Part shown: piece by piece, positions 1 through 64,000 of the stretch
How positions within the stretch are numbered: position 1 is the stretch's first letter
Layout: each line of letters starts with the position of its first letter
Source: Mesorhizobium sp. SARCC-RB16n
GTDB taxonomy: Bacteria; Pseudomonadota; Alphaproteobacteria; Rhizobiales; Rhizobiaceae
Direction: 5' to 3'
NCBI RefSeq assembly: GCF_008520305.1
Contig: NZ_ML703263.1
Location: forward strand, 124,001 to 188,000
Length of the DNA: 64,000 bases
Translations under genes and position numbers: made by a program
Notes under the pieces: model-generated
What the model was told of the DNA's origin: nothing
The model's input: only the letters and a program-made list of their open reading frames with translations
Database searches by the model: none

Positions 1-473
1 CATTGGCCGTGCTCGCGCATCGTCACCACGGATCGCCGGAGGCGAAAAAGGCGCTGGCGGCTTTCGAAAAGACATATGCGTCCGACCCGCTGGTTATGGA
101 CAAATGGTTCCAGATCCAGGCCAGCGTGCCGGGGCCTCAGGCGGTGGACACCGTCCGCTCCCTGACTGCTCATCCGGGCTTCTCGATGGGCAACCCGAAC
201 CGAGTGCGTTCGCTGATCGGCACATTCTCCAGCGCCAACCAGACCGGTTTTCACCGCGCCGACGGCGAAGGCTACCGTTTCTTCACGCAGACCGTGCTCG
301 AGGTGGAAAAGCGCAACCCGCAAGTTGCGGCGAGGCTGGCGACGGCGCTCAGGTCCTGGCGTTCGCTCGAACCGGGCCGACAAGCCAAGGCCAGGGAAGC
401 GCTGGTTTCGATTGCCAATACGGAAAACCTGTCGGCGGATCTGCGCGATATCGTCGAGCGCACGCTGGCGTAA
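1..473 (+). CDS. pepN: Aminopeptidase N, C-terminal part (5' end outside window)
   Basis: This is the last 157 or so residues of an M1-family zinc aminopeptidase; the catalytic HExxH domain lies upstream of the window. What remains is the all-helical C-terminal domain typical of PepN (DUF3458 type), with the recognisable stretches NPNRVRSLIGTFS and FHRADGEGYRF followed by the final helices. The frame is open from the first base and the first possible in-frame start (TTG at 3) is only an internal codon, so the gene enters from the left. PepN trims N-terminal residues from peptides in the cytoplasm. A 10-bp hairpin follows its stop at 482-504. The family call is firm; nothing can be said about the catalytic centre. 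Confidence 0.9.
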   Translation, partial: LAVLAHRHHGSPEAKKALAAFEKTYASDPLVMDKWFQIQASVPGPQAVDTVRSLTAHPGFSMGNPNRVRSLIGTFSSANQTGFHRADGEGYRFFTQTVLEVEKRNPQVAARLATALRSWRSLEPGRQAKAREALVSIANTENLSADLRDIVERTLA

Positions 474-481
474 GCGCCCTT

Positions 482-504
482 GCCTTCTCCCGGTGGGAGA
501 AGGC
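482..504. repeat. Hairpin or palindromic repeat after pepN
   Basis: A perfect 10-bp inverted repeat (GCCTTCTCCC / GGGAGAAGGC) with a 3-nt loop lies 8 bases after the pepN stop. It has no adjacent T-run, although T-rich sequence follows at about 535-560. This CCTTCTCCC...GGGAGAAGG palindrome is one I recall as very common between genes in Mesorhizobium genomes, so it may be a dispersed repeat serving as a transcript end. Confidence 0.5.
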
Positions 505-679
505 CGAGCCGCCGGACCTCCAAAAAGCCCATTATTTTATTCGATTTTTAATCTTTTTTCGCCGGACCACTGGACAAGGCGAATCACCTTTGATTCTTTA
601 ATGGCGATTCGGACGTGCGGTGTTGCCGGATCACCAGCACATAGAAATGCGGCGTACTGGAAATCGGGGAGTGCCATTT

Positions 680-3001
680 ATGGCAAAGGCGGACGCGTGG
701 GGCGCGCCCGGAGGGATGGCTTTTGCGCGTCGTGAGACGCGCAGCGACGGCCTTGCCGGGAATACGCGACTCATCGCCGAACCAGCCTACAAGCGGCTTC
801 TGGCGGCGGAGCCGCTGCTGCGCCGGTCGATACCGGCCCTCATCGTCATCTTTCTGCTGGTCATCGCGGCGTTGCGTGTGCTCTCGCTTATGAACGAGCG
901 CGACGATGTCGAGCGCGATGCCAAGGCGATCCTGACGCTGGCCGCCGCGCAGCTCGCCAGTTCGCTCGCCACCACGTCGGACACGCTGCCCGGCGCCACA
1001 CAGGACCTGCTGGAGACCACCAGCCGCCAAGGCGCGATGGGCCGCAGCCACGTGCTTGTCATCACCGACAGCGCCTTCAAGATCACCGCGGTGACACCAC
1101 GTTCGGTGCCCTGGCAAGGCCATTCGCTCGACGGCCTCGTCCAGGGCGGCCAGCCTTTGTTCATGTTCGGCGATCGCGCCGGTGTCATGGAGGTCAACAT
1201 CGGCGGTCAGGACTGGTACGCGGCGGTCAGCCTGTCCAGAGACAGGAAGGGAGCCGCTGCGGCGCTTGTGCCGCAAGAGGCGGTCTTCGACACCTGGCGC
1301 AAGACCGTCTCGCTAAACGTCACCCTGTTCGTGCTGACGGCCGGCGTCCTGATCATCATCCTCTATGCCTATTTCGGACAGGCGGCGCGCGCGCAGGCAG
1401 CCGACCGCATCTATCTCGAAGCACATCAGCGTATCGACATGGCGCTGGTGCGCGGCCGCTGCGGCCTGTGGGACTGGGACATGGTGCGCGGCAAGATGTA
1501 CTGGTCGCGCTCGATGTACGACATGCTCGGCTACGAGCCCTGCGAGACAATGCTGTCCTTCGGCGAGGTTGACGAGATCATCCATCCCGAGGACGGCGAC
1601 CTGTTCGAACTCGCCAACAGAATCGTCGCGCGGGAAATCGACCATATCGACCAAGTGTTCCGGATGCGGCATGCCGACGGCCAATGGGTGTGGATGCGCG
1701 CCCGGGCACAAGTCATGGATCCCGAAGCGCCCGAAATCCAGCTCATCGGCATCGCCGTCGACGTCACCGAGCAGCGCCACCTGGCGCTGCGGTCGGAGGC
1801 CGCCGATCTTCGCCTCAGGACCGCGATCGAGAACATCAATGAATCCTTCGTGCTGTGGGATTCGTCTCAGCGCCTGATCATGTGCAATTCCAAATATCAG
1901 CAGGACAATGGGCTCTCGGATCGCGACGTGATGCCAGGCGTGACGCGCGCTTCCCTGGAAGAACGGATGCTGGCGTTTGCTTCCGAGCGCCGGCTTGCCA
2001 ACACCAATGGTCCGCAAGGCGGCGCCACATTCGAGCGACAGCTGTCCGATGGCCGCTGGCTGCAGGTCAATGAGCTCAGGACCAGGGACGGCGGCAACGT
2101 CTCGGTGGGGTCCGACATCACCCAGATCAAGCTGCACCAGGAGAAGCTGGTCGACAGCGAGCGCCGGCTGATGGCGACGATCCATGATCTGAGCCTCGCC
2201 CGCCGGGCCGAGGAAGAGCGGTCGCGCGAACTGGTCGACCTCAACCGCAAATACATGAAAGAGACCGAGCGCGCCGAAGCGGCGAACCGGGCCAAATCCG
2301 AATTCCTGGCCAACATGTCGCATGAATTGCGTACACCACTGAACGCAATCATCGGCTTCTCCGAGTTGATGGAACAGGGGCTGTTCGGCCCGCTGGGCTC
2401 GGAGCGCTACGAGGAGTACGCCACCGACATCAACAGCAGCGGCAAATACCTGCTCGGCGTCATCAACGACATCCTTGATATGTCCAAGATCGAAGCCGGC
2501 CAATTCTCGCTGGACCAGGAGCAGATCGACCTCGGTCCGCTGATCAGCGAGACGGTGCGTGTCGTCTCGCTGCAGGCGGCGCAGAAGGCGATCACCGTGG
2601 AAACGCGCATTGCCGACGCGCTAACGCTGTTCGCCGATCGCCGGGCGATCAAGCAGATCGTCATCAACCTCCTGTCCAACGCGGTGAAGTTCACCGGCCA
2701 GGGCGGCCACATATCGGTCAGGGCCCGCAACACGTCAGGCGCGCTGGTGCTGACGATCGAGGACAATGGCTGCGGTATCCCGAAGGAAGCGCTCGGCAAG
2801 CTCGGGCGCCCCTTCGAACAGGTGCAGAACCAGTTTTCCAAGAATCATGCGGGGTCTGGGCTTGGCCTTGCCATCTCGCGCTCGCTGGCCGAGCTCCAGG
2901 GTGGCGCGCTGAAGATCCGTTCGACCGAAGGCGTCGGCACGATCGTGTCGGTGCGCATTCCGGTAAAGAAGGCGCCGGCTGCGGTCAAAGCCGCGGCCTG
3001 A
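680..3001 (+). CDS. pleC: PleC-like PAS sensor histidine kinase
   Basis: A 773-residue membrane histidine kinase when started at the ATG at 680, chosen because GGGGAG lies about 7 bases upstream; a GTG at 620 in the same frame is the longer alternative. Segments in order: TM helix about 49-71, a periplasmic sensor region, TM helix about 213-233, a PAS_3-like domain about 255-365, a PAS_7-like domain about 380-485, a coiled linker, HisKA with phospho-acceptor His548 in NMSHELRTPLNAIIGF, and a HATPase with N-box INLLSNAVKF and G-boxes DNGCGIP and GSGLGLAI. The position between pepN and glnE is where I recall the rhizobial PleC kinase. PleC acts mainly as a phosphatase of DivK in the CtrA cell-cycle pathway. 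The kinase assignment is certain; the PleC identity is inferred from synteny and architecture. Confidence 0.7.
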   Translation: MAKADAWGAPGGMAFARRETRSDGLAGNTRLIAEPAYKRLLAAEPLLRRSIPALIVIFLLVIAALRVLSLMNERDDVERDAKAILTLAAAQLASSLATTSDTLPGATQDLLETTSRQGAMGRSHVLVITDSAFKITAVTPRSVPWQGHSLDGLVQGGQPLFMFGDRAGVMEVNIGGQDWYAAVSLSRDRKGAAAALVPQEAVFDTWRKTVSLNVTLFVLTAGVLIIILYAYFGQAARAQAADRIYLEAHQRIDMALVRGRCGLWDWDMVRGKMYWSRSMYDMLGYEPCETMLSFGEVDEIIHPEDGDLFELANRIVAREIDHIDQVFRMRHADGQWVWMRARAQVMDPEAPEIQLIGIAVDVTEQRHLALRSEAADLRLRTAIENINESFVLWDSSQRLIMCNSKYQQDNGLSDRDVMPGVTRASLEERMLAFASERRLANTNGPQGGATFERQLSDGRWLQVNELRTRDGGNVSVGSDITQIKLHQEKLVDSERRLMATIHDLSLARRAEEERSRELVDLNRKYMKETERAEAANRAKSEFLANMSHELRTPLNAIIGFSELMEQGLFGPLGSERYEEYATDINSSGKYLLGVINDILDMSKIEAGQFSLDQEQIDLGPLISETVRVVSLQAAQKAITVETRIADALTLFADRRAIKQIVINLLSNAVKFTGQGGHISVRARNTSGALVLTIEDNGCGIPKEALGKLGRPFEQVQNQFSKNHAGSGLGLAISRSLAELQGGALKIRSTEGVGTIVSVRIPVKKAPAAVKAAA

Positions 3002-3007
3002 GCGGTA

Positions 3008-3032
3008 GGCTCCGGCCGACGGCGCCGGAGCC
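3008..3032. terminator. Hairpin between convergent genes
   Basis: GGCTCCGGC and GCCGGAGCC form a 9-bp perfect stem around a 7-nt loop, immediately after the PleC-like gene and 15 bases before the 3' end of the oppositely oriented EF-hand gene. The position fits a bidirectional transcription end. There is no strong T-run, so intrinsic termination is not assured. Confidence 0.5.
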
Positions 3033-3046
3033 TGTCTCAGCCAGCC

Positions 3047-3520
3047 TCACTGCATGCCGTTTTCGTCATCGCCTCCCTGACGAGGACGGCCAAAGCGCCC
3101 GCTCTTCGGCAGTTCACGGTTCTCGATTTTTCCGTCATTGTTCTTGTCGAGTATCGCGAAAAGCTTCTTTTCGCGGCCCGTGATGTCGTCTGATGTCAGC
3201 GTGCCGTCGCCCTTGCTGTCGTAACGGGCGATGATGCGCCTGGCCATGCGTTCGAAGCGCGCCTTCTCCAGTGCGTCGGCGAGTTGGGCGACAGTCAGTT
3301 TGCCGCCATTGTCGGCCACGAGCTTCTTGAGCCGCGCGTCCATGACATTGGAGAACTGGTCGAAAGTGATGGTGCCGCCATTATCCTTCATTGCCTTGTC
3401 GAGCCGCATCATGGTGCGCTCACGCATGCTTGCGCTGTCGACATTCTCGGCATAGGCGGCGCCGCCGACGGCTCCGGCCAGTGCTATGAAGGCAAGTGCG
3501 AGCTTGGTTGTCTTTCTCAT
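3047..3520 (-). CDS. Secreted EF-hand calcium-binding protein
   Basis: A 157-residue protein with an N-terminal signal peptide (Lys/Arg start, hydrophobic core about 7-18, cleavage near AYA-EN at 24/25), so periplasmic or exported. Two clear EF-hand loops near the C-terminus, DSKGDGTLTSDD (about 101-112) and DKNNDGKIENRE (about 129-140), carry the expected acidic ligands. Weaker loop-like segments with DNGG occur in the first half, suggesting degenerate EF-hand pairs. The ATG at 3520 has AGGAGA just upstream. The gene starts 20 bases after the glnE stop on the same strand, so it may be read from the same transcript. Role unknown; the fold and export are well supported. Confidence 0.85.
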   Translation of the reverse strand: MRKTTKLALAFIALAGAVGGAAYAENVDSASMRERTMMRLDKAMKDNGGTITFDQFSNVMDARLKKLVADNGGKLTVAQLADALEKARFERMARRIIARYDSKGDGTLTSDDITGREKKLFAILDKNNDGKIENRELPKSGRFGRPRQGGDDENGMQ

Positions 3521-3540
3521 GGTTTTCTCCTGTTGCATCG

Positions 3541-6531
3541 TCACCCCCGATGCGACCGAACGATCGTTGGCCACGACCCTCCGGCACGAAGCAGAAGGTC
3601 GAAATCCTTCCTGACCTTTTGCGACGTCTCCTTGAGGTGTGCCTCCAGCACACCGAAATCCGGCAGGTCGGTGACCGCCAGAAGCAGATCCGAAAGGCCT
3701 GGTGGAACGTCGTCCCGTTCGAAGGGCCCAGTGAGGCACAGCCGCGTCATCTGGGTCAGCGCCAGATAGAGGCTGTAGGCATCGCCGAGCTCTTGCCTGA
3801 CCCCGGCGTTGGCGAAACGTGGCGTCAGGCGAGACAGTATCTCGGCCGTACCGGTGGCGCGCGGGCCGGCCTCGACCTGGCCGGTGATGACAGCCACCTG
3901 GGCTATGAATTCGAGATCGATCAGACCGCCAGGGATCAGCTTGATGTCCCAGAGGTCGCGGGGCGGCTTTTCCTGCTCGATCATGGCACGCATGTCCGAG
4001 GCCTCGACCCTCGCCTTTGCCGCATCGCGCGATTGGCCGAGCACCGCGCCAACTTCCGCCTCGACCTCGCCGCACAGGCTGGCGTCACCAGCAATCGGCC
4101 GCGCTCGCGACAGCGCCATGTGTTCCCAGGTCCAGGCTTCCTGGCGTTGGTATTTCTTGAAGGCATCGATATGGGTGGCGACCGGTCCCTTGTTGCCGGA
4201 CGGCCGCAAACGGAGGTCGAGTTCGTAGAGCACTCCTTCCGCCGTCGGCGCCGATACGGCCGATATCAGCCGCTGCGTCATGCGGGAATAATAGTGCGAC
4301 GGCGCCAGCGGTTTGTCGCCATCGGACTCCTCGGCATTCGGATCATGATCGTAGAGCAGGATGAGGTCGACATCCGATCCGGCGGTCAATTCACGGCTGC
4401 CGAGCTTGCCCATGCCGAGTAGCGAAACCATCCCGCCAGCGATCGCGCCGTGGCGCACCGCGAATTCAGTGGTCACCGCCTGCAACGCCGCGGCGATGGT
4501 CAGGTCCGCCAGATCGGAGAAAGCGCGGCCGGCGCGGGCCGGATCTATCAAGCCCGCGAGCAGCCGCACACCGATCAGGAATTTCTGCTCGGAAGCAAAT
4601 ATGCGTAGCCGGTCGAGCACGTCCTCATAGGCCCTGTCGCCTTCGAGGAAGGCGGAAAGTCGCGCCGAGAGATAGGCGCGGTCGGGAAGCTCGGTCAGCA
4701 ATGCCGGGTCGAGCAAGCCGTCGAAGACATGCGGCCGGCGGGTGATGATTGCCGCCAGCCGGGGTGCCGCGCCCATGATCGTCGCCATCAGCTTGAGCAG
4801 TGCGGGGTTCGACTGCAACAGCGAGAACAGCTGGATGCCGGCCGGCAGGCCAGCGAGGAACTCGTCGAAACGGACCAGCGCCTCGTCGGCCCGGCGCGTC
4901 TGGCCAAAGGCCTTGAGCAGTGCCGGCGTCAATTCCGTCAACCGCTCGCGCGCCTCCGCCGACTGGGTGACGCGATAGCGCCCGAAATGCCAGCCGCGGA
5001 TGACACGGCAGATATCGCTTGGCCGTTGAAAGCCGAGACCGTGCAAGGTCTGCAGCGTGTCCGGGTCGTCGACGTCACCGGTGAAGACCAGGTTGCCAAT
5101 GCCGGCCGAAAGCTCGGGCGCGGTTTCGAACAGCGCGGCATAGTGGCGCTCGACCTGCTGCAGCGAGGCACGGAACGCCCCGGCAAACGCAGCCGCGTCG
5201 GCAAAGCCGAGCATGCGGGCGATGCGCTCCAGCCCTTCATCGTCTTCCGGCAGCATGTGCGTCTGCTCGTCGGCCACCATCTGGATGGCGTGTTCGACCC
5301 GCCGCAGGAACCAGTACTGGCGGGCGAGCGCGTCACGCGCATCCGATGTGATCCAGCCTCGGGCGGCGAGTTGCCCGAGCATCGGCACGGTCTCGCGGCC
5401 GCGCAGCTCCGGGAAACGGCCGCCGGCGATGAGTTGCTGGGTCTGGACGAAGAACTCGATCTCGCGGATGCCGCCGCGTCCAAGCTTAACGTTATGCCCC
5501 TTTACGGCGATCTCGCCATGACCCTTATGGGCATGAATCTGGCGCTTGATCGAGTGGACGTCGGCAATCGCGGCGTAGTCCATGTATTTGCGCCAGATAT
5601 AGGGCTGGAGCTCCTTGAGAAAGGCGTCGCCCGCGGCGAGATCGCCTGCCACCGGGCGCGCCTTGATCATCGCGGCACGCTCCCAGTTCTGGCCGCGAGC
5701 TTCGTAGTAGCGCAGCGCGGCTTCAACCGGAATCGCCAGCGGGGTCGAGCCGGGGTCGGGACGTAACCTCAGATCGGTGCGGAAGACATAGCCGTGCTCG
5801 GTGCGATCCTGCAGGATGCGCACCAGCCGGCGCGTCAGGCGTGAGAACAGGTCGGTGGCGTCGAGAGGATCGACCACGGCGGGCGCTTCCGGATCGAAGA
5901 ACACGACGAGGTCGATGTCGGAGGAGAAATTCAGCTCATGCGCGCCGAGTTTGCCCATGCCGAGCAGGATCCAGCCCGATCGATGCGACGGGTTGTCGAG
6001 GTCGGGCAGTTTGAGCTTGCCCTGGCCGTGCGCGTCACGCAGCAGGAAGTCGACGGCCGCGCGGGTGCAGGCGTCGGCGAGATCGCTCAAGCGCCTTACA
6101 GTCAGCGACGTTTCGGCTTCGCCCGAGAGATCGGCGAGCGCGATCAGGAAATGCGCCTCGGCCTTATGCTGGCGCAACTCCATCATCAGGCCGGATTCCG
6201 AGACAGTTTCGGCCAGCGGCGCCTGGTCGATCGCGGCGGAGATCGTCTTCAGGCGGGCCTCGATCGGCAGGTCGAACAGGCCGTCCAGGAGTTGCGGCCG
6301 GCGGCGCGCCATATCGCGCAGGAACGGCGAGAGGTCGAAGACGGCGGCCAGGAAATCCTGCGCCGTCCCCTTGCTGGCCAGGAATTTGGCCGCCCGTGTC
6401 AGCCTTTCTTCGCGCGCTGCATCCGCGATTTCGGCCAGTTCCAGGCGTGCCCGGCCCTCGTCAAGCGGAGCAAGCTGGGTTTCTAGGCTCAGCAGCCAGT
6501 CTGTCTTGCTCCGCTTGGCAACGGCCGCCAT
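3541..6531 (-). CDS. glnE: Glutamine synthetase adenylyltransferase/deadenylyltransferase
   Basis: A 996-residue bifunctional enzyme that attaches AMP to, and removes it from, glutamine synthetase in response to PII, thereby setting nitrogen assimilation. Both nucleotidyltransferase halves are present: the N-terminal deadenylylase with FSSDIDLVVFFD and the C-terminal adenylylase with GSDVDLILLYD, each showing the paired metal-binding Asp residues, and each followed by the helical GlnE regulatory region. Full family length. The start overlaps the stop of the upstream kinase by one base (TGATG), suggesting translational coupling in a regulator-kinase-glnE operon. Confident call. Confidence 0.97.
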   Translation of the reverse strand: MAAVAKRSKTDWLLSLETQLAPLDEGRARLELAEIADAAREERLTRAAKFLASKGTAQDFLAAVFDLSPFLRDMARRRPQLLDGLFDLPIEARLKTISAAIDQAPLAETVSESGLMMELRQHKAEAHFLIALADLSGEAETSLTVRRLSDLADACTRAAVDFLLRDAHGQGKLKLPDLDNPSHRSGWILLGMGKLGAHELNFSSDIDLVVFFDPEAPAVVDPLDATDLFSRLTRRLVRILQDRTEHGYVFRTDLRLRPDPGSTPLAIPVEAALRYYEARGQNWERAAMIKARPVAGDLAAGDAFLKELQPYIWRKYMDYAAIADVHSIKRQIHAHKGHGEIAVKGHNVKLGRGGIREIEFFVQTQQLIAGGRFPELRGRETVPMLGQLAARGWITSDARDALARQYWFLRRVEHAIQMVADEQTHMLPEDDEGLERIARMLGFADAAAFAGAFRASLQQVERHYAALFETAPELSAGIGNLVFTGDVDDPDTLQTLHGLGFQRPSDICRVIRGWHFGRYRVTQSAEARERLTELTPALLKAFGQTRRADEALVRFDEFLAGLPAGIQLFSLLQSNPALLKLMATIMGAAPRLAAIITRRPHVFDGLLDPALLTELPDRAYLSARLSAFLEGDRAYEDVLDRLRIFASEQKFLIGVRLLAGLIDPARAGRAFSDLADLTIAAALQAVTTEFAVRHGAIAGGMVSLLGMGKLGSRELTAGSDVDLILLYDHDPNAEESDGDKPLAPSHYYSRMTQRLISAVSAPTAEGVLYELDLRLRPSGNKGPVATHIDAFKKYQRQEAWTWEHMALSRARPIAGDASLCGEVEAEVGAVLGQSRDAAKARVEASDMRAMIEQEKPPRDLWDIKLIPGGLIDLEFIAQVAVITGQVEAGPRATGTAEILSRLTPRFANAGVRQELGDAYSLYLALTQMTRLCLTGPFERDDVPPGLSDLLLAVTDLPDFGVLEAHLKETSQKVRKDFDLLLRAGGSWPTIVRSHRG

Positions 6532-8006
6532 CAGTGGTCCTCCCGTGCGGGGAAACTCATGACCACGGTTAGTCCCGGATTGCCAGGCAACAGGTCAAGC
6601 CGGCCGTAATGGAATGTCATGACCGCCTTGGCAAGACTGAGACCCAGGCCCGAGCCAGGCTGCGAACGGCTCTTCTCCAGCCGCACAAAGCGCTCGGTCG
6701 CCCGGGCGCGATCGGCATCGTCGGGAATGCCCTGGCCGTTGTCGGCGACGGAAAGTCTGATCTCGCCATGCGTGCGTTCGAGCGCCACGCGGACCGCCGG
6801 CCTGGATGTGGAATCGGTCGAGTACTTGATCGCATTGTCGACGATGTTGGAGAGCGCCTGGCCGATTAGCTCACGGTTGCCGTCGACGACAAAAGCGCCA
6901 CTCACCTCGGCCTCCAGCGAAACGCCGGCCTCCTCGGCCACCGGCTCGTAGAGTTCGACGACATCACGCACAGCCGCCGTCAGATCGACGCGGTTGGTGT
7001 GCTCCGAAGAATACCCAGCCTCGAGCCGGGAGATCATGAGGATGGCGTTGAAGGTCTTTATCAGTTGGTCGGACTCGGCGATGGTGCCTTCCAGCGCCTG
7101 CCGATAGTCCACTGTTTTCTGCTTGCCGGAAAGCGTCGCTTCGGCCCGGTTGCGCAGCCGGGTCAGCGGCGTCTTCAGGTCATGCGCGATGTTGTCGGAA
7201 ACCTGCTTCAGGCCTTCGTTGAGCGTGGCGATCCTGGCCAGCATGACGTTGAGGTTTTCCGATAGCCGGTCGAACTCGTCACCGGCGCCGGTTACCGGCA
7301 ACCGGCCACTGAGGTCCCCGCCCATGATGCGCCGGCTTGCCTCCGAAACGCCGTCGATACGCTTCAACGCCGCGCGGCCGACAAAGAACCAGATCAAAAG
7401 GCCGCCCAGACCCATCATGCCGAGCGCCAGCATCAACGAACGGCGGATGACGGCACGGAACCGCTCCGGTTCGCCGAGATCGCGGCCGACCAGCATGATC
7501 ATCTGGTTCGGCAGCCGCAGCACCAGGGCAATGGCGTTGTGGCCCTTTTCACCCTGCGCCTGCGTGTCGCTCTGGTCGGGCTGTGTGGTCCCCTTGTCGG
7601 CCGGCAAGTTGCGCAGACGTTCGAGTTCTCCCTCGCCGAAGCGCTGATAGGAAAAAGGGCTGGTAGTCCAGCCTTCGTTTTCGAGAACGCCCGGCTCCAG
7701 GCTCTGCACGTTGCCGGTCAGGATCTGGCCGTTGGCATCGGCGATCAGATAGAGGTTGGCGCCGGGTTGGCGCGAGCGGGCCTCGACCACGCGGACCAAT
7801 ACCGGCAGGCCACCGCGCTGATAGGCTCGGGCAAGGCCGAGCACCTCGTCGTTGATGGTTTCCTGCGTTTGCGCCGTCAGCATGCGCGCCGACAGCGAGG
7901 TCATGTAGAAGACGAGCAGCACGGCGCAGAGTGCGAAAAGCAGGAGATAGAGCGCCGAAAGCCGTGCGGCCGTCGTCTTCATGATGGCGGGCACGGAAAG
8001 CGCCAT
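6531..8006 (-). CDS. Sensor histidine kinase with HAMP domain
   Basis: A 491-residue transmembrane kinase: TM1 about 15-36, periplasmic sensor about 40-187 with a polar insert near 135-155, TM2 about 188-210, HAMP about 210-263, HisKA with His275 in DNIAHDLKTPLTRL, and HATPase with DNAIKYS, DNGQGIPD and GSGLGLSL. It partners the response regulator that ends 8 bases upstream. The ligand is not evident from the sequence. Location next to degP and glnE makes an envelope-stress or nitrogen role conceivable, but that is only inference. The ATG at 8006 (GGCGGCGGT upstream) is used; an internal ATG at 7982 is possible. Confidence 0.9.
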   Translation of the reverse strand: MALSVPAIMKTTAARLSALYLLLFALCAVLLVFYMTSLSARMLTAQTQETINDEVLGLARAYQRGGLPVLVRVVEARSRQPGANLYLIADANGQILTGNVQSLEPGVLENEGWTTSPFSYQRFGEGELERLRNLPADKGTTQPDQSDTQAQGEKGHNAIALVLRLPNQMIMLVGRDLGEPERFRAVIRRSLMLALGMMGLGGLLIWFFVGRAALKRIDGVSEASRRIMGGDLSGRLPVTGAGDEFDRLSENLNVMLARIATLNEGLKQVSDNIAHDLKTPLTRLRNRAEATLSGKQKTVDYRQALEGTIAESDQLIKTFNAILMISRLEAGYSSEHTNRVDLTAAVRDVVELYEPVAEEAGVSLEAEVSGAFVVDGNRELIGQALSNIVDNAIKYSTDSTSRPAVRVALERTHGEIRLSVADNGQGIPDDADRARATERFVRLEKSRSQPGSGLGLSLAKAVMTFHYGRLDLLPGNPGLTVVMSFPAREDH

Positions 8007-8014
8007 ACCGCCGC

Positions 8015-8689
8015 CTAGCCGCCCTTCAGCATGTAGCCGGCGCCGCGAACCGTATGCAGGATCGGCTTGTCGAAGCCTTTTTCGATCTTGCCGCGCAGCC
8101 GCGAGACGTGGACATCGATGACATTGGTCTGCGGATCGAAATGATAATCCCAGACATTTTCGAGCAGCATGGTGCGCGTCACAACCTGGCCGGCGTGGCG
8201 CATGAGATATTCGAGCAGACGGAATTCGCGCGGCTGCAGCGTGATCTCACGCGCCGCCCGGCGGACGGAATGCGACAGCCTGTCGAGTTCAAGGTCGCCA
8301 ACCCGGTAGACGGTCTCGGCCTCCTTGGCGCTGGCGCGTCGGTTCAGCACCTCGACGCGCGCCAGAAGTTCGGAAAAGGCATAGGGCTTGGTCAGATAGT
8401 CGTCGCCGCCGGCGCGCAGGCCGGTAACCCGGTCATCGACCTCGCCCAGCGCCGAGAGGATGAGCACCGGTGTCGTGTTGCCCCTGGAGCGGAGAGCGGC
8501 AATGACCGACAGGCCGTCGCGGCGCGGCATCATCCGATCGATGACCATCACGTCATAGTCACCCGCATCGGCAAGCGCGAAGCCGGTTTCTCCGTCACCC
8601 GCGACATGCGCGGTATGGCCGGCTTCCGTGAAGGCTTTCTGCAGATAATCCGCAGCCTCGCGATCGTCTTCTATGACGAGAATCTTCAT
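8015..8689 (-). CDS. OmpR-family response regulator
   Basis: A 224-residue regulator from the start MKILVIEDD; the 22 extra upstream codons are low-complexity and unlike the family. The receiver domain (1-115) has the acidic pair ED at 8-9, phospho-acceptor Asp in VIDRMMP (about 51) and Lys in LTKPYAF. The winged-helix DNA-binding domain (about 130-222) contains LQPREFRLLEYLMRH and VRGAGYML. It resembles CusR/CopR-type regulators. It is first in an operon with its kinase and glnE. Target genes are unknown; divergent or neighbouring degP is a candidate. Confidence 0.92.
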   Translation of the reverse strand: MKILVIEDDREAADYLQKAFTEAGHTAHVAGDGETGFALADAGDYDVMVIDRMMPRRDGLSVIAALRSRGNTTPVLILSALGEVDDRVTGLRAGGDDYLTKPYAFSELLARVEVLNRRASAKEAETVYRVGDLELDRLSHSVRRAAREITLQPREFRLLEYLMRHAGQVVTRTMLLENVWDYHFDPQTNVIDVHVSRLRGKIEKGFDKPILHTVRGAGYMLKGG

Positions 8690-8918
8690 CGGGCCGTTAT
8701 ACGCGATTTCGCTGGAAGGTTGAGTAGCCGGCATCTGCATTTTAGCCTTTGCCAAAGCGCGTCGCGATCAGGATGATCGAGAGCGTGCGCGATAAAATCT
8801 CTGATCTGTAGCGTCGTTACGCCGAACATGCCAGTTCCCGGTCATGCCGTTACCTGCAACCAACCGTACTGACTGGCGTCGGGCACGAGGACGTAATTTG
8901 GACAGCCAGATGCGGTGC

Positions 8919-8950
8919 GCGGCAGCGGGCGATGGGAAGCCCGCTGCCGC
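8919..8950. terminator. Strong 12-bp stem-loop downstream of degP
   Basis: GCGGCAGCGGGC and GCCCGCTGCCGC pair perfectly around an 8-nt loop. On the minus strand it follows degP by about 100 bases. No T-run follows on the minus strand, so it could be a processing or small-RNA element instead of a simple terminator. Confidence 0.45.
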
Positions 8951-8999
8951 AGAAGAAGAGCGCGATGACTGACTAACGGGCTCTCCTTCTTGCTTTCCC

Positions 9000-9033
9000 A
9001 TGCGGCGACTCGGGGGTGTTGAAATCGCCGCAT
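9000..9033 (-). terminator. Hairpin just after degP
   Basis: ATGCGGCGA and TCGCCGCAT form a 9-bp stem with a 16-nt loop 14 bases past the degP stop. Position suggests the degP transcript end; no clear T-run. Confidence 0.45.
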
Positions 9034-9046
9034 TGGAAAAGTCGTC

Positions 9047-10597
9047 TCAGCCCTTGGCGACCGGCAGTGCGACGAAGCGGTTGTTGTCGTCACGGGTGAT
9101 CTGCATCAGCACGGCCTTGCGCCCGGATTTGACCGCATCGGCCATGGCCTTGGTGATGTCTTCGGTGCCGTTGACCTCCGCCGAGTTGACCGCGGTGATG
9201 ACGTCGCCCGGCTGGATGCCGCGATCGGCGGCGGCGCTGTCGGGGTCGACATCGGTCACCACCAGACCCTTGCCGTTTTCGGACTTGGTGACGGTGAGGC
9301 CGAGATCGGCCAGCGAGTCCGGCTTGGCCGGAGCGGCGGGTTGCTGCTGCTGGTCGCCCGACGCCTGCTTGTCACTGGCCGGCAGCTTGCCGAGATCGAC
9401 CTTGACCGTCTGGCTCTTGCCGTCACGCCAGACTGTGACGTCAACCGGCTTGCCCGGCGAATAGGCGCCGATCAGGCGGGCGAGTTCCTTCGGCGAGGCA
9501 ACGTCCTTGCCGTCGACCTGGGTGATGACGTCACCTGCGGTGATGCCGGCCTTCTTGCCGGGGCCATTGTCCTGTGCGCTCGAAACCAAGGCGCCGTTGT
9601 TCGATTTCAGGCCGAGCGATTCGGCGATGTCGGAGGTGACCGGCTGGATTTCTACGCCGAGCCAGCCGCGCTGCACCGCGCCGTTCTTCATCAGGTCTCC
9701 GACAACCTGCTTGGCGGTCGAGGCCGGAATGTCGAAGGCGATGCCGACGCTGCCGCCGGAGGGCGAGAAGATGGCGGTATTGATGCCGACCACCTGGCCG
9801 TTGAGGTTGAAGGTCGGGCCACCCGAATTGCCGCGGTTGACCGAAGCGTCGATCTGGAGGAAATCGTCATAGGGGCCGGCACCGATATCGCGGCCGCGCG
9901 CCGATACGATGCCTGCGGTGACGGTGCCGCCGAGACCAAACGGATTGCCGACAGCCACGACCCAATCGCCGACGCGAACCTTGGAATCGTCGGCGAAGTC
10001 GACATAGGTGAACTTGCCGCCACCATCGACCTTGAGCACGGCGAGATCGGTGCGCGGATCGGTGCCGACCAGCTTGGCGTCGAGCTCCTTGCCGTCATTG
10101 GTTACCACTGTGAAGGCGGTGCCCTCTTCGACGACGTGGTTGTTGGTGACGAGATAACCGTCCTCGGAGATGAAGAAGCCGGAGCCCTGCGCCACTGGAC
10201 GCGGCTGATCGTTGTTGCGGTCGCGGTGGCCGAAGCGGCGGTGACCTTCGTCGTTCTGGCCGCCCTGGTCGCCAAAGCCGCGGAATTCCTTGAAGAAGCG
10301 ACGCAGCTGCGGATTGTTGGGAAGATTGTCGAAACCGCCCTGATCGTCGGAACCGTCATCGGCGGTCGGTTGCAGCTTGGCCTTGACCTTGACGCTGACC
10401 ACGGCTGGCGAAACGCGCTCCACGACATCGGCGAAGCTCGGAACCTGCGGAGCCTCGACACGCACGGCGTCAGCCAGGACGGGGCTGGTTCCACTGGTCA
10501 GCGTGCCAACGCCGATCGCGCCGGCGACCGCGACGGAGGCGACGGCAGCCAGAAGACGCTTGCGGGTGCGGGCATATGAATTGGGGGCAATATTCAT
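9047..10597 (-). CDS. degP: Periplasmic serine protease DegP/HtrA
   Basis: A 516-residue HtrA protease/chaperone that degrades or refolds misfolded envelope proteins. The start MNIAPNSYARTRKR at 10597 was chosen over a 32-codon extension because AAGAGA precedes it and an export signal follows (arginine-rich start, hydrophobic core about 15-31, cleavage near VLADA). The catalytic triad is complete: His154 in TNNHVVEEG, Asp184 in DPRTDLAVLK and Ser258 in VNRGNSGGPTF. Two PDZ domains follow (about 290-385 and 420-510). An Asp/Gly/Asn-rich insert (about 78-132) matches the flexible LA loop. It lies between a two-component operon and a toxin-antitoxin pair. Confidence 0.96.
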   Translation of the reverse strand: MNIAPNSYARTRKRLLAAVASVAVAGAIGVGTLTSGTSPVLADAVRVEAPQVPSFADVVERVSPAVVSVKVKAKLQPTADDGSDDQGGFDNLPNNPQLRRFFKEFRGFGDQGGQNDEGHRRFGHRDRNNDQPRPVAQGSGFFISEDGYLVTNNHVVEEGTAFTVVTNDGKELDAKLVGTDPRTDLAVLKVDGGGKFTYVDFADDSKVRVGDWVVAVGNPFGLGGTVTAGIVSARGRDIGAGPYDDFLQIDASVNRGNSGGPTFNLNGQVVGINTAIFSPSGGSVGIAFDIPASTAKQVVGDLMKNGAVQRGWLGVEIQPVTSDIAESLGLKSNNGALVSSAQDNGPGKKAGITAGDVITQVDGKDVASPKELARLIGAYSPGKPVDVTVWRDGKSQTVKVDLGKLPASDKQASGDQQQQPAAPAKPDSLADLGLTVTKSENGKGLVVTDVDPDSAAADRGIQPGDVITAVNSAEVNGTEDITKAMADAVKSGRKAVLMQITRDDNNRFVALPVAKG

Positions 10598-10736
10598 GGA
10601 TCTCTTATCCTCTTTCAAAGGGACACCCTTGATCGGCATCCTCAGGGAACGAGAATTAGAGTGGCGGACATTACAGCGCCATTTCCGACGCATGAAATTT
10701 TGGTAATGTTTGCCGCGGCGAGGTCATACGAATTCC

Positions 10737-10765
10737 TTGGTCGCAGCCGGTGATTGCGCTATCTT
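10737..10765 (+). promoter_or_regulatory. Possible sigma-70 promoter of the toxin-antitoxin pair
   Basis: TTGGTC (10737-10742) and TATCTT (10760-10765) are separated by 17 bases and sit 29 bases before the antitoxin ATG. The palindromic TGTACA follows at once (about 10767-10773) and could be an antitoxin operator. Read by eye only. Confidence 0.35.
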
Positions 10766-10793
10766 GTGTACAAATCAGCACAGGGCTTTCACC

Positions 10794-11063
10794 ATGACGG
10801 CAAGCACCACCATGACGATTCGCGTTTCGTCCGAAACCAAGGTGAAGCTCGAGAGGATCGCCGCCGATACCCGGCGCAGCAAATCCTTCCTCGCCGCCGA
10901 GGCGGTTTCGGCCTATGTCGATCGCGAGCTTGAGATCATCGAAGGTGTCAAGCGCGGTATGGCTGACTCAGTGGCTGGCCGTGTTGTCGCCCACGAGGAA
11001 GCCATGGCGGAAATCGACGCCATCATTGACGCAGTGGAAGCCAAACGCACGGGTAGCGCATGA
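10794..11063 (+). CDS. parD: Ribbon-helix-helix antitoxin (ParD/CopG type)
   Basis: An 89-residue protein with an N-terminal ribbon-helix-helix DNA-binding motif: the strand TMTIRVSSETKVKLERIA is followed by a helix with RSKSFLAAEAV. The C-terminal half is acidic and helical, as expected for the toxin-wrapping tail of ParD-type antitoxins. Its stop overlaps the toxin start by 4 bases (ATGA), the usual coupled arrangement. It probably represses its own promoter together with the toxin. Start at 10794; an ATG at 10812 is an alternative. Confidence 0.85.
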   Translation: MTASTTMTIRVSSETKVKLERIAADTRRSKSFLAAEAVSAYVDRELEIIEGVKRGMADSVAGRVVAHEEAMAEIDAIIDAVEAKRTGSA

Positions 11064-11368
11064 AGCGATCCGTCATCTGGTCGCGGGACGCACTCGACGA
11101 TATCAAACGGCAGATCGCTTTTATCGCGCAGGACAATCCGGCTGCGGCACGACGCCTGGCAGATCGCATTCGCAACACCGGTCGGGGCCTTGCTGACATG
11201 GCGACGGGCCGTCCCGGTCGGGTAACCGGCACCTATGAGAAGCCAATCAGTCGCCTGCCCTACGTCATTGCCTATGCGTTGAGGTCGATCTCCGGCCGTG
11301 AGAGCGTTGTTATCTTGCGTGTAATTCACGCGTCGCGGGACTGGCCACCGGAGGAATGGCCGGGTTAA
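11060..11368 (+). CDS. parE: ParE/RelE-fold toxin
   Basis: A 102-residue basic protein of the ParE/RelE superfamily, with the N-terminal WSRDALDDIKRQIAFI helix, the central RLADRIRNTGRGLADM segment and the C-terminal strands RLPYVIAYAL and VVILRVIHASRDWP. ParE members poison DNA gyrase and RelE members cut mRNA; these residues fit the ParE branch better (no RelE catalytic set seen). The last codon overlaps the convergent ccmH stop by 4 bases, so the pair is wedged tightly between degP and the cytochrome maturation operon. Confidence 0.85.
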   Translation: MKRSVIWSRDALDDIKRQIAFIAQDNPAAARRLADRIRNTGRGLADMATGRPGRVTGTYEKPISRLPYVIAYALRSISGRESVVILRVIHASRDWPPEEWPG

Positions 11369-11829
11369 TCGCCCAGCATCTTGTCCAGAGCTGCCTGCTC
11401 TTCGGCCGAAAGCGCTGCCGTTGCCGGAAGGCGGCGCGAACGGGTGCTGAGCACAATGAACACACCTCCCACCAGCAGCAACAGCACCGGCGTGCCCCAA
11501 AGCAGGGCATTCCTGAGGTCAAAACGTGGCTTCAGCAGCACGAACTCGCCGTAGCGGGAAACCACATAGTCCATCACCTGCTGATCGGTATCGCCCGCAA
11601 CGAGGCGCTGGCGCACGAGAATACGCAGGTCGCGGGCAAGGTCGGCGTCGGATTCGTCGATCGACTGATTCTGGCAGACCATGCAGCGCAAGCCTTCCGA
11701 CAACGCCCGCGCCCGTGTCTCAAGGGCGGGGTCGGCCAGCATCTCGTCAGGCTTCACCGCCATTGCCGTGCCGGCGAAGAACAACGCCAGCAGCAGGACA
11801 ATCGATGTCAGCGAAAACCTTGCACTCAT
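11365..11829 (-). CDS. ccmH: Cytochrome c maturation protein CcmH/CycL
   Basis: A 154-residue thiol-oxidoreductase subunit that reduces apocytochrome c cysteines before haem ligation. It has a signal peptide (about 1-24), the diagnostic LRCMVCQNQSI motif with the CxxC pair, and one C-terminal TM helix (about 106-125) that anchors it so the motif faces the periplasm. The ATG at 11829 overlaps the ccmF stop (ATGA), so translation is coupled. Last gene of the ccmI-ccmE-ccmF-ccmH operon (cycHJKL in rhizobia). Confidence 0.96.
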   Translation of the reverse strand: MSARFSLTSIVLLLALFFAGTAMAVKPDEMLADPALETRARALSEGLRCMVCQNQSIDESDADLARDLRILVRQRLVAGDTDQQVMDYVVSRYGEFVLLKPRFDLRNALLWGTPVLLLLVGGVFIVLSTRSRRLPATAALSAEEQAALDKMLGD

Positions 11830-13817
11830 GGCGGGCCCGCGGGCGCCACCGCGCTCGCCTGCTTGCGACGCCGCGAAGGCGCGCCGACCCGCAGGCGCCT
11901 GTCCATCAGCGACATGGCCGCACCCGCCATCATCACCAGGCCGCCGCCCCAGATCAGCGTCACCAGCGGCTTCCACCACAGGCGCACCACGACCGAGCCG
12001 TCCTTGCCCTCGTCGCCGAGCGAAATGTAGAGCTGTGAGAGGCCGATAGTCTTGATGCCGGACTCTGTCGTCGTCGTCTGCCGCACCGGATAGAAACGCT
12101 TGGCGGAGCTGATTTCGCCAACAGGGCTGCCGCTGACGCCGATCAGCTCGAACCGGCCGCGATCCTCGCTGTAGTTCGGTCCCTGGGCAGGATAGAGCCC
12201 GACGAAACGCACCGTGCGGCCGGAGATTTCGACGGTTTCACCGGCATGCATGGACAGGATCTTCTCCGTGCCGAAGCAAAGCGTGCCGACAATGCCGAGC
12301 ACCGTCAGGCCGAGACCAAGATGCGCGAAAGCAGTGCCAAACACCGAGCGTGGCAAACCAATCAGGCGCCTGACCATGACCGGCGCGGCGGCGTTGCCTA
12401 ACCCCGCCTTGACGGCTAGGTCGGTTAGCGCACCGAGGATCAGCCAGACGGCAAGGCCGACGCCAAGCGCGGCAAGCACCGAAGCGCCATCGATGAACAA
12501 GGCAGTGACCAGCGTCGCCAGAAGGGCGGCCGCGAACGCGACCATCAGACGCTGCGCGACGCCAAAGACGTCGCCGCGCTTCCAGGCCAGCAGTGGGCCA
12601 AAGGGAACCATCACCAGCAGCGGCACCATCAGCGGTGCGAAGGTGAGGTTGAAGAACGGCGCTCCGACCGAAATCTTGTCGGCCGAAAAAGCCTCGACCG
12701 CCAGCGGATAGAGCGTGCCGACCAGCACGGTGGCGGTCGCCGTGGTCAGGAACAGATTGTTGAGGACGAGTGCGCCTTCACGCGAGATCGGGTGGAAGAG
12801 GCCGCCTGCCGTCAGCTTCGAGGCACGCAGCGCAAACAGCGCCAGCGAGCCACCGATGAACAGCGTCAGGATGCACAGGATGAAGACGCCGCGCGTCGGA
12901 TCGGTGGCAAAGGCGTGGACGGAAGTCAGGACGCCCGAACGCACCAGGAAAGTGCCGAGCAGAGACAGCGAGAAGGTCAAAATGGCAAGCAGCAGCGTCC
13001 AGATTTTCAACGCCGAGCGTTTTTCCATGACGATGGCCGAATGCAGCAGCGCGGTGCCCGCCAGCCATGGCATGAAGGAAGCGTTCTCGACCGGATCCCA
13101 GAACCAGAAACCGCCCCAGCCGAGCTCGTAATAGGCCCAATACGATCCCATGGCGATGCCGCCGGTCAGGAACATCCAGGCGACCAGCGTCCATGGCCGC
13201 ACCCAGCGCGCCCAGGAGGCATCGATGCGACCCTCGATAAGGGCCGCGACCGAGAAGGAAAAGCAGATCGAGAAGCCGACATAGCCGAGATAGAGCAGCG
13301 GCGGATGAATGGCGAGGCCAAGATCCTGCAGGATCGGGTTGAGATCGCGGCCTTCGATGGGCGCCGGATTGAGCCGGATGAAAGGATTGGACGTCGCCAG
13401 GATGAACAGGAAGAAGGCAGCACCGATGGAACCCTGCACGGCAAGCACGTTGGCGCGCAGCGTCGCCGGCAGGTTGGAGCCGAAAGCGGCGACAAGCGCG
13501 CCGAAGAAGGTGAGGATCAGCACCCAGAGCAGCATCGAGCCTTCATGATTGCCCCAGGTTCCGGTGATCTTGTAGATCATCGGCTGCAGCGAATGCGAGT
13601 TCTCCCAGACGTTCGCCAGCGAAAAATCAGAGCTAGCATAGGCGCTCGCAAGTGCGGCGAAGGACAGTGCCGTCAAGGCAAAACCGGTCACAGCGACCGG
13701 ACCGCCGACCGCCATCAGGCGCTGGTTGTTCAGCCGGGCGCCAAACAGCGGCACGATGGTCTGCACCAGCGAAAGCGCAAACGCCAGGACCAGGGCGAAA
13801 TGTCCTGTTTCAACCAT
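11826..13817 (-). CDS. ccmF: Haem lyase subunit CcmF/CycK
   Basis: A 663-residue polytopic membrane protein that, with CcmH and CcmI, attaches haem to apocytochromes c on the periplasmic side. About 14 hydrophobic segments and the tryptophan-rich periplasmic motif GGFWFWDPVENASFMPWL (a WWD-type haem-handling motif) are visible. Conserved His residues in the flanking loops would ligate haem. Full family length. Separated from ccmE by 36 bases and overlapping ccmH by 4. Confidence 0.97.
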   Translation of the reverse strand: MVETGHFALVLAFALSLVQTIVPLFGARLNNQRLMAVGGPVAVTGFALTALSFAALASAYASSDFSLANVWENSHSLQPMIYKITGTWGNHEGSMLLWVLILTFFGALVAAFGSNLPATLRANVLAVQGSIGAAFFLFILATSNPFIRLNPAPIEGRDLNPILQDLGLAIHPPLLYLGYVGFSICFSFSVAALIEGRIDASWARWVRPWTLVAWMFLTGGIAMGSYWAYYELGWGGFWFWDPVENASFMPWLAGTALLHSAIVMEKRSALKIWTLLLAILTFSLSLLGTFLVRSGVLTSVHAFATDPTRGVFILCILTLFIGGSLALFALRASKLTAGGLFHPISREGALVLNNLFLTTATATVLVGTLYPLAVEAFSADKISVGAPFFNLTFAPLMVPLLVMVPFGPLLAWKRGDVFGVAQRLMVAFAAALLATLVTALFIDGASVLAALGVGLAVWLILGALTDLAVKAGLGNAAAPVMVRRLIGLPRSVFGTAFAHLGLGLTVLGIVGTLCFGTEKILSMHAGETVEISGRTVRFVGLYPAQGPNYSEDRGRFELIGVSGSPVGEISSAKRFYPVRQTTTTESGIKTIGLSQLYISLGDEGKDGSVVVRLWWKPLVTLIWGGGLVMMAGAAMSLMDRRLRVGAPSRRRKQASAVAPAGPP

Positions 13818-13853
13818 TCCCGCAACTCACGCCAGATATCCCGCCTGGGTTAC

Positions 13854-14294
13854 TCACTTCTTGCTCTCCTGCCAGACACCCTTGGCCTTCAGCCCGTCGG
13901 CAACTTCCTTGGGCATGTAGCGCTCATCGTGCTTGGCCAGCACGCTGTCGGCGACAAAGACACCGCCGGCGCCGAAGGTACCCTCGGTGATGACGCCCTG
14001 CCCTTCGCGGAAAAGATCGGGCAGGATGCCGGTATAGGTCACCTTGACCGATTTGTGAGTGTCGGTGACCGAAAAGGCAACCGTCCCGCCCTGACCGCGC
14101 TCGACGGTGCCTTTTTCAACCAAACCGCCGAGCCTGATGCGCTGCCCGGGCTGCACACTAGCCGTGGTCAGATCGGCCGGCATGTAGAAGTAGGACGCTT
14201 TCTGGCCAAGCGCGTAGAAGGTCAGGCCGGTGGCGGCGGCGAGGAAAGCCAAGCCGCCCACAATCACCGACAATCGTTTCTGCTTGCGCGTCAT
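13854..14294 (-). CDS. ccmE: Haem chaperone CcmE/CycJ
   Basis: A 146-residue membrane-anchored periplasmic haem chaperone. It has one N-terminal TM helix (about 8-28), the OB-fold region with [15 protein letters not shown] and [17 protein letters not shown], and the haem-binding His in [11 protein letters not shown], with the usual Tyr four residues later. It delivers haem to CcmF. The gene begins 8 bases after the ccmI stop. Confidence 0.97.
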
Positions 14295-14302
14295 CTCAAG
14301 TT

Positions 14303-15442
14303 CTACTCCGTCGCCGTCAAGCCGAGTGAGGCGGCAAAGGCGGTGAATTTCCTGGCTTCGTCACTGTCGGCTCCAAAGACCGCAATGGCGCGGCCCAGCG
14401 CATCGCGTGCCTGATCGGTCTTGCCCAGCACGACATAGGAACGAACCAGCCGCATCCATCCTTCCGGGTCGCGCGGATTTTGACGGAGTTTGTCGTCGAG
14501 GCCGGCAACCATGGTGTTGATCATGGCTTCCCTGTCCTGCGGCGACATGGAGGATGCCGCGTCGACATCGGCGGCATCCGGGCCTTTCGCGGCCGCGCCG
14601 GAAGCGACTTCGGGACCGCCGGATTTGGCCAATGCCTGTTCGACGGCGCCTCGCCACGGTGAATCCGGTGGCAGCCTGCCAAGCATCGCCTGCCAGGCCG
14701 CGGCCGCTTCCTTGCCGCGGCCCTCCTGTGCCAACGCCATGGCCAAATAGAAGCTGGCTTTCGCATTGGCCGGGTCAAGCTTCAAGGCCGCCTCGAAGGC
14801 ATCCTGGGCATCGGCAGAAACAATACCGCCCGCCGCGCCGGCGATCGCCTCGCCGAGGCCGGCCTGGCGGACAGCGCTGTCGCCGTCGAGGCGTATGGCG
14901 TTGCGGTAGGCCGCCGCAGCGTCGGCAAAGCGCTGCATGCGCAGATAGATTGGCGCCAGCACGTCCCAGCCCCGCCCATCGGAAGGATTGGCGGCAAGAT
15001 GGGCTTCTGCGCGCGCCACCAGCTCATCGACCGAACTGTCGGCCGGGTTCTTGGCCAGCCGCTCGCTGAGCGGCTGCGACGGCAGGTCAGGCGAGCCAAT
15101 CTGGCTGTAGAGCCCCCAACTGACCAACGGTACCGCCAGCACGGCCACGGTCGCGACAAGCCGTGCCGTGACCGATGCTGACCTGCCGGACGTCTCGTCC
15201 GCCACATCCGCGTTGCCCAGGCGAAGGATGCGACGGGCGATCTCGGCGCGCGCCTCGGCCGCTTCAGCGGGTCCGATCAAGCCGCGAGCGGCGTCGCGGT
15301 CGAGTTCAGCCAGTTGATCGCGATAGACTTCCAGATCGTGATCGCCGCTCGAGGACGCGCCCTTGGAGGCCCCAGCCAGCGGCAAGAGTACCGCCAGGCT
15401 GGCGCCCAGCGTGAGAATTGCGGCTATGACCCAGAACAGCAT
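14303..15442 (-). CDS. ccmI: Cytochrome c biogenesis protein CcmI/CycH
   Basis: A 379-residue apocytochrome chaperone. The start MLFWVIAA at 15442 is preceded by GGAAGAA and gives the expected N-terminal TM helix; the 100-codon upstream extension is not credible. Order: TM1 (about 2-22), cytoplasmic loop with the leucine-zipper-like [13 protein letters not shown] segment, TM2 (about 99-118), then periplasmic TPR repeats (about 145-300) that bind the apocytochrome C-terminus. First gene of the maturation operon, whose promoter must lie in the 125 bases upstream. Confidence 0.93.
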
Positions 15443-15567
15443 GGTTCTTCCAATAAAGGCAGAGCCCGGCCCTGCCAACACAGGCATCCTGCGACGCTTT
15501 GACGGCAGGAAGCCGAATGTCCCCGGCCGGCGCCAGCCACCAGCCACTGGCACCAACCTGCGGGAAC

Positions 15568-16008
15568 TCAGGTCAGCGGCGTCCAGCTGCCATCGGCATT
15601 GCGGCAGGCCGTTCCGTGCGCCGTGACACTGGCGCCGCCGGTGAAGACCGTCTGCGTGTACTGGCGGCAGTCCTGCGAACCGACGCGGTAAGGCTGGGCT
15701 GGAACGACCTCGCCATGGCGCGAGGCCTGATCGCCCTTCCACGCCACTTTCTGGCCGCTGGTGTTGTATTCGAGCGCCTTGTATTCGGCCTCGAGCGCGC
15801 TACGCTTCTCCGTGTCGCTCAGGCCATTGCCGATCGACCCGCCAATGAGGCCACCGCCCATGGCAGAAATGATCGACTTGGTGACGACCTTGCCGCCCGC
15901 CGGAGGCGTCGAGGCCGGTGTCGCCGCAACGGTCGGGCCTTTGCCGCTCAAGGTGGTGCAGCCGGACACGGCCAACAGTGCGGAAACAAGCGCGACGCGA
16001 ATCTTCAT
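15568..16008 (-). CDS. 17 kDa-type surface antigen lipoprotein
   Basis: A 146-residue lipoprotein. The signal peptide ends in the lipobox AVSGC (Cys about 17). A glycine-rich patch, SAMGGGLIGGSIGNGL, is the hallmark of the rickettsial 17 kDa antigen/glycine-zipper family, and is followed by a C-terminal domain with CRQYTQTV and GTACRNADGSW typical of the RT0821/Lpp0805 surface-protein group. Likely an outer-membrane lipoprotein of structural role. Start chosen at MKIRVAL to place the signal at the N-terminus; the ribosome-binding site is weak. Confidence 0.85.
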   Translation of the reverse strand: MKIRVALVSALLAVSGCTTLSGKGPTVAATPASTPPAGGKVVTKSIISAMGGGLIGGSIGNGLSDTEKRSALEAEYKALEYNTSGQKVAWKGDQASRHGEVVPAQPYRVGSQDCRQYTQTVFTGGASVTAHGTACRNADGSWTPLT

Positions 16009-16194
16009 GCCAACAACCGGTTTTCTTAAGTTGGAGCCTGCCATGGATGCGCCAGGGGCCGCGTCATCGGAGAAGTAGGCGTGGCCATAGTGTTGATATT
16101 TGTCGGAAATTTGGCCGCCGCCGGCCGGTACGAGGTCAGTCGATGTGCCGCCATAGCACGCGGCGCCCATTGGTGTCGATTAGCCTGGGAAATG

Positions 16195-17628
16195 TCACTG
16201 AAGGCTCCGCAATCGCACCACTGCCTTCAATCCGCCCATGCCGGACCGTTCCAGCACCAAGCCACCTCCATACTCGTTGACGAGGTCGGCGACAATGGAA
16301 AGGCCCAGACCCGTTCCTGGTTTTGTCTCGTCCAGGCGCCGTCCGCGCTTCATGGCTTCGCGCGCCTTGTCCTCCGGAATGCCGGGACCGTCGTCCTCAA
16401 TGCTGATCTCGAAGAGGTAATCGTCCTTGCTGGCCAAGGGCATAACCGAGACCGACACCGCGCTTTTTGCCCATTTCATCGCATTCTCGAGAAGATTGCC
16501 GAGCAGTTCCTCAAGGTCCTCGCGTTCGCCGGCAAAGACGATCTCGGTGGCCGGCAGCGACAGCGACAGGCTGGTCTGCGGGTTGAGCTTCTGCAAAACG
16601 CGCACCATGCGCCGCACGAGCGGTGTCACCGGCGTGCGGTAGACGACGCTGTCGCGCTGCGCCGCAACGCGGGCGCGCTGCAAATAGTGGTCGATCTGCT
16701 TTTGCATGGAGGCGGCCTGCTCCGCGATCAACTGCCCCTTGGCGCCGCCAAGCGCCCGGCCCTCGTTGAGCAGCACGGCGAGCGGTGTCTTCAGCGAATG
16801 GGCGAGGTTGCCGACCTGGGTCCGCGAGCGTTCGACAATACGTTTGTTGTTTTCGATCAACGCGTTGGTTTCGTTGGCTAACGGTTCGATCTCGGCCGGA
16901 AAGCGGCCGTCGAGCCTCTGCGCGGTGCCCTCGCGCACCATGGCAAGTGCATCCCGGACCCTGCGCAGCGGCTGCAGCCCGAGCAGGATGGCTATGGCGT
17001 TGATGGCGATCATGCCGATGCCGAACAGGCTGAGATAGGTCAACAAGCGGCGCTGGAAGGTCCCTATTTCCTGCTCCAGTTCGGTCTTGTTGCCCATGAC
17101 GCGGAAGCGCGCGGCGCGGTTCTTCGCATCGAGAACGAATTCGCTCTCGAACACGACCAGTTCCTCGCCATTGATGCCCGGCGTGGCGTAGCTTCGCTGG
17201 AAATTGGCATTGAAGGGAACATCCGCCACGACGGGCGACGGGACGGTCCGGGTCATGGACGAAGAATGAAGATCGCCATGCACCCCTTCCGAAGCGGGCT
17301 CGACGGACCAGTACCAGCCCGAATTCGGTTCCGAGAAACGGAGGTCGCCAAGATCCGGCGAGCCGGTCAGCGCGCCGCTGTCGGAAATGCCGACGGAGCC
17401 GATCAGGTTGAACAAATGCGCCGACAGCAGGCTGTCGAAGCCCCGCTCGCTGGCCTGGCGGTAGAGCGTGGTGATCAGGGTGAAGATGACGACCAGGGTC
17501 AGGATCGCCCACACCGTGGAAAAGGCGATGACGCGGAACGTCAGCGAGCGCGGCCACGCGCGCAGCGAAAGCCGTCTGCCAACGGTTGGGTTGGTAGGGA
17601 GCGGTTCCGCGTTACGCCTCCGGCTCAC
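16195..17628 (-). CDS. feuQ: Sensor histidine kinase FeuQ (PhoQ-like)
   Basis: A 477-residue kinase: TM1 about 32-54, a periplasmic sensor about 55-193, TM2 about 194-217, a short HAMP-like linker, HisKA with His277 in GNLAHSLKTPLAVL, and HATPase with NLLENAMKWA and DDGPGIPE. The AHSLKTPL dimerisation motif is the PhoQ/FeuQ subtype. In R. leguminosarum feuPQ lies next to cycHJKL, exactly as here. FeuPQ is reported to be needed for symbiosis and for export of cyclic glucans (ndvA control) in S. meliloti. The gene overlaps feuP by 17 bases. Confidence 0.85.
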   Translation of the reverse strand: MSRRRNAEPLPTNPTVGRRLSLRAWPRSLTFRVIAFSTVWAILTLVVIFTLITTLYRQASERGFDSLLSAHLFNLIGSVGISDSGALTGSPDLGDLRFSEPNSGWYWSVEPASEGVHGDLHSSSMTRTVPSPVVADVPFNANFQRSYATPGINGEELVVFESEFVLDAKNRAARFRVMGNKTELEQEIGTFQRRLLTYLSLFGIGMIAINAIAILLGLQPLRRVRDALAMVREGTAQRLDGRFPAEIEPLANETNALIENNKRIVERSRTQVGNLAHSLKTPLAVLLNEGRALGGAKGQLIAEQAASMQKQIDHYLQRARVAAQRDSVVYRTPVTPLVRRMVRVLQKLNPQTSLSLSLPATEIVFAGEREDLEELLGNLLENAMKWAKSAVSVSVMPLASKDDYLFEISIEDDGPGIPEDKAREAMKRGRRLDETKPGTGLGLSIVADLVNEYGGGLVLERSGMGGLKAVVRLRSLQ

Positions 17629-18277
17629 GCATGCGGTAGCCCATGCCGCGCACGGTTTCGATCATGTCGATGCCCATCTTCTTGCGCAGCCGCCCGACAA
17701 AGACCTCGATCGTATTGGAATCGCGATCGAAATCCTGGTCGTAGAGATGCTCGACCAGTTCGGTACGCGAAACGACCTCGCCCATGTGGTGCATCAGATA
17801 GGCAAGCAGTCGGAATTCGTGCGAGGTCAATTTCAGTGGCACGCCGTCGACATCGGCCTTTGAAGCCTTGGTGTCGAGGCGCAGCGGCCCACAGGTCAGT
17901 TCCGACGAGGCATGGCCGGCGGCACGGCGGATCAAGGCCCTCACCCGTGCCAGTACCTCCTCGATGTGGAACGGCTTGGTGACGTAGTCGTCGGCGCCGG
18001 CGTCGATGCCCGAGACCTTGTCGCTCCAGCGGTCACGCGCGGTCAGGATCAGCACCGGCATCTTGCGGCCGCCGCGACGCCAGCGCTCCACCACGCTGAT
18101 GCCGTCCATCTGCGGCAGGCCGATGTCGAGCACGACGGCATCATAAGGCTCGGTGTCGCCGAGGAAATGGCCTTCCTCACCGTCGAAGGCACGGTCGACA
18201 ACATAGCCGGCATCGACCAGCGCATCCGAAATTTGGCGGTTGAGATCCTTGTCATCCTCGACGACGAGTACGCGCAT
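17612..18277 (-). CDS. feuP: Response regulator FeuP (PhoP-like)
   Basis: A 221-residue OmpR/PhoP-type regulator from MRVLVVEDDKDLN. The receiver has the acidic pair ED, phospho-acceptor Asp about 51 in VLDIGLPQMDG and Lys in VTKPFHIEE. The C-terminal winged helix shows LTSHEFRLLAYLMHH and VRGMGYRMRE. A start at 18277 excludes a 115-codon antisense-like extension. It forms an operon with feuQ downstream and probably with the small secreted gene that ends 91 bases upstream. See the direct-repeat site at 18694-18717 for possible autoregulation. Confidence 0.87.
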   Translation of the reverse strand: MRVLVVEDDKDLNRQISDALVDAGYVVDRAFDGEEGHFLGDTEPYDAVVLDIGLPQMDGISVVERWRRGGRKMPVLILTARDRWSDKVSGIDAGADDYVTKPFHIEEVLARVRALIRRAAGHASSELTCGPLRLDTKASKADVDGVPLKLTSHEFRLLAYLMHHMGEVVSRTELVEHLYDQDFDRDSNTIEVFVGRLRKKMGIDMIETVRGMGYRMREPEA

Positions 18278-18368
18278 GCGGGGACCAATGCCTGTTGACT
18301 GACGGTTGCAGATATAGGCCGATTCCGCCGGCCTGGGAAACGGAGCCCTGTAGGAAGGGAAGACTGCG

Positions 18369-18668
18369 TCAGTTCTGTGGAACGACGATTTCGGAGCGGC
18401 GCGGACGCTGCCCGTCCTTGCCGGGCACGAGCACGACGACGACGCAGACCGGCTGGCCGCCACGCGTCGACGCCGAGGCCTTGGCGAGCGTCCCGCCATT
18501 CTGCTGGGCCACCTGCTGACCGATCGCATAGCAGTCGGATGCGACCAGGACGATCGGGCTGGGCTGGTCGGGCGCGATGACCGGTATCGCCATTGCCTGC
18601 GACGCAAACAGCCCGGCGGCACTAAGCGCCAGGGTCGCGGTTCGGAAATGGGAGCGAAGCGTTTTCAT
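18369..18668 (-). CDS. Small secreted protein upstream of feuPQ, FeuN candidate
   Basis: A 99-residue protein with a clean signal peptide (Arg-rich start, hydrophobic core about 10-22, cleavage after QAMA at about 28). The mature part is about 70 residues with two cysteines, one in ASDCYAIGQQVAQQ and one in GQPVCVVVVLVPG, which could form a disulfide. Same strand and directly upstream of feuP. In S. meliloti a small periplasmic protein, FeuN, encoded with feuPQ restrains FeuQ; location, size and export all fit, but I cannot align the sequences here. Alternative: an unrelated conserved periplasmic protein. Confidence 0.6.
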   Translation of the reverse strand: MKTLRSHFRTATLALSAAGLFASQAMAIPVIAPDQPSPIVLVASDCYAIGQQVAQQNGGTLAKASASTRGGQPVCVVVVLVPGKDGQRPRRSEIVVPQN

Positions 18669-18693
18669 GACCGGCGTTGTAACGCATCGGTGC

Positions 18694-18717
18694 TGAACGT
18701 GAAATGAACAGTGAACG
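18694..18717 (-). promoter_or_regulatory. PhoP-box-like direct repeats before the FeuN candidate
   Basis: On the minus strand TGTTCA-N5-CGTTCA (18710 down to 18694) is a 6+5+6 direct repeat with the 11-bp period of PhoP-type boxes; a further CGTTCA lies 7 bases upstream. Eleven bases after the repeat comes TTACAA, a possible -10. This would place the transcript start almost at the ATG (18668). Inference from spacing only. Confidence 0.4.
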
Positions 18718-18838
18718 GCCCTGAAACCATGCTCGCCACACCCCTGCAACGCGAGACAGACAATCTGGATTTCACCGCCCACCAGTGAAACCCGAGAAAG
18801 CCCAGTTTAGACTCCGTTTCGATGATATTGAAAGCGCG

Positions 18839-19246
18839 TCAGGCGTTTTCCTGCGTCAGCGCACGGAATCGCAGCAGCCCATGATGGACAAGCAGTTCCT
18901 CATCATAACGCGCCTCGGTGAATTCCAGCGACAGCCGCGTCTGGCCACGCGGACCGACGACCAGGACCGCCCCGGCAAGCCGCGCCTTGATGGCATCCAT
19001 GATCGCCCGCGTCTCGGCTTCGCCATGCGCCTTCGACCAGACATGCAGCGTGATCAGCTGGTCATCGTTGTTCTCGGCGCCGGTGTCCCAGTCAAAGGCA
19101 GAGGTCTGGCCTGAAGTCACATAGGGAAAGGCGACATTGTCGGTTGCCCGCTCGAGCAGTCCGGCGCCGCCCAGCAGCGCCGACAGCGACGCGTCGCTTT
19201 TCAACCTCAGGAACAGGGCCTGCTGCAAATCACCGGGCGCGGTCAT
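18839..19246 (-). CDS. DUF3168 phage/GTA tail-completion-type protein
   Basis: A 135-residue protein recognisable as DUF3168 from DLQQALFLRL near the N-terminus, LLGGAGLLE, the central FPYVTSGQTS, the segment HVWSKAHGEAETRAIMDAI and the C-terminal HHGLLRFRALTQE. Members are tail-terminator or completion proteins of tailed phages and of the rhodobacterial-type gene transfer agent. Here no head, portal, protease or tape-measure gene lies beside it, so it is either an isolated remnant or a GTA gene encoded apart from the main cluster. No signal peptide. Confidence 0.8.
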   Translation of the reverse strand: MTAPGDLQQALFLRLKSDASLSALLGGAGLLERATDNVAFPYVTSGQTSAFDWDTGAENNDDQLITLHVWSKAHGEAETRAIMDAIKARLAGAVLVVGPRGQTRLSLEFTEARYDEELLVHHGLLRFRALTQENA

Positions 19247-19627
19247 CGTCCTTTTTCCTCAAGCCGTTGCGCCATCGACAATGCTTCCCCAAAGCCTGTC
19301 GAGGTCCGCATCCTTCTCAGATATAGCGGTTCGCCACGCGAAAACGATGGCGATTCGTCATCGGCATGATGAATGCCGAAGATCTCGAAAATACGACTTC
19401 ACTGGCATGCTCGGCAGCAGGCGCGGCACAGCCGGACCAGGAAGCTGCGCGCCGCAACCATCGGCCCCGCTCGGCATCGGCGTGACGCCGGTAAGTGTCG
19501 AGGCTGGTGACGAAGTCACCGGCGATTTGGCGCAGGTTTGGTAGCGTCTCGCTGCGGTTTGTCTAATCGACGTGCCGCGCGGCATGTCGAGCGGAGAGGC
19601 TGAGCAGGCGCACAGGATGGACCCTGG
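19247..19627. other. Intergenic region without a supported gene
   Basis: A 381-bp gap. Short frames here lack ribosome-binding sites and family features. The only structure noted is an 11-bp inverted repeat at 19568-19589 (one G-T pair), which on the minus strand follows the permease gene and may end its transcript. Confidence 0.5.
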
Positions 19628-20434
19628 TCAACGTCCTGCGCGCAGCTTGACAAAGAAGCTGCGCACAGCCAGCACCAGCACCGTGACGATGATCAAAATC
19701 ACCGACAGCGCCGCGATCGCCGGGTCGATGTTGTCGCGCAGGCCCATCCACATCAGGCGCGGCAGCGTGATGGCGTTGACCGAGGTGATGAACAGGGTGA
19801 CGCCGATCTCTTCCCAGGACAGCACGAAGGACAACAGGGCGGCAGTGATGATGCCGAACTTGATGTTGGGCATGATGACGCGGGTGGCGCGCTCCCACAC
19901 ACTGGCGCCGAGACCACGCGCGGCGAGGTCGATGCGCCGGTCGAGCTGGCTGAGCGAAACGAGGATCAGCACGGTCGCGAACGGCACCGTCATCACCGAA
20001 TGCGCCATGGCAACGCCGAGCCAGGTGTCGTAGCCGAAGAAGGAACTGACGCCTGAGATCGAGGTGAGCAGGAAATAGAGCGTCACCGCCGAGACCACCG
20101 GCGGTACCACCATCGGCAACAGCACGAAGCCGACAAGGGTCGCGGTGAAACGCGGCTGGAACATCCAGACGCCGAGGCTGAAGCAGAGCGCCAGCACGGT
20201 GGAAATGGCGCTGCTGACGATGCCGATGCGGATCGAAAGCAGGATCGACTGGAGCCAGCGCGGGTCCTCGATCAGCGATCGATAGTGGCGCAGCGACAAT
20301 TCCCCGGTCGGCATCGCCAGCATGCGGCTCGGCGTCAGCGACACCGGAATGACGGCCAGCAGCGGCATAAGCAGGAACAGCGCCACCAGGGCGGCGATAA
20401 CCAGCGAGACAGGACCGGGGCGATAAGTCGGCAT
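19628..20434 (-). CDS. ABC transporter permease, PotC type
   Basis: A 268-residue inner-membrane permease with six hydrophobic segments and the cytoplasmic EAA loop ARGLGASVWERATRVIMPN, which docks on the ATPase. It is the PotC-like half of a spermidine/putrescine-type importer. Its start overlaps the upstream permease stop by one base. The substrate cannot be read from the permease; see the solute-binding protein and the catabolic genes to the right. Confidence 0.92.
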   Translation of the reverse strand: MPTYRPGPVSLVIAALVALFLLMPLLAVIPVSLTPSRMLAMPTGELSLRHYRSLIEDPRWLQSILLSIRIGIVSSAISTVLALCFSLGVWMFQPRFTATLVGFVLLPMVVPPVVSAVTLYFLLTSISGVSSFFGYDTWLGVAMAHSVMTVPFATVLILVSLSQLDRRIDLAARGLGASVWERATRVIMPNIKFGIITAALLSFVLSWEEIGVTLFITSVNAITLPRLMWMGLRDNIDPAIAALSVILIIVTVLVLAVRSFFVKLRAGR

Positions 20435-21267
20435 CAGATCAGCTGCTTCGGTCTGACATAACGGAACAAGAGCGCCATCAGCGCACCGACGAACAGCACC
20501 AGCACCACGCTGATCGCCGCCCCCAGCCCCCAGTCCGGGCTCTGGAATATCCTGAGATAGATCAGCTCGGCGATCATGACGCTGCGGCCGCCACCGAGAA
20601 TCGCCGGCGTGACGAAGAAGCCGAGCGAGAAGACGAACACGATCATCGCGGAGCCGATGATACCGGAGCGCGTCATCGGCACGAACACGGTCCAGAACGT
20701 GCGCATGCGGCTGGAACCGAGCCCGCGCGCTGCCAGCAGCACACGGTCGTCCAGGCTGCGCATGGCCGAGGCCAGCGGAAAAACGGCGAACGGAATGAGG
20801 AAATGCGTCATGCCGACAATGACGCCGAATTCATTGCGCACCAACGCCAGCGGTTCGGAGATGAAGCCGATCGACTGCAGCCAGGTGTTGATCAGGCCGC
20901 GATTGGACAGGAGCGCCACCCAGCCGAAGGCTCGCGTCAGCACAGAGATCCAGAACGGCACTAGGATGCAGAATTCGGCGATGAGGCGCTGCGCCGGGCT
21001 GCCGCGTACCCAGACGACCGTGATGGCATAGGCGGCGGCGACTGACACAACGGTAACGATGGCGGCGATGCGCAGCGTGCGGATGAACACCGACTGCACC
21101 AGATCGTCGGTGAGCAATGCCCCGTACTGGCCAAGCCCGGGCGTCGGCAAGGTGAAGCTCCACTTCACCACGCCAAGGAACGGCCAGGCATAGGCAAGGC
21201 CCAGAAACAGGAGCAGCGGCGCCATCAATAGCGCCGCGCCCATCCTGTCGGAGAGGATCCCTCTCAT
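20434..21267 (-). CDS. ABC transporter permease, PotB type
   Basis: A 277-residue permease with six TM segments and the EAA loop ARGLGSSRMRTFWTVFVPM. PotB-like partner of the downstream permease, with which it forms the membrane channel. It starts 23 bases after the solute-binding protein gene. Confident family call, unknown substrate. Confidence 0.92.
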   Translation of the reverse strand: MRGILSDRMGAALLMAPLLLFLGLAYAWPFLGVVKWSFTLPTPGLGQYGALLTDDLVQSVFIRTLRIAAIVTVVSVAAAYAITVVWVRGSPAQRLIAEFCILVPFWISVLTRAFGWVALLSNRGLINTWLQSIGFISEPLALVRNEFGVIVGMTHFLIPFAVFPLASAMRSLDDRVLLAARGLGSSRMRTFWTVFVPMTRSGIIGSAMIVFVFSLGFFVTPAILGGGRSVMIAELIYLRIFQSPDWGLGAAISVVLVLFVGALMALLFRYVRPKQLI

Positions 21268-21290
21268 TTCAGATCAATATCCCGGGCTGA

Positions 21291-22406
21291 TCAGGCCGAG
21301 ATGATCTTGGTGTATTCGTCGAGCGCCGGCCCATAGTTCTTGGCGTACCAATCCATGTCGAGCGGGATCTGCTTCTTCATGTTCTCGGGATCGACGGGGT
21401 TGATGCGCTTCTTGTCGGCGGGGATCAGCGCGTCGGTGGCCGGATTGGCCGGGCCCTGGCCAAGCTTGTCGAACATCACCAACTGCTTTTGGGGATCCTG
21501 CGCACTGGCGATGAACTTCATCGCCGCGTCCTTGCCGCCAGGGTTGTTCTTGAGCACGGCCAGCGCGCCGGGCGAGATCAGGCCCTGGTCCCAGATGAAC
21601 TTGACCTTGCCGCCGGAATCCTGCTCGATCAGCGAGGCGCGCGTCGACCATACGATCGCCATCGAGGCTTCGCCATTGAGCAGCACGCTCTGGCTCTCGG
21701 CGCCGCCGCCCCAATAGGCGACGACGTTTTCCTTGAAGGCTGCGATCTTGTCATGCGCACGCTTGAGATCGAGCGGGTAGAGCGAAGCCGGCGCGACACC
21801 GTCGGCCAAAAGGGCCGCTTCCCAGCTCGACACGCCCCATTTGTAGAGAGAACGCTTGCCCGGGAATTTCTTCACATCGAAGAAGTCGGCCATGCCGGTC
21901 GGAGCATTGCTGCCGTACTTGTCGGAATCGTAGGCGATGACGTAGGAGAAGAAATAGGTCGAGGCCGCATAGTCCCAGCCGAAGCCCGGCCGCATCTTCT
22001 TCTTGTCGACGATGTTGTAGTCGATCGGCTCGAGCATACCTTGCGCGCCGAGCGTGATCGCCGAAAACGGATCGACATCGACGAGGTCCCAGGTCGGAGC
22101 ACCGCTCTTGAACTGCGCGGCGATCGCGCCTTCGGTCGGGCCCGAGCCGTCCATCTTGACGGTGATGCCGGTGTCCTTGGTGAAGGCCTGGCCATAGGCG
22201 GCGTCATAGGCGGTGATGGCGTCGCCGCCCCAGTTCACCAGCACCAGTTCCTTCGCAGCGGCGAATGCGCCGCTCGAACGCAGCAGCATCGGCGCGCCAG
22301 CCAGCACGAGCGCCGCGAGTTGCGTGAACTGCCGGCGCGAGATCTCGCCGCCTCTTGTCCTTGCGGACAGCGTTTCGATGGCTTGTTTCTTGGTATCGTT
22401 GGTCAT
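21291..22406 (-). CDS. ABC transporter solute-binding protein, PotD/PotF-like
   Basis: A 371-residue periplasmic binding protein. The ATG at 22406 has AGGGGA 8 bases upstream. The N-terminus carries a twin-arginine-type signal, ISRRQFTQLAALVLAGAP, ending at about residue 46, then KELVLVNWGGDAITAYDAAY, the opening of the polyamine/iron-type binding-protein fold. A positively charged ligand such as a polyamine or guanidino compound is plausible from the family, but the binding-site acidic residues were not mapped. Confidence 0.9.
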   Translation of the reverse strand: MTNDTKKQAIETLSARTRGGEISRRQFTQLAALVLAGAPMLLRSSGAFAAAKELVLVNWGGDAITAYDAAYGQAFTKDTGITVKMDGSGPTEGAIAAQFKSGAPTWDLVDVDPFSAITLGAQGMLEPIDYNIVDKKKMRPGFGWDYAASTYFFSYVIAYDSDKYGSNAPTGMADFFDVKKFPGKRSLYKWGVSSWEAALLADGVAPASLYPLDLKRAHDKIAAFKENVVAYWGGGAESQSVLLNGEASMAIVWSTRASLIEQDSGGKVKFIWDQGLISPGALAVLKNNPGGKDAAMKFIASAQDPQKQLVMFDKLGQGPANPATDALIPADKKRINPVDPENMKKQIPLDMDWYAKNYGPALDEYTKIISA

Positions 22407-22472
22407 GTCAGTTCCCCTTATTGTCGTTGATAGTACCGGAAAGTGGTGTGCGAACGTCTCGTCCACCGATGG

Positions 22473-23567
22473 TCATTGCCCTCCGTCCGGAAGGAGGAAA
22501 CCCTTTTCCGCCGGCCAGGTCAGCCATACGGAATTGCCTTTGCTGAGCGCGGCGGCGGCTACCTCATTGGGCACCGAAACCGTGACTTTCGCACCCTGGC
22601 GCGTCGTCAGGTCGAGCTTGGTCGCCGCCCCTAGGTAGGTCGAAGCGATTGCGGTCGCGGCAATGCCGTTCTCTCCGGCGGCGGCCTCGCGCGCGATCGA
22701 CATATGTTCGGGCCGGATCGCCAGGATGGCGTCGCCACGGACTTTCTCGGCCTTGCAGTGCATGCTGACCGCGCGGTCCTCACAGAGGCCGGTCGAGCCA
22801 TTATCGGCGGGCCTGACCCCTTTCAGCGGCAGCATGTTGATCTCGCCGAGGAACTCGGCGACGAAGCGATTGTCCGGCCGGTCGTAGACCTCGTCCGGCG
22901 CCCCGACCTGCAACAGTTTGCCATGGTTGAAAATGGCGACGCGCGACGACAGCGCCAGCGCCTCGCTCTGGTCGTGGGTAACGAAGACGAAGGTGGTGCC
23001 GGTCTCCTGGTGCAGGCGCTTCATCTCTGCCTGCATCTGGCCGCGCAGGCTCTTGTCCAAGGCCGAAAACGGTTCGTCGAGCAAAAGCACGCCCGGTTCG
23101 AACACCAGGGCCCGGGCAAGTGCGACGCGCTGCTGCTGGCCGCCGGAAAGCTGCGACGGCAGTTTCTTTTCGTGGCCGACCAGACCGACGCGCTCGATCA
23201 TCTCGCCGACGCGCTTCTTGATCTCGGCGGCCGATTTCTTGCGGACCTTGAGCGGGAAAGCGATGTTAGCCTCGACACTCATATGCGGGAACAGCGCATA
23301 GCCCTGGAACACCATGCCGGCGGCGCGCTGTTCGGCCGGGCGGTCGGTGATGTCGGTGCCGTCGCTGAAAAGCCTGCCCTCGGTCGGCTGCACGAAGCCA
23401 GCCAGGATCATCAGGAAGGTTGTCTTGCCCGAACCGGAGGGGCCGAGCAGCGTGAGGAACTCGCCGCGGCCGATATCGAGCGTCAGATTGTCCAGCGCAC
23501 GGAACGAGCCGAAGCTCTTGCCGATCCCGATTGCCTTGATCTCTGCGGCCCGGCCGGGTTGCTGCAT
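22473..23567 (-). CDS. ABC transporter ATP-binding protein, PotA type
   Basis: A 364-residue ATPase: Walker A GPSGSGKTTF, Q-loop region, signature LSGGQQQRVALARAL, Walker B VLLLDEPFSALD and switch His in VFVTHDQSEA, followed by a C-terminal TOBE domain (about 270-360). It powers the importer encoded by the next three genes. First gene of the transporter operon, with 66 bases to the binding-protein gene. Confidence 0.94.
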   Translation of the reverse strand: MQQPGRAAEIKAIGIGKSFGSFRALDNLTLDIGRGEFLTLLGPSGSGKTTFLMILAGFVQPTEGRLFSDGTDITDRPAEQRAAGMVFQGYALFPHMSVEANIAFPLKVRKKSAAEIKKRVGEMIERVGLVGHEKKLPSQLSGGQQQRVALARALVFEPGVLLLDEPFSALDKSLRGQMQAEMKRLHQETGTTFVFVTHDQSEALALSSRVAIFNHGKLLQVGAPDEVYDRPDNRFVAEFLGEINMLPLKGVRPADNGSTGLCEDRAVSMHCKAEKVRGDAILAIRPEHMSIAREAAAGENGIAATAIASTYLGAATKLDLTTRQGAKVTVSVPNEVAAAALSKGNSVWLTWPAEKGFLLPDGGQ

Positions 23568-23688
23568 CCTGCCTTTATCCTTCCCGTTAAGCCAAATCGT
23601 AGGCAGGGCTGAAGCTCACCGCAACCGAATAGTTTTCGCCTGATCGGCAAATTTCATTCATCTATGACGGCCGACGCCAACCTGCCCC

Positions 23689-24585
23689 TCAATAAGGCTG
23701 AACGCGGTTCTCGGAGAGCGTGGACCTCAGCCATCCCGCGAACGCTTCCAGTACCGGGTGCGAGACCTTGGCGTGCTCAGAGACCAGGAAATAGGAGCGC
23801 GGCGACTTGATCGCGATGTCGAACGGCCTGACCAGACGGCCTTCGCTCAGCGCGCGGCGGCTGGTCAGTTCGTCACCCATGGCAATCCCCTGGCCGGCAA
23901 TCGCCGCCGAGAAAACGAGGTTCATGTCGGAAAAGAAGATGCCGCCTTCGGTGTCCGGGTTTTCGACCTTGGACAGCGCCAGCCAGCGTGCCCAATCCTC
24001 GGTGTCATCGAGATGGAGCAGATTGGCGCGCAGCACGTCCGCCGGCCGGGAAAAGCCGCCGACCTTGTTGAGCAGCGTCGGACTGCAGAGCGGCGTGAAC
24101 GAGATTTCGCACAACAGCTCGGCCATGCGGTTCGGCCAGTTGCCGACGCCAAACGCGATGAAGGCGTCGGCCTCGGCATTGCTGACATCGTCGAGCCGCC
24201 TGGGCGTCAGGATGCGCAGCGCCACATCAGGATACATCTGCCGGAACTCGCCGATATGGGTGCACAAGAACAGTGAGGCGAAGCCCGGCGTACAAGAGAC
24301 GGCGAACGAGCCGCCGACGCCGGTGCCGGCGTCGCGCGTCACCGCGTCACCCAGCACGGTGAGGGCCTTGCGCACGTCGCTGGCATAGCGCTGCCCACGC
24401 GGGGTGAGCGCCACGCCCTTGCCGATACGCTCCAGCAGATCGAAGCCAAGGTCGCGTTCCAGCAATCGAAGCTGATGGCTCACCGCGCTGCGGGTCAGGT
24501 GCAGTTCGTCGGCGGCGCGCCAGACGCTGCCGTGACGGGCGAAACTGTCGAGCGCGCGCAGCGCCTGCGTGGATGGAATTCTCAA
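23689..24585 (-). CDS. LysR-type regulator (GcvA-like)
   Basis: A 298-residue regulator with an N-terminal winged helix (SVWRAADELHLTRSAVSHQLRLLE) and a substrate-binding domain (about 90-290) of the GcvA group (GGSFAVSCTPGFASLFL). It lies between the transporter operon (same strand, 121 bases away) and the divergently transcribed hydrolase gene (75 bases away), so it probably controls one or both in response to the transported compound. Confidence 0.92.
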   Translation of the reverse strand: MRIPSTQALRALDSFARHGSVWRAADELHLTRSAVSHQLRLLERDLGFDLLERIGKGVALTPRGQRYASDVRKALTVLGDAVTRDAGTGVGGSFAVSCTPGFASLFLCTHIGEFRQMYPDVALRILTPRRLDDVSNAEADAFIAFGVGNWPNRMAELLCEISFTPLCSPTLLNKVGGFSRPADVLRANLLHLDDTEDWARWLALSKVENPDTEGGIFFSDMNLVFSAAIAGQGIAMGDELTSRRALSEGRLVRPFDIAIKSPRSYFLVSEHAKVSHPVLEAFAGWLRSTLSENRVQPY

Positions 24586-24660
24586 GAGGTGAACCGAATT
24601 TGCATGAACCGGGAAAACATATCACTTTTTGGCGAGCCGCTTCACTGCTTTCTTTGATGC

Positions 24661-26247
24661 ATGGACAAACCGGTGACGACATCGGCGCAAGAGACTGCGC
24701 TTGCCTGCCTCGACGGCATCCAGCCCCTGCTGTCGGCCTGGACACGCACCATCTTCGATTTCGGCGAGACCGCGTGGCGCGAGTACCAATCGGCCGCCTG
24801 GTACGTCGATCGGCTGAAACGCGAGGGCTTTTCCGTCGAGGAAGGCTCGAGCGGCATGCCGACCGCCTTTTGCGCTCACTGGACGAATGGCGCCGGACCG
24901 ACCGTGGGCATGTATGCCGAATATGATGCGGTACCCGGCAACTGCCAGGATGCGGTGACGGTCAAGCAGCCGCGGCCCGGCCTTGGCGCCGAGGCCGGCG
25001 GCCACACCGATCCGCATTCGGGGCTCGGCATAGCAAGCCTCGGCGGCCTGCTCGCCACCAAAGCCGCGATGCAGCGCCACGACATTCAAGGCACGCTGCG
25101 CTTCACCGGCGAGCCGGCCGAAAAGGTGCGCGGTTCGAAGCCGATCCATGCCGCCAAAGGTTATTATGACGGGCTTGCCGGCATGATCTCCTTTCATCCC
25201 TTCTACATGCTGCCGCTCTGCAATACGGCGCGCTGGGATACGCATTGCGGTGCGGCCTACGCGATGATCTATCGCTTCGTGTGCGACGAACCCGAAAATT
25301 GGGTTCGCGCAGGTGACGGCGCGCCGATCCCGCAGGCGCATTCGGCGGTCCGCGCCCCTGGCGCCAACGATGCGCTGATGACCATGTACATGGCCTCCAA
25401 GGCGCTGCGCGATTCCATGCTGCCGCACCAGGGCGGCTGGTCGATCAGCGAGGCGATCCTGACGGCTGGCCAGGCCACGGCCGACAATCTGCCGGCGAGC
25501 CTGGCCGAGATCCAGTACATGATCCGCGTGCCGACGCTTCGCATGGCCGAGCAGGTGACCGCGGTGCTCGACCGCAACGCCGCGGCCGCGGCCGCGATCA
25601 GCGGCTGCCGCTACGAGCGGCACTGGGTGTCGAAGTCGCGGCCGGGGCTGGCCAACCACGCCATGGCCGGGATTGCCTACGAAGCCCTTTCGACTGTCGG
25701 ACCCCCTCGCTGGGACGAAGCCTCCAAGACGATCGCGCGCGAAATCCAGGTCAATGCCGGCGGCACCGCGACCGAAAATCCCTTTATCGATGAACTGGAG
25801 CGGCTGATTTCCCCACAAGAGGCCGAGGCGATCCTGCGCCGCGACCTGCCGCCGTCCCAGGTGAACTCGACCTCCGACGACTACACCGACATGAGCTGGC
25901 ACGCGCCGACCGCGCGCTTCTATGTCGCTCGCCCAGCGCTCCGTTCGGCGAATGATAGCGCCTATCCCTCCTGGGTGATGAACGCACTGGGCGGCATTCC
26001 GGCAACGATCGACCCGATGGTCATTTGCGCCGCGAAGACGGTCACACTCGCGGCGCTGCGCCTGCTCGAGGACAAGACCGCCCGCGATGCGGCGATGGAC
26101 GAGTTCATCACCCGTACCGGCGGCGGCATCGGCGGCTCCAACTGGATCGCGCCGCTCTGCGACTACGAGCCGCCGATCAATTTCCGCTGGCCGGAATATG
26201 TCACCACCGCGCGCGGGCGCGACTGGTGGATCCCAAGCAACGCATGA
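24661..26247 (+). CDS. M20-family amidohydrolase, AbgB-like
   Basis: A 528-residue metallo-amidohydrolase related to the p-aminobenzoyl-glutamate hydrolase subunit AbgB and to indole-3-acetyl-aspartate hydrolases. Seen: MYAEYDAVPGNCQ (metal-binding Asp region), GGHTDPHSGLGIASLGGL, FTGEPAEKVRGSKPIHAAKGYYDGL (split below 20 residues here: the EPAEK catalytic area), HPFYMLP, and DDYTDMSWHAPT near residue 405. Probably cleaves an amide bond in the cytoplasm; no signal peptide. It heads an operon with the deiminase-fold gene 40 bases downstream and faces the LysR gene. The natural substrate is unknown. Confidence 0.85.
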   Translation: MDKPVTTSAQETALACLDGIQPLLSAWTRTIFDFGETAWREYQSAAWYVDRLKREGFSVEEGSSGMPTAFCAHWTNGAGPTVGMYAEYDAVPGNCQDAVTVKQPRPGLGAEAGGHTDPHSGLGIASLGGLLATKAAMQRHDIQGTLRFTGEPAEKVRGSKPIHAAKGYYDGLAGMISFHPFYMLPLCNTARWDTHCGAAYAMIYRFVCDEPENWVRAGDGAPIPQAHSAVRAPGANDALMTMYMASKALRDSMLPHQGGWSISEAILTAGQATADNLPASLAEIQYMIRVPTLRMAEQVTAVLDRNAAAAAAISGCRYERHWVSKSRPGLANHAMAGIAYEALSTVGPPRWDEASKTIAREIQVNAGGTATENPFIDELERLISPQEAEAILRRDLPPSQVNSTSDDYTDMSWHAPTARFYVARPALRSANDSAYPSWVMNALGGIPATIDPMVICAAKTVTLAALRLLEDKTARDAAMDEFITRTGGGIGGSNWIAPLCDYEPPINFRWPEYVTTARGRDWWIPSNA

Positions 26248-26287
26248 CCCGACCAACCCTTGAGAACTAGCCCACGAGGAGAACCGC

Positions 26288-27220
26288 ATGACCGTTCATG
26301 ATCGCATCGTCGCCGAGCCGTTTTCGCTGCAGCGCCGCAATCCGGCCGGGGGCACCAAGCCACTGACCGTCTGGGGCTTCGCCAACGAAACCGACGTGTT
26401 GACCGACGTGTTGCTCGGATCGCCCAATTTCCTGCGCCATCTGTCGACCAGTTCGCTGTCGCGCAAGCACCTGCGCGAGGCGCCTTGCAATGTCCAGATC
26501 GCGCAGGCGCAGCACAAGGACCTGGTCGCGGCTTACGAGCATTTCGGCGTCAACATCCATTGGCACGAGCCGACGCCGGAACTGCCGATGCAGGTTTATT
26601 CCCGCGATTCCAGCGTGATGACGCCTTATGGCGCCATTATCACCGCCATGGCCAATTGGTGGCGGCGCGGCGAGAATTACGCCGCCATCCGCACCTATGA
26701 AAAGCTCGGTATACCGATCTATGACATGGTGACGGCCGGTACCTTCGAGGGCGGCGACTTCAACGTCATCGAGGACGGCGTGGTGCTGATCGGCTGCGGC
26801 GGCGCCCGCACGCAGGAGGAAGGCGCCCGCCAGGTGCAGGCCTGGTTCGAGAAGGAAGGCTGGGAGACACGCATCGCCTTCATCGACGAATATTACGTCC
26901 ATATCGACCTGATGGTGGTGCCGATCGCCGAAAAACTCACCGCCGTCTGCCTCGCCTGCACCGAGCCTGGCATTGTCGACTGGCTGAAGGGCAAGGGTCA
27001 CGAGATCATCGACGTCCCCTTCCAGGACACGATGGCGCTCGGCTGCAACTTCATGTCGCTGGGCAAGGACAGGGTGATTGCGCCGACTTCCAGCCAGACA
27101 TTGATCGGTAAACTCAAGGCGCGCGGCTTCGAGGTCGCGGCCGTCGACATGAGCGAAATCTCCAAGACGGGCGGCGGCATCCACTGCATGGCGCAGGCGC
27201 TGAAGCGCGAAGCGGCCTGA
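26288..27220 (+). CDS. Arginine-deiminase-fold guanidine-modifying hydrolase
   Basis: A 310-residue member of the amidinotransferase/arginine deiminase superfamily. All parts of the active site are visible: Asp in YSRDSSVMT, Glu-Gly-Gly-Asp in GTFEGGDFNVI, His in YYVHIDLMVV and the nucleophilic Cys in GGGIHCMAQAL near the C-terminus, which resembles the agmatine deiminase ending. It should hydrolyse a guanidino group (arginine, methylarginine, agmatine or similar) through a thiouronium intermediate. Ribosome-binding site GAGGAGAA precedes the ATG. It pairs with the AbgB-like hydrolase and the nearby polyamine-type transporter. Confidence 0.85.
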   Translation: MTVHDRIVAEPFSLQRRNPAGGTKPLTVWGFANETDVLTDVLLGSPNFLRHLSTSSLSRKHLREAPCNVQIAQAQHKDLVAAYEHFGVNIHWHEPTPELPMQVYSRDSSVMTPYGAIITAMANWWRRGENYAAIRTYEKLGIPIYDMVTAGTFEGGDFNVIEDGVVLIGCGGARTQEEGARQVQAWFEKEGWETRIAFIDEYYVHIDLMVVPIAEKLTAVCLACTEPGIVDWLKGKGHEIIDVPFQDTMALGCNFMSLGKDRVIAPTSSQTLIGKLKARGFEVAAVDMSEISKTGGGIHCMAQALKREAA

Positions 27221-27241
27221 GCCCGGCAATGACAAACCATC

Positions 27242-27274
27242 CTCGCCCGCCGGACCGAGAATCTAGCGGGCGAG
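27242..27274 (+). terminator. Hairpin ending the hydrolase operon
   Basis: CTCGCCCGC and GCGGGCGAG form a 9-bp perfect stem with a 15-nt loop, 22 bases after the deiminase-fold gene. No T-run. Confidence 0.45.
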
Positions 27275-27428
27275 CTGCTTACCCCGCCTTTCCATCGACA
27301 AACCACGCAGCTGTGTCCTCGCCGCTCTTGTGAGCGTCGGCAAAATGGATGAATAGTCGGACAGGGCGACGCCCTGAAATTGCCGTTTGCGGTTTTCAGG
27401 TCGCGCCAGAGCCGAGCCGGGTTTTTGA

Positions 27429-29582
27429 ATGGTCAGCCCTGAACCACGCAAGAGAAGAGGTCCGATCGCCTCCCGCCTTCTAGCGCTGGACGCATGGCTC
27501 GATTCCTCGCTCTACGAGATCGGGTTCAAGGCGCGCCAGTTCTGGGAAGCCGCGACGATCTTCTCGCGGCGCTTTCGCCTCAAGGGCTGGCGCCGTGGCC
27601 TCATCGAGCTTTTGAGCGAAGGTTTTACACTCGGCGCCGGCGGCATGGTGGTGATGCTGGCGCTGGCGATACCCGCTTTCCAGGACACCACCGGCGACTG
27701 GCGCGCCCAGGGCGACTTCGCCGTCACCTTCCTCGACCGCTATGGCAACGAGATCGGCCAGCGTGGCATCATCCAGCGCGATTCCGTTCCGGTCGACGAG
27801 ATGCCCGATCATGTCATCAAGGCAGTGCTTGCCACCGAGGACCGGCGTTTCTTCGAGCACTACGGCATCGACGTGCTCGGCCTGTCGCGCGCGATCTTCG
27901 AGAATGTGCGGGCGAACTCGGTCGTTCAGGGTGGCTCGAGCATCACCCAGCAACTGGCCAAGAACCTGTTCCTGACCAATGAGCGAACGTTCGAGCGCAA
28001 GATCAAGGAAGCCTTCCTGTCGCTGTGGCTGGAGGCCAATCTGTCGAAGAAGGAAATCCTGCAGCTCTATCTCGACCGCGCCTATATGGGCGGCGGCACG
28101 TTCGGCATCGAGGCGGCGGCGGACTTCTATTTCGGCAAGAGCGTCAAGGACCTGAATCTTGCCGAGGCGGCGATGCTGGCCGGCCTTTTCAAGGCGCCGA
28201 CCAAATACGCACCGCACATCAACCTGCCGGCGGCGCGTGCGCGCGCCAATGTGGTGTTGTCCAACCTCGTCGATTCCGGCTTCATGACCGAAGGCCAGGT
28301 GCTGCAGGCAAGACTGCATCCGGCCGACGTCGTCGACCGTGGCGAACAGAAGAGCCCGGATTATTTCCTCGACTGGGCCTTCGACGAGGTCAAGAAGATC
28401 GCCAAGCCCGGCCAGCACTCGCTGGTTGCCCACACCACCTTCGACGCCAACATCCAGAAGGCAGCGGAGGAGTCGGTCGAGTTCCACCTGCGCCAGTTCG
28501 GCAAGGAGTACAACGTCACCGAAGGTGCCGTTGTGGTCATCGAGACCAACGGCGCGGTGCGGGCGATCGTTGGCGGCCGCGACTACGGCGCCAGCCAGTT
28601 CAACCGCGCCACCAAGGCGTTGCGGCAGACCGGCTCGTCGTTCAAGCCGTATGTCTACGCCACGGCAATGGAACATGGCTTCACGCCGAACTCGATCATT
28701 TCAGGCGGGCCGATCAGTTGGGGCAACTGGTCCCCGCACAATTACGGCGGCGAGTCGGCGGGCAACATCACGCTGATCATGGCGATGGCCAAGTCGATCA
28801 ACACCGTGCCGGTGCGGCTGGCCAAGGACCATCTCGGCATCGCGCCGATCAAGGCTTTGGCGGAATCGTTCGGAGTGGAATCGCCGCTCGAGGGGCACAA
28901 GACGATGGTGCTCGGCACCTCTGGCATGACTGTGATGGACCAGGCGACGGGCTACAGCGTGTTCGCCCAGAACGGCTTCGTCGGCTCCCGGCACGGCATC
29001 ACCCAGCTCGTCACCCGCACCGGCGACGTGGTCTATGACTGGACCAAGGATGCGCCACCACCGCACCGCGTGCTGTCCGAGCAGGCCCTGAAATCCATGA
29101 ACACCATGCTGACGGCCGTGCCGGTGATGGGCACGGCGCGGCGGGCGCAAATTCCCAACATCGTCGTCGCCGGCAAGACCGGCACGACACAATCCTACCG
29201 CGATGCCTGGTTCGTCGGCTTTACCGGCAACTACACGGCGGCGGTGTGGCTAGGCAATGACGACTTCACGCCGACCAAGAACATGACCGGCGGCTCGCTG
29301 CCGGCAATGGTGTGGCAGCGGTTGATGGTCTACGCGCACCAGAACATCGACCTGAAGCCGATCCCCGGCATCGACAAGCCCTTCGTCGACGAGGAGATCG
29401 CGGCCAAGGCCGCCGAGGCGCAGAAGAAGGGCGAGGAACAGGCAGCGGCCGATGCCGCTGCCGAACGGCCGCCGGTGTTGTCCAGCCGAACCACGCAGAC
29501 GCTGCGGGACATGAGCCAGCTGTTCCAGATGGCGCCGAAACTCGACGCCCCCACTCCACCCGAGACGCTTTCGGCCCTGTGA
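27429..29582 (+). CDS. Class A penicillin-binding protein 1A
   Basis: A 717-residue bifunctional peptidoglycan synthase. A cytoplasmic tail and one TM helix (about 64-84) precede the GT51 glycosyltransferase domain with catalytic Glu137 in ATEDRRFFEHYG and QGGSSITQQLAKNLFL. The transpeptidase domain follows, with SxxK at Ser403-Lys406 in QTGSSFKPYVY, SxN in KSINTVPVRLA and KTGTT in GKTGTTQSYRDAW. The C-terminal tail is Ala/Glu-rich. Monocistronic by appearance. MrcA/PbpF-type in rhizobia. Confidence 0.95.
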   Translation: MVSPEPRKRRGPIASRLLALDAWLDSSLYEIGFKARQFWEAATIFSRRFRLKGWRRGLIELLSEGFTLGAGGMVVMLALAIPAFQDTTGDWRAQGDFAVTFLDRYGNEIGQRGIIQRDSVPVDEMPDHVIKAVLATEDRRFFEHYGIDVLGLSRAIFENVRANSVVQGGSSITQQLAKNLFLTNERTFERKIKEAFLSLWLEANLSKKEILQLYLDRAYMGGGTFGIEAAADFYFGKSVKDLNLAEAAMLAGLFKAPTKYAPHINLPAARARANVVLSNLVDSGFMTEGQVLQARLHPADVVDRGEQKSPDYFLDWAFDEVKKIAKPGQHSLVAHTTFDANIQKAAEESVEFHLRQFGKEYNVTEGAVVVIETNGAVRAIVGGRDYGASQFNRATKALRQTGSSFKPYVYATAMEHGFTPNSIISGGPISWGNWSPHNYGGESAGNITLIMAMAKSINTVPVRLAKDHLGIAPIKALAESFGVESPLEGHKTMVLGTSGMTVMDQATGYSVFAQNGFVGSRHGITQLVTRTGDVVYDWTKDAPPPHRVLSEQALKSMNTMLTAVPVMGTARRAQIPNIVVAGKTGTTQSYRDAWFVGFTGNYTAAVWLGNDDFTPTKNMTGGSLPAMVWQRLMVYAHQNIDLKPIPGIDKPFVDEEIAAKAAEAQKKGEEQAAADAAAERPPVLSSRTTQTLRDMSQLFQMAPKLDAPTPPETLSAL

Positions 29583-29691
29583 TATCCGCCCGGTAAGACA
29601 AGACCGACAGGCAAATCCACCACGCGGCTTGCCACAAGGCCCTGCGCCGCGATATCCCCGAACTGCAATCCTTCGCGTGCCCGGCCCCTTC

Positions 29692-30276
29692 ATGCTCAAG
29701 AACGCCTTCCTGATGCTGCTTTCGCTTGCCATAGCCATTGGCGGCGGCGGCGCCAGCGTCTGGTATGCGCTGAAGATCCAGGACGGCGTCGGCGCGATCA
29801 GGATCGGCCAATGGACAGCCTTCCCCGACATCGGCACACCGGCCGCGGACCCCTATTCCAAGGCGCGCGTGGCGCGCGAGGGCGTGCTGGCGCTCGGCCG
29901 CGCCGAAGGTCTGTCCTTCGTGGCGGAAAATGACGCCGCCGGCGACCAGCTCAAGCGGGAATGCACCTACAGGATCGAGGGTGGATTTCCGACAGCTAGG
30001 TTCTGGACACTTTATGCCGCCGATCAATCGCTCGGCGTCGTCGAGACCGGCAAGTCGCGGCTTGCGGCACTTCAGTCCTACGAGGTGCTGCGCCAACCCG
30101 ACAATTCGGTGATCATTTCCGTCGGCCATCACCCAATGCCGGGCAACTGGCTCCTGACCGACGGTTCTGGAAGGATGTATTTCGTCCTGACCTTCTACGA
30201 CACGCCGATCGCCAGCAGCACCGGCCTGTCGGATGTTTCGCTGCCCAGGATCGTGAGGGCGGGCTGCGATGCGTAG
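29692..30276 (+). CDS. DUF1214 membrane-anchored protein
   Basis: A 194-residue protein with an N-terminal TM or signal-anchor (about 5-25) and a DUF1214 domain, recognised from the ending PGNWLLTDGSGRMYFVLTFYD (shown here only as the key residues NWL and MYFVLTFYDTP). DUF1214 is normally the C-terminal half of larger DUF1254-DUF1214 proteins; here it is a separate gene placed before its partner, overlapping it by 8 bases. Start MLKNAFLM at 29692 puts the hydrophobic segment at the N-terminus. Function unknown; envelope location likely. Confidence 0.8.
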   Translation: MLKNAFLMLLSLAIAIGGGGASVWYALKIQDGVGAIRIGQWTAFPDIGTPAADPYSKARVAREGVLALGRAEGLSFVAENDAAGDQLKRECTYRIEGGFPTARFWTLYAADQSLGVVETGKSRLAALQSYEVLRQPDNSVIISVGHHPMPGNWLLTDGSGRMYFVLTFYDTPIASSTGLSDVSLPRIVRAGCDA

Positions 30277-30838
30277 TTTGCATGCCGCCCTGCGCAGGCT
30301 TCTGCATGCCGTTCTGCTCGGCCTCGTCGGCGCTGGCATCGTCCACATTATCGTCCTGCTTCTGGTGCCGGAATTTTCGGAACGTGACGCCTGGTCGCGT
30401 CTCTCCATGGCTTCGGATCTCTACAGGATGAACCGGCTCGATGCCGAGGCCGGCGGCGCGCCGGTGGTGAAATCGGTCGACCCGCTGTTCTACGCCACCG
30501 CCTGCCGCTTCGACCTCGAGGAAGGAATGGTCCGGATCAAGGCGCCGGGGAACGTGCCCTTCTGGTCGGTGTCGGTCTATGACCGCAACGGCCACAATGT
30601 CTATTCCTTCAACGACCATACGGCGACCGACGGTAAGCTGGATGCCGTCGTGCTGACGCCGGCGCAGATGATCGACGTGCGCAAGGACCTGCCCGAAAAT
30701 CTGCAGGGAGCGATTTTCGTCGAGGCGCCCATCGACGAAGGCATCTTCGTCATCCGCAGCTTCGTGCCGGACGAGAGCTGGAAACCGATCGTGTCGCGCT
30801 TTCTCGATCAGAGTTCCTGCGAGCTGCAGGATTTCTAG
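30269..30838 (+). CDS. DUF1254 membrane-anchored protein
   Basis: A 189-residue protein with one N-terminal TM helix (about 13-34) and a periplasmic DUF1254-type domain, with FWSVSVYDRNGHNVYS and FVEAPIDEGIFVIR as the recognisable strands. It overlaps the DUF1214 gene by 8 bases, so the two products are likely made together and probably interact. Function unknown. Confidence 0.8.
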   Translation: MRSLHAALRRLLHAVLLGLVGAGIVHIIVLLLVPEFSERDAWSRLSMASDLYRMNRLDAEAGGAPVVKSVDPLFYATACRFDLEEGMVRIKAPGNVPFWSVSVYDRNGHNVYSFNDHTATDGKLDAVVLTPAQMIDVRKDLPENLQGAIFVEAPIDEGIFVIRSFVPDESWKPIVSRFLDQSSCELQDF

Positions 30839-30896
30839 GCCGACCATAGGTCCAGAGCCGAAAGCCTGACGGACCAAGCCATGGCTTCAGCAAGGC

Positions 30897-31082
30897 TCAG
30901 TGATGCGGCACGGGCGTCCGCGGCGATCCCGGTTTGTCTGGTCCGGCCGGCCGCGCTTCGCCGGTATTTGACCGCTCATAGCGGATGCCGGGAAATATGA
31001 TCACGGCCGCCGGTATTTCGGTGGTTTGCTTGGCTCGATTGGTCGGTGCCGCACGCGGCACGAAAGACAGTACCATGCCCAT
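30897..31082 (-). CDS. Small conserved protein with IIFPG-RYER motif
   Basis: A 61-residue protein from the ATG at 31082 (GAGAGGAA about 11 bases upstream). It has MVLSFVPRAAP at the start and AAVIIFPGIRYERS in the middle, a pattern I recall from small uncharacterised proteins of Rhizobiales. Basic first half, Pro/Gly-rich tail. It could start 19 codons earlier. No known function. Confidence 0.55.
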   Translation of the reverse strand: MGMVLSFVPRAAPTNRAKQTTEIPAAVIIFPGIRYERSNTGEARPAGPDKPGSPRTPVPHH

Positions 31083-31155
31083 GGTTCGCGCATTCCTCTC
31101 GGTTTCCCCGGAGCACAACGCAACGCCTCCAAATATCATTAAGGCCGGCAGAGGG

Positions 31156-31170
31156 TTAACGGAGCGCTAA
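31156..31170. promoter_or_regulatory. CtrA-site-like motif
   Basis: TTAA-N7-CTAA, one mismatch from the CtrA consensus TTAA-N7-TTAA, in the divergent region between the IIFPG small gene (74 bases) and the DUF2336 gene (96 bases). A single near-match in a 64-kb window can arise by chance. Confidence 0.25.
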
Positions 31171-31265
31171 CGGATCGCCGCTAATTTGATCTTTGTTCCC
31201 AGGTCAGAAATTTCTGACCGAGCCAATCGCGAAACCGGCACAGTCCCGGTGGCGCGAGGCCAAGT

Positions 31266-32345
31266 GTGTATCTGTTGTCAGGCGTATCCTTCGTGTCATC
31301 TTCGGATTTCAGGCAAATCGCGATAAGGACGGAATCGGGAAAAGCCGAAAGGCTGTTCCGCGCCGCCGTGTCGGCGTTCTGCTCGCTGACCCGCCCGTCG
31401 CGCCGCGAGATCGGCCAGCTCGAAGACCTGACGCTGCCGCTGTTCGACAATGTGTCCGTCGAATCGCGACGCTATGTGGCAGCCGCCCTTTCCGAATGCG
31501 AATATGCACCCGCAGCCCTGGTCCGGCGCCTCTGCGAGGAACCGGTCGACATTGCCGCTCCGCTGCTCATCCGCTCGCGCGCCGTCAGCGATATCGACCT
31601 GATCGCGCTGATTGGCCGGCATGGGCTGCCGCATGCGCGCGCCATAGCGCGTCGCAAGGATTTGAACCCGACCATCGCCGATCTGATCAGGGCGCTCGAA
31701 AGACCGACCTTGGTACGGACGCGGGATCCGGAAGCAGCCCCGGCGCAAAGCCTTATCGTGAAGACGCAAGCGACCGCGGACAGCGAGACAAACCAGCAAA
31801 TGCCTGGCCAGCAAATGCCCGGCCAGCAGACGCCCGGCCTTGCCGCCGAGAACGCACGGCGCAGGCTGCGCTCCATGATGCACACCGGCAACGAAGCCTT
31901 GGCGGCGAAGGTCGATGCGTTCCCAGGTGCGGATACCTATGTCAAACTGCGCGAGACGGCACTGACGGGAAACGCCGCGTTCTTCCAGACCGCGCTAGCG
32001 GACGCCCTCGACATTGATTTTTCGGTCGCGCAATCGCTGACCGCCAACCAGAATTATGCGCCGCTGCTTGCGGCGCTGCGTTCGCTCGACTTCAGCGAGG
32101 ACCGGGCATTCCTGATCACGGTCGCCGTCTATCCCGGCCTGTTCCCGCATCCGCAGGCCATCCGCACCTATCTCGACCGCTACCGCCTGTTGTATCGCGA
32201 TACGGCCCTGGAGAAAGTGCGGGGATGGAAAGCCGAAATCCTGTCCAAGGCGGCTCGCGACGCTTCGCCGGCAACCGGCGACAGCCGCAAGGCCTCCAAC
32301 AGCGACGAAGACGCCCCCGGCCTCAGGGTGTCTTCACGGAAATAA
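31266..32345 (+). CDS. DUF2336 domain protein
   Basis: A 359-residue protein of the alphaproteobacterial DUF2336 family, a HEAT-like helical repeat: LFDNVSVESRRYVAAALSE, LCEEPVDIAAPLLIRS and DIDLIALIGRHGLPHARAI are successive helices. A low-complexity hinge with three QQMPG/QQTPG copies (about 177-191) separates it from a C-terminal helical domain. No TM or signal. The GTG at 31266 is the furthest start; a GTG a few codons on is possible. It converges on and overlaps the DUF1491 gene by 23 bases. Confidence 0.75.
   Translation: MYLLSGVSFVSSSDFRQIAIRTESGKAERLFRAAVSAFCSLTRPSRREIGQLEDLTLPLFDNVSVESRRYVAAALSECEYAPAALVRRLCEEPVDIAAPLLIRSRAVSDIDLIALIGRHGLPHARAIARRKDLNPTIADLIRALERPTLVRTRDPEAAPAQSLIVKTQATADSETNQQMPGQQMPGQQTPGLAAENARRRLRSMMHTGNEALAAKVDAFPGADTYVKLRETALTGNAAFFQTALADALDIDFSVAQSLTANQNYAPLLAALRSLDFSEDRAFLITVAVYPGLFPHPQAIRTYLDRYRLLYRDTALEKVRGWKAEILSKAARDASPATGDSRKASNSDEDAPGLRVSSRK
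31794..31838 (+). repeat. Three in-frame 15-bp tandem repeats
   Basis: CAGCAAATGCCTGGC, CAGCAAATGCCCGGC and CAGCAGACGCCCGGC lie head to tail inside the DUF2336 gene and encode QQMPG-QQMPG-QQTPG. Repeat number could vary between strains without breaking the frame. Confidence 0.85.
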
Positions 32346-32670
32346 GCTCCTCGACGGGAACGCTCCCGGCCTCGATCTCGACCACCCAGATGTCGGAATC
32401 GAATCTTTTCTCGCGCTCAAGTCTCGCATCCAGCACGGCGGCATCATCGCCGGTGGCGAGAAGGCTGAAAAAACGGTCTTCGGGCTTGGCCGAATCGTAG
32501 CTTGTCTGCGGTGCCGGCCCGTAGAGAGCCGTCTCACCCATCCTGCCCCGCGCCAGGATGAACACAGCCCCGGCCTCGGTCGCACCGCGCTTGACCACTG
32601 CGGCAAATCCGCCAGCGCCGAAAACCCGGCGCAACAGGGCCGACACCCACAGATCAGCGGTTACGCGCAT
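32323..32670 (-). CDS. DUF1491 protein
   Basis: A 115-residue protein recognisable as DUF1491: MRVTADLWVSALLRRVF at the start, GGFAAVVKRGATEAGAVFI and the ending RFDSDIWVVEIE. Small, soluble, widespread in Alphaproteobacteria, of unknown function. It lies just upstream of the peptidoglycan-binding and DivJ-like genes on the same strand, downstream in transcription order. Confidence 0.85.
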   Translation of the reverse strand: MRVTADLWVSALLRRVFGAGGFAAVVKRGATEAGAVFILARGRMGETALYGPAPQTSYDSAKPEDRFFSLLATGDDAAVLDARLEREKRFDSDIWVVEIEAGSVPVEELISVKTP

Positions 32671-32740
32671 GGAAGACTCCCGACGACATGCGGGCTCTCT
32701 ACCGAAATTTCGTAAGCAGAGCGAGCCGTCGTTTCGGCCG

Positions 32741-33505
32741 TCAGTTGGTCAGGCCGATCTCGCGCATCTTGACATAGACGATCTCGTCGGGCTCGCCGGT
32801 CTGCGGCAACCCGAACAGCGACTGGAATTCCTTGATCGCCGCCTTGGTGCGCGCACCGACGACGCCATCCAGTTGCATGTCGTCATTGCCGAAGGCCTTG
32901 AGTCCGGCTTGGATTTTGACAATGCGGGGATCGGGCCCCTGCAAAGCGGCACTCGTCTGCAGTGACACGGGCATGGCGGCCGGCGCCACGTCGGGACGAG
33001 GCCGCGGCTTGGGCACGGCGGCGGTCTTCGGGGTTGCACCCAGCTGATCCAGCAGTAGCGCGTCGATCTCGCCCGAGGCGTTCAGCCCGACCTTCTGCTG
33101 ATAGGCCTGTATGGCCTTGCGCGTGTTGGGGCCGGAAATGCCGTCGACGGTGCCGGAATAGAAATCGAGGTCCTTCAAAATGCCTTGCACCTGCTCGACT
33201 ACCGGATCGCCCTTGATCGGGGCGGGCGCAGCATTGGGGCGCACGATGTTGATTGTTGTCTCCGGCTCATCGGCGGCGTGCGGAAAGCCCTGGAAATGAC
33301 GCGTGGCGAAAAACGCCCCAGTGTGCGGGAAAGGCTGATACCACAGCGCGTTGGCCGAGACGTAGAACAGCGTCACCAGGAATGCGGTCGATCCTCCCAC
33401 CAGGACGGGATTGCGCGAAATCATGCCGCCAACGGCGATGGCGCCGTCCTGAAAGGCGTTGCTGCGGCGTTTGACCGCCTTAGCCTGTTTTGCGGAGCGA
33501 GCCAT
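32741..33505 (-). CDS. Membrane protein with two peptidoglycan-binding domains
   Basis: A 254-residue protein with one N-terminal TM helix (about 33-52) and two PG_binding_1 repeats, the first around VQGILKDLDFYSGTVDGISG and the second around IQAGLKAFGNDDMQLDGVVG (key residues L-x-x-L/F and DG-x-x-G). A Pro-rich linker separates them. It should tether the inner membrane to the cell wall. Its start overlaps the end of the DivJ-like kinase gene by 26 bases, so the two are co-expressed. Confidence 0.88.
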   Translation of the reverse strand: MARSAKQAKAVKRRSNAFQDGAIAVGGMISRNPVLVGGSTAFLVTLFYVSANALWYQPFPHTGAFFATRHFQGFPHAADEPETTINIVRPNAAPAPIKGDPVVEQVQGILKDLDFYSGTVDGISGPNTRKAIQAYQQKVGLNASGEIDALLLDQLGATPKTAAVPKPRPRPDVAPAAMPVSLQTSAALQGPDPRIVKIQAGLKAFGNDDMQLDGVVGARTKAAIKEFQSLFGLPQTGEPDEIVYVKMREIGLTN

Positions 33506-35291
33506 TTCCGTCCCCTTTCGCCCTCGTCACCGGCATCGTCAGCACGCCGGTCGCGTTGGCGGGGCGTCCCTTCGGCCCGCTGACCGGCAGGCTGATGGTC
33601 ACCGTGGTGCCCTCGCCCGGCATGCTCTCGATCGACATGGTCCCTTCGTGCAAGGCCACCAACCCCTTCACCAGGGAAAGGCCAAGACCCGTCCCCTCGA
33701 AACGGCGGGTATAGTCGTTCTGGATCTGCATGAAGGGTTTGCCGAGATTGGCGAAATCCTCCTCGGCAATGCCGATGCCGGTGTCTCTGACCCAGAAATG
33801 CAGACGTGAGCCGATCCGCTTGGCGCCGACGACGACATCGCCGCCGTCGGGCGTGAACTTGATTGCGTTGGAAACGAGGTTGATGAGCATCTGCTGTACG
33901 GCGCGGCGATCGGCATTGATATCGCCTGCGTCTGGGGCGATCTGCGCCTGCAGGTCTATATTCTTGGCCTGCGCCTGCAGCCGCATCATCGACTGGCACA
34001 TGTCGACAGCTTCGATGAACCGGAACGGCTCCGGCTCGGTGGCGTAGGCGCCCGATTCGATCCTCGACACGTCGAGTATGGATGTCACGACTGCCAGCAA
34101 ATGCTGGCCCGAATCCCGCACGAGGCCGACATACTCCTTCTGGCGCGGGTCCTTGAAGGCGCCGAACATCTCGTGCAGCAGCATGTCGGAGAAGCCGATG
34201 ATGGCGTTCAACGGCGTGCGCAGTTCATGGCTCACCACTGCCAGGAAGCGGCCTTTGGCCACTTCGGCTGCGGCCGCCGTCTCATTGGCTTGCGCCAGTT
34301 CTTCGCGCAGCCGCGCAGTCTCGTCATTCTCGCGCAGGACAAGTGTAAAGACGTCGCTTTGTTCCTCGCCGCGCACCAGTTCGAGCGCGAATGGCTGATA
34401 ATTGTCGGCCACCAAACCATTTCCGTTCTGGGTGCCGTTGCCGCTCTGGGGCAGCCTGATGCGCAATTCGAGACGGCGCGACAGTGCGCCATCACGCATG
34501 TCGGCCAGGGCGCTGAGATAGGAGACACGGTCCGACAGGTGGACGCGGTCGAAGAGACCCGTTCCGGACAGCAATTCAGGCGGCAATTTCAGAAGCGTGC
34601 GCGCCTTGGCGGATGCATCAAGGACTTCGCCGTGGCGGGCGACCCGCAGGACCACCGCATCGATTACGTCTTCCAATCGGTCACCGGCATCGACCGCATC
34701 GGCCGCGCCGGCGGTGCCGCGAAAAGCCGATATGCGTGGGATGAGGGTCAACGCCCACGCCAAGGGCACCAGCCAGTGCCAGGCGGCGATGTGCGCGTCC
34801 GCGAATGGAAGGAAGGCGACCGACAGGGACTGAAGAGCGATGGCGACGACGGCCGATGCGCCCCCCCACAATGCCGCACGCCGCGACGCACCGATCCACC
34901 AGGCTTCGAATGGCAGCGCCAAGGCAAGCATGGCGACAGGTGAACTCAATCCGCCGGCGGCACCGATGAGACCGCCAAGGGCAATCGCCGCCATCGCCAG
35001 GGCGATCGGTCCCGCGGCGGCCATCTTGCCGGTCGCTGCTACCAGCAAGGCGACGAACCAGCACAGGCCGAAGGCCGCGAAAATGGCGGCCATGGTCACG
35101 GCGGCCCCCATGCCCGATGTAACCAGCGTGACCGCAGCACCCGCTGCAAACAACGGCGCGGCCAGCATCACGCCGATGAAACGGCGCTGGCGCTCGCGGT
35201 CGCTCCGCTGGAGAACGCTGGGATGAACCATGCGTTCACAACCGGCCGCCATTGCGCCAGGCAATTCAGCGTATCTGGCCTCGATCGGCAT
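33480..35291 (-). CDS. divJ: DivJ-like multi-pass sensor histidine kinase
   Basis: A 603-residue kinase from MPIEARYAELP. About six TM helices fill residues 41-190, followed by a PAS-like domain (about 205-320), HisKA with His355 in FLAVVSHELRTPLNAIIGF and a HATPase with INLVSNAIKFT, DTGIGI and GTGLGLSL. This multi-pass + PAS + HisKA layout is that of DivJ, the kinase that phosphorylates DivK in the CtrA circuit, and the neighbourhood (DUF1491, peptidoglycan-binding protein) is one I recall for rhizobial divJ. The kinase call is certain, DivJ identity is inferred. Start is uncertain (43-codon extension possible). Confidence 0.65.
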   Translation of the reverse strand: MPIEARYAELPGAMAAGCERMVHPSVLQRSDRERQRRFIGVMLAAPLFAAGAAVTLVTSGMGAAVTMAAIFAAFGLCWFVALLVAATGKMAAAGPIALAMAAIALGGLIGAAGGLSSPVAMLALALPFEAWWIGASRRAALWGGASAVVAIALQSLSVAFLPFADAHIAAWHWLVPLAWALTLIPRISAFRGTAGAADAVDAGDRLEDVIDAVVLRVARHGEVLDASAKARTLLKLPPELLSGTGLFDRVHLSDRVSYLSALADMRDGALSRRLELRIRLPQSGNGTQNGNGLVADNYQPFALELVRGEEQSDVFTLVLRENDETARLREELAQANETAAAAEVAKGRFLAVVSHELRTPLNAIIGFSDMLLHEMFGAFKDPRQKEYVGLVRDSGQHLLAVVTSILDVSRIESGAYATEPEPFRFIEAVDMCQSMMRLQAQAKNIDLQAQIAPDAGDINADRRAVQQMLINLVSNAIKFTPDGGDVVVGAKRIGSRLHFWVRDTGIGIAEEDFANLGKPFMQIQNDYTRRFEGTGLGLSLVKGLVALHEGTMSIESMPGEGTTVTISLPVSGPKGRPANATGVLTMPVTRAKGDGNGSLRKTG

Positions 35292-35764
35292 CAACTCAAC
35301 GCACTCGCACTCGTCGTGAACAGCTCTGCTTTTGCAGATTGTCTTGGTTGGCTTTGAAACTCGCATCCAGCGTTTAAGGAATGGATAAGGCAGGGCCGAC
35401 CAAGGCCGCCCCTGCGGCAAATATCGGGATGACGGCCGCCGAAAACCCGGGCAAATGCAGCCATAGTAAACGGAGGGTTATTCGCGAACGCCCGCCGTCA
35501 GCTGGCCAGAGACAGGGACGAGATTGCCTGCATTTGCAAAAAATATCGTATAAACAACTAGATAGATGGTCATCGGATGGTAACGAAAATCGTCCCGATG
35601 TGAAACAAATCGACAGCAAAATGCTTCGTTTCGAATTTGCCTAAAATTTGAGGAAAATTCTCGGTGATCATGCAAGCCGTCTTTCGTGCCTGTGTGCCAA
35701 CATCCTGCCCATAAAAGAGGTCATGCCATATGACGCATGATCCGGTCACGACGAGAGGCAAGGC
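35292..35764. other. AT-rich intergenic region, divergent promoters
   Basis: A 473-bp gap between the DivJ-like kinase and the DUF5330 gene. The right half (about 35520-35700) is clearly AT-rich compared with the window, the type of sequence MucR/H-NS-like proteins bind. A CtrA-like motif TTAA-N7-ATAA lies at 35374-35388, about 83 bases before the kinase start. The short frames here have no family features. Confidence 0.5.
35374..35388. promoter_or_regulatory. CtrA-site-like motif before the DivJ-like gene
   Basis: TTAA-N7-ATAA has one mismatch to the CtrA consensus. Its place in the promoter region of a cell-cycle kinase is what makes it notable. Confidence 0.3.
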
Positions 35765-36112
35765 ATGTTCTTCCTGATAAGAATGGCTTTCTGGTTTTCA
35801 CTGGTACTGCTGGCGCTGCCACTGGGTGTCGGTTCCGATGAAACGGGCCAGGAAAGCGTCGGTCCGATCCAGGCCCTGTTCGCGGCGCGCGACGCCGTCG
35901 GTGACATCGCCGGGATCTGCGAACGCAAGCCCGATGTCTGTGAGACGGGCAAATCGGCGATGCACACCATCACCGCACGCGCCAAGGAGACCGCCAAGAT
36001 CGCGGCCGCCATGCTGGACGACAAGTCCGCCGGCCCCGACACCTCGACAATGACGGGCAGCGTTCAAGAAGTGGTCCTGCCCGAAACGGTCAACCTGCCG
36101 ATAAAGAATTAG
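35765..36112 (+). CDS. DUF5330-type small secreted protein
   Basis: A 115-residue protein with an N-terminal signal or anchor (about 4-21) and a mature part with two cysteines in GICERKPDVCETG, followed by the helix SAMHTITARAKETAKIAA. This is the pattern of the rhizobial DUF5330 family, of unknown function. GAGAGGCAAGG precedes the ATG. A strong terminator follows at 36128-36176. Confidence 0.75.
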   Translation: MFFLIRMAFWFSLVLLALPLGVGSDETGQESVGPIQALFAARDAVGDIAGICERKPDVCETGKSAMHTITARAKETAKIAAAMLDDKSAGPDTSTMTGSVQEVVLPETVNLPIKN

Positions 36113-36127
36113 GCCGTCTCGACGGCG

Positions 36128-36176
36128 CACCGCGGGCTGTCTGCCCTCTCGACGCCCGCGGTGTCCTTGTTTTTTC
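36128..36176 (+). terminator. Rho-independent terminator
   Basis: CACCGCGGGC pairs perfectly with GCCCGCGGTG (10 bp, 16-nt loop), followed by TCCTTG and a run of six T. It ends the DUF5330 transcript before sufE. Confidence 0.8.
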
Positions 36177-36212
36177 CGTGACGCGGCGCCGCCGCGTGAC
36201 TATATCCGGGTC

Positions 36213-36641
36213 ATGACGACCACGATCCAGACGATCCGCGACGATTTCTCGTTCCTCGACGAATGGGAGGATCGCTATCGTTATGTGATCGAGCTTGGCG
36301 AAGCTTTGCCTCCCTTCCCCGATGCGGAGCGCAACGCCGCCAACAAGGTGCCGGGTTGCGTCAGCCAGGTCTGGCTGACCACCGAACGGGGTCCGGGCGC
36401 CGATCCCGTCATCACCTTCACGGGCGATTCGGATGCTCATATCGTGCGCGGACTGGTCGCGATCATGCTGGCGCTGTTTTCCGGAAAGACGGCAAGCGAA
36501 ATCCAGAAAACCGACGCTGAAGCCACGCTGAAGGCACTCGGCCTCGACGAGCACCTGTCACCCCAGCGCGCCAACGGCCTTCGCTCAATGGTCAAGCGCA
36601 TCAAACGCGACGCCGAGATGGCGCTCGCGCAGACCGCCTGA
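36213..36641 (+). CDS. sufE: Cysteine desulfuration protein SufE
   Basis: A 142-residue sulfur-acceptor protein that takes persulfide sulfur from SufS for Fe-S cluster assembly. The active Cys is residue 49 in NKVPGCVSQVWL, and the helical C-terminal half contains LSPQRANGLRSMVKRI. Stands alone here; the main suf operon is not in the window. Convergent with the mucR-type gene, with a strong terminator between. Confidence 0.94.
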   Translation: MTTTIQTIRDDFSFLDEWEDRYRYVIELGEALPPFPDAERNAANKVPGCVSQVWLTTERGPGADPVITFTGDSDAHIVRGLVAIMLALFSGKTASEIQKTDAEATLKALGLDEHLSPQRANGLRSMVKRIKRDAEMALAQTA

Positions 36642-36674
36642 CGGGTTTCAGCTTTCGATTTTCCACCCTCGCAA

Positions 36675-36706
36675 AATCAAACGGCGCCCGAAGGCGCCGT
36701 TTGATT
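36675..36706. terminator. Bidirectional terminator between sufE and mucR-type gene
   Basis: AATCAAACGGCGCC and GGCGCCGTTTGATT form a 14-bp perfect stem closed by a CGAA loop. The A/T-rich stem base provides T-rich 3' ends in both directions. Confidence 0.85.
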
Positions 36707-36730
36707 CGGTTCCAATCTGGCAAGCCGCGA

Positions 36731-37156
36731 CTACCGCGCCTTACGCTTGCGGCCAAGGCCCATCTTCTTGGCAAGCTGCGAGCGCGCCGCCGCGTAGTTC
36801 GGGGCAACCATCGGATAGCTTGGGTCAAGGTTCCACTTTTCGCGATACTGATCGGGCGTCAGATCATAGTGGGTCATCAGGTGACGCTTGAGTGACTTGA
36901 ACTTCTTGCCGTCTTCGAGACAGACAATGTAGTCGTCATGAACCGAGCGCTTCGGGTTGACAGCCGGCTTCTGCTTGTCGGCAGGCGGCTGTTCGACAGT
37001 TCCGCCCACACGCCCGAGAGCGGCGTGGACATCGGATATCAGGTTCGGCAGTTCGCCGACCGGCACGGGATTGTTGCTGACATAGGCAGCCACCACATCG
37101 GCGGTGAGCTCGATCAGCGCATCATTGTTTCTAGAAGGTGTTTCGACAATATCCAT
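36731..37156 (-). CDS. mucR: Ros/MucR-family regulator with non-canonical zinc finger
   Basis: A 141-residue H-NS-like global regulator. The N-terminal half is the oligomerisation region ([15 protein letters not shown]); the DNA-binding finger is [18 protein letters not shown] (about 79-96), followed by the basic tail [12 protein letters not shown]. In Ros the ligands are Cys79, Cys82, His92 and His97; here position 82 is Asp and 97 is Tyr, with His92 and His96 kept. M. loti homologues lacking ligands are known to fold without zinc. MucR proteins bind AT-rich DNA and repress exopolysaccharide, motility and cell-cycle genes. The AT-rich upstream region suits autoregulation. Confidence 0.9.
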
Positions 37157-37502
37157 GGTCTTCAGGCCCCAACAAGAGTTACGTCGGTCTGTGCCCCTTT
37201 TTACAAGCAGGGCATTGCACGAATTTTGCGCAGATAGAGCTGCGACGAATCGTGTCACGGGGACATCAATGCGACCACGCGTCAAGTAAGTCAATTCGCT
37301 CCGCGCATTATATTTAGGAATGTTGATCAACTATTGCGGGATCAGCTTCAATCTTTCGTGCACCATGTAATTTTTCGATATTTCGGTCGCCAAACCGACA
37401 AAGGCTGACGTCGGGTCAGCTAGCCGTTACATTCGCGATAACTCACAAAGCAAGTTTCGATGCTCCGGTTTGCTTGGCGGCCAAGCCGACAAGCTTGGTT
37501 GT
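37157..37502. other. AT-rich region upstream of mucR-type gene
   Basis: A 346-bp region with several TA-steps and two small hairpins (GCTGAC-N5-GTCAGC near 37405-37421 and GCTTGG-CGG-CCAAGC near 37469-37483). It probably holds the mucR promoter. No supported reading frame; an untranslated RNA cannot be excluded. Confidence 0.45.
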
Positions 37503-37652
37503 TCACATCTGTCCACAAAACCACAGGTTGCCAACCCCTTGCGCACTGGCCACTTGCCAAGCCACGAATACGGTCGCATGAGACTGGCCGGCAAAGACCA
37601 GAGTTAGCAAAACAACGGCGAAGGCCGCAGCAATACGGGACTGAATGGTCAT
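37503..37652 (-). CDS. Very short secreted peptide with strong ribosome-binding site
   Basis: A 49-residue frame. GGAGGAG lies 7 bases before the ATG at 37652, the strongest ribosome-binding site in the window. The peptide opens with a textbook signal (TIQSRIAAAFAVVLLTLVF, cleavage near QSHA at about 26), leaving roughly 23 mature residues with one Cys near the end. Either a genuine small exported peptide or the 5' stump of a decayed secreted-protein gene. No family recognised. Confidence 0.5.
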   Translation of the reverse strand: MTIQSRIAAAFAVVLLTLVFAGQSHATVFVAWQVASAQGVGNLWFCGQM

Positions 37653-37764
37653 CTTCTCTCCTCCGGCCATCTCATAGGCCAATACCACCTCTACGCCACA
37701 GCTCTTGAACCCGCCCCGATCGCGTGTTCATTCGTCGTCCAAGAAATTTCCAGAGCGAGACGCA

Positions 37765-39864
37765 ATGACCAGGACTTCCCGATTTCCAATCGTCAGCCCA
37801 CCAGCACCCGAGAAGCGGCCGGTTTTCGACACGCATCACGGCATTACGCGAACCGACGAATATGCCTGGCTGCGGGCGGATAACTGGCAGGAGATGTTCA
37901 GGGATCCTTCCTTGCTCGATGTGAGCATCCGCGCCGAACTCGAAGCCGAGAATGCCTACCAGTCGAAGCTGATGGCCGACACAACAGATCTGCAAAAGCA
38001 GCTTTTCAAGGAAATGAAGGGCCGCATCAAGGAAGATGATTCTTCCGTCCCCATGAAGGATGGGCCTTATGCCTACGGCTCTTCCTTCAGGCTTGGCGGC
38101 GAGCAGCCGCGCTATTTCCGCATGCCGCGCGATGGCGGCCCCGAGCAGATCCTGCTCGACGGCGATGCCGAGGCCGAGGGCAAGGCCTATTTCCGGCTTG
38201 GCGGTGTCGACCATTCGGCCGATCATCGCAAGCTCTTGTGGGCCTTCGACGACAAGGGTTCCGAATTCTACACGCTGCGCGTGCGCGACCTTGGCGATGG
38301 CAAGGAGCTGGCGGATCAGATTCCCGCCACCGGCGGTTCGGGCGTGTGGGACGCGGGCAATGACGGGTTCTTCTATACGCGCCTCGACCCCAACCACCGG
38401 CCGTCGAAGGTGCTGTTCCACGCCCTGGGGGAGAACCCCGAAAACGACCGCCTGATCTATGAGGAAACCGACCCCGGCTTCTTCATGAACGTCGACGGAA
38501 CCCGCAACAATGAATGGATCATGATCGGCATCAACGATCACGAGACCTCGGAATATCGCCTGCTGAGCGCCAGCGATCCATTTGCCGAACCGAAGCTGGT
38601 TTCGGCGCGCGAGACCGGCCTTCAATATGAGCTGGAGGAAGGCGGCGATATCTTCTTCGTCCTGACCAATGCGGACGGTGCCAAGGACTTCAAGATCATG
38701 ACGGCGCCGGCGAGCGATCCGGTTCGCGCCAACTGGCAGGAACTGGTGCCGCATGAACCTGGCCGGCTGATCCTGTCGGTGATCGGCTTCAAGGACCACA
38801 TGGTCCGGCTCGAGCGCAAGGAAGGCCTGCCGCGCATCGTCGTGCGCGATCGCACCAATGGCGAGGAGCACCTGATTTTCTTCGATGAGGAGGCCTTCTC
38901 GCTCGGCCTTTCAGGTTCCCTGGAATACGACACCGAAATAATGCGCTTTTCCTACTCGTCGATGACGACGCCGTCGCAGGTGTTCGACTACAACATGCGC
39001 ACCCGTGAGCGCGTGCTGCTCAAGACCCAGGAAGTTCCATCCGGCCACGACCCCCATCGTTACGTCACGAGGCGGCTGATGGCGCCCGCGGCCGATGGCG
39101 AACTGGTGCCGATCTCGCTTCTGCATCACCGCGACACGCCGCTGGACGGGTCCGCGCCTTGCCTGCTCTACGGTTACGGCTCCTACGGCATCGCCGTGCC
39201 GGCCGCCTTCAATACCAACTGGTTCTCGCTGGTCGACCGCGGCCTGATCTTCGCCATTGCCCATGTCCGCGGCGGCAAGGACAAGGGTTACGGCTGGTAT
39301 GATGACGGCAAGCGGGCGCGCAAGATGAACACCTTCACCGATTTCATCGCCTGCGCCCGCCACCTCGTTGCCGAGCGCTATACCGCGCATGACCGCATCG
39401 TCGCGCAGGGCGGCTCGGCCGGCGGCATGCTGATGGGCGCCGTCGCCAACATGGCGCCGGATTGCTTCGGCGGCATCGTGGCCGAGGTTCCGTTCGTCGA
39501 TGTGCTCACCACCATGCTCGACGCGACGCTGCCGCTGACCCCGCCTGAATGGCCGGAATGGGGCAATCCGATTGCGTCGGCCGACGATTACCGGACGATC
39601 GCCGCCTATTCGCCCTACGACAATGTCGCTGATCTCGACTACCCGCCGATCCTGGCGCTCGCCGGTCTTACCGATCCGCGCGTCACCTATTGGGAGCCGG
39701 CCAAGTGGGTGGCGCGGCTGCGTGACCGCAAGAGCGGCGACAATCCGGTGCTGTTCAAAATCAACATGGATTCCGGCCATGCCGGTGCCTCCGGCCGGTT
39801 TTCGCGCCTGGAGGAGATCGCCTATACCTGTGCCTTCACGCTGAAGGTGACGGACAAGGCATAG
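37765..39864 (+). CDS. ptrB: Oligopeptidase B (S9A prolyl oligopeptidase family)
   Basis: A 699-residue cytoplasmic serine peptidase that cuts short peptides after Arg or Lys. An N-terminal beta-propeller (about 75-400) precedes the alpha/beta hydrolase domain with the catalytic Ser in QGGSAGGMLMG, Asp in the GLTDPRVTYWEP region and His in MDSGHAGASGR. The opening YAWLRADNWQEMFRDPS is typical for PtrB. Start MTRTSRF at 37765 was preferred to a 20-codon longer ATG start because GAGCGAGA precedes it. Confidence 0.93.
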   Translation: MTRTSRFPIVSPPAPEKRPVFDTHHGITRTDEYAWLRADNWQEMFRDPSLLDVSIRAELEAENAYQSKLMADTTDLQKQLFKEMKGRIKEDDSSVPMKDGPYAYGSSFRLGGEQPRYFRMPRDGGPEQILLDGDAEAEGKAYFRLGGVDHSADHRKLLWAFDDKGSEFYTLRVRDLGDGKELADQIPATGGSGVWDAGNDGFFYTRLDPNHRPSKVLFHALGENPENDRLIYEETDPGFFMNVDGTRNNEWIMIGINDHETSEYRLLSASDPFAEPKLVSARETGLQYELEEGGDIFFVLTNADGAKDFKIMTAPASDPVRANWQELVPHEPGRLILSVIGFKDHMVRLERKEGLPRIVVRDRTNGEEHLIFFDEEAFSLGLSGSLEYDTEIMRFSYSSMTTPSQVFDYNMRTRERVLLKTQEVPSGHDPHRYVTRRLMAPAADGELVPISLLHHRDTPLDGSAPCLLYGYGSYGIAVPAAFNTNWFSLVDRGLIFAIAHVRGGKDKGYGWYDDGKRARKMNTFTDFIACARHLVAERYTAHDRIVAQGGSAGGMLMGAVANMAPDCFGGIVAEVPFVDVLTTMLDATLPLTPPEWPEWGNPIASADDYRTIAAYSPYDNVADLDYPPILALAGLTDPRVTYWEPAKWVARLRDRKSGDNPVLFKINMDSGHAGASGRFSRLEEIAYTCAFTLKVTDKA

Positions 39865-40093
39865 CTTACGGGATCGCGTCCGGCCATGTGTCTTATACTG
39901 TCATGGCGATGATCGGCATCTCGGCGGTCATCGCCACATCGGCGATGCTGTTCAGCATCGTGCCGGCAGGCATGATGATCATGACTTTTTGAATTCCGCG
40001 CTGCTCATTTCCGCTCGCAATTGCGACGCTCGCGCGCTACCCAAAGCACGACTTTTCCGGTCAACGAAGCCCACACTCGCACAAGGGTCCATT

Positions 40094-40495
40094 ATGTTGC
40101 TCGTCGACGTCTATCTCGACAAATCGCCGATCCAGGGCATCGGTGTGTTTGCCAAGAACCACATTGCCAAGGGCACGCTCGTCTGGAAGCTCGACCCCCG
40201 GTTCGACCGGATCATCGACGTCGAGACCTATGAGGGCGAGACCGGGCCGGTGAAGAACTATCTCGACCGCTATTCCTACCCCGACCGGCGCGATCCGGCC
40301 TATATCGTCTTTGAGGCTGACGACGCCCGCTACATGAACCATGACGACGAGCCGAATTGCGATGTCTCATCGCCTGAGGAAACCTACGCCCTGCGCGACA
40401 TCGCCCCGGGCGAGGAGATGACCTGCAACTACAACCATTTCTTCGAAACGGGCTTCGATTTCCTCGGCGATCGCCACCTGCAATCCGAGGACTAG
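40094..40495 (+). CDS. SET-domain protein
   Basis: A 133-residue stand-alone SET domain. Seen: GIGVFAKNHIAKGTLVWKLD at the start (G-x-G-x-F/A segment), RYMNHDDEPNCD (the NH-S/D-x-x-PN pseudoknot motif) and LRDIAPGEEMTCNYNHF (the E-x-x-x-Y/N-Y end of the fold). In eukaryotes SET domains methylate protein lysines; bacterial stand-alone forms are of uncertain target. Its stop overlaps the convergent cytochrome gene by 4 bases. Confidence 0.85.
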   Translation: MLLVDVYLDKSPIQGIGVFAKNHIAKGTLVWKLDPRFDRIIDVETYEGETGPVKNYLDRYSYPDRRDPAYIVFEADDARYMNHDDEPNCDVSSPEETYALRDIAPGEEMTCNYNHFFETGFDFLGDRHLQSED

Positions 40496-41442
40496 TTCGT
40501 GCTTTTCTTGCGCGCCGGATAGCCGTTGGGATGCGGCGGTACCGCCTTGAGATAGGCGGCAATCGCCGCACGGTCATCCGCCGTCAGCTCGGCCATGTTG
40601 CGCTGCACGTCGACCATGGCGCCGCCGACGGAATCGAAATTCGGTGTGAACCCGGTTTCGAGGTAGTTTGCGATATCGGACGCGGACCAGTCGCCGATGC
40701 CCCCCTCGCCCGAAGTGAGGTTCGGCACGACGCCCGGGCCCACGGCGGCCACGGCACCGGCCAGCCATTCGCTTTTCTTGGTGCCGCCAGCCAAGTCGCG
40801 CGGCGTATGGCATTCGCCGCAATGACCCGGCCCTTCGACAAGGTAGCGGCCTGCCATAACAGGTTCCGGCGCGCCATCAGGCAGGGGAATGACAGGCTGG
40901 TCGCTGAGATAGAGGCGCTTCCACAGGCCGATGCCACGCCTGATGTTGAATGGGAATGCCAGCGAATTGCCCGGCGGCTTGCCGGCGGCGGCGGGGAGCG
41001 TCTTCAAGAAAGCGTAGAGGTCGGCGACATCAGAAGGTTTCATGCGCGCGTAAGAGGCATAGGGGAATGCCGGATAGAAATGCTGGCCCGTGGGCGAAAC
41101 ACCCTTCAGCATGGCATTGGCGAGATCCTCGATCGACCAGGCGCCGATGCCGTCCTTGGGATCTTGCGAAATGTTGGGAGGCACGAAAGTGCCGAACGGG
41201 GTCTTGAGTTCGAGGCCACCCACGAGTTGAAGCCGTGCATCGCCCTGCGACCCAGGCTTCGCATGGCAGGAGGTGCAGCCGCCGGCATAGAAAATGCGCT
41301 TGCCTCGGGCAGCGTCACCCGGCCCGAGTTGCGCCAGGGTTGCAGCATCGAGCCTGACCGGTGCCGACAGCAGCCACCCGGCGGCCGCGCCGGCGACGCC
41401 CAGGACGAGGGCCGCGCCGACGAGCTTCTTCAGCCATGCCAT
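40492..41442 (-). CDS. Di-haem cytochrome c
   Basis: A 316-residue exported cytochrome with an N-terminal signal or anchor (about 5-24) and two haem-binding motifs, CTSCH (about 51) and CGECH (about 204). Axial Met candidates lie in the loops after each motif. It resembles the cytochrome subunits of membrane alcohol/aldehyde or gluconate-type dehydrogenases. Start ATG at 41442 (MAWLKKL) was preferred to a TTG three codons earlier. It follows a cytochrome c' gene, 9 bases downstream, in an apparent two-gene operon. Confidence 0.88.
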   Translation of the reverse strand: MAWLKKLVGAALVLGVAGAAAGWLLSAPVRLDAATLAQLGPGDAARGKRIFYAGGCTSCHAKPGSQGDARLQLVGGLELKTPFGTFVPPNISQDPKDGIGAWSIEDLANAMLKGVSPTGQHFYPAFPYASYARMKPSDVADLYAFLKTLPAAAGKPPGNSLAFPFNIRRGIGLWKRLYLSDQPVIPLPDGAPEPVMAGRYLVEGPGHCGECHTPRDLAGGTKKSEWLAGAVAAVGPGVVPNLTSGEGGIGDWSASDIANYLETGFTPNFDSVGGAMVDVQRNMAELTADDRAAIAAYLKAVPPHPNGYPARKKSTN

Positions 41443-41451
41443 GGCTGGCAA

Positions 41452-41889
41452 TCAGCCCTTCTTGACCCTGTAGCTCTGATGGCAGGCGCCGCAATTCGAC
41501 CCAAGAACGCCGACTTGCGCTTTGAGCGCATCGACATCGGCAGGAGCCGCCGCGACGGCCGCCTTGACGTCGGCGAGATACTTATCCTCGGCCGCCTTGA
41601 AGCCGGCCATGTCTTCCCAGATCTTTGGTGCCGCCGTGGTGTCGCCGGTATCGCTGCCCTTTGGGAACAAGGCCTCTACGTCGAATTTCTCGGCATTTGC
41701 CTGCACTGCCTGCAGCTGCGTCAGCACCGCGGCGGCATCAAAGGGTTCCTCGCCCTTGGCCACTTTCGACAGGCCGCCGACGATCTTTCCGCGTTCCTTC
41801 ATCAGAGCCTGCCGATCGAGGATCGGATCGGCAAAGGCCGCCGACGCGGCGAGTGCGAGCATAGAGATGGCGACGACAAGCTTTCTCAT
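41452..41889 (-). CDS. Cytochrome c'/c-556
   Basis: A 145-residue periplasmic four-helix cytochrome: signal peptide (about 1-20, ending AFA) and a C-terminal haem site CGACHQSYR, as in cytochromes c' and c-556. Probably an electron carrier partner of the di-haem cytochrome encoded next, or a nitric-oxide-binding protein as in the c' family. Confidence 0.9.
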   Translation of the reverse strand: MRKLVVAISMLALAASAAFADPILDRQALMKERGKIVGGLSKVAKGEEPFDAAAVLTQLQAVQANAEKFDVEALFPKGSDTGDTTAAPKIWEDMAGFKAAEDKYLADVKAAVAAAPADVDALKAQVGVLGSNCGACHQSYRVKKG

Positions 41890-42011
41890 TTATTGGGCTC
41901 CGTGATGAGGGCATTTCAGGACAGGACGTTAACGGACGTGGAGAAAGGAATATTCCCTTCTGCCCGCATGAATTTTGTGTGACCTTTCCGCGGCACCTCG
42001 GTACAGAAAAA

Positions 42012-42088
42012 GAAAAGCCCCGGCATTGAACTGACCCCGTAAAGTTGGACACAACCTTCGGAGGTCAGTTCACATGCCGGGGCTTTTC
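42012..42088. repeat. Long inverted repeat after sodB (terminator with IS-end-like core)
   Basis: Arms of 25 and 26 bases (42012-42036 and 42063-42088) are identical when one is reversed, apart from a single extra G. The outer part (GAAAAGCCCCGGCAT) behaves as a terminator for sodB: on the minus strand the stem ends in GGGGCTTTTC followed by TTTTTC. The inner part, TGAACTGACC...GGTCAGTTCA around a 26-nt core, resembles the ends of IS3-family elements. Confidence 0.75.
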
Positions 42089-42098
42089 TGAAGGCCTG

Positions 42099-42695
42099 TC
42101 AGGCTTTTTCGTAGAGTTCGAGAACGTGGTCCCAGTTGATCAGGCTGTCGACGAAGGCCTCGAGGTATTTCGGCCGGGCGTTGCGATAGTCGATGTAGTA
42201 GGAGTGCTCCCAGACGTCGACGCCGAGGATCGGCGATGCGCCGTGAACCAGCGGGTTTTCGCCGTTCGGCGTCTTCGAGATCGCCAGCTTGCCGTCCTTG
42301 ACCGAAACCCAGGCCCAGCCCGAACCGAACTGCGTCGTGCCGGCGGCGATGAAATCAGCCTTGAACTTGTCGTAGCCGCCGAGATCGCTGTCGAAAGCCT
42401 TCTGCAATGCGCCAGGCAGCTTGTTGCCGCCGCCGCCCTTCTTCATCCATTTCCAGAAATGGATGTGATTGTAGTGCTGGGCGGCATTGTTGAAGAGACC
42501 GGCATTCTTGCCGAACGACTGCTTGACCACCTCTTCGACCGAAAGATCGCCAAGGCCGGCTTCCGCGGCCAGCTTGTTGCCGTTGTCGACATAGGCCTTG
42601 TGATGCTTGTCGTGGTGATACTCCAGCGTCTCTTTCGACATATAGGGCTGCAGGGCCTCATAGTCGTAGGGCAGAGCGGGCAATTCGAAAGCCAT
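42099..42695 (-). CDS. sodB: Fe/Mn superoxide dismutase
   Basis: A 198-residue cytoplasmic superoxide dismutase. The metal ligands are visible: His in YHHDKHHKAYVD, His in AAQHYNHIHFW, Asp and His in DVWEHSYYIDYRNARP. The metal (Fe or Mn) cannot be settled by eye. Monocistronic, ending in the long inverted repeat at 42012-42088. Confidence 0.96.
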   Translation of the reverse strand: MAFELPALPYDYEALQPYMSKETLEYHHDKHHKAYVDNGNKLAAEAGLGDLSVEEVVKQSFGKNAGLFNNAAQHYNHIHFWKWMKKGGGGNKLPGALQKAFDSDLGGYDKFKADFIAAGTTQFGSGWAWVSVKDGKLAISKTPNGENPLVHGASPILGVDVWEHSYYIDYRNARPKYLEAFVDSLINWDHVLELYEKA

Positions 42696-42871
42696 GGGTA
42701 GTACTCCCTCGTGGAAAATCCGGTGTGGATACCGAAGTAAGATAGGTCGGGATTGAGCTGGAGCAACTCCGGAAGTGAAGCGCCGGTTCCTTTTCTAAGC
42801 GGGTTCCCGAGAACTGTCACACGCTTTTCCTGCGACCGACCGCGCAGCGGCAAAAAGGCCGGACAGGCATC

Positions 42872-43750
42872 TCAGCCAGCCGAGGTCGAATGCGCCCAAT
42901 CCCAATAGAGTTCGCGTGCCTTCTTGGCCACCGGGCCGGGTTGCAGGTCGCGGCTCTCGATGCGGGTGATCGGCACCACTTTGGAGTGGTTGCCTGTCGA
43001 GAAGATTTCGTCCGCTTCGAGGAAATCCCGCACCGATAGCGTCTTTTCGGTCGTCCTGAACCCATAGTCGCCGAGCAGCGTCATCGTGCGCGAGCGGGTA
43101 ATGCCGGACAGGAAGGTTCCGTTGGGCGCCGGCGTCAGCACATGGCCGTCCTTCACAAGGAAGATGTTCGAGCTTCCGGTCTCCGCGACATTGCCCAGCA
43201 TGTCGAGCACAAGCGCATTGTCGAAGCCGCGCATCTTGGCCTCGAGGATGGCGCGGCCATTGTTGGGATAGAGGCAGCCGGCCTTGGCATTGGTCGGCAT
43301 GGTTTCGATGGTCGGACGCCGGAACGGCGACACGGTCACCGAAAAGCCGGTCGGCGAGATCATCGGCGATTCATAGAGGCACAGACAGAAACGGGTCGAG
43401 GCGGGATCGGCCGGCACGCCCATGTAGCCGCCATGCTCTGCCCAGTACATCGGCCTGATGTAGACCGCCGTCTTGCCGTCGAAGTTCTTCAATCCATCCC
43501 AGGTCAGCCCGACAATCTGCTCTAGCGTCATGTTCGGCGCGAGGCCGAGCGCGATCGCCGAGGCATTGACGCGTGCGGCATGAAGTTCGAGATCGGGCGC
43601 CACGCCCTCGAACCAGCGCGCCCCGTCGAACACGCTGGTGCCGAGCCACATGGCGTGGCTGCGTGGCCCCAGGATGGCGACATTGCCTTCATACCAATCG
43701 CCATCGACGAAAGTCCATGTCGCGGATTGCGCCGCCGCCGCCAGTGTCAT
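42872..43750 (-). CDS. ilvE: Branched-chain amino acid aminotransferase (class IV)
   Basis: A 292-residue PLP-dependent aminotransferase that interconverts branched-chain 2-oxo acids and amino acids. The PLP lysine is in TNAKAGCLYPNN, and the cofactor-phosphate region is VAETGSSNIFLVKDG with FLSGITRSRTM. Close class IV relatives (D-amino-acid aminotransferase, aminodeoxychorismate lyase) are less likely given the YIRPMYWAE segment. Divergent from the dehalogenase gene. Confidence 0.88.
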   Translation of the reverse strand: MTLAAAAQSATWTFVDGDWYEGNVAILGPRSHAMWLGTSVFDGARWFEGVAPDLELHAARVNASAIALGLAPNMTLEQIVGLTWDGLKNFDGKTAVYIRPMYWAEHGGYMGVPADPASTRFCLCLYESPMISPTGFSVTVSPFRRPTIETMPTNAKAGCLYPNNGRAILEAKMRGFDNALVLDMLGNVAETGSSNIFLVKDGHVLTPAPNGTFLSGITRSRTMTLLGDYGFRTTEKTLSVRDFLEADEIFSTGNHSKVVPITRIESRDLQPGPVAKKARELYWDWAHSTSAG

Positions 43751-43905
43751 CGCGTTTTCCCGTTCCGGTCAATCTTGTGTGACAGCATTGGAAGATGCTT
43801 TGGCAGCTGTCGTCAACCAGCATCGGGGAGTTTTGTTGAGGCCAGCAACAGGTGCGATGCAATCAAGGCTTGCACCTTGTCCCGCCTCGCCTCAAAACTG
43901 TTGCC

Positions 43906-44568
43906 ATGCAATACGCCGCTTATGTTTTCGATGCCTACGGCACGCTGTTCGACGTGCACGCGGCGGTACGCCGCCATGCGGACGCGATCGGCCCCGACGG
44001 CCAACTCCTATCCGAAATCTGGCGTGCCAAGCAGCTCGAATACTCCTGGGTACGCACTCTGATGGGCGCCTATGCCGATTTCTGGCAATTGACGGAACAG
44101 GCGCTGGACTTCGCCTTGCGCAAGGTCCCTTCGGCCGATCCGAGCCTCAAGGCGAAACTGCTGGAAGCCTATTGGAGGCTAGACTGTTACCCCGAAGTGC
44201 CGGCCGTGCTGAAAGCGCTCAAGGCTTCGGGCGCCAGGCTGGCGATCCTCTCCAACGGTTCGCCCGAAATGCTGGAGGCGGCGGTCAAGTCCGCGGCACT
44301 CGACCAGGTCCTGGACGATATCTATTCCGTCGATGCGGTGCGTCGCTTCAAGACCGATCCAGCGGTCTACGACATGGTCGCCACGGGATGGCGTCTCTAT
44401 CCCGGCGCGATCTCCTTCCAGTCTTCCAATCGCTGGGACATTGCGGGCGCCACCAAATTCGGCTTCCGCACGGTTTGGATCAACCGCTTCAATCAGCCGG
44501 AGGAATATCGGGACTTGCCGCCGGCCCTGATCCTGCCATCGCTGGAGGCCCTCGTATCCGCCGGCTAA
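43906..44568 (+). CDS. Haloacid dehalogenase, type II
   Basis: A 220-residue HAD hydrolase. Nucleophile Asp9 in YVFDAYGTLFDVHAA, Ser/Asn in AILSNGSPEML, Lys in RFKTDPAVYD and the SSNRWDIAGA motif specific to L-2-haloacid dehalogenases. It would convert L-2-haloacids to D-2-hydroxyacids, though many members have broader roles. Start at 43906 (MQYAAYVFD) gives the canonical family N-terminus. Confidence 0.9.
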   Translation: MQYAAYVFDAYGTLFDVHAAVRRHADAIGPDGQLLSEIWRAKQLEYSWVRTLMGAYADFWQLTEQALDFALRKVPSADPSLKAKLLEAYWRLDCYPEVPAVLKALKASGARLAILSNGSPEMLEAAVKSAALDQVLDDIYSVDAVRRFKTDPAVYDMVATGWRLYPGAISFQSSNRWDIAGATKFGFRTVWINRFNQPEEYRDLPPALILPSLEALVSAG

Positions 44569-44574
44569 ACGCAC

Positions 44575-44594
44575 CTGTGGCCTCAACGCCACAG
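44575..44594 (+). terminator. Short hairpin after the dehalogenase gene
   Basis: CTGTGGC and GCCACAG form a 7-bp stem with a 6-nt loop, 6 bases past the stop. No T-run. Confidence 0.4.
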
Positions 44595-44740
44595 TGGCGG
44601 CGCAGTCACAGCTTCGCCTTTGTTTGTCCACGTTCGGGCCAGAATCGGAACCGCCTATCGCCTCAGGTGTTGTCATGCACCCGCAGCGGACGTCGGTGTG
44701 TTGACGCCTTGTTGCGATTTGAGTCCTAAAGAAGGCAGCC

Positions 44741-45571
44741 ATGTCCATAACCGAAATCGAATCCTATCGCCTGAGCCGTCGCGGCTTCCTCAACGCCGCA
44801 GCATTGGGCGCCGCCTCGATTGCGGTTTCCGCATGCGCCACCACTGGGCCGGGGCCGGTCCAGCCGCCGCCACCGACCTACGTCGAACCGCCGCTCGCCG
44901 ATTATGCGTCGATGTACGCGGCGGTCAGCGATGGCGGCTTCGATCTGCCGGCTATCCCGGTCGACAGGATCGACCCACAGTTCCTGCGCCAGATCGTTCC
45001 CGACCCGACCGGGCAGAAGCCAGGAACCATCATCGTCGATACGACAGGCCATTTCCTCTATCTGGTTCGTCCGGGTGGCCAGGCAATCCGCTATGGTGTC
45101 GGTCTCGGCCGCGCCGGCTTCGAATGGTCGGGCGACGCCGTCGTCCAGTGGAAGCAGAAATGGCCGAAATGGACGCCGCCGGATGAGATGATCGCCCGCC
45201 AGCCGGAATTGAAGCAGTACAGCGCCGACAATGGCGGCATGCCCGGCGGCTTGAAGAACCCGCTCGGCGCGCGCGCGCTCTATCTCTTCCAGGGCAATGT
45301 GGACACGCTCTACCGCCTGCACGGCTCGCCGGAATGGCGCTCGATCGGCAAATCGGTGTCATCGGGCTGCGTGCGCCTGATGAACCAGGACATCATCGAC
45401 CTCTACGACCGCGTGCCCTCGAAGACACCGGTCATCGTGACCAACGACCCCCGCCAGCCGATGGTGGCCGCAGCGACGGCCAACCACAAGGCCATCCCGA
45501 TCGACGCCGGCGTGCCGGATGGATCGGTGCTGCTCGGTCCGGTCAAAGCGGTCACGAACGCGATCTTCTGA
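44741..45571 (+). CDS. L,D-transpeptidase, Tat-type lipoprotein
   Basis: A 276-residue YkuD/ErfK-family L,D-transpeptidase that makes 3-3 peptidoglycan crosslinks or links proteins to the wall. The catalytic motif is complete: HGSPEWRSIGKSVSSGCVRL, with His, Ser/Gly, Cys and Arg. The N-terminus combines a twin-arginine motif (SRRGFLNAAAL) and a lipobox (VSAC), so it looks like a Tat-exported lipoprotein. A Pro-rich linker follows. A terminator lies 16 bases downstream. Confidence 0.9.
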   Translation: MSITEIESYRLSRRGFLNAAALGAASIAVSACATTGPGPVQPPPPTYVEPPLADYASMYAAVSDGGFDLPAIPVDRIDPQFLRQIVPDPTGQKPGTIIVDTTGHFLYLVRPGGQAIRYGVGLGRAGFEWSGDAVVQWKQKWPKWTPPDEMIARQPELKQYSADNGGMPGGLKNPLGARALYLFQGNVDTLYRLHGSPEWRSIGKSVSSGCVRLMNQDIIDLYDRVPSKTPVIVTNDPRQPMVAAATANHKAIPIDAGVPDGSVLLGPVKAVTNAIF

Positions 45572-45586
45572 GCTTGTCGAGATCCA

Positions 45587-45607
45587 AGGCGGCGAGCCAC
45601 GCCGCCT
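45587..45607 (+). terminator. Terminator after the L,D-transpeptidase gene
   Basis: AGGCGGCG and CGCCGCCT form an 8-bp stem with a 5-nt loop, followed by CGGG and TTTT. It separates this gene from the convergent dddD gene. Confidence 0.6.
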
Positions 45608-45634
45608 CGGGTTTTGGGCCATCGGTGTCTGTTC

Positions 45635-48148
45635 TCAGCCTGGCAAATAGGCACTGCTCCAGGAAACACTGGCGGCACCCGACTTCAGCATTCTGTCGAT
45701 TTCAGCATCGTCATAGCCGACGGCGGCGAGAACGGCGCGTGTCGAGGCGCAGTATTTCTCAGCCGACGCAATCGCATAGACCTTTCCGTCGCTGGGCCGG
45801 ACGGCGAAAGGATCAAGTTGGGTCACCGTGTGACCGCTCGGGTGGCCTGGGAAGACGGAGAATGAGTAGCTGCCATATTCCGTACCAGGACTGCCGTCCG
45901 CCATCCTTGCGTTCCGGCTCCGGATCGTCTCGATGTTCTCGCAAGGCGATGCACCGATATCGGCGTCGACAAGGCGCTGTTGCCAAATCTCGGCCGGTTC
46001 GGTCATGAATATCTTGGCCAGATGGGTCTCCCGATCGGGCTTCGGTATCGAGGCCAGCCCCGTCAATCCCTCTACCGTCTCGAAGCGTGGCAAGTCGGCG
46101 TCCGACGCACATAGCAGGATCGAACCACCGGATGCCGTTTCGTAAAGCCGGGACAATGCGTCAAAACCTTTTGTTTCTCGGCCCGCAGGCTCGTCGAATG
46201 GTCGGCGGCCCTCATAATCGTAGCAGAAGGGGATCTGTGCCAGCCCTGTCAGCGCCGACAGCGACGTGCGTGGCCGGCCGATAACGCTGGTAGTGGATTT
46301 CTGAAAAAGCGCGGCAGCCACGCCGAGAGCGGCGCCAAAGCCGCACATGACATCGATGGTGCCGACATGGGCATGTTCTTCCGGCGTCTGCATCGATCCC
46401 CCAAACCGAAGCATGATGCCGGTCGCCGCCTGGACCAGGTCGTCATAGCCAAGATAGTTGGTGCGCGGTCCGACGCGGACGCCACTGAAGCAATCGAGCT
46501 GACAGAAAATTGCGTCGGGGTTGAGCGCTCTCATCCCGTTGAGGTCGAGTCCCATGACGTCGACCTGACGGTCGGTGGCGTTCCAGACGACGACATCCAC
46601 GGACTTGACCAGCCTCTCGAACGCCTCGCGCCCTTCAACCGTTGCGATATCCAGCAGCGCGGATTTTTTGCCACGCATGTGGGACATGCCGAAAATCACC
46701 GTATTCCAGCAGTCGTAGAACGGTTTTGCCGGATCGACCTTGATCACCTCCGCGCCGAAGCGGGCGAGGTAAGCGACCGAGTGCGGGCCCGCGATGACGT
46801 TGCAGAGATCGAGTATCTTGATGCCGTCGAGCCAGCCGACCGAGGCATTGGCGGTTGGAGCAGACGGAAGCGGCCGTTTCACTTCAGCCAGCCTTGCCTG
46901 GGCCTCGGCCACGGTTACCCAGCTGCGCGGCACCGGGTTCAGCATGGCTTGCGCACTTTCCTGCAGCCAAACCATCGGCCCAGGCTGGATCATGCGGCCC
47001 AGTATGGGATCGTCGACCTCGATCATCAGGCCGGCTGCCCTGGCATGATCGTCGGCGATCCATTCCTGCAGCCAACGCTGCGGTGCTCCCGGAAATAACC
47101 CCTCGCCGAAAATGCGCTCCCATTGCGCCGCAGTGCGGGTCAGGAAAACCGCCTTCATCCTTGCGGCAATCTTGTCGGCCCAGAATTTCGGCAAGGGATA
47201 GACGCCGAGCGACGCGTCCGATGACCATTCCGAGACGGGAAGATAGGTGTCGTCTTCCTCGTGAAGCCCTTCACTCACGAGTTCATCGTAAAGGCCGAGG
47301 GTCTGCAGGCATCGTTTGGCGTGGTTCTTGTGGCTTGGGCAGACGACGTAGAACATCCGCCCGTCGCCGCACATGTAGCTGCGATAGAAGGGATCGAGGA
47401 ATTCCTGCAAGTCGCCGTAGGACATGTCCATCGGCAGGCCTTCCTTGCGGCGCCGTTCGATCTCCCGTTCGCGCTGCGTCTGATAGCGAAGCGGATAGTC
47501 TTCGATCCTGATGGAGTTGTAAGACAGGCCCTCCATCACCGCGCTGGCGAGCGGCACTTCGATATGGTCGCCGTGTCCGGTCCGTTGGCGGCTTTGAAGA
47601 GCCAGAACTGTTGCGGAAGCCGCGAGCATGGTGCCATAGGCCGAGGCTAGGGGCAGTGGCGAAAAGGACGGATTGATTCCCATCAGCACCCGGTTGAGGC
47701 CCATGTCCGTGAAGACGCCGGACGAGGCCGCGATAACGGTCTCGAAGGCGCGCCAGTCGCTGCGCAGTTGATCGTTGGAGGCGAAGCCGGGGATCGATAC
47801 CGTGATCAACTCGGGACGGGCTTTTCGCAGCGCTTCGAAGTCGATGCCGAGCCGGGCCAGGACCTTGGGCCTGAAATTCTCGATGACGATGTCGGCCTCG
47901 GCAACCAGCGCATTCGCCTCGTTCAGGCCCGCAGCGGTTTTCAGGTCGATCGTGACGCTCAACTTGTTGCGGTTGAGAATTGCATTGGCCGGATTGTCCC
48001 AGAGCGGACCCGAGGGGGGATCGACGTGAACGACGCTCGCGCCGAGATCGCCGAGGATCATCGCCACCGCGGGACCGGCGATATACTGCCCGAAGTCGAT
48101 GATCTTGATGCCGGACAGTGGCAGTGCCGAACGCGAAATCGATGTCAT
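45635..48148 (-). CDS. dddD: DMSP CoA-transferase/lyase DddD (tandem class III CoA-transferase)
   Basis: An 837-residue protein made of two CaiB/BaiF domains (about 9-415 and 438-830). Length, tandem layout and the opening LSGIKIIDFGQYIAGPAVAM match DddD, which transfers CoA to dimethylsulfoniopropionate and releases DMS, giving 3-hydroxypropionyl-CoA. The catalytic Asp of the family is kept in the second domain (Asp599 in HVGTIDVMCGFGAA), at nearly the position I recall for Asp602 of Marinomonas DddD, and is missing from the equivalent place in domain one (LPLASAYGT). It lies 16 bases after a GMC dehydrogenase gene and near a divergent LysR gene, as in ddd clusters. Alternative: a tandem CoA-transferase for another betaine-like acid. 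Confidence 0.82.
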   Translation of the reverse strand: MTSISRSALPLSGIKIIDFGQYIAGPAVAMILGDLGASVVHVDPPSGPLWDNPANAILNRNKLSVTIDLKTAAGLNEANALVAEADIVIENFRPKVLARLGIDFEALRKARPELITVSIPGFASNDQLRSDWRAFETVIAASSGVFTDMGLNRVLMGINPSFSPLPLASAYGTMLAASATVLALQSRQRTGHGDHIEVPLASAVMEGLSYNSIRIEDYPLRYQTQREREIERRRKEGLPMDMSYGDLQEFLDPFYRSYMCGDGRMFYVVCPSHKNHAKRCLQTLGLYDELVSEGLHEEDDTYLPVSEWSSDASLGVYPLPKFWADKIAARMKAVFLTRTAAQWERIFGEGLFPGAPQRWLQEWIADDHARAAGLMIEVDDPILGRMIQPGPMVWLQESAQAMLNPVPRSWVTVAEAQARLAEVKRPLPSAPTANASVGWLDGIKILDLCNVIAGPHSVAYLARFGAEVIKVDPAKPFYDCWNTVIFGMSHMRGKKSALLDIATVEGREAFERLVKSVDVVVWNATDRQVDVMGLDLNGMRALNPDAIFCQLDCFSGVRVGPRTNYLGYDDLVQAATGIMLRFGGSMQTPEEHAHVGTIDVMCGFGAALGVAAALFQKSTTSVIGRPRTSLSALTGLAQIPFCYDYEGRRPFDEPAGRETKGFDALSRLYETASGGSILLCASDADLPRFETVEGLTGLASIPKPDRETHLAKIFMTEPAEIWQQRLVDADIGASPCENIETIRSRNARMADGSPGTEYGSYSFSVFPGHPSGHTVTQLDPFAVRPSDGKVYAIASAEKYCASTRAVLAAVGYDDAEIDRMLKSGAASVSWSSAYLPG

Positions 48149-48164
48149 GGCGGTGATCTCTTGC

Positions 48165-49862
48165 TCAGTGTCCGTGTCGCCGCGCGTCGTCGATGATCCA
48201 GCGCGCCGCCTTTTCGGCGATCATCATCGTGGGAGCACTGGTGTTGCCGCTGGTGATCGTCGGCATCACGCTGGCGTCGACGACCCGCAAACCCTCGATG
48301 CCGCGGACACGCAGCCGACTGTCGAGAACGGCCATCCCGTCGTCGTTGCGCCCCATCCTGGCGGTTCCCACGGGATGGAAGATGGTGTTTGCGATGTCGC
48401 CCGCGAGTTTCGCGAGATCTTCATCGCTCTGGAATTCCACACCGGGCTTCCATTCGACCGGATTATATCTTGCAAGCGCCGGCTGGCCGACGATCGACCT
48501 GATCTGCCTGATGCTGTCGGCGGCAATCTTGCGATCTTTCTCGGTGCTCAAATAACTCGGGGCGATGGCGGGCGCTTCCCCGCGCTGAGCGGAGCGGACC
48601 CGCACACTGCCGCGACTGGTCGGATTGAGGTTGCAGACGCTGGCGGTGAAGGCCGGGATGGCGTGCAGAGGTTCGCCGAACGCGTCGAGACTAAGCGGCT
48701 GCACATGATATTCGAGATTGGCATGCGCCTGGCCTGGATCGGAGCGTGTGAACGCGCCGAGCTGCGATGGGGACATGCTCATCGGCCCGGTGCGCTTCAA
48801 GGCGTATTCCAGTCCGATCATCGCCTTGCCGACAAGACTGTTGGCAAGCGTGTTGAGTGTTCTGGCATTGGTGACCTTGAAGACGGCGCGTATCTGCAGG
48901 TGATCCTGCAAATTTTCTCCGACGCCCGGGAGATCAAGCTCGACATCGATACCGGCACCCTTGAGAAGCGCGGCCGGGCCGATGCCCGAGAGCTGCAGTA
49001 TGTGCGGAGAGCCAATCGCCCCGGCCGACAGAATGACCTCACATTTCGCCCGGGCCGACACCTGCTGGTTGCGCCTGTGGAGGAACAGCCCCGTGCACCG
49101 CTTGTGCCCATCCGGCGCGGTTTCGATGCACAGCCTGTCGACTTCGGCCTCGGTCCAGATCACCAGGTTGCGGCGATGGCGGATCGGCCGCAGAAAGGCT
49201 TTCGACGTGTTCCACCGCCAGCCGGATTTCTGGTTGACCTCGAAGTAACCGACACCTTCGTTGTCGCCGCCGTTGAAATCGGAAGATCGGGGGATGCCCG
49301 CCTGAACAGCGGCGTCGGTGAAGGATTCGAGAATGTCCCATTTGAGACGCTGCTTTTCGATGCGCCACTCGCCGCCGTGTCCATGCATGTCCGAGAACCG
49401 GCTGTTGTCGCCGGTGGCGGGGTCGGCGCCGTTGTCGAGGCGATAGTGATCCTCATGCGCCATGAAGTCCGGCAGCGATTTTTCCCATGACCACTCGCCG
49501 TCGCCGGTGACTGCCGCCCATTGATCGTAGTCGCGAGACTGGCCACGCATGTAGATCATGCCATTGATCGAGGAGCAGCCGCCCAGGACCTTGCCCCGGG
49601 GATAACGCAGGGAGCGGCCGTTGAGGCCCGCCTCGGGCTCGGTGTTGTAAAGCCAGTCGGTACGCGAATTGCCGATACAGTAGAGGTAACCCACGGGAAT
49701 GTGAATCCAGGGGTAGCTGTCGTTCCGGCCAGCCTCGATCAACAGGACACGCCTGGCGGGATCGCTGCTGAGACGGCTGGCAAGCAGGCAACCCGCCGAC
49801 CCGGCGCCGACCACGATGTAGTCGAAAACGTCAATATCCGAGCGAACGCCCCGCGCTTCCAT
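48165..49862 (-). CDS. dddA: GMC flavin alcohol dehydrogenase, DddA-like
   Basis: A 565-residue choline-dehydrogenase-like FAD enzyme. FAD motif YIVVGAGSAGCLLASRL at about 16-32, second signature GAIGSPHILQLSGIGP, catalytic His in IFHPVGTARMG and the paired Asn in ITSGNTSAPTMM. In Halomonas, DddA of this family oxidises 3-hydroxypropionate to malonate semialdehyde downstream of DddD. Its place directly before dddD in one operon supports that role; choline or another alcohol remains possible. Start ATG at 49862 with ACGGGA upstream, TTG three codons earlier as alternative. Confidence 0.78.
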   Translation of the reverse strand: MEARGVRSDIDVFDYIVVGAGSAGCLLASRLSSDPARRVLLIEAGRNDSYPWIHIPVGYLYCIGNSRTDWLYNTEPEAGLNGRSLRYPRGKVLGGCSSINGMIYMRGQSRDYDQWAAVTGDGEWSWEKSLPDFMAHEDHYRLDNGADPATGDNSRFSDMHGHGGEWRIEKQRLKWDILESFTDAAVQAGIPRSSDFNGGDNEGVGYFEVNQKSGWRWNTSKAFLRPIRHRRNLVIWTEAEVDRLCIETAPDGHKRCTGLFLHRRNQQVSARAKCEVILSAGAIGSPHILQLSGIGPAALLKGAGIDVELDLPGVGENLQDHLQIRAVFKVTNARTLNTLANSLVGKAMIGLEYALKRTGPMSMSPSQLGAFTRSDPGQAHANLEYHVQPLSLDAFGEPLHAIPAFTASVCNLNPTSRGSVRVRSAQRGEAPAIAPSYLSTEKDRKIAADSIRQIRSIVGQPALARYNPVEWKPGVEFQSDEDLAKLAGDIANTIFHPVGTARMGRNDDGMAVLDSRLRVRGIEGLRVVDASVMPTITSGNTSAPTMMIAEKAARWIIDDARRHGH

Positions 49863-50040
49863 TCCCGTCAATCCTCCGCGAAATGCGATGAAAGCAGCGC
49901 CGCGCCGCGTTCACAAGGGCACGACAAGCCGGGTGTTTCTTATAATTCTCGTCGCCCGCGACCGTCATCAGCATGCCTCCCATGGCACAATGCGGCTATT
50001 CGTTTGCTGAATCCAATGATAAATTGAAGAAACGATTATA

Positions 50041-50979
50041 ATGGAAATTTATATGGACCATCTGGATTTCAGGCTGGTGAAAGCGTTCGTTACCGTGGCG
50101 CAGGAAGGGAACGTCACCAAGGCGGCCGAATTGCTGAATCTCACCCAGCCTGCCGTCAGCCTTCAGCTCAAACGGCTCTCTCAGGACGTCGGAGTGACAT
50201 TGTTCCATCGGACCGCCGGCGGGCTGGAATTGACGCGCGACGGCGCGCTGCTTGCGGCTAAAGGCCAGCAGGTGCTGGCTCAGGCGGCCGAGTTCAGACA
50301 GACCGCCAGGCATCTCAGCACGAAGCTGCGCGGCAAACTCAGGATCGGTACGATCATCGACCCTGAATTCACCCGCCTGGGCGCGTTTCTGCAGGCTCTC
50401 GCCGAAAGCGGCCCGGGCATGGACACGGAACTTCGGCAAGGCATGAGTGGCGAGGTCGCCATCCGGCTCAAGCGAAACGAACTGGATGTCGGCTTTTTTC
50501 TCGGCGATCTCGATGATTTCGGCACCAGCACCGATGCCGCCGATACGCAATCCGAGGTCCAGTTCTTCATCGAGCAATTGTCACGCCTGACCTATCGCGT
50601 CGTGGCGCCGCCTGGCTTTGCCAGCATGGTGGCAGGGCGGGACTGGAAGGAGCTTGCCGAGCTTCCCTGGATCGGCACTCCATCGGAATCGGTCCATAAC
50701 AGGCTGCTTGCGAGGCAATTTGGCGGCCTCAAGCAGAATATCGTCGCCCTGGTCGACCAGGAAACCTCCATGCTGGCGATGGTTCGTACCGGCCTCGGCC
50801 TAAGCCTCTGCCGGGAATCGATCGCACTCAATGAACGACAGGCAAACGGCCTGGTTATCGCAGACAGGGTCAAGCTGGAGACCAGCCTGGGTTTTGCCTG
50901 CTTGTTCGCGCGGCGATCCGATCCAAATGTCTCTCTGGCCTTCGACGTCATCGAGCGAATCTGGCGCGGTGAACATTAG
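50041..50979 (+). CDS. LysR-type regulator of the ddd locus
   Basis: A 312-residue LysR regulator: N-terminal winged helix (GNVTKAAELLNLTQPAVSLQL) and a substrate-binding domain (about 95-300). Divergent from dddA with about 180 bases between, the usual place for the controlling LysR. In Marinomonas a LysR protein, DddR, activates dddD with DMSP, so this is a DddR candidate by position only. The promoter region has ATAA-N13-TTAT just before the start, a loose inverted repeat of LysR-box type. A second ATG at 50053 is possible. Confidence 0.85.
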   Translation: MEIYMDHLDFRLVKAFVTVAQEGNVTKAAELLNLTQPAVSLQLKRLSQDVGVTLFHRTAGGLELTRDGALLAAKGQQVLAQAAEFRQTARHLSTKLRGKLRIGTIIDPEFTRLGAFLQALAESGPGMDTELRQGMSGEVAIRLKRNELDVGFFLGDLDDFGTSTDAADTQSEVQFFIEQLSRLTYRVVAPPGFASMVAGRDWKELAELPWIGTPSESVHNRLLARQFGGLKQNIVALVDQETSMLAMVRTGLGLSLCRESIALNERQANGLVIADRVKLETSLGFACLFARRSDPNVSLAFDVIERIWRGEH

Positions 50980-51086
50980 ACGCACCGCCTCCAGCTCAGC
51001 GCCGAAGCAGCCGATGGTCTTGAGCCGCTTGACGTGATCACACCTCGCGCTCGGCTATCCTGCCGACGGCCTTGAAGCCGCCGGTC

Positions 51087-51110
51087 CCGGACGCCTTCGA
51101 AGGCGTCCGG
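51087..51110. terminator. 24-bp perfect palindrome between convergent genes
   Basis: The 12-base half CCGGACGCCTTC is followed by its exact reverse complement, between the LysR and HerA-like genes. As RNA it folds to a strong hairpin with a TTCGAA-centred tip. A bidirectional transcription end is likely. Confidence 0.6.
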
Positions 51111-51139
51111 CCGACATGGGCCACTCGTCCGGGCGCGGC

Positions 51140-52678
51140 TCAACGTCCCCGCGACAGGCTCCCTAGAATCGCGCGCACGATCGCACGGCCGACCGACAAG
51201 CCGACCGAGCGCACAACCGATTTGATTGCGGCTTCCGCCACCGTCTGGCGGTTGGACGGGCGCGGCGCCGGCGCGCGCCTGCCGCCGGACTGCGGCGCAG
51301 GATCTTCATTGCCGAAGCCTGGAATGGTCCAGCGCGAGCCACCGCTGCCTGTCTGGGCCTCGGCATCCTGCGCCTCCTTGGCCTTCTTCTGCAGCATCTC
51401 GAAGGCCGACTCTCGATCGATGACCTGGTCGTACTGGCCGGCGACCGGGCTTTCCCCGATCAGCTTCTGCCGCTCGGCGGGGGTTATGGGCCCAAGCCGC
51501 GACGACGGCGGACGGATCAGCGTGCGCTGGACCATGGACGGAATGCCCTTGGTCTCCAGCGTCGAGACCAGCGCTTCGCCGGTGGCGAGCTGGGTAATGG
51601 CGGTGGCGCAGTCGAAATCGGGATTGCGCCGGAAGGTTTCGGCCGCCGTCCTCACTGCCTGCTGCTCGCGTGGCGTGTAAGCGCGCAGCGCGTGCTGCAC
51701 GCGGTTGCCGAGCTGGGCCAGGACCTTTTCGGGGATATCCAAAGGGTTCTGCGTGACGAAATAGACGCCGACGCCCTTGGAGCGGATCAGGCGGACCACC
51801 TGCTCGACCCTATCGATCAGCACTTTCGGCGCCTCATCGAAGAGCAGGTGCGCCTCGTCGAAGAAGAACACCAGCTTCGGCTTGTCGGGGTCGCCGACCT
51901 CCGGAAGCACCTCGAACAGTTCCGACATCAGCCACAACAGGAAGGTCGCGTAGAGACGCGGATTCATCATTAGCTTGTCGGCGGCCAGCACGCTGATGGC
52001 GCCGCGACCGTCGCGGGTCGTGCGCATGATGTCGGAAATCCGCAAGGCCGGCTCGCCGAAGAAATTCGCCGCGCCCTGCTGCTCAAGCACCAGCAGCGTC
52101 CGCTGAATGGCGCCCACCGATGGCCTGGTGACATTGCCGTAACGGGCGCTGATCTCTTCGGCGCGCTCCGCGATGTTGGCGAGCAGCGCCTGCAGGTCCT
52201 TGAGGTCGAGGAGAAGCAGGCCCTCTTCATCGGCAATGCGGAAGGCGATGTTCATGATGCCTTCCTGCGCGTCGGTCAGGTTCATCAGCCGCGACAGGAG
52301 CAGCGGTCCCATTTCCGAAATGGTCGCGCGGATCGGGTGGCCCTGCTCGCCGAACAGGTCCCAGAAAATGGCCGGGAATTCCTGACAATCATAAGGGTCG
52401 AGCTTGACCTGTTCTGCCCGCTTGACCAGGAAATCCTGGGCGGTGCCCATCATGGCGATGCCGGAAAGGTCGCCCTTGATGTCGGCGCAGAATACCGGCA
52501 CGCCGGCGTTGGAAAATCCCTCCGCCAGAATCTGCAAGGTGACAGTCTTGCCGGTACCCGTCGCGCCGGTCACCAGACCGTGGCGGTTGCCATATTGGAG
52601 CAGCAGATTTTCGGCGCGCTGATAACTGTCGTCGGGCTTGCGGCTGGCGCCGATGAAAATACTGGTATCGTCAGCCAT
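51140..52678 (-). CDS. HerA/YjgR-like ATPase (DUF853)
   Basis: A 512-residue P-loop ATPase of the HerA-FtsK superfamily, YjgR/DUF853 branch. Walker [13 protein letters not shown] (about 37-48), Walker [14 protein letters not shown] (about 260-272), arginine-finger-type segment [13 protein letters not shown], and an Ala/Pro/Arg-rich C-terminal tail (about 430-512). HerA proteins pump DNA with NurA; YjgR itself is uncharacterised and no nuclease gene lies beside it. Cytoplasmic. Confidence 0.88.
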
Positions 52679-53036
52679 ATGTCGGGTCTCCGCAAACTGA
52701 TGTGCCTAAAGCCAGCCTTTGCCCGAGGGTCCAGCCATTGCCGGAAGGTATAGTGAGGCTGCTGCACAGCGACAATCACAATTGTCCAAAGCGGACCAAT
52801 CATCCAATCGGGTAATCGTCCGATCGGGGTAATCGCCAAGGCGGGATTTTGGAACTTGCGAATTTCGACGGTGTTTGGCAATCGTTCATGGTCCGTCCAC
52901 GCAAGCCGCCCTATATCAGGTGGATCGAATATCAGGTGGGCCGAATTCTGGCACGGGACGCGCATTGCGATAACCGACCGGGGACCGTAGACTGGGCTGC
53001 CCGGGCTGGTGCGGCCACATTGAACGAGGAAGATGA
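52679..53036. other. Divergent intergenic region before mutAB
   Basis: A 358-bp gap between the HerA-like gene and mutA, transcribed apart. It holds two near copies of a 13-base direct repeat ATCGGGTAATCG (about 52805-52835), which might be an operator for the mutase genes. A 68-codon frame here was not accepted. No cobalamin riboswitch pattern was seen. Confidence 0.4.
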
Positions 53037-54479
53037 ATGGGCGCCGGAGCCTTGACCAGGGATGTTGAGCCAACGGATGCGGAGCGTCAGCGATGGCTGG
53101 CCTTGGCCGAAAGAGCGTTGGCGGGCGCATCCTTCGAGGAAAAGCTGGTCTCGCACACCGACGACAACATCCGCGTCGAGCCGCTCTATGATCGCGCGAC
53201 CGGAACGGAACCGATCGTGCGCGCCAATCCCCAGTCGCCCTGGATCGTCAGCCAGCGCGTCGACGACCCGGATGTTGATCGCGCCAAGAGCCAGGTTCTT
53301 GACGATATAGCGCAGGGCGCGACGGGATTGTCGCTCGTCTTCGAAGGCGCCCCGAACGCATTCGGCTATGGCTTGCCGAGGACGGCACAGGCACTGGAGA
53401 CGGTGCTGGAGGGCGTGCCCCTCAATCGGGTCCAGATCCGCATCGATACCCACCCCTGGAGCCGCCCAATGGCCGACTGGCTGGTGGCGTTCCTGAGCAA
53501 GCGCCGCTCCGATCCGGCAAAGCTCAACCTTTCCTTCGGCATCGATCCGGCGGCCATTCTCGCCGGCACCGGCCGACTGCGCATGTCGATCGAGGCGCTG
53601 CAGGAATCGATGCCGCAATCGCTGGCGCATTTCTTCTCGATGGGCGTTCCGGGCGTGCTTCTGGAGGCGGACGGCCGCGTCTTTCACAACGCCGGCGCCA
53701 CGGAAGCGCAGGAACTCGGCATCATGCTGGCTTCGGCGGTCTCGTACCTCAGAATGTTCGAGAAGGCGCGGCAGCCGCTCGTCTATGCCGCGCCTCATAT
53801 CGGTTTCGCGCTCAGCGTCGACCAGGACCAGTTCCTGTCAATTGCCAAGGTCCGAGCCTTGCGCAGGCTGTGGGCGCGAGCCCAGGAGGCCTGCTCGATC
53901 CCCAATTCCACGGCAAACATCCATGCCGAGACGTCATTTCGCATGATGACGGCATCGGATCCCGAAACCAATATCCTGCGCACAACGATCGGCTGCTTCG
54001 CCGCGGCGGCGGGAGGCGCCGATTCGATCTCAATCCTGCCGCACACGATCGCGCACGGCCTGCCGGCAGCTTTTGCCCGCCGCGTCGCGCGCAACGCGCA
54101 ACTGATCATGGCCAATGAAAGCCATGTCGATCATGTCGCCGATCCCGCCTATGGCTCCGGCGCCGTCGAGGCGCTGACGTCAGACCTTTGCGCAGCAGCG
54201 TGGGCAGAATTGCAGGCGATCGAGGCAGAGGGTGGTGTGCTGTCCAGCCTTCGGGACGGACATATCCAGCAGCGTGTCCGTACTGCCGCCGCCCAGCGCG
54301 GCATTGCCTTCAAGTCAGGCGAGCGGGCCATTGTCGGCGCCACGCTTTATCCGTTGAAAAGCGAGCGTCCGGTCGAGACGCTGGACGCAGAGCGACGACC
54401 TGCCTTCACCGAAGGCGTTGTCCTGTGCGAAGCGCTGTCGCCGGTCCGCATCGATCAATTCATCGGGGCCGCTTCTTGA
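53037..54479 (+). CDS. mutA: Methylmalonyl-CoA mutase small subunit
   Basis: A 480-residue (beta/alpha)8-barrel subunit of heterodimeric methylmalonyl-CoA mutase. Recognisable segments are EPLYDR near the start, [14 protein letters not shown], and the barrel end [20 protein letters not shown]. It lacks the cobalamin-binding domain and catalytic residues of the large subunit and stops short of it, as expected for the structural subunit, although some homologues keep a vestigial B12 domain. Its stop overlaps the large-subunit start by 4 bases. The ATG at 53037 has a GAGGAAGATGA sequence upstream. Confidence 0.9.
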
Positions 54480-56596
54480 TTCCGGATTTCACTCAGATCG
54501 GCTGGGTGCCACCGCGCCGCGCGCCTGTCGAGATTAAGGGACAGCGGACGACGCCGGAAGGTCTAGTCGTCAAGCAGTTGTACAGCCAAGGCGACCTCAA
54601 GGGATTGCCGCATCTCGACACCTATCCGGGCCTGGCGCCCTTCGTGCGCGGCCCCTACCCGACCATGTATGTCCAGCAGCCCTGGACGATCCGGCAATAT
54701 GCCGGCTTTTCGACCGCCGAAGAGTCCAACGCGTTTTACCGGCGCAACCTTGCCGCCGGCCAAAAAGGTCTTTCGGTTGCCTTCGATCTCGCCACGCATC
54801 GCGGCTATGACTCGGACCATCCGCGCGTCGCCGGCGATGTCGGCATGGCGGGCGTGGCCATCGATTCCATCCTCGACATGCGGCAGTTGTTCGACGGCAT
54901 TCCGCTCGGCGAGATGACCGTATCGATGACGATGAACGGCGCGGTACTGCCGATCATGGCGCTCTACATCGTGGCGGCGGAAGAGCAAGGCGTCGCGCAG
55001 AAGGACCTGGCGGGGACCATTCAGAACGACATCCTGAAGGAGTTCATGGTCCGCAACACCTACATCTATCCGCCGAAGCCCTCGATGCGGATCGTCTCGG
55101 ACATCTTCTCCTATACCTCGAAGAACATGCCGAAGTTCAACTCGATATCGATCTCCGGCTATCACATGCAGGAAGCCGGCGCGACCGCCGACCTGGAACT
55201 CGCCTATACGATCGCCGACGGCGTCGAATATGCCCGTGCCGGCGTCGCAGCGGGCCTCGACATCGACCGTTTCGCGCCGCGCCTGTCCTTCTTCTGGGCG
55301 ATCGGCATGAACTTCTTCATGGAAGTGGCCAAGCTCAGGGCCGCACGCCTGTTGTGGGCGACGCTGATGAAAAAGAATTTCGCGCCGAAGGACGAGCGAT
55401 CGCTGTCCCTGCGCACCCATTGCCAGACCTCCGGCTGGTCGCTGACGGCGCAGGATCCCTACAACAACATCATCCGCACCATGATCGAGGCGATGGCAGC
55501 GACCCAGGGGCATACCCAATCGCTGCACACCAATTCCTTCGACGAAGCAATGGCGCTGCCTACCGACCACTCGGCGCGCATCGCCCGCAACACGCAACTC
55601 GTCCTGCAGAAGGAATCCGGCACCACGCGCATCATCGATCCGTGGGGCGGTTCGGCCTATCTCGAGCGGTTGACACACGATCTGGCGGCGCGTGCGCTTG
55701 CCCATATCGAGGAGGTCGAGGCTCTCGGCGGCATGGCGGCGGCGATCGAGAAGGGCATACCCAAGCTGCGCATCGAGGAAGCAGCTGCCCGCACGCAGGC
55801 GCGTATCGATTCCGGCGAGCAGATGCTGGTCGGCGTCAATGCGCATCGCCCCGGGACCGATATCGAGGTGGATGTGCTGAAGATCGACAATGCCGAGGTC
55901 AGGGCTCGGCAACTCTCGAAACTGCAACGGCTGAAAGGCACGCGCGACGTCGCCGCCGTCGAAGGCGCGCTCGATGCGCTGACCCGTGCCGCAAAAGGCG
56001 AGGATAACCTCCTGGAGTTCGCCATCCGCGCCGCGCGCGCCAATGCCACTGTCGGCGAAATCTCGTTCGCCTTGGAAAGAGCCTATGGGCGCCATGTGGC
56101 CACGGTGCAGACCATTTCCGGTGTCTACCGCAAGGCGCTTGGCGACAATCCGGTGGTCGACCGGCTGCAGGACAAGCTTGATGCCTTCGAAAAGAAAAAC
56201 GGCGGCAAGCCGCGCATTCTCGTCGCCAAGATGGGACAGGACGGCCACGATCGCGGGCAGAAGGTGATTGCCACGGCCTTCGCTGATCTCGGCTTCGACG
56301 TCACCGTGGGAGCCATGTTTCAGACGCCGGAAGAGATCGCCAAACTGGCGGTCCAGCATGACGTCCACATTATCGGCGCCTCATCGCTGGCAGCGGGCCA
56401 TCTGACGCTGATCCCCGAATTGCGCGACACGCTGAAGAAGCTCGGCCGAGGCGACATGCTGATCGTGGCCGGCGGTGTTATCCCGCCGCAGGACTACGAG
56501 GCGGTGCTGCGAGCCGGTGCTGCGGAAATCTTCCCGCCGGGCACGGTCATTCCGGAAGCGGCGGAGCGGCTGCTGGATCGGCTGCTGGCGCGTTGA
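54476..56596 (+). CDS. mutB: Methylmalonyl-CoA mutase large subunit
   Basis: A 706-residue adenosylcobalamin enzyme that isomerises (R)-methylmalonyl-CoA to succinyl-CoA, the last step of propionyl-CoA use. The barrel domain has [20 protein letters not shown] (central residues YPTMY and WTIRQYAG), [16 protein letters not shown] and [11 protein letters not shown]; the B12 domain has the DxHxxG motif with His591 in [24 protein letters not shown] and [11 protein letters not shown]. Start is TTG at 54476 inside TTGA, overlapping mutA. Second gene of the mutAB operon; no MeaB/ArgK chaperone gene follows. Confidence 0.95.
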
Positions 56597-56658
56597 GCGA
56601 ATATTGTAGCGCCGGAAAGGTTGCGTCACAATGACGAACACAACCAAGGGTAACGGCC

Positions 56659-56886
56659 GTGAAGACTATTGTCCGCATGCTCGACGACGGATCAGGTGTC
56701 GTGATCTTGCCGCAGGAAATGCTGGACAACCTGAACATGCAAGTAGGCGATCAATTCCAGATCATCGAAACCGATGACGGCGTCATTCTAAGACCGGTAA
56801 GAAGTGACGACGTCGAACGGCAGATGCGCGCTGCTCGTGATGTCATGGACCAGTGTGAGGCCGCATTGCAAAGGATGGCCAAGTAG
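56659..56886 (+). CDS. AbrB/MazE-type DNA-binding protein
   Basis: A 75-residue protein with a SpoVT-AbrB swapped-hairpin domain: VVILPQEMLDNLNMQVGDQFQI followed by DDGVILRPV (key core LP-x-x-ML and GD-x-F). Such proteins are usually antitoxins or small repressors. No toxin gene follows, because the next gene is a convergent GreA/B-like factor, so it is an orphan. GTG start preceded by AAGGGT. Confidence 0.75.
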   Translation: MKTIVRMLDDGSGVVILPQEMLDNLNMQVGDQFQIIETDDGVILRPVRSDDVERQMRAARDVMDQCEAALQRMAK

Positions 56887-56902
56887 ACGGACCTAGCTTG
56901 CG

Positions 56903-57376
56903 TCAGCCATCCGAGAGCTTGACGATCTCCCACTCCTTGCCGTTGACGCTGGCGAGGTCGCCGACCTTCTTGCCGAACAGCGCGACCGCCATTGGCGAGA
57001 CATGCGAGATGCTGCCCTTGGTTGGATCGGCTTCGTCTTCGCCGACGATCTTCCAATGCACCTTCTTGCCGTCATCGCTTTCCAGCGTGACACCCATGCC
57101 GAAGCGGACGACGTCGCTGCCGGACTCCGGCACGGAAAGCTCGGCACTCTCGCGCCGCGCGGTCCAATAGCGCAGATCGCGCGACACGACCGCGATGCGC
57201 TCGCGGTCGGCTTTCCGCTCCGCTTTCGCCATGATATCGCGCAGATCGGCCAGATTGTCCTCGATCTGGGCCAGGCCGCGCTCCGTCACCAGGTTACGGT
57301 GCGTGCTGATCGGGCGCTCGCCAACGCCGGCGATGGCATTCTCACTGTCTTCTTCGCGGGTAAAAGCTCTGCTCAT
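56903..57376 (-). CDS. GreA/GreB-family transcription factor
   Basis: A 157-residue protein with an N-terminal coiled-coil hairpin (about 28-75, LVTERGLAQIEDNLADLRDI) and a C-terminal FKBP-like domain (about 85-155, VRFGMGVTLES and SPMAVALFGKKVGD). This is the Gre-factor layout: the coiled coil enters the RNA polymerase secondary channel and rescues stalled complexes. It is closer to GreB-like accessory factors than to housekeeping GreA. Confidence 0.88.
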   Translation of the reverse strand: MSRAFTREEDSENAIAGVGERPISTHRNLVTERGLAQIEDNLADLRDIMAKAERKADRERIAVVSRDLRYWTARRESAELSVPESGSDVVRFGMGVTLESDDGKKVHWKIVGEDEADPTKGSISHVSPMAVALFGKKVGDLASVNGKEWEIVKLSDG

Positions 57377-57493
57377 TGCCTGAACTTAGGCGCCGAGTGG
57401 CTGCTCGACAAGCCATTGTCGCTGAGAAGAGGCGCACCGAACGTTTGGCATGATTCCTGCGGTGTCGGGGCTGAACACTGGGATTCTGTGCCG

Positions 57494-58870
57494 ATGTTGA
57501 ACAGACGAACGCTGCTGACGCAAACCGCCGGCTTTGCCGTCATGGGCCCCGCGCTCGGCAAGGCGGCGGCAGCTGGCCTGACGGGCATCGAAAAAGCCTC
57601 TATGCGCGGCTCGATCAACGCCACCGAACTTGGCGTCCAGCCCGGTACGTTTGACGACCAGAGCAAGGCCTTCGCCAAGCTGCTGCGTGACGCGAACGGC
57701 CGCGACATGCCGGTCTTCCTACCGCCCGGCACCTATGTGGTGTCCAATCTCTCCCTGCCCGGCCGCGTGCGTCTTTCCGGCGTGCCGGGTGCGACGCGGA
57801 TCGTCTACGGCGGTGACGGCCATCTGTTCATGGCCGAACAGGCCGAACATATCGAACTCAGCGGGCTGGTCTTCGACGGCTCGAACCGCTCGATGGGCGA
57901 CTACGCGCAAGGGCTGCTTGATCTGCGCCGGGTCGCGCATCTGGTAGTGGACAACTGCCAGATCACAGGCAGCGGCAAGAATGGGCTGGCGCTGGAACAT
58001 GCGGCTGGCCGCATCGAACGCACGGACATATCGGGCGCCGCCGATGCCGGCATCTATTCCGTCGAAGCCGGAGAGCTGGCGATATCAGGCAACACCGTCT
58101 CCGATTGCGCCAATGGCGGCATCCTCGTGCACCGCTGGCAAGCGGCGGAAGACGGCACCATGGTCACCGGCAACCGCGTCGAACGCATTGGCGCGCGCAG
58201 CGGCGGTACAGGCCAGAACGGCAACGGCATCAATGCCTTCCGCGCTGGCAATGTCCTCATCTCGGGCAATGTGGTTTCCGACTGTGCCTTCTCGGCGATC
58301 CGGGCCAACAGCTCCAGCAATTTGCAGATATCGGGCAACACCTGCTCGCGCTCGGGCGAAACCGCTGTCTATTCCGAGTTCTCGTTCGAAGGCGCCGTCA
58401 TCAGCAACAATATCGTCGACGGCGCCGCTAACGGCATCTCGATCGTCAACTTCAACGAAGGCGGCCGCATGGGTGTCTGCTCGGGCAACATCGTGCGCAA
58501 TCTGTCGACCAGCGGCGCCTACACCGCGGACCCGCCGGGGTTCGGTGTCGGCATCGCTGTCGAGGCCGACACTATCGCTTCCAACAACGTCATCGAGAAT
58601 GCGCCGCTCTATGGCATGTCGATCGGCTGGGGACCGTATCTGCGCAATGTCGTGGCCATGGGAAATATCATCCGCAAGGCAGGCACCGGCATCGTCGTCA
58701 GCGTTGTCGAAGGTGCCGGCACTGCCGTCATCTCCGACAATGTCATCGACGGTGCGCTGAACGGGGCGGTTGTCGGCCAGCGCTGGGCCGAGCCGGTGAC
58801 GTCAGACCTCACCCACACCAGCAGCAGCGGCTATGCTCACCTGACCGTCGAGCGCAATCGCGTCAGCTGA
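57494..58870 (+). CDS. Tat-exported parallel beta-helix repeat protein (TIGR03808 type)
   Basis: A 458-residue protein with a twin-arginine-type signal (LNRRTLLTQTAGFAVMG, cleavage near residue 27) and a long right-handed beta-helix of irregular repeats such as LAISGNTVSDCANGGILV, VLISGNVVSDCAFSAIRA and LQISGNTCSRSGETAVYS (one rung each about 24 residues). This is the rhizobial RR-signal repetitive protein family. The beta-helix suggests a polysaccharide-acting or surface-binding protein; no lyase active site was identified. Confidence 0.88.
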   Translation: MLNRRTLLTQTAGFAVMGPALGKAAAAGLTGIEKASMRGSINATELGVQPGTFDDQSKAFAKLLRDANGRDMPVFLPPGTYVVSNLSLPGRVRLSGVPGATRIVYGGDGHLFMAEQAEHIELSGLVFDGSNRSMGDYAQGLLDLRRVAHLVVDNCQITGSGKNGLALEHAAGRIERTDISGAADAGIYSVEAGELAISGNTVSDCANGGILVHRWQAAEDGTMVTGNRVERIGARSGGTGQNGNGINAFRAGNVLISGNVVSDCAFSAIRANSSSNLQISGNTCSRSGETAVYSEFSFEGAVISNNIVDGAANGISIVNFNEGGRMGVCSGNIVRNLSTSGAYTADPPGFGVGIAVEADTIASNNVIENAPLYGMSIGWGPYLRNVVAMGNIIRKAGTGIVVSVVEGAGTAVISDNVIDGALNGAVVGQRWAEPVTSDLTHTSSSGYAHLTVERNRVS

Positions 58871-58879
58871 CTGCTGCCT

Positions 58880-59884
58880 TCAATTCAAGGCCGGCGTCGG
58901 TCTCAGTGCCCCGACCTTGGCGCCAATCCGACTTTCGATCGGCGCGTTCGCCAGTTCGAGCAGCTTCGCCGCCAAGGCCTCGTCCGCCCGCAGCAGCCTG
59001 GCGAGCACGGCGGCAGCGATTGCGTCGCCGGCACGCCCGGCACCATCATCGCATTTGACCGCGATACCGAGGCCGAGTTCCGGAATTGCGGCACAGTGGA
59101 CGCCCTCGGCTCCGCCTTTCGCAAAAATTCGGCCGGGAGCGGCTTCCATCAGCAACAGGTCCGCGCGGCCAGTGCCGGCGACGAAGAATGGCTCCGCCAT
59201 GCAGGCGGAGAGCAGCCGCTTCGCAGCCTTCGCCCGCTCCGGGCCAAAGCCGTGCGCCGTGGCCATGCGGGCAAAGCCGAGCGCGAAACTCCTGAGCGGC
59301 ACCGCATAGGTCGGGATCGAGCAGCCATCGGTCGCGCGTTGGTCGGGGCCGTGGACAGCGCCGGTGACTGCCTGCATGGCGTCGCGCACCATTTCCTGCA
59401 GCGCATGATCCGGCCTCACATAGCCGCGATGCGCGATGCCTGAGTGAACGCAGGTGCAGAGGAAACCGGAATGCTTGCCGGAACAATTGTTATGCAGCGC
59501 ATTGGGTGAGCCGCCGGCACGCGCGAGCGCAATCTCCGCGTCATGGTTCGAGGGCCAGTGGCTCCCGCATTCGAGCGCCGACCCGTCCAGCCCCGCCTTG
59601 GCCAGCATGGACCGCGCCAGTTCGACATGCGCCGGCTCGCCGGAATGGGAGGCACAGGCCAGCGCTAGTTCGCGGTTGCCAAAGCCATAGGCATCGGCAG
59701 CACCCGTTTCGACAAGCGGCAGCGCCTGGATCGCCTTGACGGCGGAACGGGGGAAAACCGGCTTCGATGTGTCGCCGATCTCCAGAACCGGCTTGCCGTC
59801 GGCGTCGAAGATGGCGACGGCGCCGCGATGCGCGCTCTCGACAATGGCGCCGCGCAAAACTTCGATCAGAACCGGATTTGTCAT
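58880..59884 (-). CDS. L-asparaginase, Rhizobium etli ReAV type
   Basis: A 334-residue class 3 asparaginase, converting asparagine to aspartate and ammonia. Residues recalled as essential in ReAV are all present, shifted by one: Ser47 and Lys50 in FPRSAVKAIQAL, Cys134 and Lys137 in HNNCSGKHSGF, and Cys188 in DGCSIPTY. The CASHSGEPAH segment is also conserved. Same strand as and 78 bases downstream of the thiolase gene, with a palindromic element between. Cytoplasmic. Confidence 0.9.
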   Translation of the reverse strand: MTNPVLIEVLRGAIVESAHRGAVAIFDADGKPVLEIGDTSKPVFPRSAVKAIQALPLVETGAADAYGFGNRELALACASHSGEPAHVELARSMLAKAGLDGSALECGSHWPSNHDAEIALARAGGSPNALHNNCSGKHSGFLCTCVHSGIAHRGYVRPDHALQEMVRDAMQAVTGAVHGPDQRATDGCSIPTYAVPLRSFALGFARMATAHGFGPERAKAAKRLLSACMAEPFFVAGTGRADLLLMEAAPGRIFAKGGAEGVHCAAIPELGLGIAVKCDDGAGRAGDAIAAAVLARLLRADEALAAKLLELANAPIESRIGAKVGALRPTPALN

Positions 59885-59908
59885 GTCACCTCCCGCAAAA
59901 TCAAAGTG

Positions 59909-59952
59909 TTACAGCGTCCTTTGCGCGCCCCAAACGGCGCGCGGCGCTGTAA
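59909..59952. repeat. REP-like palindromic intergenic element
   Basis: A two-part hairpin: TTACAGCG (59909-59916) pairs with CGCTGTAA (59945-59952) and GCGCGCC (59923-59929) with GGCGCGC (59936-59942), joined by an asymmetric internal loop. I recall this ACAGCG-N-TTTGCGCG pattern as a dispersed intergenic palindrome in Rhizobiales. Confidence 0.6.
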
Positions 59953-59962
59953 TGCGGGCGGT

Positions 59963-61129
59963 CTATCTGATCCGGTCGAGAATGGAAACGTAATTGGCGA
60001 CAGCGGCACCGCCCATGTTGAAGATGCCGCCGAGCTTCGCGCCCGGCACCTGGATGCCGCCGGCTTCGCCGACAAGCTGCATGGCGGTCAAGACATGCAT
60101 GGAGACACCGGTCGCGCCGATCGGATGGCCCTTGGCCTTCAGACCGCCGGAGGGATTGACCGGCAGGCGGCCATCCCGGGCCGTTGTGCCGTCGAGCGCC
60201 AATTTGGCGCCCTCGCCCGGTTTGGCCAAGCCCATCGCCTCATACTCGATCAGTTCGGCGATGGTGAAGCAGTCATGCGTCTCGACGAAGGAGAGATCGT
60301 CGAGCGTCACGCCGGCGTTCTTCAGCGCACGGGTCCAAGCCTGTTCGCAACCTTCGAAGGTCAAGATGTCGCGCTTCGACATCGGCAGGAAATCCTGCAC
60401 ATGTTCGTTGGCGCGGAAGGCGACGGCACGGCGCATCTTCAGCGCCGTCGCCGTATCGGCAAGGACAAGGGCGGCGGCGCCGTCGGAAACCAGCGAGCAG
60501 TCAGTGCGTTTGAGAGGACCGGCGACGAACGGGTTCTTCTCGCTCTCCTGCCGGCAGAATTCATAGCCAAAATCCTTGCGCATCTGGGCATAGGGATTGT
60601 CGACGCCGTTCTTATGGTTCTTGGCGGCGATCATGGCGAGCGCATCCGACTGGTCGCCATAACGCTGGAAATAGGCCTGTGCGATCTTGCCGAAGACGCC
60701 TGCAAAGCCGGCCGGCGTGTCGCCGTCCTCGGGCAGATAGGACGCCTTGAGCAGGTTCTTGCCGATCTCTGGCCCGGGCGTGGTCGTCATCTGCTCGGCG
60801 CCGACCACCAGAACGATCCGGGCGGCGTTTGCATCGATGGTACGAAGGCCTTGCCTGACCGCCGCCGATCCCGTGGCGCACGCGTTTTCGACGCGCGTGG
60901 CCGGCTTGAAGCGCAGCCGGTCGTCCGCCTGGAGAACCAGGCTGGCGGTGAAATCCTGCGCCGAAAAGCCGGCGTTGAAATGGCCAAGCACGATCTCGTC
61001 AACCTCGTCCGGGCCGATGCCGGCATGATCGAGCGCGTCCGTCGCGACCTTGACGATCAGGTTTTCGAGCGTCTCGCCCTCAAGCTTGCCGAAACGCGAA
61101 TGCGCCCAGCCGACGATGCATGCGGTCAT
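59963..61129 (-). CDS. SCP2-type thiolase / acetyl-CoA acetyltransferase
   Basis: A 388-residue thiolase-fold enzyme. Acyl-binding Cys in ENACATGSAAVRQG (about 90), His in FVETHDCFTIAE and the GHPIGATG signature in GGLKAKGHPIGATGVS. The NACATGS and HDCFT motifs place it in the SCP-x/lipid-transfer-type thiolases, which often cleave unusual or branched 3-oxoacyl-CoAs. It faces betI across 198 bases that contain a palindromic operator, so it may belong to the BetI regulon. GGAG precedes the ATG. Confidence 0.9.
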   Translation of the reverse strand: MTACIVGWAHSRFGKLEGETLENLIVKVATDALDHAGIGPDEVDEIVLGHFNAGFSAQDFTASLVLQADDRLRFKPATRVENACATGSAAVRQGLRTIDANAARIVLVVGAEQMTTTPGPEIGKNLLKASYLPEDGDTPAGFAGVFGKIAQAYFQRYGDQSDALAMIAAKNHKNGVDNPYAQMRKDFGYEFCRQESEKNPFVAGPLKRTDCSLVSDGAAALVLADTATALKMRRAVAFRANEHVQDFLPMSKRDILTFEGCEQAWTRALKNAGVTLDDLSFVETHDCFTIAELIEYEAMGLAKPGEGAKLALDGTTARDGRLPVNPSGGLKAKGHPIGATGVSMHVLTAMQLVGEAGGIQVPGAKLGGIFNMGGAAVANYVSILDRIR

Positions 61130-61276
61130 GGCGGTCTCCATCCTTGGCGCCAGCCTAGCATATCGGCTCATGGCGCACTTCGCCTCTATTGTTCAAATAT
61201 AAACATTCTTGCCCGAACCGTGAAGGGCCGCAACCCAACAATCGCTTGGTGCAGGTCCCGTCTGCGTCGATTTTTT

Positions 61277-61294
61277 ATTGATTGACGCGTCAAT
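61277..61294. promoter_or_regulatory. Probable BetI operator
   Basis: ATTGACGCGTCAAT (61281-61294) is a perfect 14-bp palindrome, preceded by a further ATTGA, in the region shared by the thiolase and betI genes and 34 bases before the betI start. The ATTGA/TCAAT half-sites resemble known BetI sites. Surrounding sequence is AT-rich (T6 and A6 runs). Confidence 0.65.
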
Positions 61295-61327
61295 AAAAAA
61301 TAATCTCCCTGCAAAATCGGGAACAGC

Positions 61328-61918
61328 ATGCCAAAAATCGGAATGGAGCCGTTGCGCCGCAAGGCGCTCATCGACGCGACGATCTCGGCGATCGGCGAGC
61401 GCGGCTCGCTTGACGTGACCATGTCCGAGATTGCCGGACGCGCCGGTGTGTCTTCGGCTCTTGCCCATCACTATTTCGGCGCCAAGGACGAGCTGCTTTT
61501 CGCCACGATGCGACACATCCTGTCCGAACTGACCGTCGATATGCGCCGCGCGCTTCAATCCGCCACGTCCCCGCGCGAGCGCGTCTCGGCCGTGGTTGCC
61601 GTCAACTTCTCCGACATCCAGTTCCAGGCTGAAACCATCGCCGCATGGCTCGCTTTCTACGTCGAGGCGCAGCAATCGTCCTCGCTGCGCCGGCTGCTCA
61701 GGATCTACGCCCGGCGGCTGCATTCGAACCTGATGAGCGGATTGATCGGTATCCTGCCCAGGACCGAAGCCGACCGCGCCGCGGAAGCGACGGCGGCGAT
61801 GATCGACGGGCTCTATATCAGGCGCGCGCTGAAGGATGGCGTGCCTGACGCCGCGACCGCGATCGCGCTGGTCGAGGACTATCTCGAAATCAAACTTGGC
61901 GGGCGGCACAAACAGTGA
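61328..61918 (+). CDS. betI: TetR-family choline-responsive repressor BetI
   Basis: A 196-residue TetR repressor: [19 protein letters not shown] then the helix-turn-helix [19 protein letters not shown], and a C-terminal ligand domain with [13 protein letters not shown] and [11 protein letters not shown], the standard BetI pattern. BetI represses bet genes until choline binds. Its stop overlaps the betC start by 4 bases (GTGA), and a palindrome lies just upstream for autorepression. Confidence 0.92.
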
Positions 61919-63444
61919 CAGCGAAGCGACCCAATTTCCTGATCGTCATGGTCGACCAATTCAACGGGACCTTGTTCCCGGATGGGCCGGCGGAATTTCT
62001 GCACACACCGCATCTGAAAGCGCTGGCCACGCGTTCGGCGCGCTTTGCCAACACCTACACCGCCTCGCCGCTCTGCGCACCGGGCCGTGCCTCGTTCATG
62101 AGCGGCCAGTTGCCGTCGCGCACCGGTGTCTATGACAATGCGGCCGAGTTCGCCTCGTCGATCCCGACCTTCGCTCATCATTTGCGTGCCGACGGCTACT
62201 ACACCTGCCTATCGGGCAAGATGCATTTCGTCGGACCGGATCAGTTGCATGGGTTCGAGGAGCGGCTGACGACCGACATCTACCCGGCGGATTTCGGCTG
62301 GACGCCAGACTACCGCAAACCCGGCGAGCGCATCGAGTGGTGGTATCACAATCTGGGTTCTGTAACCGGTGCCGGCGTCGCCGAGACCACCAACCAGATG
62401 GAGTATGACGACGAGGTCGTGTTCCTCGCGTCCCAGAAGCTCTATCAGCTTTCACGCGAGCAGGACGATGCGAGCCATCGGCCATGGTGCCTCACCGTCT
62501 CGCTGTCGCACCCGCACGATCCCTATGTCGCGCGCAAGCAATATTGGGATCTCTACGAGCATTGCCAGGCGCTGGAGCCGGAAACCGGGTTCATCGCTGA
62601 AGACGAGCAGGATACGCATTCCCAGCGACTGTACCACGCCAGTGACTATCCCTCTTTCGAGATCACGCCCGAGCAGGTGCGTCGTTCGCGGCGCGGTTAT
62701 TTCGCCAACATCTCCTATGTCGACGACAAGCTTGGCGAGCTCCTCGACGTTCTCACGCGAACGCGCATGCTCGATGACACGATCATCCTGTTCTGCTCGG
62801 ATCATGGCGACATGCTCGGCGAACGCGGCCTGTGGTTCAAGATGAGCTTCTTCGAAGGCTCGGCGCGGGTGCCGTTGATGATTGCCGGCAAGGGCATTCG
62901 TGCCGGGCTGATCGAGGCGCCGGTTTCCAATCTCGATGTGGCACCAACGCTTTGCGACCTCGCCGGCATCGATATCGGGGCGATCGCGCCGTGGACCGAC
63001 GGCCAGTCGCTGCTGCCTCTCACCAATGGCGGGCAGCGCACGGCACCGGTGTTGATCGAGTACGCGGCGGAAGGCTCCTATGCGCCGTTGGTGGCAATCC
63101 GCGACGGCAGATACAAATTCGTCCATTGCGAACTCGACCCGCCGCAATTGTTCGATCTCGAAGCCGATCCGCTCGAGCGGGAGAATCTGGCCGACGACCC
63201 TGCCAATGCGGGCATGGTGGCGGCATTCATGGAAAAGGTCCGGGCGCGTTGGGACATGGCCGGCTTCGACGCCGCCGTACGCGAGAGCCAGGCACGCCGC
63301 TGGGTCGTCTATCCGGCGCTGCGCAACGGCGCCTATTACCCCTGGGATTTCCAGCCACTGCAAAGGGCGTCCGAGCGGTACATGCGCAATCACATGAACC
63401 TCGACAATCTCGAAGAGAGTAAAAGGTATCCAAGAGGCGAATGA
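61915..63444 (+). CDS. betC: Choline-sulfatase BetC
   Basis: A 509-residue sulfatase releasing choline and sulfate from choline-O-sulfate, a plant and fungal osmolyte. Cys54 in [11 protein letters not shown] is the CxPxR cysteine converted to formylglycine, at the position known for S. meliloti BetC. Metal-binding residues are seen in [10 protein letters not shown] and [11 protein letters not shown], and the C-terminal choline-sulfatase domain ends [19 protein letters not shown] (key NHMNLD). GTG start overlapping betI. In most rhizobia betB and betA follow; here they do not. Confidence 0.95.
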
Positions 63445-64000
63445 TGACAGACCTTCTCGTCCCCTCCCTCGACCATCTCAGGCAGGCTTATGCCGTCACC
63501 TCCCAGGCGACACAGGTCACGCCGCTGCTGGAATCGGCGGCGCTCGCCAGGGAAACCGGCGCGGCTCGCGTCTTCATCAAGCCGGAATCGCTGCAATGGG
63601 CCGGATCCTTCAAGGTTCGCGGCGCCTATTGGCGGCTGAAGCGGCTTTCGCCCGACGAGGCGAAGAAGGGCGTCGTCGCCTATTCCTCGGGCAATTTTGC
63701 GCAAGGGCTGGCGGCGGCCGGCCAGGCGCTCGGCATTCCCGTGACCATCGTCATGCCGATCGATGCGCCGGCCGCCAAGCGTGATGCAACCGCTGGCTAC
63801 GGCGCGCGCGTCGTACTGACCGATCATGGAGATCGTGCGCGTGAGGAAATCGCCGCCGCAAAGGCTCGCGAGATCGCGGAGACCGAAGGTCTGGCCCTGC
63901 TGCATCCGTTCGACGATCCGGAGATCGTCGCGGGCCAGGCGGGCGCCGGCCTCGAAGCGCTCGACCAGCTTTCCGCCAAGGACGCGAGCGCTGATCTTTT
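63441..64000 (+). CDS. Threonine dehydratase/serine racemase-like PLP enzyme (3' end outside window)
   Basis: The first 186 residues of a fold-type II PLP enzyme run off the right edge. The PLP lysine is in WAGSFKVRGAYWRL, and VAYSSGNFAQGLAAAGQALG with VTIVMPIDAPAAKRDAT are the following active-site loops of the threonine dehydratase/serine racemase group. It would deaminate threonine or serine, or act on a related hydroxy amino acid. The ATG at 63441 overlaps the betC stop by 4 bases, so it is in the betIC operon. A second ATG at 63444 is equally possible. Confidence 0.85.
   Translation, partial: MMTDLLVPSLDHLRQAYAVTSQATQVTPLLESAALARETGAARVFIKPESLQWAGSFKVRGAYWRLKRLSPDEAKKGVVAYSSGNFAQGLAAAGQALGIPVTIVMPIDAPAAKRDATAGYGARVVLTDHGDRAREEIAAAKAREIAETEGLALLHPFDDPEIVAGQAGAGLEALDQLSAKDASADL

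Follow-up and report, generated by a model that had tools for sequence, protein, structure and literature searches.

The locus at positions 45635-50979 of a 64,000-nucleotide stretch of Mesorhizobium sp. SARCC-RB16n DNA (hereafter the window) raises the question of whether a bacterium of soil and legumes carries a route from DMSP to dimethyl sulfide (DMS), and of how unexpected such a route would be. The reading that we prefer, with a probability of about 0.87, is that of a horizontally acquired, chromosomal DddD-type DMSP-catabolism module in a Mesorhizobium. Judged by its sequence, the gene set is very like those that convert DMSP to DMS in other bacteria, and the find appears sound but ordinary, since such sets are known from other rhizobia. 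Rhizobial dddD has already been published, Mesorhizobium has been named for dddP and ddhA (PMC7039863), DMSP has been reported to be universal in plants (PMC11464771), and soil bacteria have been reported to use DMS (PMC13352529). An earlier note on this DNA, which described DMSP as mainly marine, had taken a compact copy in a soil or plant-associated genome to suggest use of DMSP or a related plant betaine; the presence of the copy stands, and the surprise becomes modest because rhizobial dddD is in print and DMSP is described as universal in plants. With this locus, the rhizobia known to carry dddD gain a chromosomal case from Mesorhizobium, with no claim to the first dddD of the genus, and, taken with the reports on plant DMSP and on the soil use of DMS, it supports a land-based DMSP-to-DMS step in a genus of legume symbionts.

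Reading of the ORFs at 45635-50979 gives genes for a tandem CoA-transferase, a GMC dehydrogenase, and a divergent LysR protein, and all three frames are intact. The dddD gene (45635-48148, minus strand) encodes an 837-aa tandem CaiB/class III CoA-transferase, by homology a DMSP CoA-transferase/lyase, and its start is separated by a 16-base gap (48149-48164) from the stop of a dddA-like gene (48165-49862, minus strand). The latter encodes a GMC (choline-dehydrogenase-like) flavoprotein, a predicted 3-hydroxypropionate dehydrogenase; its ORF spans 48165-49871, and the ATG at 49862 is the likelier start, an upstream TTG at 49871 being also possible. The LysR-type regulator (50041-50979, plus strand), DddR/AcuZ-like by position and co-divergence, has a second in-frame ATG at 50053 that may be its true start. 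The ORFs and Pfam domains bear out the previously described 837-residue tandem class III CoA-transferase 16 bases after a GMC gene. The LysR gene had been described as facing these genes; it is instead divergent from the GMC gene. In an alignment of 16 LysR-GMC intergenic regions, window included, the block at 50009-50041 (minus strand TTATAAT ... TTTATCATTGGATTC) is conserved in all 16 loci and represents a candidate LysR operator or promoter.

The CoA-transferase has the DddD architecture of two fused class III CoA-transferase domains in about 830-840 aa, with CoA_transf_3 detected in two stretches (Pfam, E 5.4e-112). The second domain carries D599 (GTIDVMCGF), which lines up with the Asp in the YfdW GDSNTGMH stretch, taken here as the catalytic Asp; the Asp of the DddD C-terminal domain is presumably D602 in Marinomonas. 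At the corresponding place in domain 1, solved relatives carry an Asp and the window protein S169/A170. The earlier description of one intact catalytic Asp is borne out, this residue being the one in the C-terminal domain. Both D599 and S169 are invariant in 61/61 rows of the tree described below, six paralogues of 44-52% identity included, and because these paralogues also keep D599, the residue alone is no proof of DMSP activity.

Over its whole length, the protein is 79.9% identical to DddD of Sinorhizobium fredii NGR234, which PMC8520302 lists as functionally ratified, along with DddDs from Psychrobacter, Halomonas, Pseudomonas, and Burkholderia; NGR234 dddD was taken as AAQ87407.1 of that paper, a presumed match. 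The tree comprised 47 of 80 genome loci, seven plasmid copies, the six paralogues, and the window, and was built by a quick method without bootstrap or mixture model; of the seven ratified DddD proteins that PMC8520302 names, NGR234 is the only one it contains, other genera with ratified enzymes being represented by relatives, and the first described DddD, that of Marinomonas, lies outside the comparison set. The window protein falls in a 14-row clade with NGR234 (SH-aLRT 100), nested in a 55-row DddD clade (SH-aLRT 100) that also holds Psychrobacter, Halomonas, and Pseudomonas members and a Paraburkholderia, which agrees with its first identification as a DddD. Membership in the paralogue group (L003, L006, and L096-L099) is ruled out: these proteins share the two CaiB domains and the D599 position with the window and form a clade separate from DddD, and the two with annotated neighbors have other genes alongside, such as an N,N-dimethylformamidase-like gene in L006. 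By homology, the 837-aa protein is probably DddD, with DMSP as its predicted substrate.

It might be argued that the rhizobial enzymes are DddD-like and act mainly on a different zwitterion from plants or soil, for instance DMSOP or an ammonium analogue such as beta-alanine betaine, with DMSP cleavage as a side activity. Such a preference would be in line with reports that DddD-bearing bacteria also cleave DMSOP, DMSP being preferred (PMC10686828), and that Marinomonas DddD has a Km above 40 mM (PMC5395565), as well as with a ProX-type ABC gene that follows dddD in 7/80 loci. We consider it unlikely, given that the window protein branches within a set of DddD lineages, marine bacteria among them, that the NGR234 enzyme is listed as ratified (PMC8520302), and that DMSP was present in the plants tested (PMC11464771).

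For DMSP as the substrate, the proposed route is as follows. DddD would use D599 of its C-terminal domain to load DMSP with CoA taken from acetyl-CoA or a similar donor and would then free DMS and 3-hydroxypropionate (3-HP) or a 3-HP-CoA product. The GMC flavoprotein (DddA) would convert 3-HP to malonate semialdehyde, from which a methylmalonate-semialdehyde-dehydrogenase-type enzyme (MMSDH) encoded elsewhere would form acetyl-CoA. Through the divergent LysR protein, a dddA-dddD operon would be induced by DMSP or a product, and DMSP would enter the cell through an ABC betaine importer or some other carrier that is not of the BCCT type.

The DddA assignment of the GMC protein, which carries both the N and C domains of the family (PF00732 and PF05199), gains support from its 68% identity to the GMC protein of the Halomonas ddd cluster L056 and from Halomonas bluephagenesis, in which deletion of dddA reportedly abolished growth on 3-HP as sole carbon source (PMC7940609); it is therefore predicted to be a 3-HP dehydrogenase. 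The best NCBIfam names for this protein are choline dehydrogenase, and the weaker names for its partner include L-carnitine CoA-transferase, from which one could read a choline/glycine betaine module whose CoA-transferase acts on a carnitine-like compound. All of these family scores stay below the curated cut-offs (PRK02106, 547 vs. 605; TIGR01810, betA, 459.6 vs. 732.1 bits; L-carnitine CoA-transferase, 99.6 vs. 413), the GMC protein co-diverges with DddD, and DddA of H. bluephagenesis itself is annotated as choline dehydrogenase (PMC7940609). A carnitine or choline module was rejected on these scores and is very improbable.

The regulator contains HTH_1 and LysR_substrate domains (Pfam). It is 45-57% identical to the LysR proteins of non-rhizobial clusters and 46% identical to that of Halomonas L056, in a set without Marinomonas DddR, and the name DddR, given to it before on family grounds, is therefore only putative, while the divergent position and co-divergence speak for it. 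LysR, GMC, and DddD co-diverge across the 63 loci that have all three genes, of 86 considered (80 genome loci, five plasmid loci, and the window): their identity matrices correlate with r = 0.87 (DddD-GMC), 0.82 (DddD-LysR), and 0.87 (GMC-LysR), and 0/999 permutations were as high. Together, the ORFs, the identity to NGR234, the clade, D599, and co-divergence mark this Mesorhizobium locus as a known type of DddD-DddA-LysR module.

By a scripted rule applied to the 80 genome loci, a same-strand GMC gene is present in 71 and adjacent to dddD in 54, a divergent LysR gene lies upstream in 59, and the adjacent GMC and divergent LysR genes occur together in 41; no same-strand GMC gene was found in nine loci, three of which are among the six with under about 2.2 kb upstream. 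BCCT genes are found in 33 loci and MMSDH genes in 20 by the same rule, and neither a BCCT nor a ProX-type gene was found in the examined flanks of 40. The NGR234 locus on pNGR234b shares the order of divergent LysR, GMC, and DddD with the window (64%, 78-79%, and 80% identical, respectively). It lies on a megaplasmid and continues into ProX/W/V-like ABC genes, named by reading, whereas the window copy stands among chromosomal genes with no transporter alongside. The Halomonas ddd/acu clusters (HTNK1, D47 type), here L041 of Vreelandella venusta and L056 of Halomonas litopenaei, are more distant (DddD 69% and 67%, GMC/DddA 68%, LysR 45-49% with the L041 LysR cut off) and add BCCT and MMSDH genes, L041 also having a second, shorter CaiB-type match. 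In the Psychrobacter dddB-dddC-dddD-dddT type (L077-L079, L081; DddD 64%), an iron alcohol dehydrogenase takes the place of the GMC protein, and MMSDH and BCCT genes are adjacent.

As had been pointed out, no BCCT or malonate-semialdehyde dehydrogenase gene stands beside the window module, which thus differs from a full ddd cluster that includes dddT and dddC. Across four dddD-bearing Mesorhizobium genomes examined, a BCCT gene is absent from all, and MMSDH (TIGR01722) scores above its cut-off once per genome, away from dddD. The examined flanks of L010 and L011, which are the nearest relatives, yielded neither a BCCT nor a ProX-type gene, and the ProX-type protein that follows DddD in NGR234 has a homologue in only two of five genomes searched, beside dddD in one. 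A broader proposal, which we hold to be rather unlikely, is that the rhizobial LysR-dddA-dddD set forms a terrestrial DddD branch, a cassette that would have moved between plasmids and chromosomal cargo sites, would have been rewired to uptake by ABC importers and to a housekeeping semialdehyde dehydrogenase, and would be tuned to a plant sulfonium or ammonium propionate, maybe not DMSP.

The module is accessory in Mesorhizobium and sporadically present: at least 5/146 Mesorhizobium-group genomes harbor a copy whose identity is 74% or higher, and copies may be missed because only the best six candidates per genome were scored in the genus search and the best two in the family search. This patchiness and the missing BCCT and ProX-type genes would fit a module that was acquired and is idle, with no uptake system, induction, or benefit in its host. 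That seems quite unlikely in view of the intact frames in the window, the DddD matches free of internal stops in 9/9 matching genomes, the intergenic block conserved in 16 loci, and the module proteins of G107 and L010, all three 93-98% identical to those of the window. The chromosomal location proposed for the DMSP module is supported indirectly by its nearest named relatives, which are Mesorhizobium (95% and 88%), and by a Mesorhizobium-group genome with the module (DddD 97%) on a 6.38 Mb contig.

We infer acquisition rather than repeated loss. The module lies between an L,D-transpeptidase-like gene, named by reading (44741-45571, plus strand), and an ATPase gene (51140-52678, minus strand), presumably HerA/DUF853-like, that is matched in 145/146 Mesorhizobium-group genomes; where the window has the stretch 45572-51139, module-less relatives have a short spacer. 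Among the 30 loci whose right flank gene most resembles that of the window (best 30 of 145 matching genomes), the two flank genes are side by side in 15, and in 11 the left gene lies outside the short locus, five of these having been examined at greater length. Breakpoints against module-less loci are clean: 13 of the 15 adjacent-flank loci were aligned to the window, and in 12 the alignment ends no more than about 11 bases from the stop of the left gene, the exception (L130) running on to about 45615. The entry site is an interval between two genes that relatives fill with either a short spacer or another set of genes. Base composition gives no clear island signal (G+C 0.59-0.65 in the module vs. 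0.58-0.67 elsewhere, 1 kb windows, 40000-58000), and a search of the window for tRNA genes gave none. A methylmalonyl-CoA mutase set, named by reading, at 53037-56596 was rejected as part of the module, as MutA adjoins the right flank gene in 30/30 loci, with or without the module. The right-hand spacer varies among three module-bearing loci, from about 0.1 kb in G107 to 0.16 kb in the window and about 1.1 kb in G001.

The ddd module of the window (45635–50979) comprises a gene for an 837-residue tandem class III (CaiB-type) CoA-transferase (45635–48148, minus strand), a GMC dehydrogenase gene on the same strand (48165 to 49862 or 49871) that ends 16 bases ahead of it, and a divergent LysR gene (50041–50979, plus strand). 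Open reading frames and domain searches confirmed these three genes where the earlier note had placed them: PF02515 occurs in two stretches of the CoA-transferase (E 5.4e-112), the GMC protein carries the N- and C-terminal GMC domains, and the LysR protein carries HTH_1 and LysR_substrate, all with matches far above chance.

Judged from sequence, the module is a well-supported further example of the known rhizobial dddD type, and its activity is a predicted one. In plasmid records, the CoA-transferase has 48 matches (in 46 a single place spans 80% or more of the query), and the DddD of Sinorhizobium fredii NGR234 is 79.9% identical over the full length. The single match on pNGR234b is taken to be AAQ87407.1 by its place rather than by accession comparison. 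According to a passage of PMC8520302, this protein is among the functionally ratified DddDs, as are those of Marinomonas MWYL1, Burkholderia ambifaria, Halomonas HTNK1, Pseudomonas J465, Psychrobacter J466, and Oceanimonas doudoroffii. Among the best 80 of the 464 relatives found by a genome scan, the closest proteins are from Mesorhizobium sp. B2-3-12 (95%) and M. sophorae (88%).

A tree of 61 rows was built from 47 of these 80 loci, seven plasmid copies, six tandem CaiB paralogues as outgroup, and the window protein. The latter groups with the two Mesorhizobium copies and Pararhizobium antarcticum inside a 14-row clade that includes NGR234 (SH-aLRT 100), itself nested in a 55-row clade (SH-aLRT 100) that leaves all six paralogues outside; DddD membership, for which the earlier note had proposed a phylogenetic check, is thereby upheld. 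The function of the window DddD is bracketed because Halomonas, Psychrobacter, Roseobacter-group, Pseudomonas, and Paraburkholderia members branch elsewhere within this 55-row clade, NGR234 being the ratified sequence in the tree and the other genera being present as relatives of ratified strains.

With regard to the active site, D599 aligns with the catalytic Asp of the GDSNTGMH stretch in YfdW and presumably equals D602 of Marinomonas. The corresponding position in domain 1 is S169/A170, so that the single intact catalytic Asp noticed earlier is borne out. Both D599 and S169 are invariant in 61/61 rows. This pattern supports a putative single-site CoA-transferase mechanism and does not discriminate DMSP from other substrates; D599 is not diagnostic for DMSP because the paralogues carry both residues too. 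The DddD mechanism is outlined in PMC8163506 (citing Alcolombri 2014) as two steps, CoA transfer and then cleavage, with acetyl-CoA as donor. The paralogues (loci L003, L006, and L096–L099) form a separate clade of 44–52% identity that has the conserved Asp in common with DddD, and dddD surveys with a 40% identity cut-off, such as one described in part of PMC11464771, might include them.

The gene neighbourhood was counted by a script rule over the best 80 of 464 loci, six of which have little upstream sequence. A same-strand GMC gene is found in 71 (adjoining dddD in 54), a divergent upstream LysR gene in 59, and the adjacent GMC gene together with the divergent LysR gene in 41; BCCT (33), MMSDH-type (20), ProX-type (7), and iron alcohol dehydrogenase (5) genes also occur. 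Across 63 of 86 loci the three proteins co-diverge (r = 0.87 for DddD-GMC, 0.82 for DddD-LysR, and 0.87 for GMC-LysR), and 0/999 permutations were equally high. Passages of the literature name DddA or DddB, and DddC, as the enzymes of 3-hydroxypropionate (3-HP) breakdown (PMC9327192), report that Halomonas bluephagenesis without dddA can no longer use 3-HP as sole carbon source (PMC7940609), and place dddTD and dddCA-acuNK of Halomonas D47 under the LysR protein AcuZ (PMC13104084). In Agrobacterium leguminum MOPV5 (L045, 8001–10508), dddD is just 68% identical to that of the window and branches by Psychrobacter and Roseobacter-group copies, with LysR, GMC, and ProX/W/V-like neighbours of rhizobial type. 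Either dddD alone was swapped there or it diverged fast; sliding identities revealed no clear donor, and the last third is low.

Between the LysR and GMC genes, all 16 aligned regions (the window and 15 rhizobial loci) have TTAT(A/G)AT, then ATTGGATT about 17 bases further, and much of the remaining sequence diverges. This conserved block (50009–50041 in the window) could act as an operator or promoter. Its TTATAAT part overlaps the first ATG of the LysR gene (50041), whose translation may begin at the second one (50053).

No transporter or MMSDH gene adjoins the window module, in agreement with the earlier reading that neither a BCCT gene nor a semialdehyde dehydrogenase gene lies beside it. 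In none of four dddD-bearing Mesorhizobium genomes (G107, G001, G002, and G003) was a BCCT gene found, and in each a single gene scores above the TIGR01722 cut-off. Two of five genomes encode a homologue of the ProX-type protein of NGR234: in G004 its gene adjoins dddD, and in G107 it lies at another place; in the other three none was found to account for uptake. In a rhizobial subgroup (L001, L012, L014, L016, L018, L040, L045, and L051), ProX/W/V-like ABC importer genes follow dddD, and their products are candidate DMSP or betaine importers replacing BCCT.

A soil carrier of dddD is not unexpected, because rhizobial dddD has already been published (passages of PMC3338564 name Rhizobium leguminosarum WSM2304 among other rhizobia, and of PMC7370799 mention a Rhizobium clade) and DMSP has been reported across plants, as universal at low level in part of PMC11464771 and from tomato in part of PMC4993785. 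DddD matches occur in 9/146 genomes of the Mesorhizobium group (five at 74–97%, four at 45–52%) and 19/394 of the family group (12 at 61–95%, seven at 45–52%). Acquisition through recombination in the flanks fits this sparse presence, which may also stem from repeated loss.

The right flank gene (HerA/DUF853-like ATPase, 51140–52678, minus strand) is matched in 145/146 Mesorhizobium-group genomes. Among its best 30 of 145 loci, the module lies on that side in two, with a spacer of ~0.1 kb in G107 and ~1.1 kb in G001 (0.16 kb in the window); the left flank gene (L,D-transpeptidase-like, 44741–45571, plus strand) lies within ~120 bases in 15, at ~1 kb in two, and beyond the short locus in 11. 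Thirteen of the 15 close loci were aligned to the window: in 12 the match ends no more than ~11 bases from the stop of the left gene (in L130 it continues to ~45615), and in every one of the 13 it resumes at ~51133–51153, around the right gene's stop. The window flank genes were not found within 8 kb each side of the M. sophorae module (L011), which is located elsewhere than that of the window. Five of the 11 loci, fetched longer (L151–L155), have ~5–9 kb between the flank genes and no module-protein hits. The junction (45572–51139) is thus variable in Mesorhizobium and accommodates varied cargo, since a short spacer, the ddd module (the window and two relatives), or other sequence of ~5–9 kb is found there. 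In the one of the five that was read (L151, genome G029), the stretch appears, with names assigned by reading, to hold genes for a LacI-type regulator, a sterol-desaturase-like protein, and a sugar-type ABC system.
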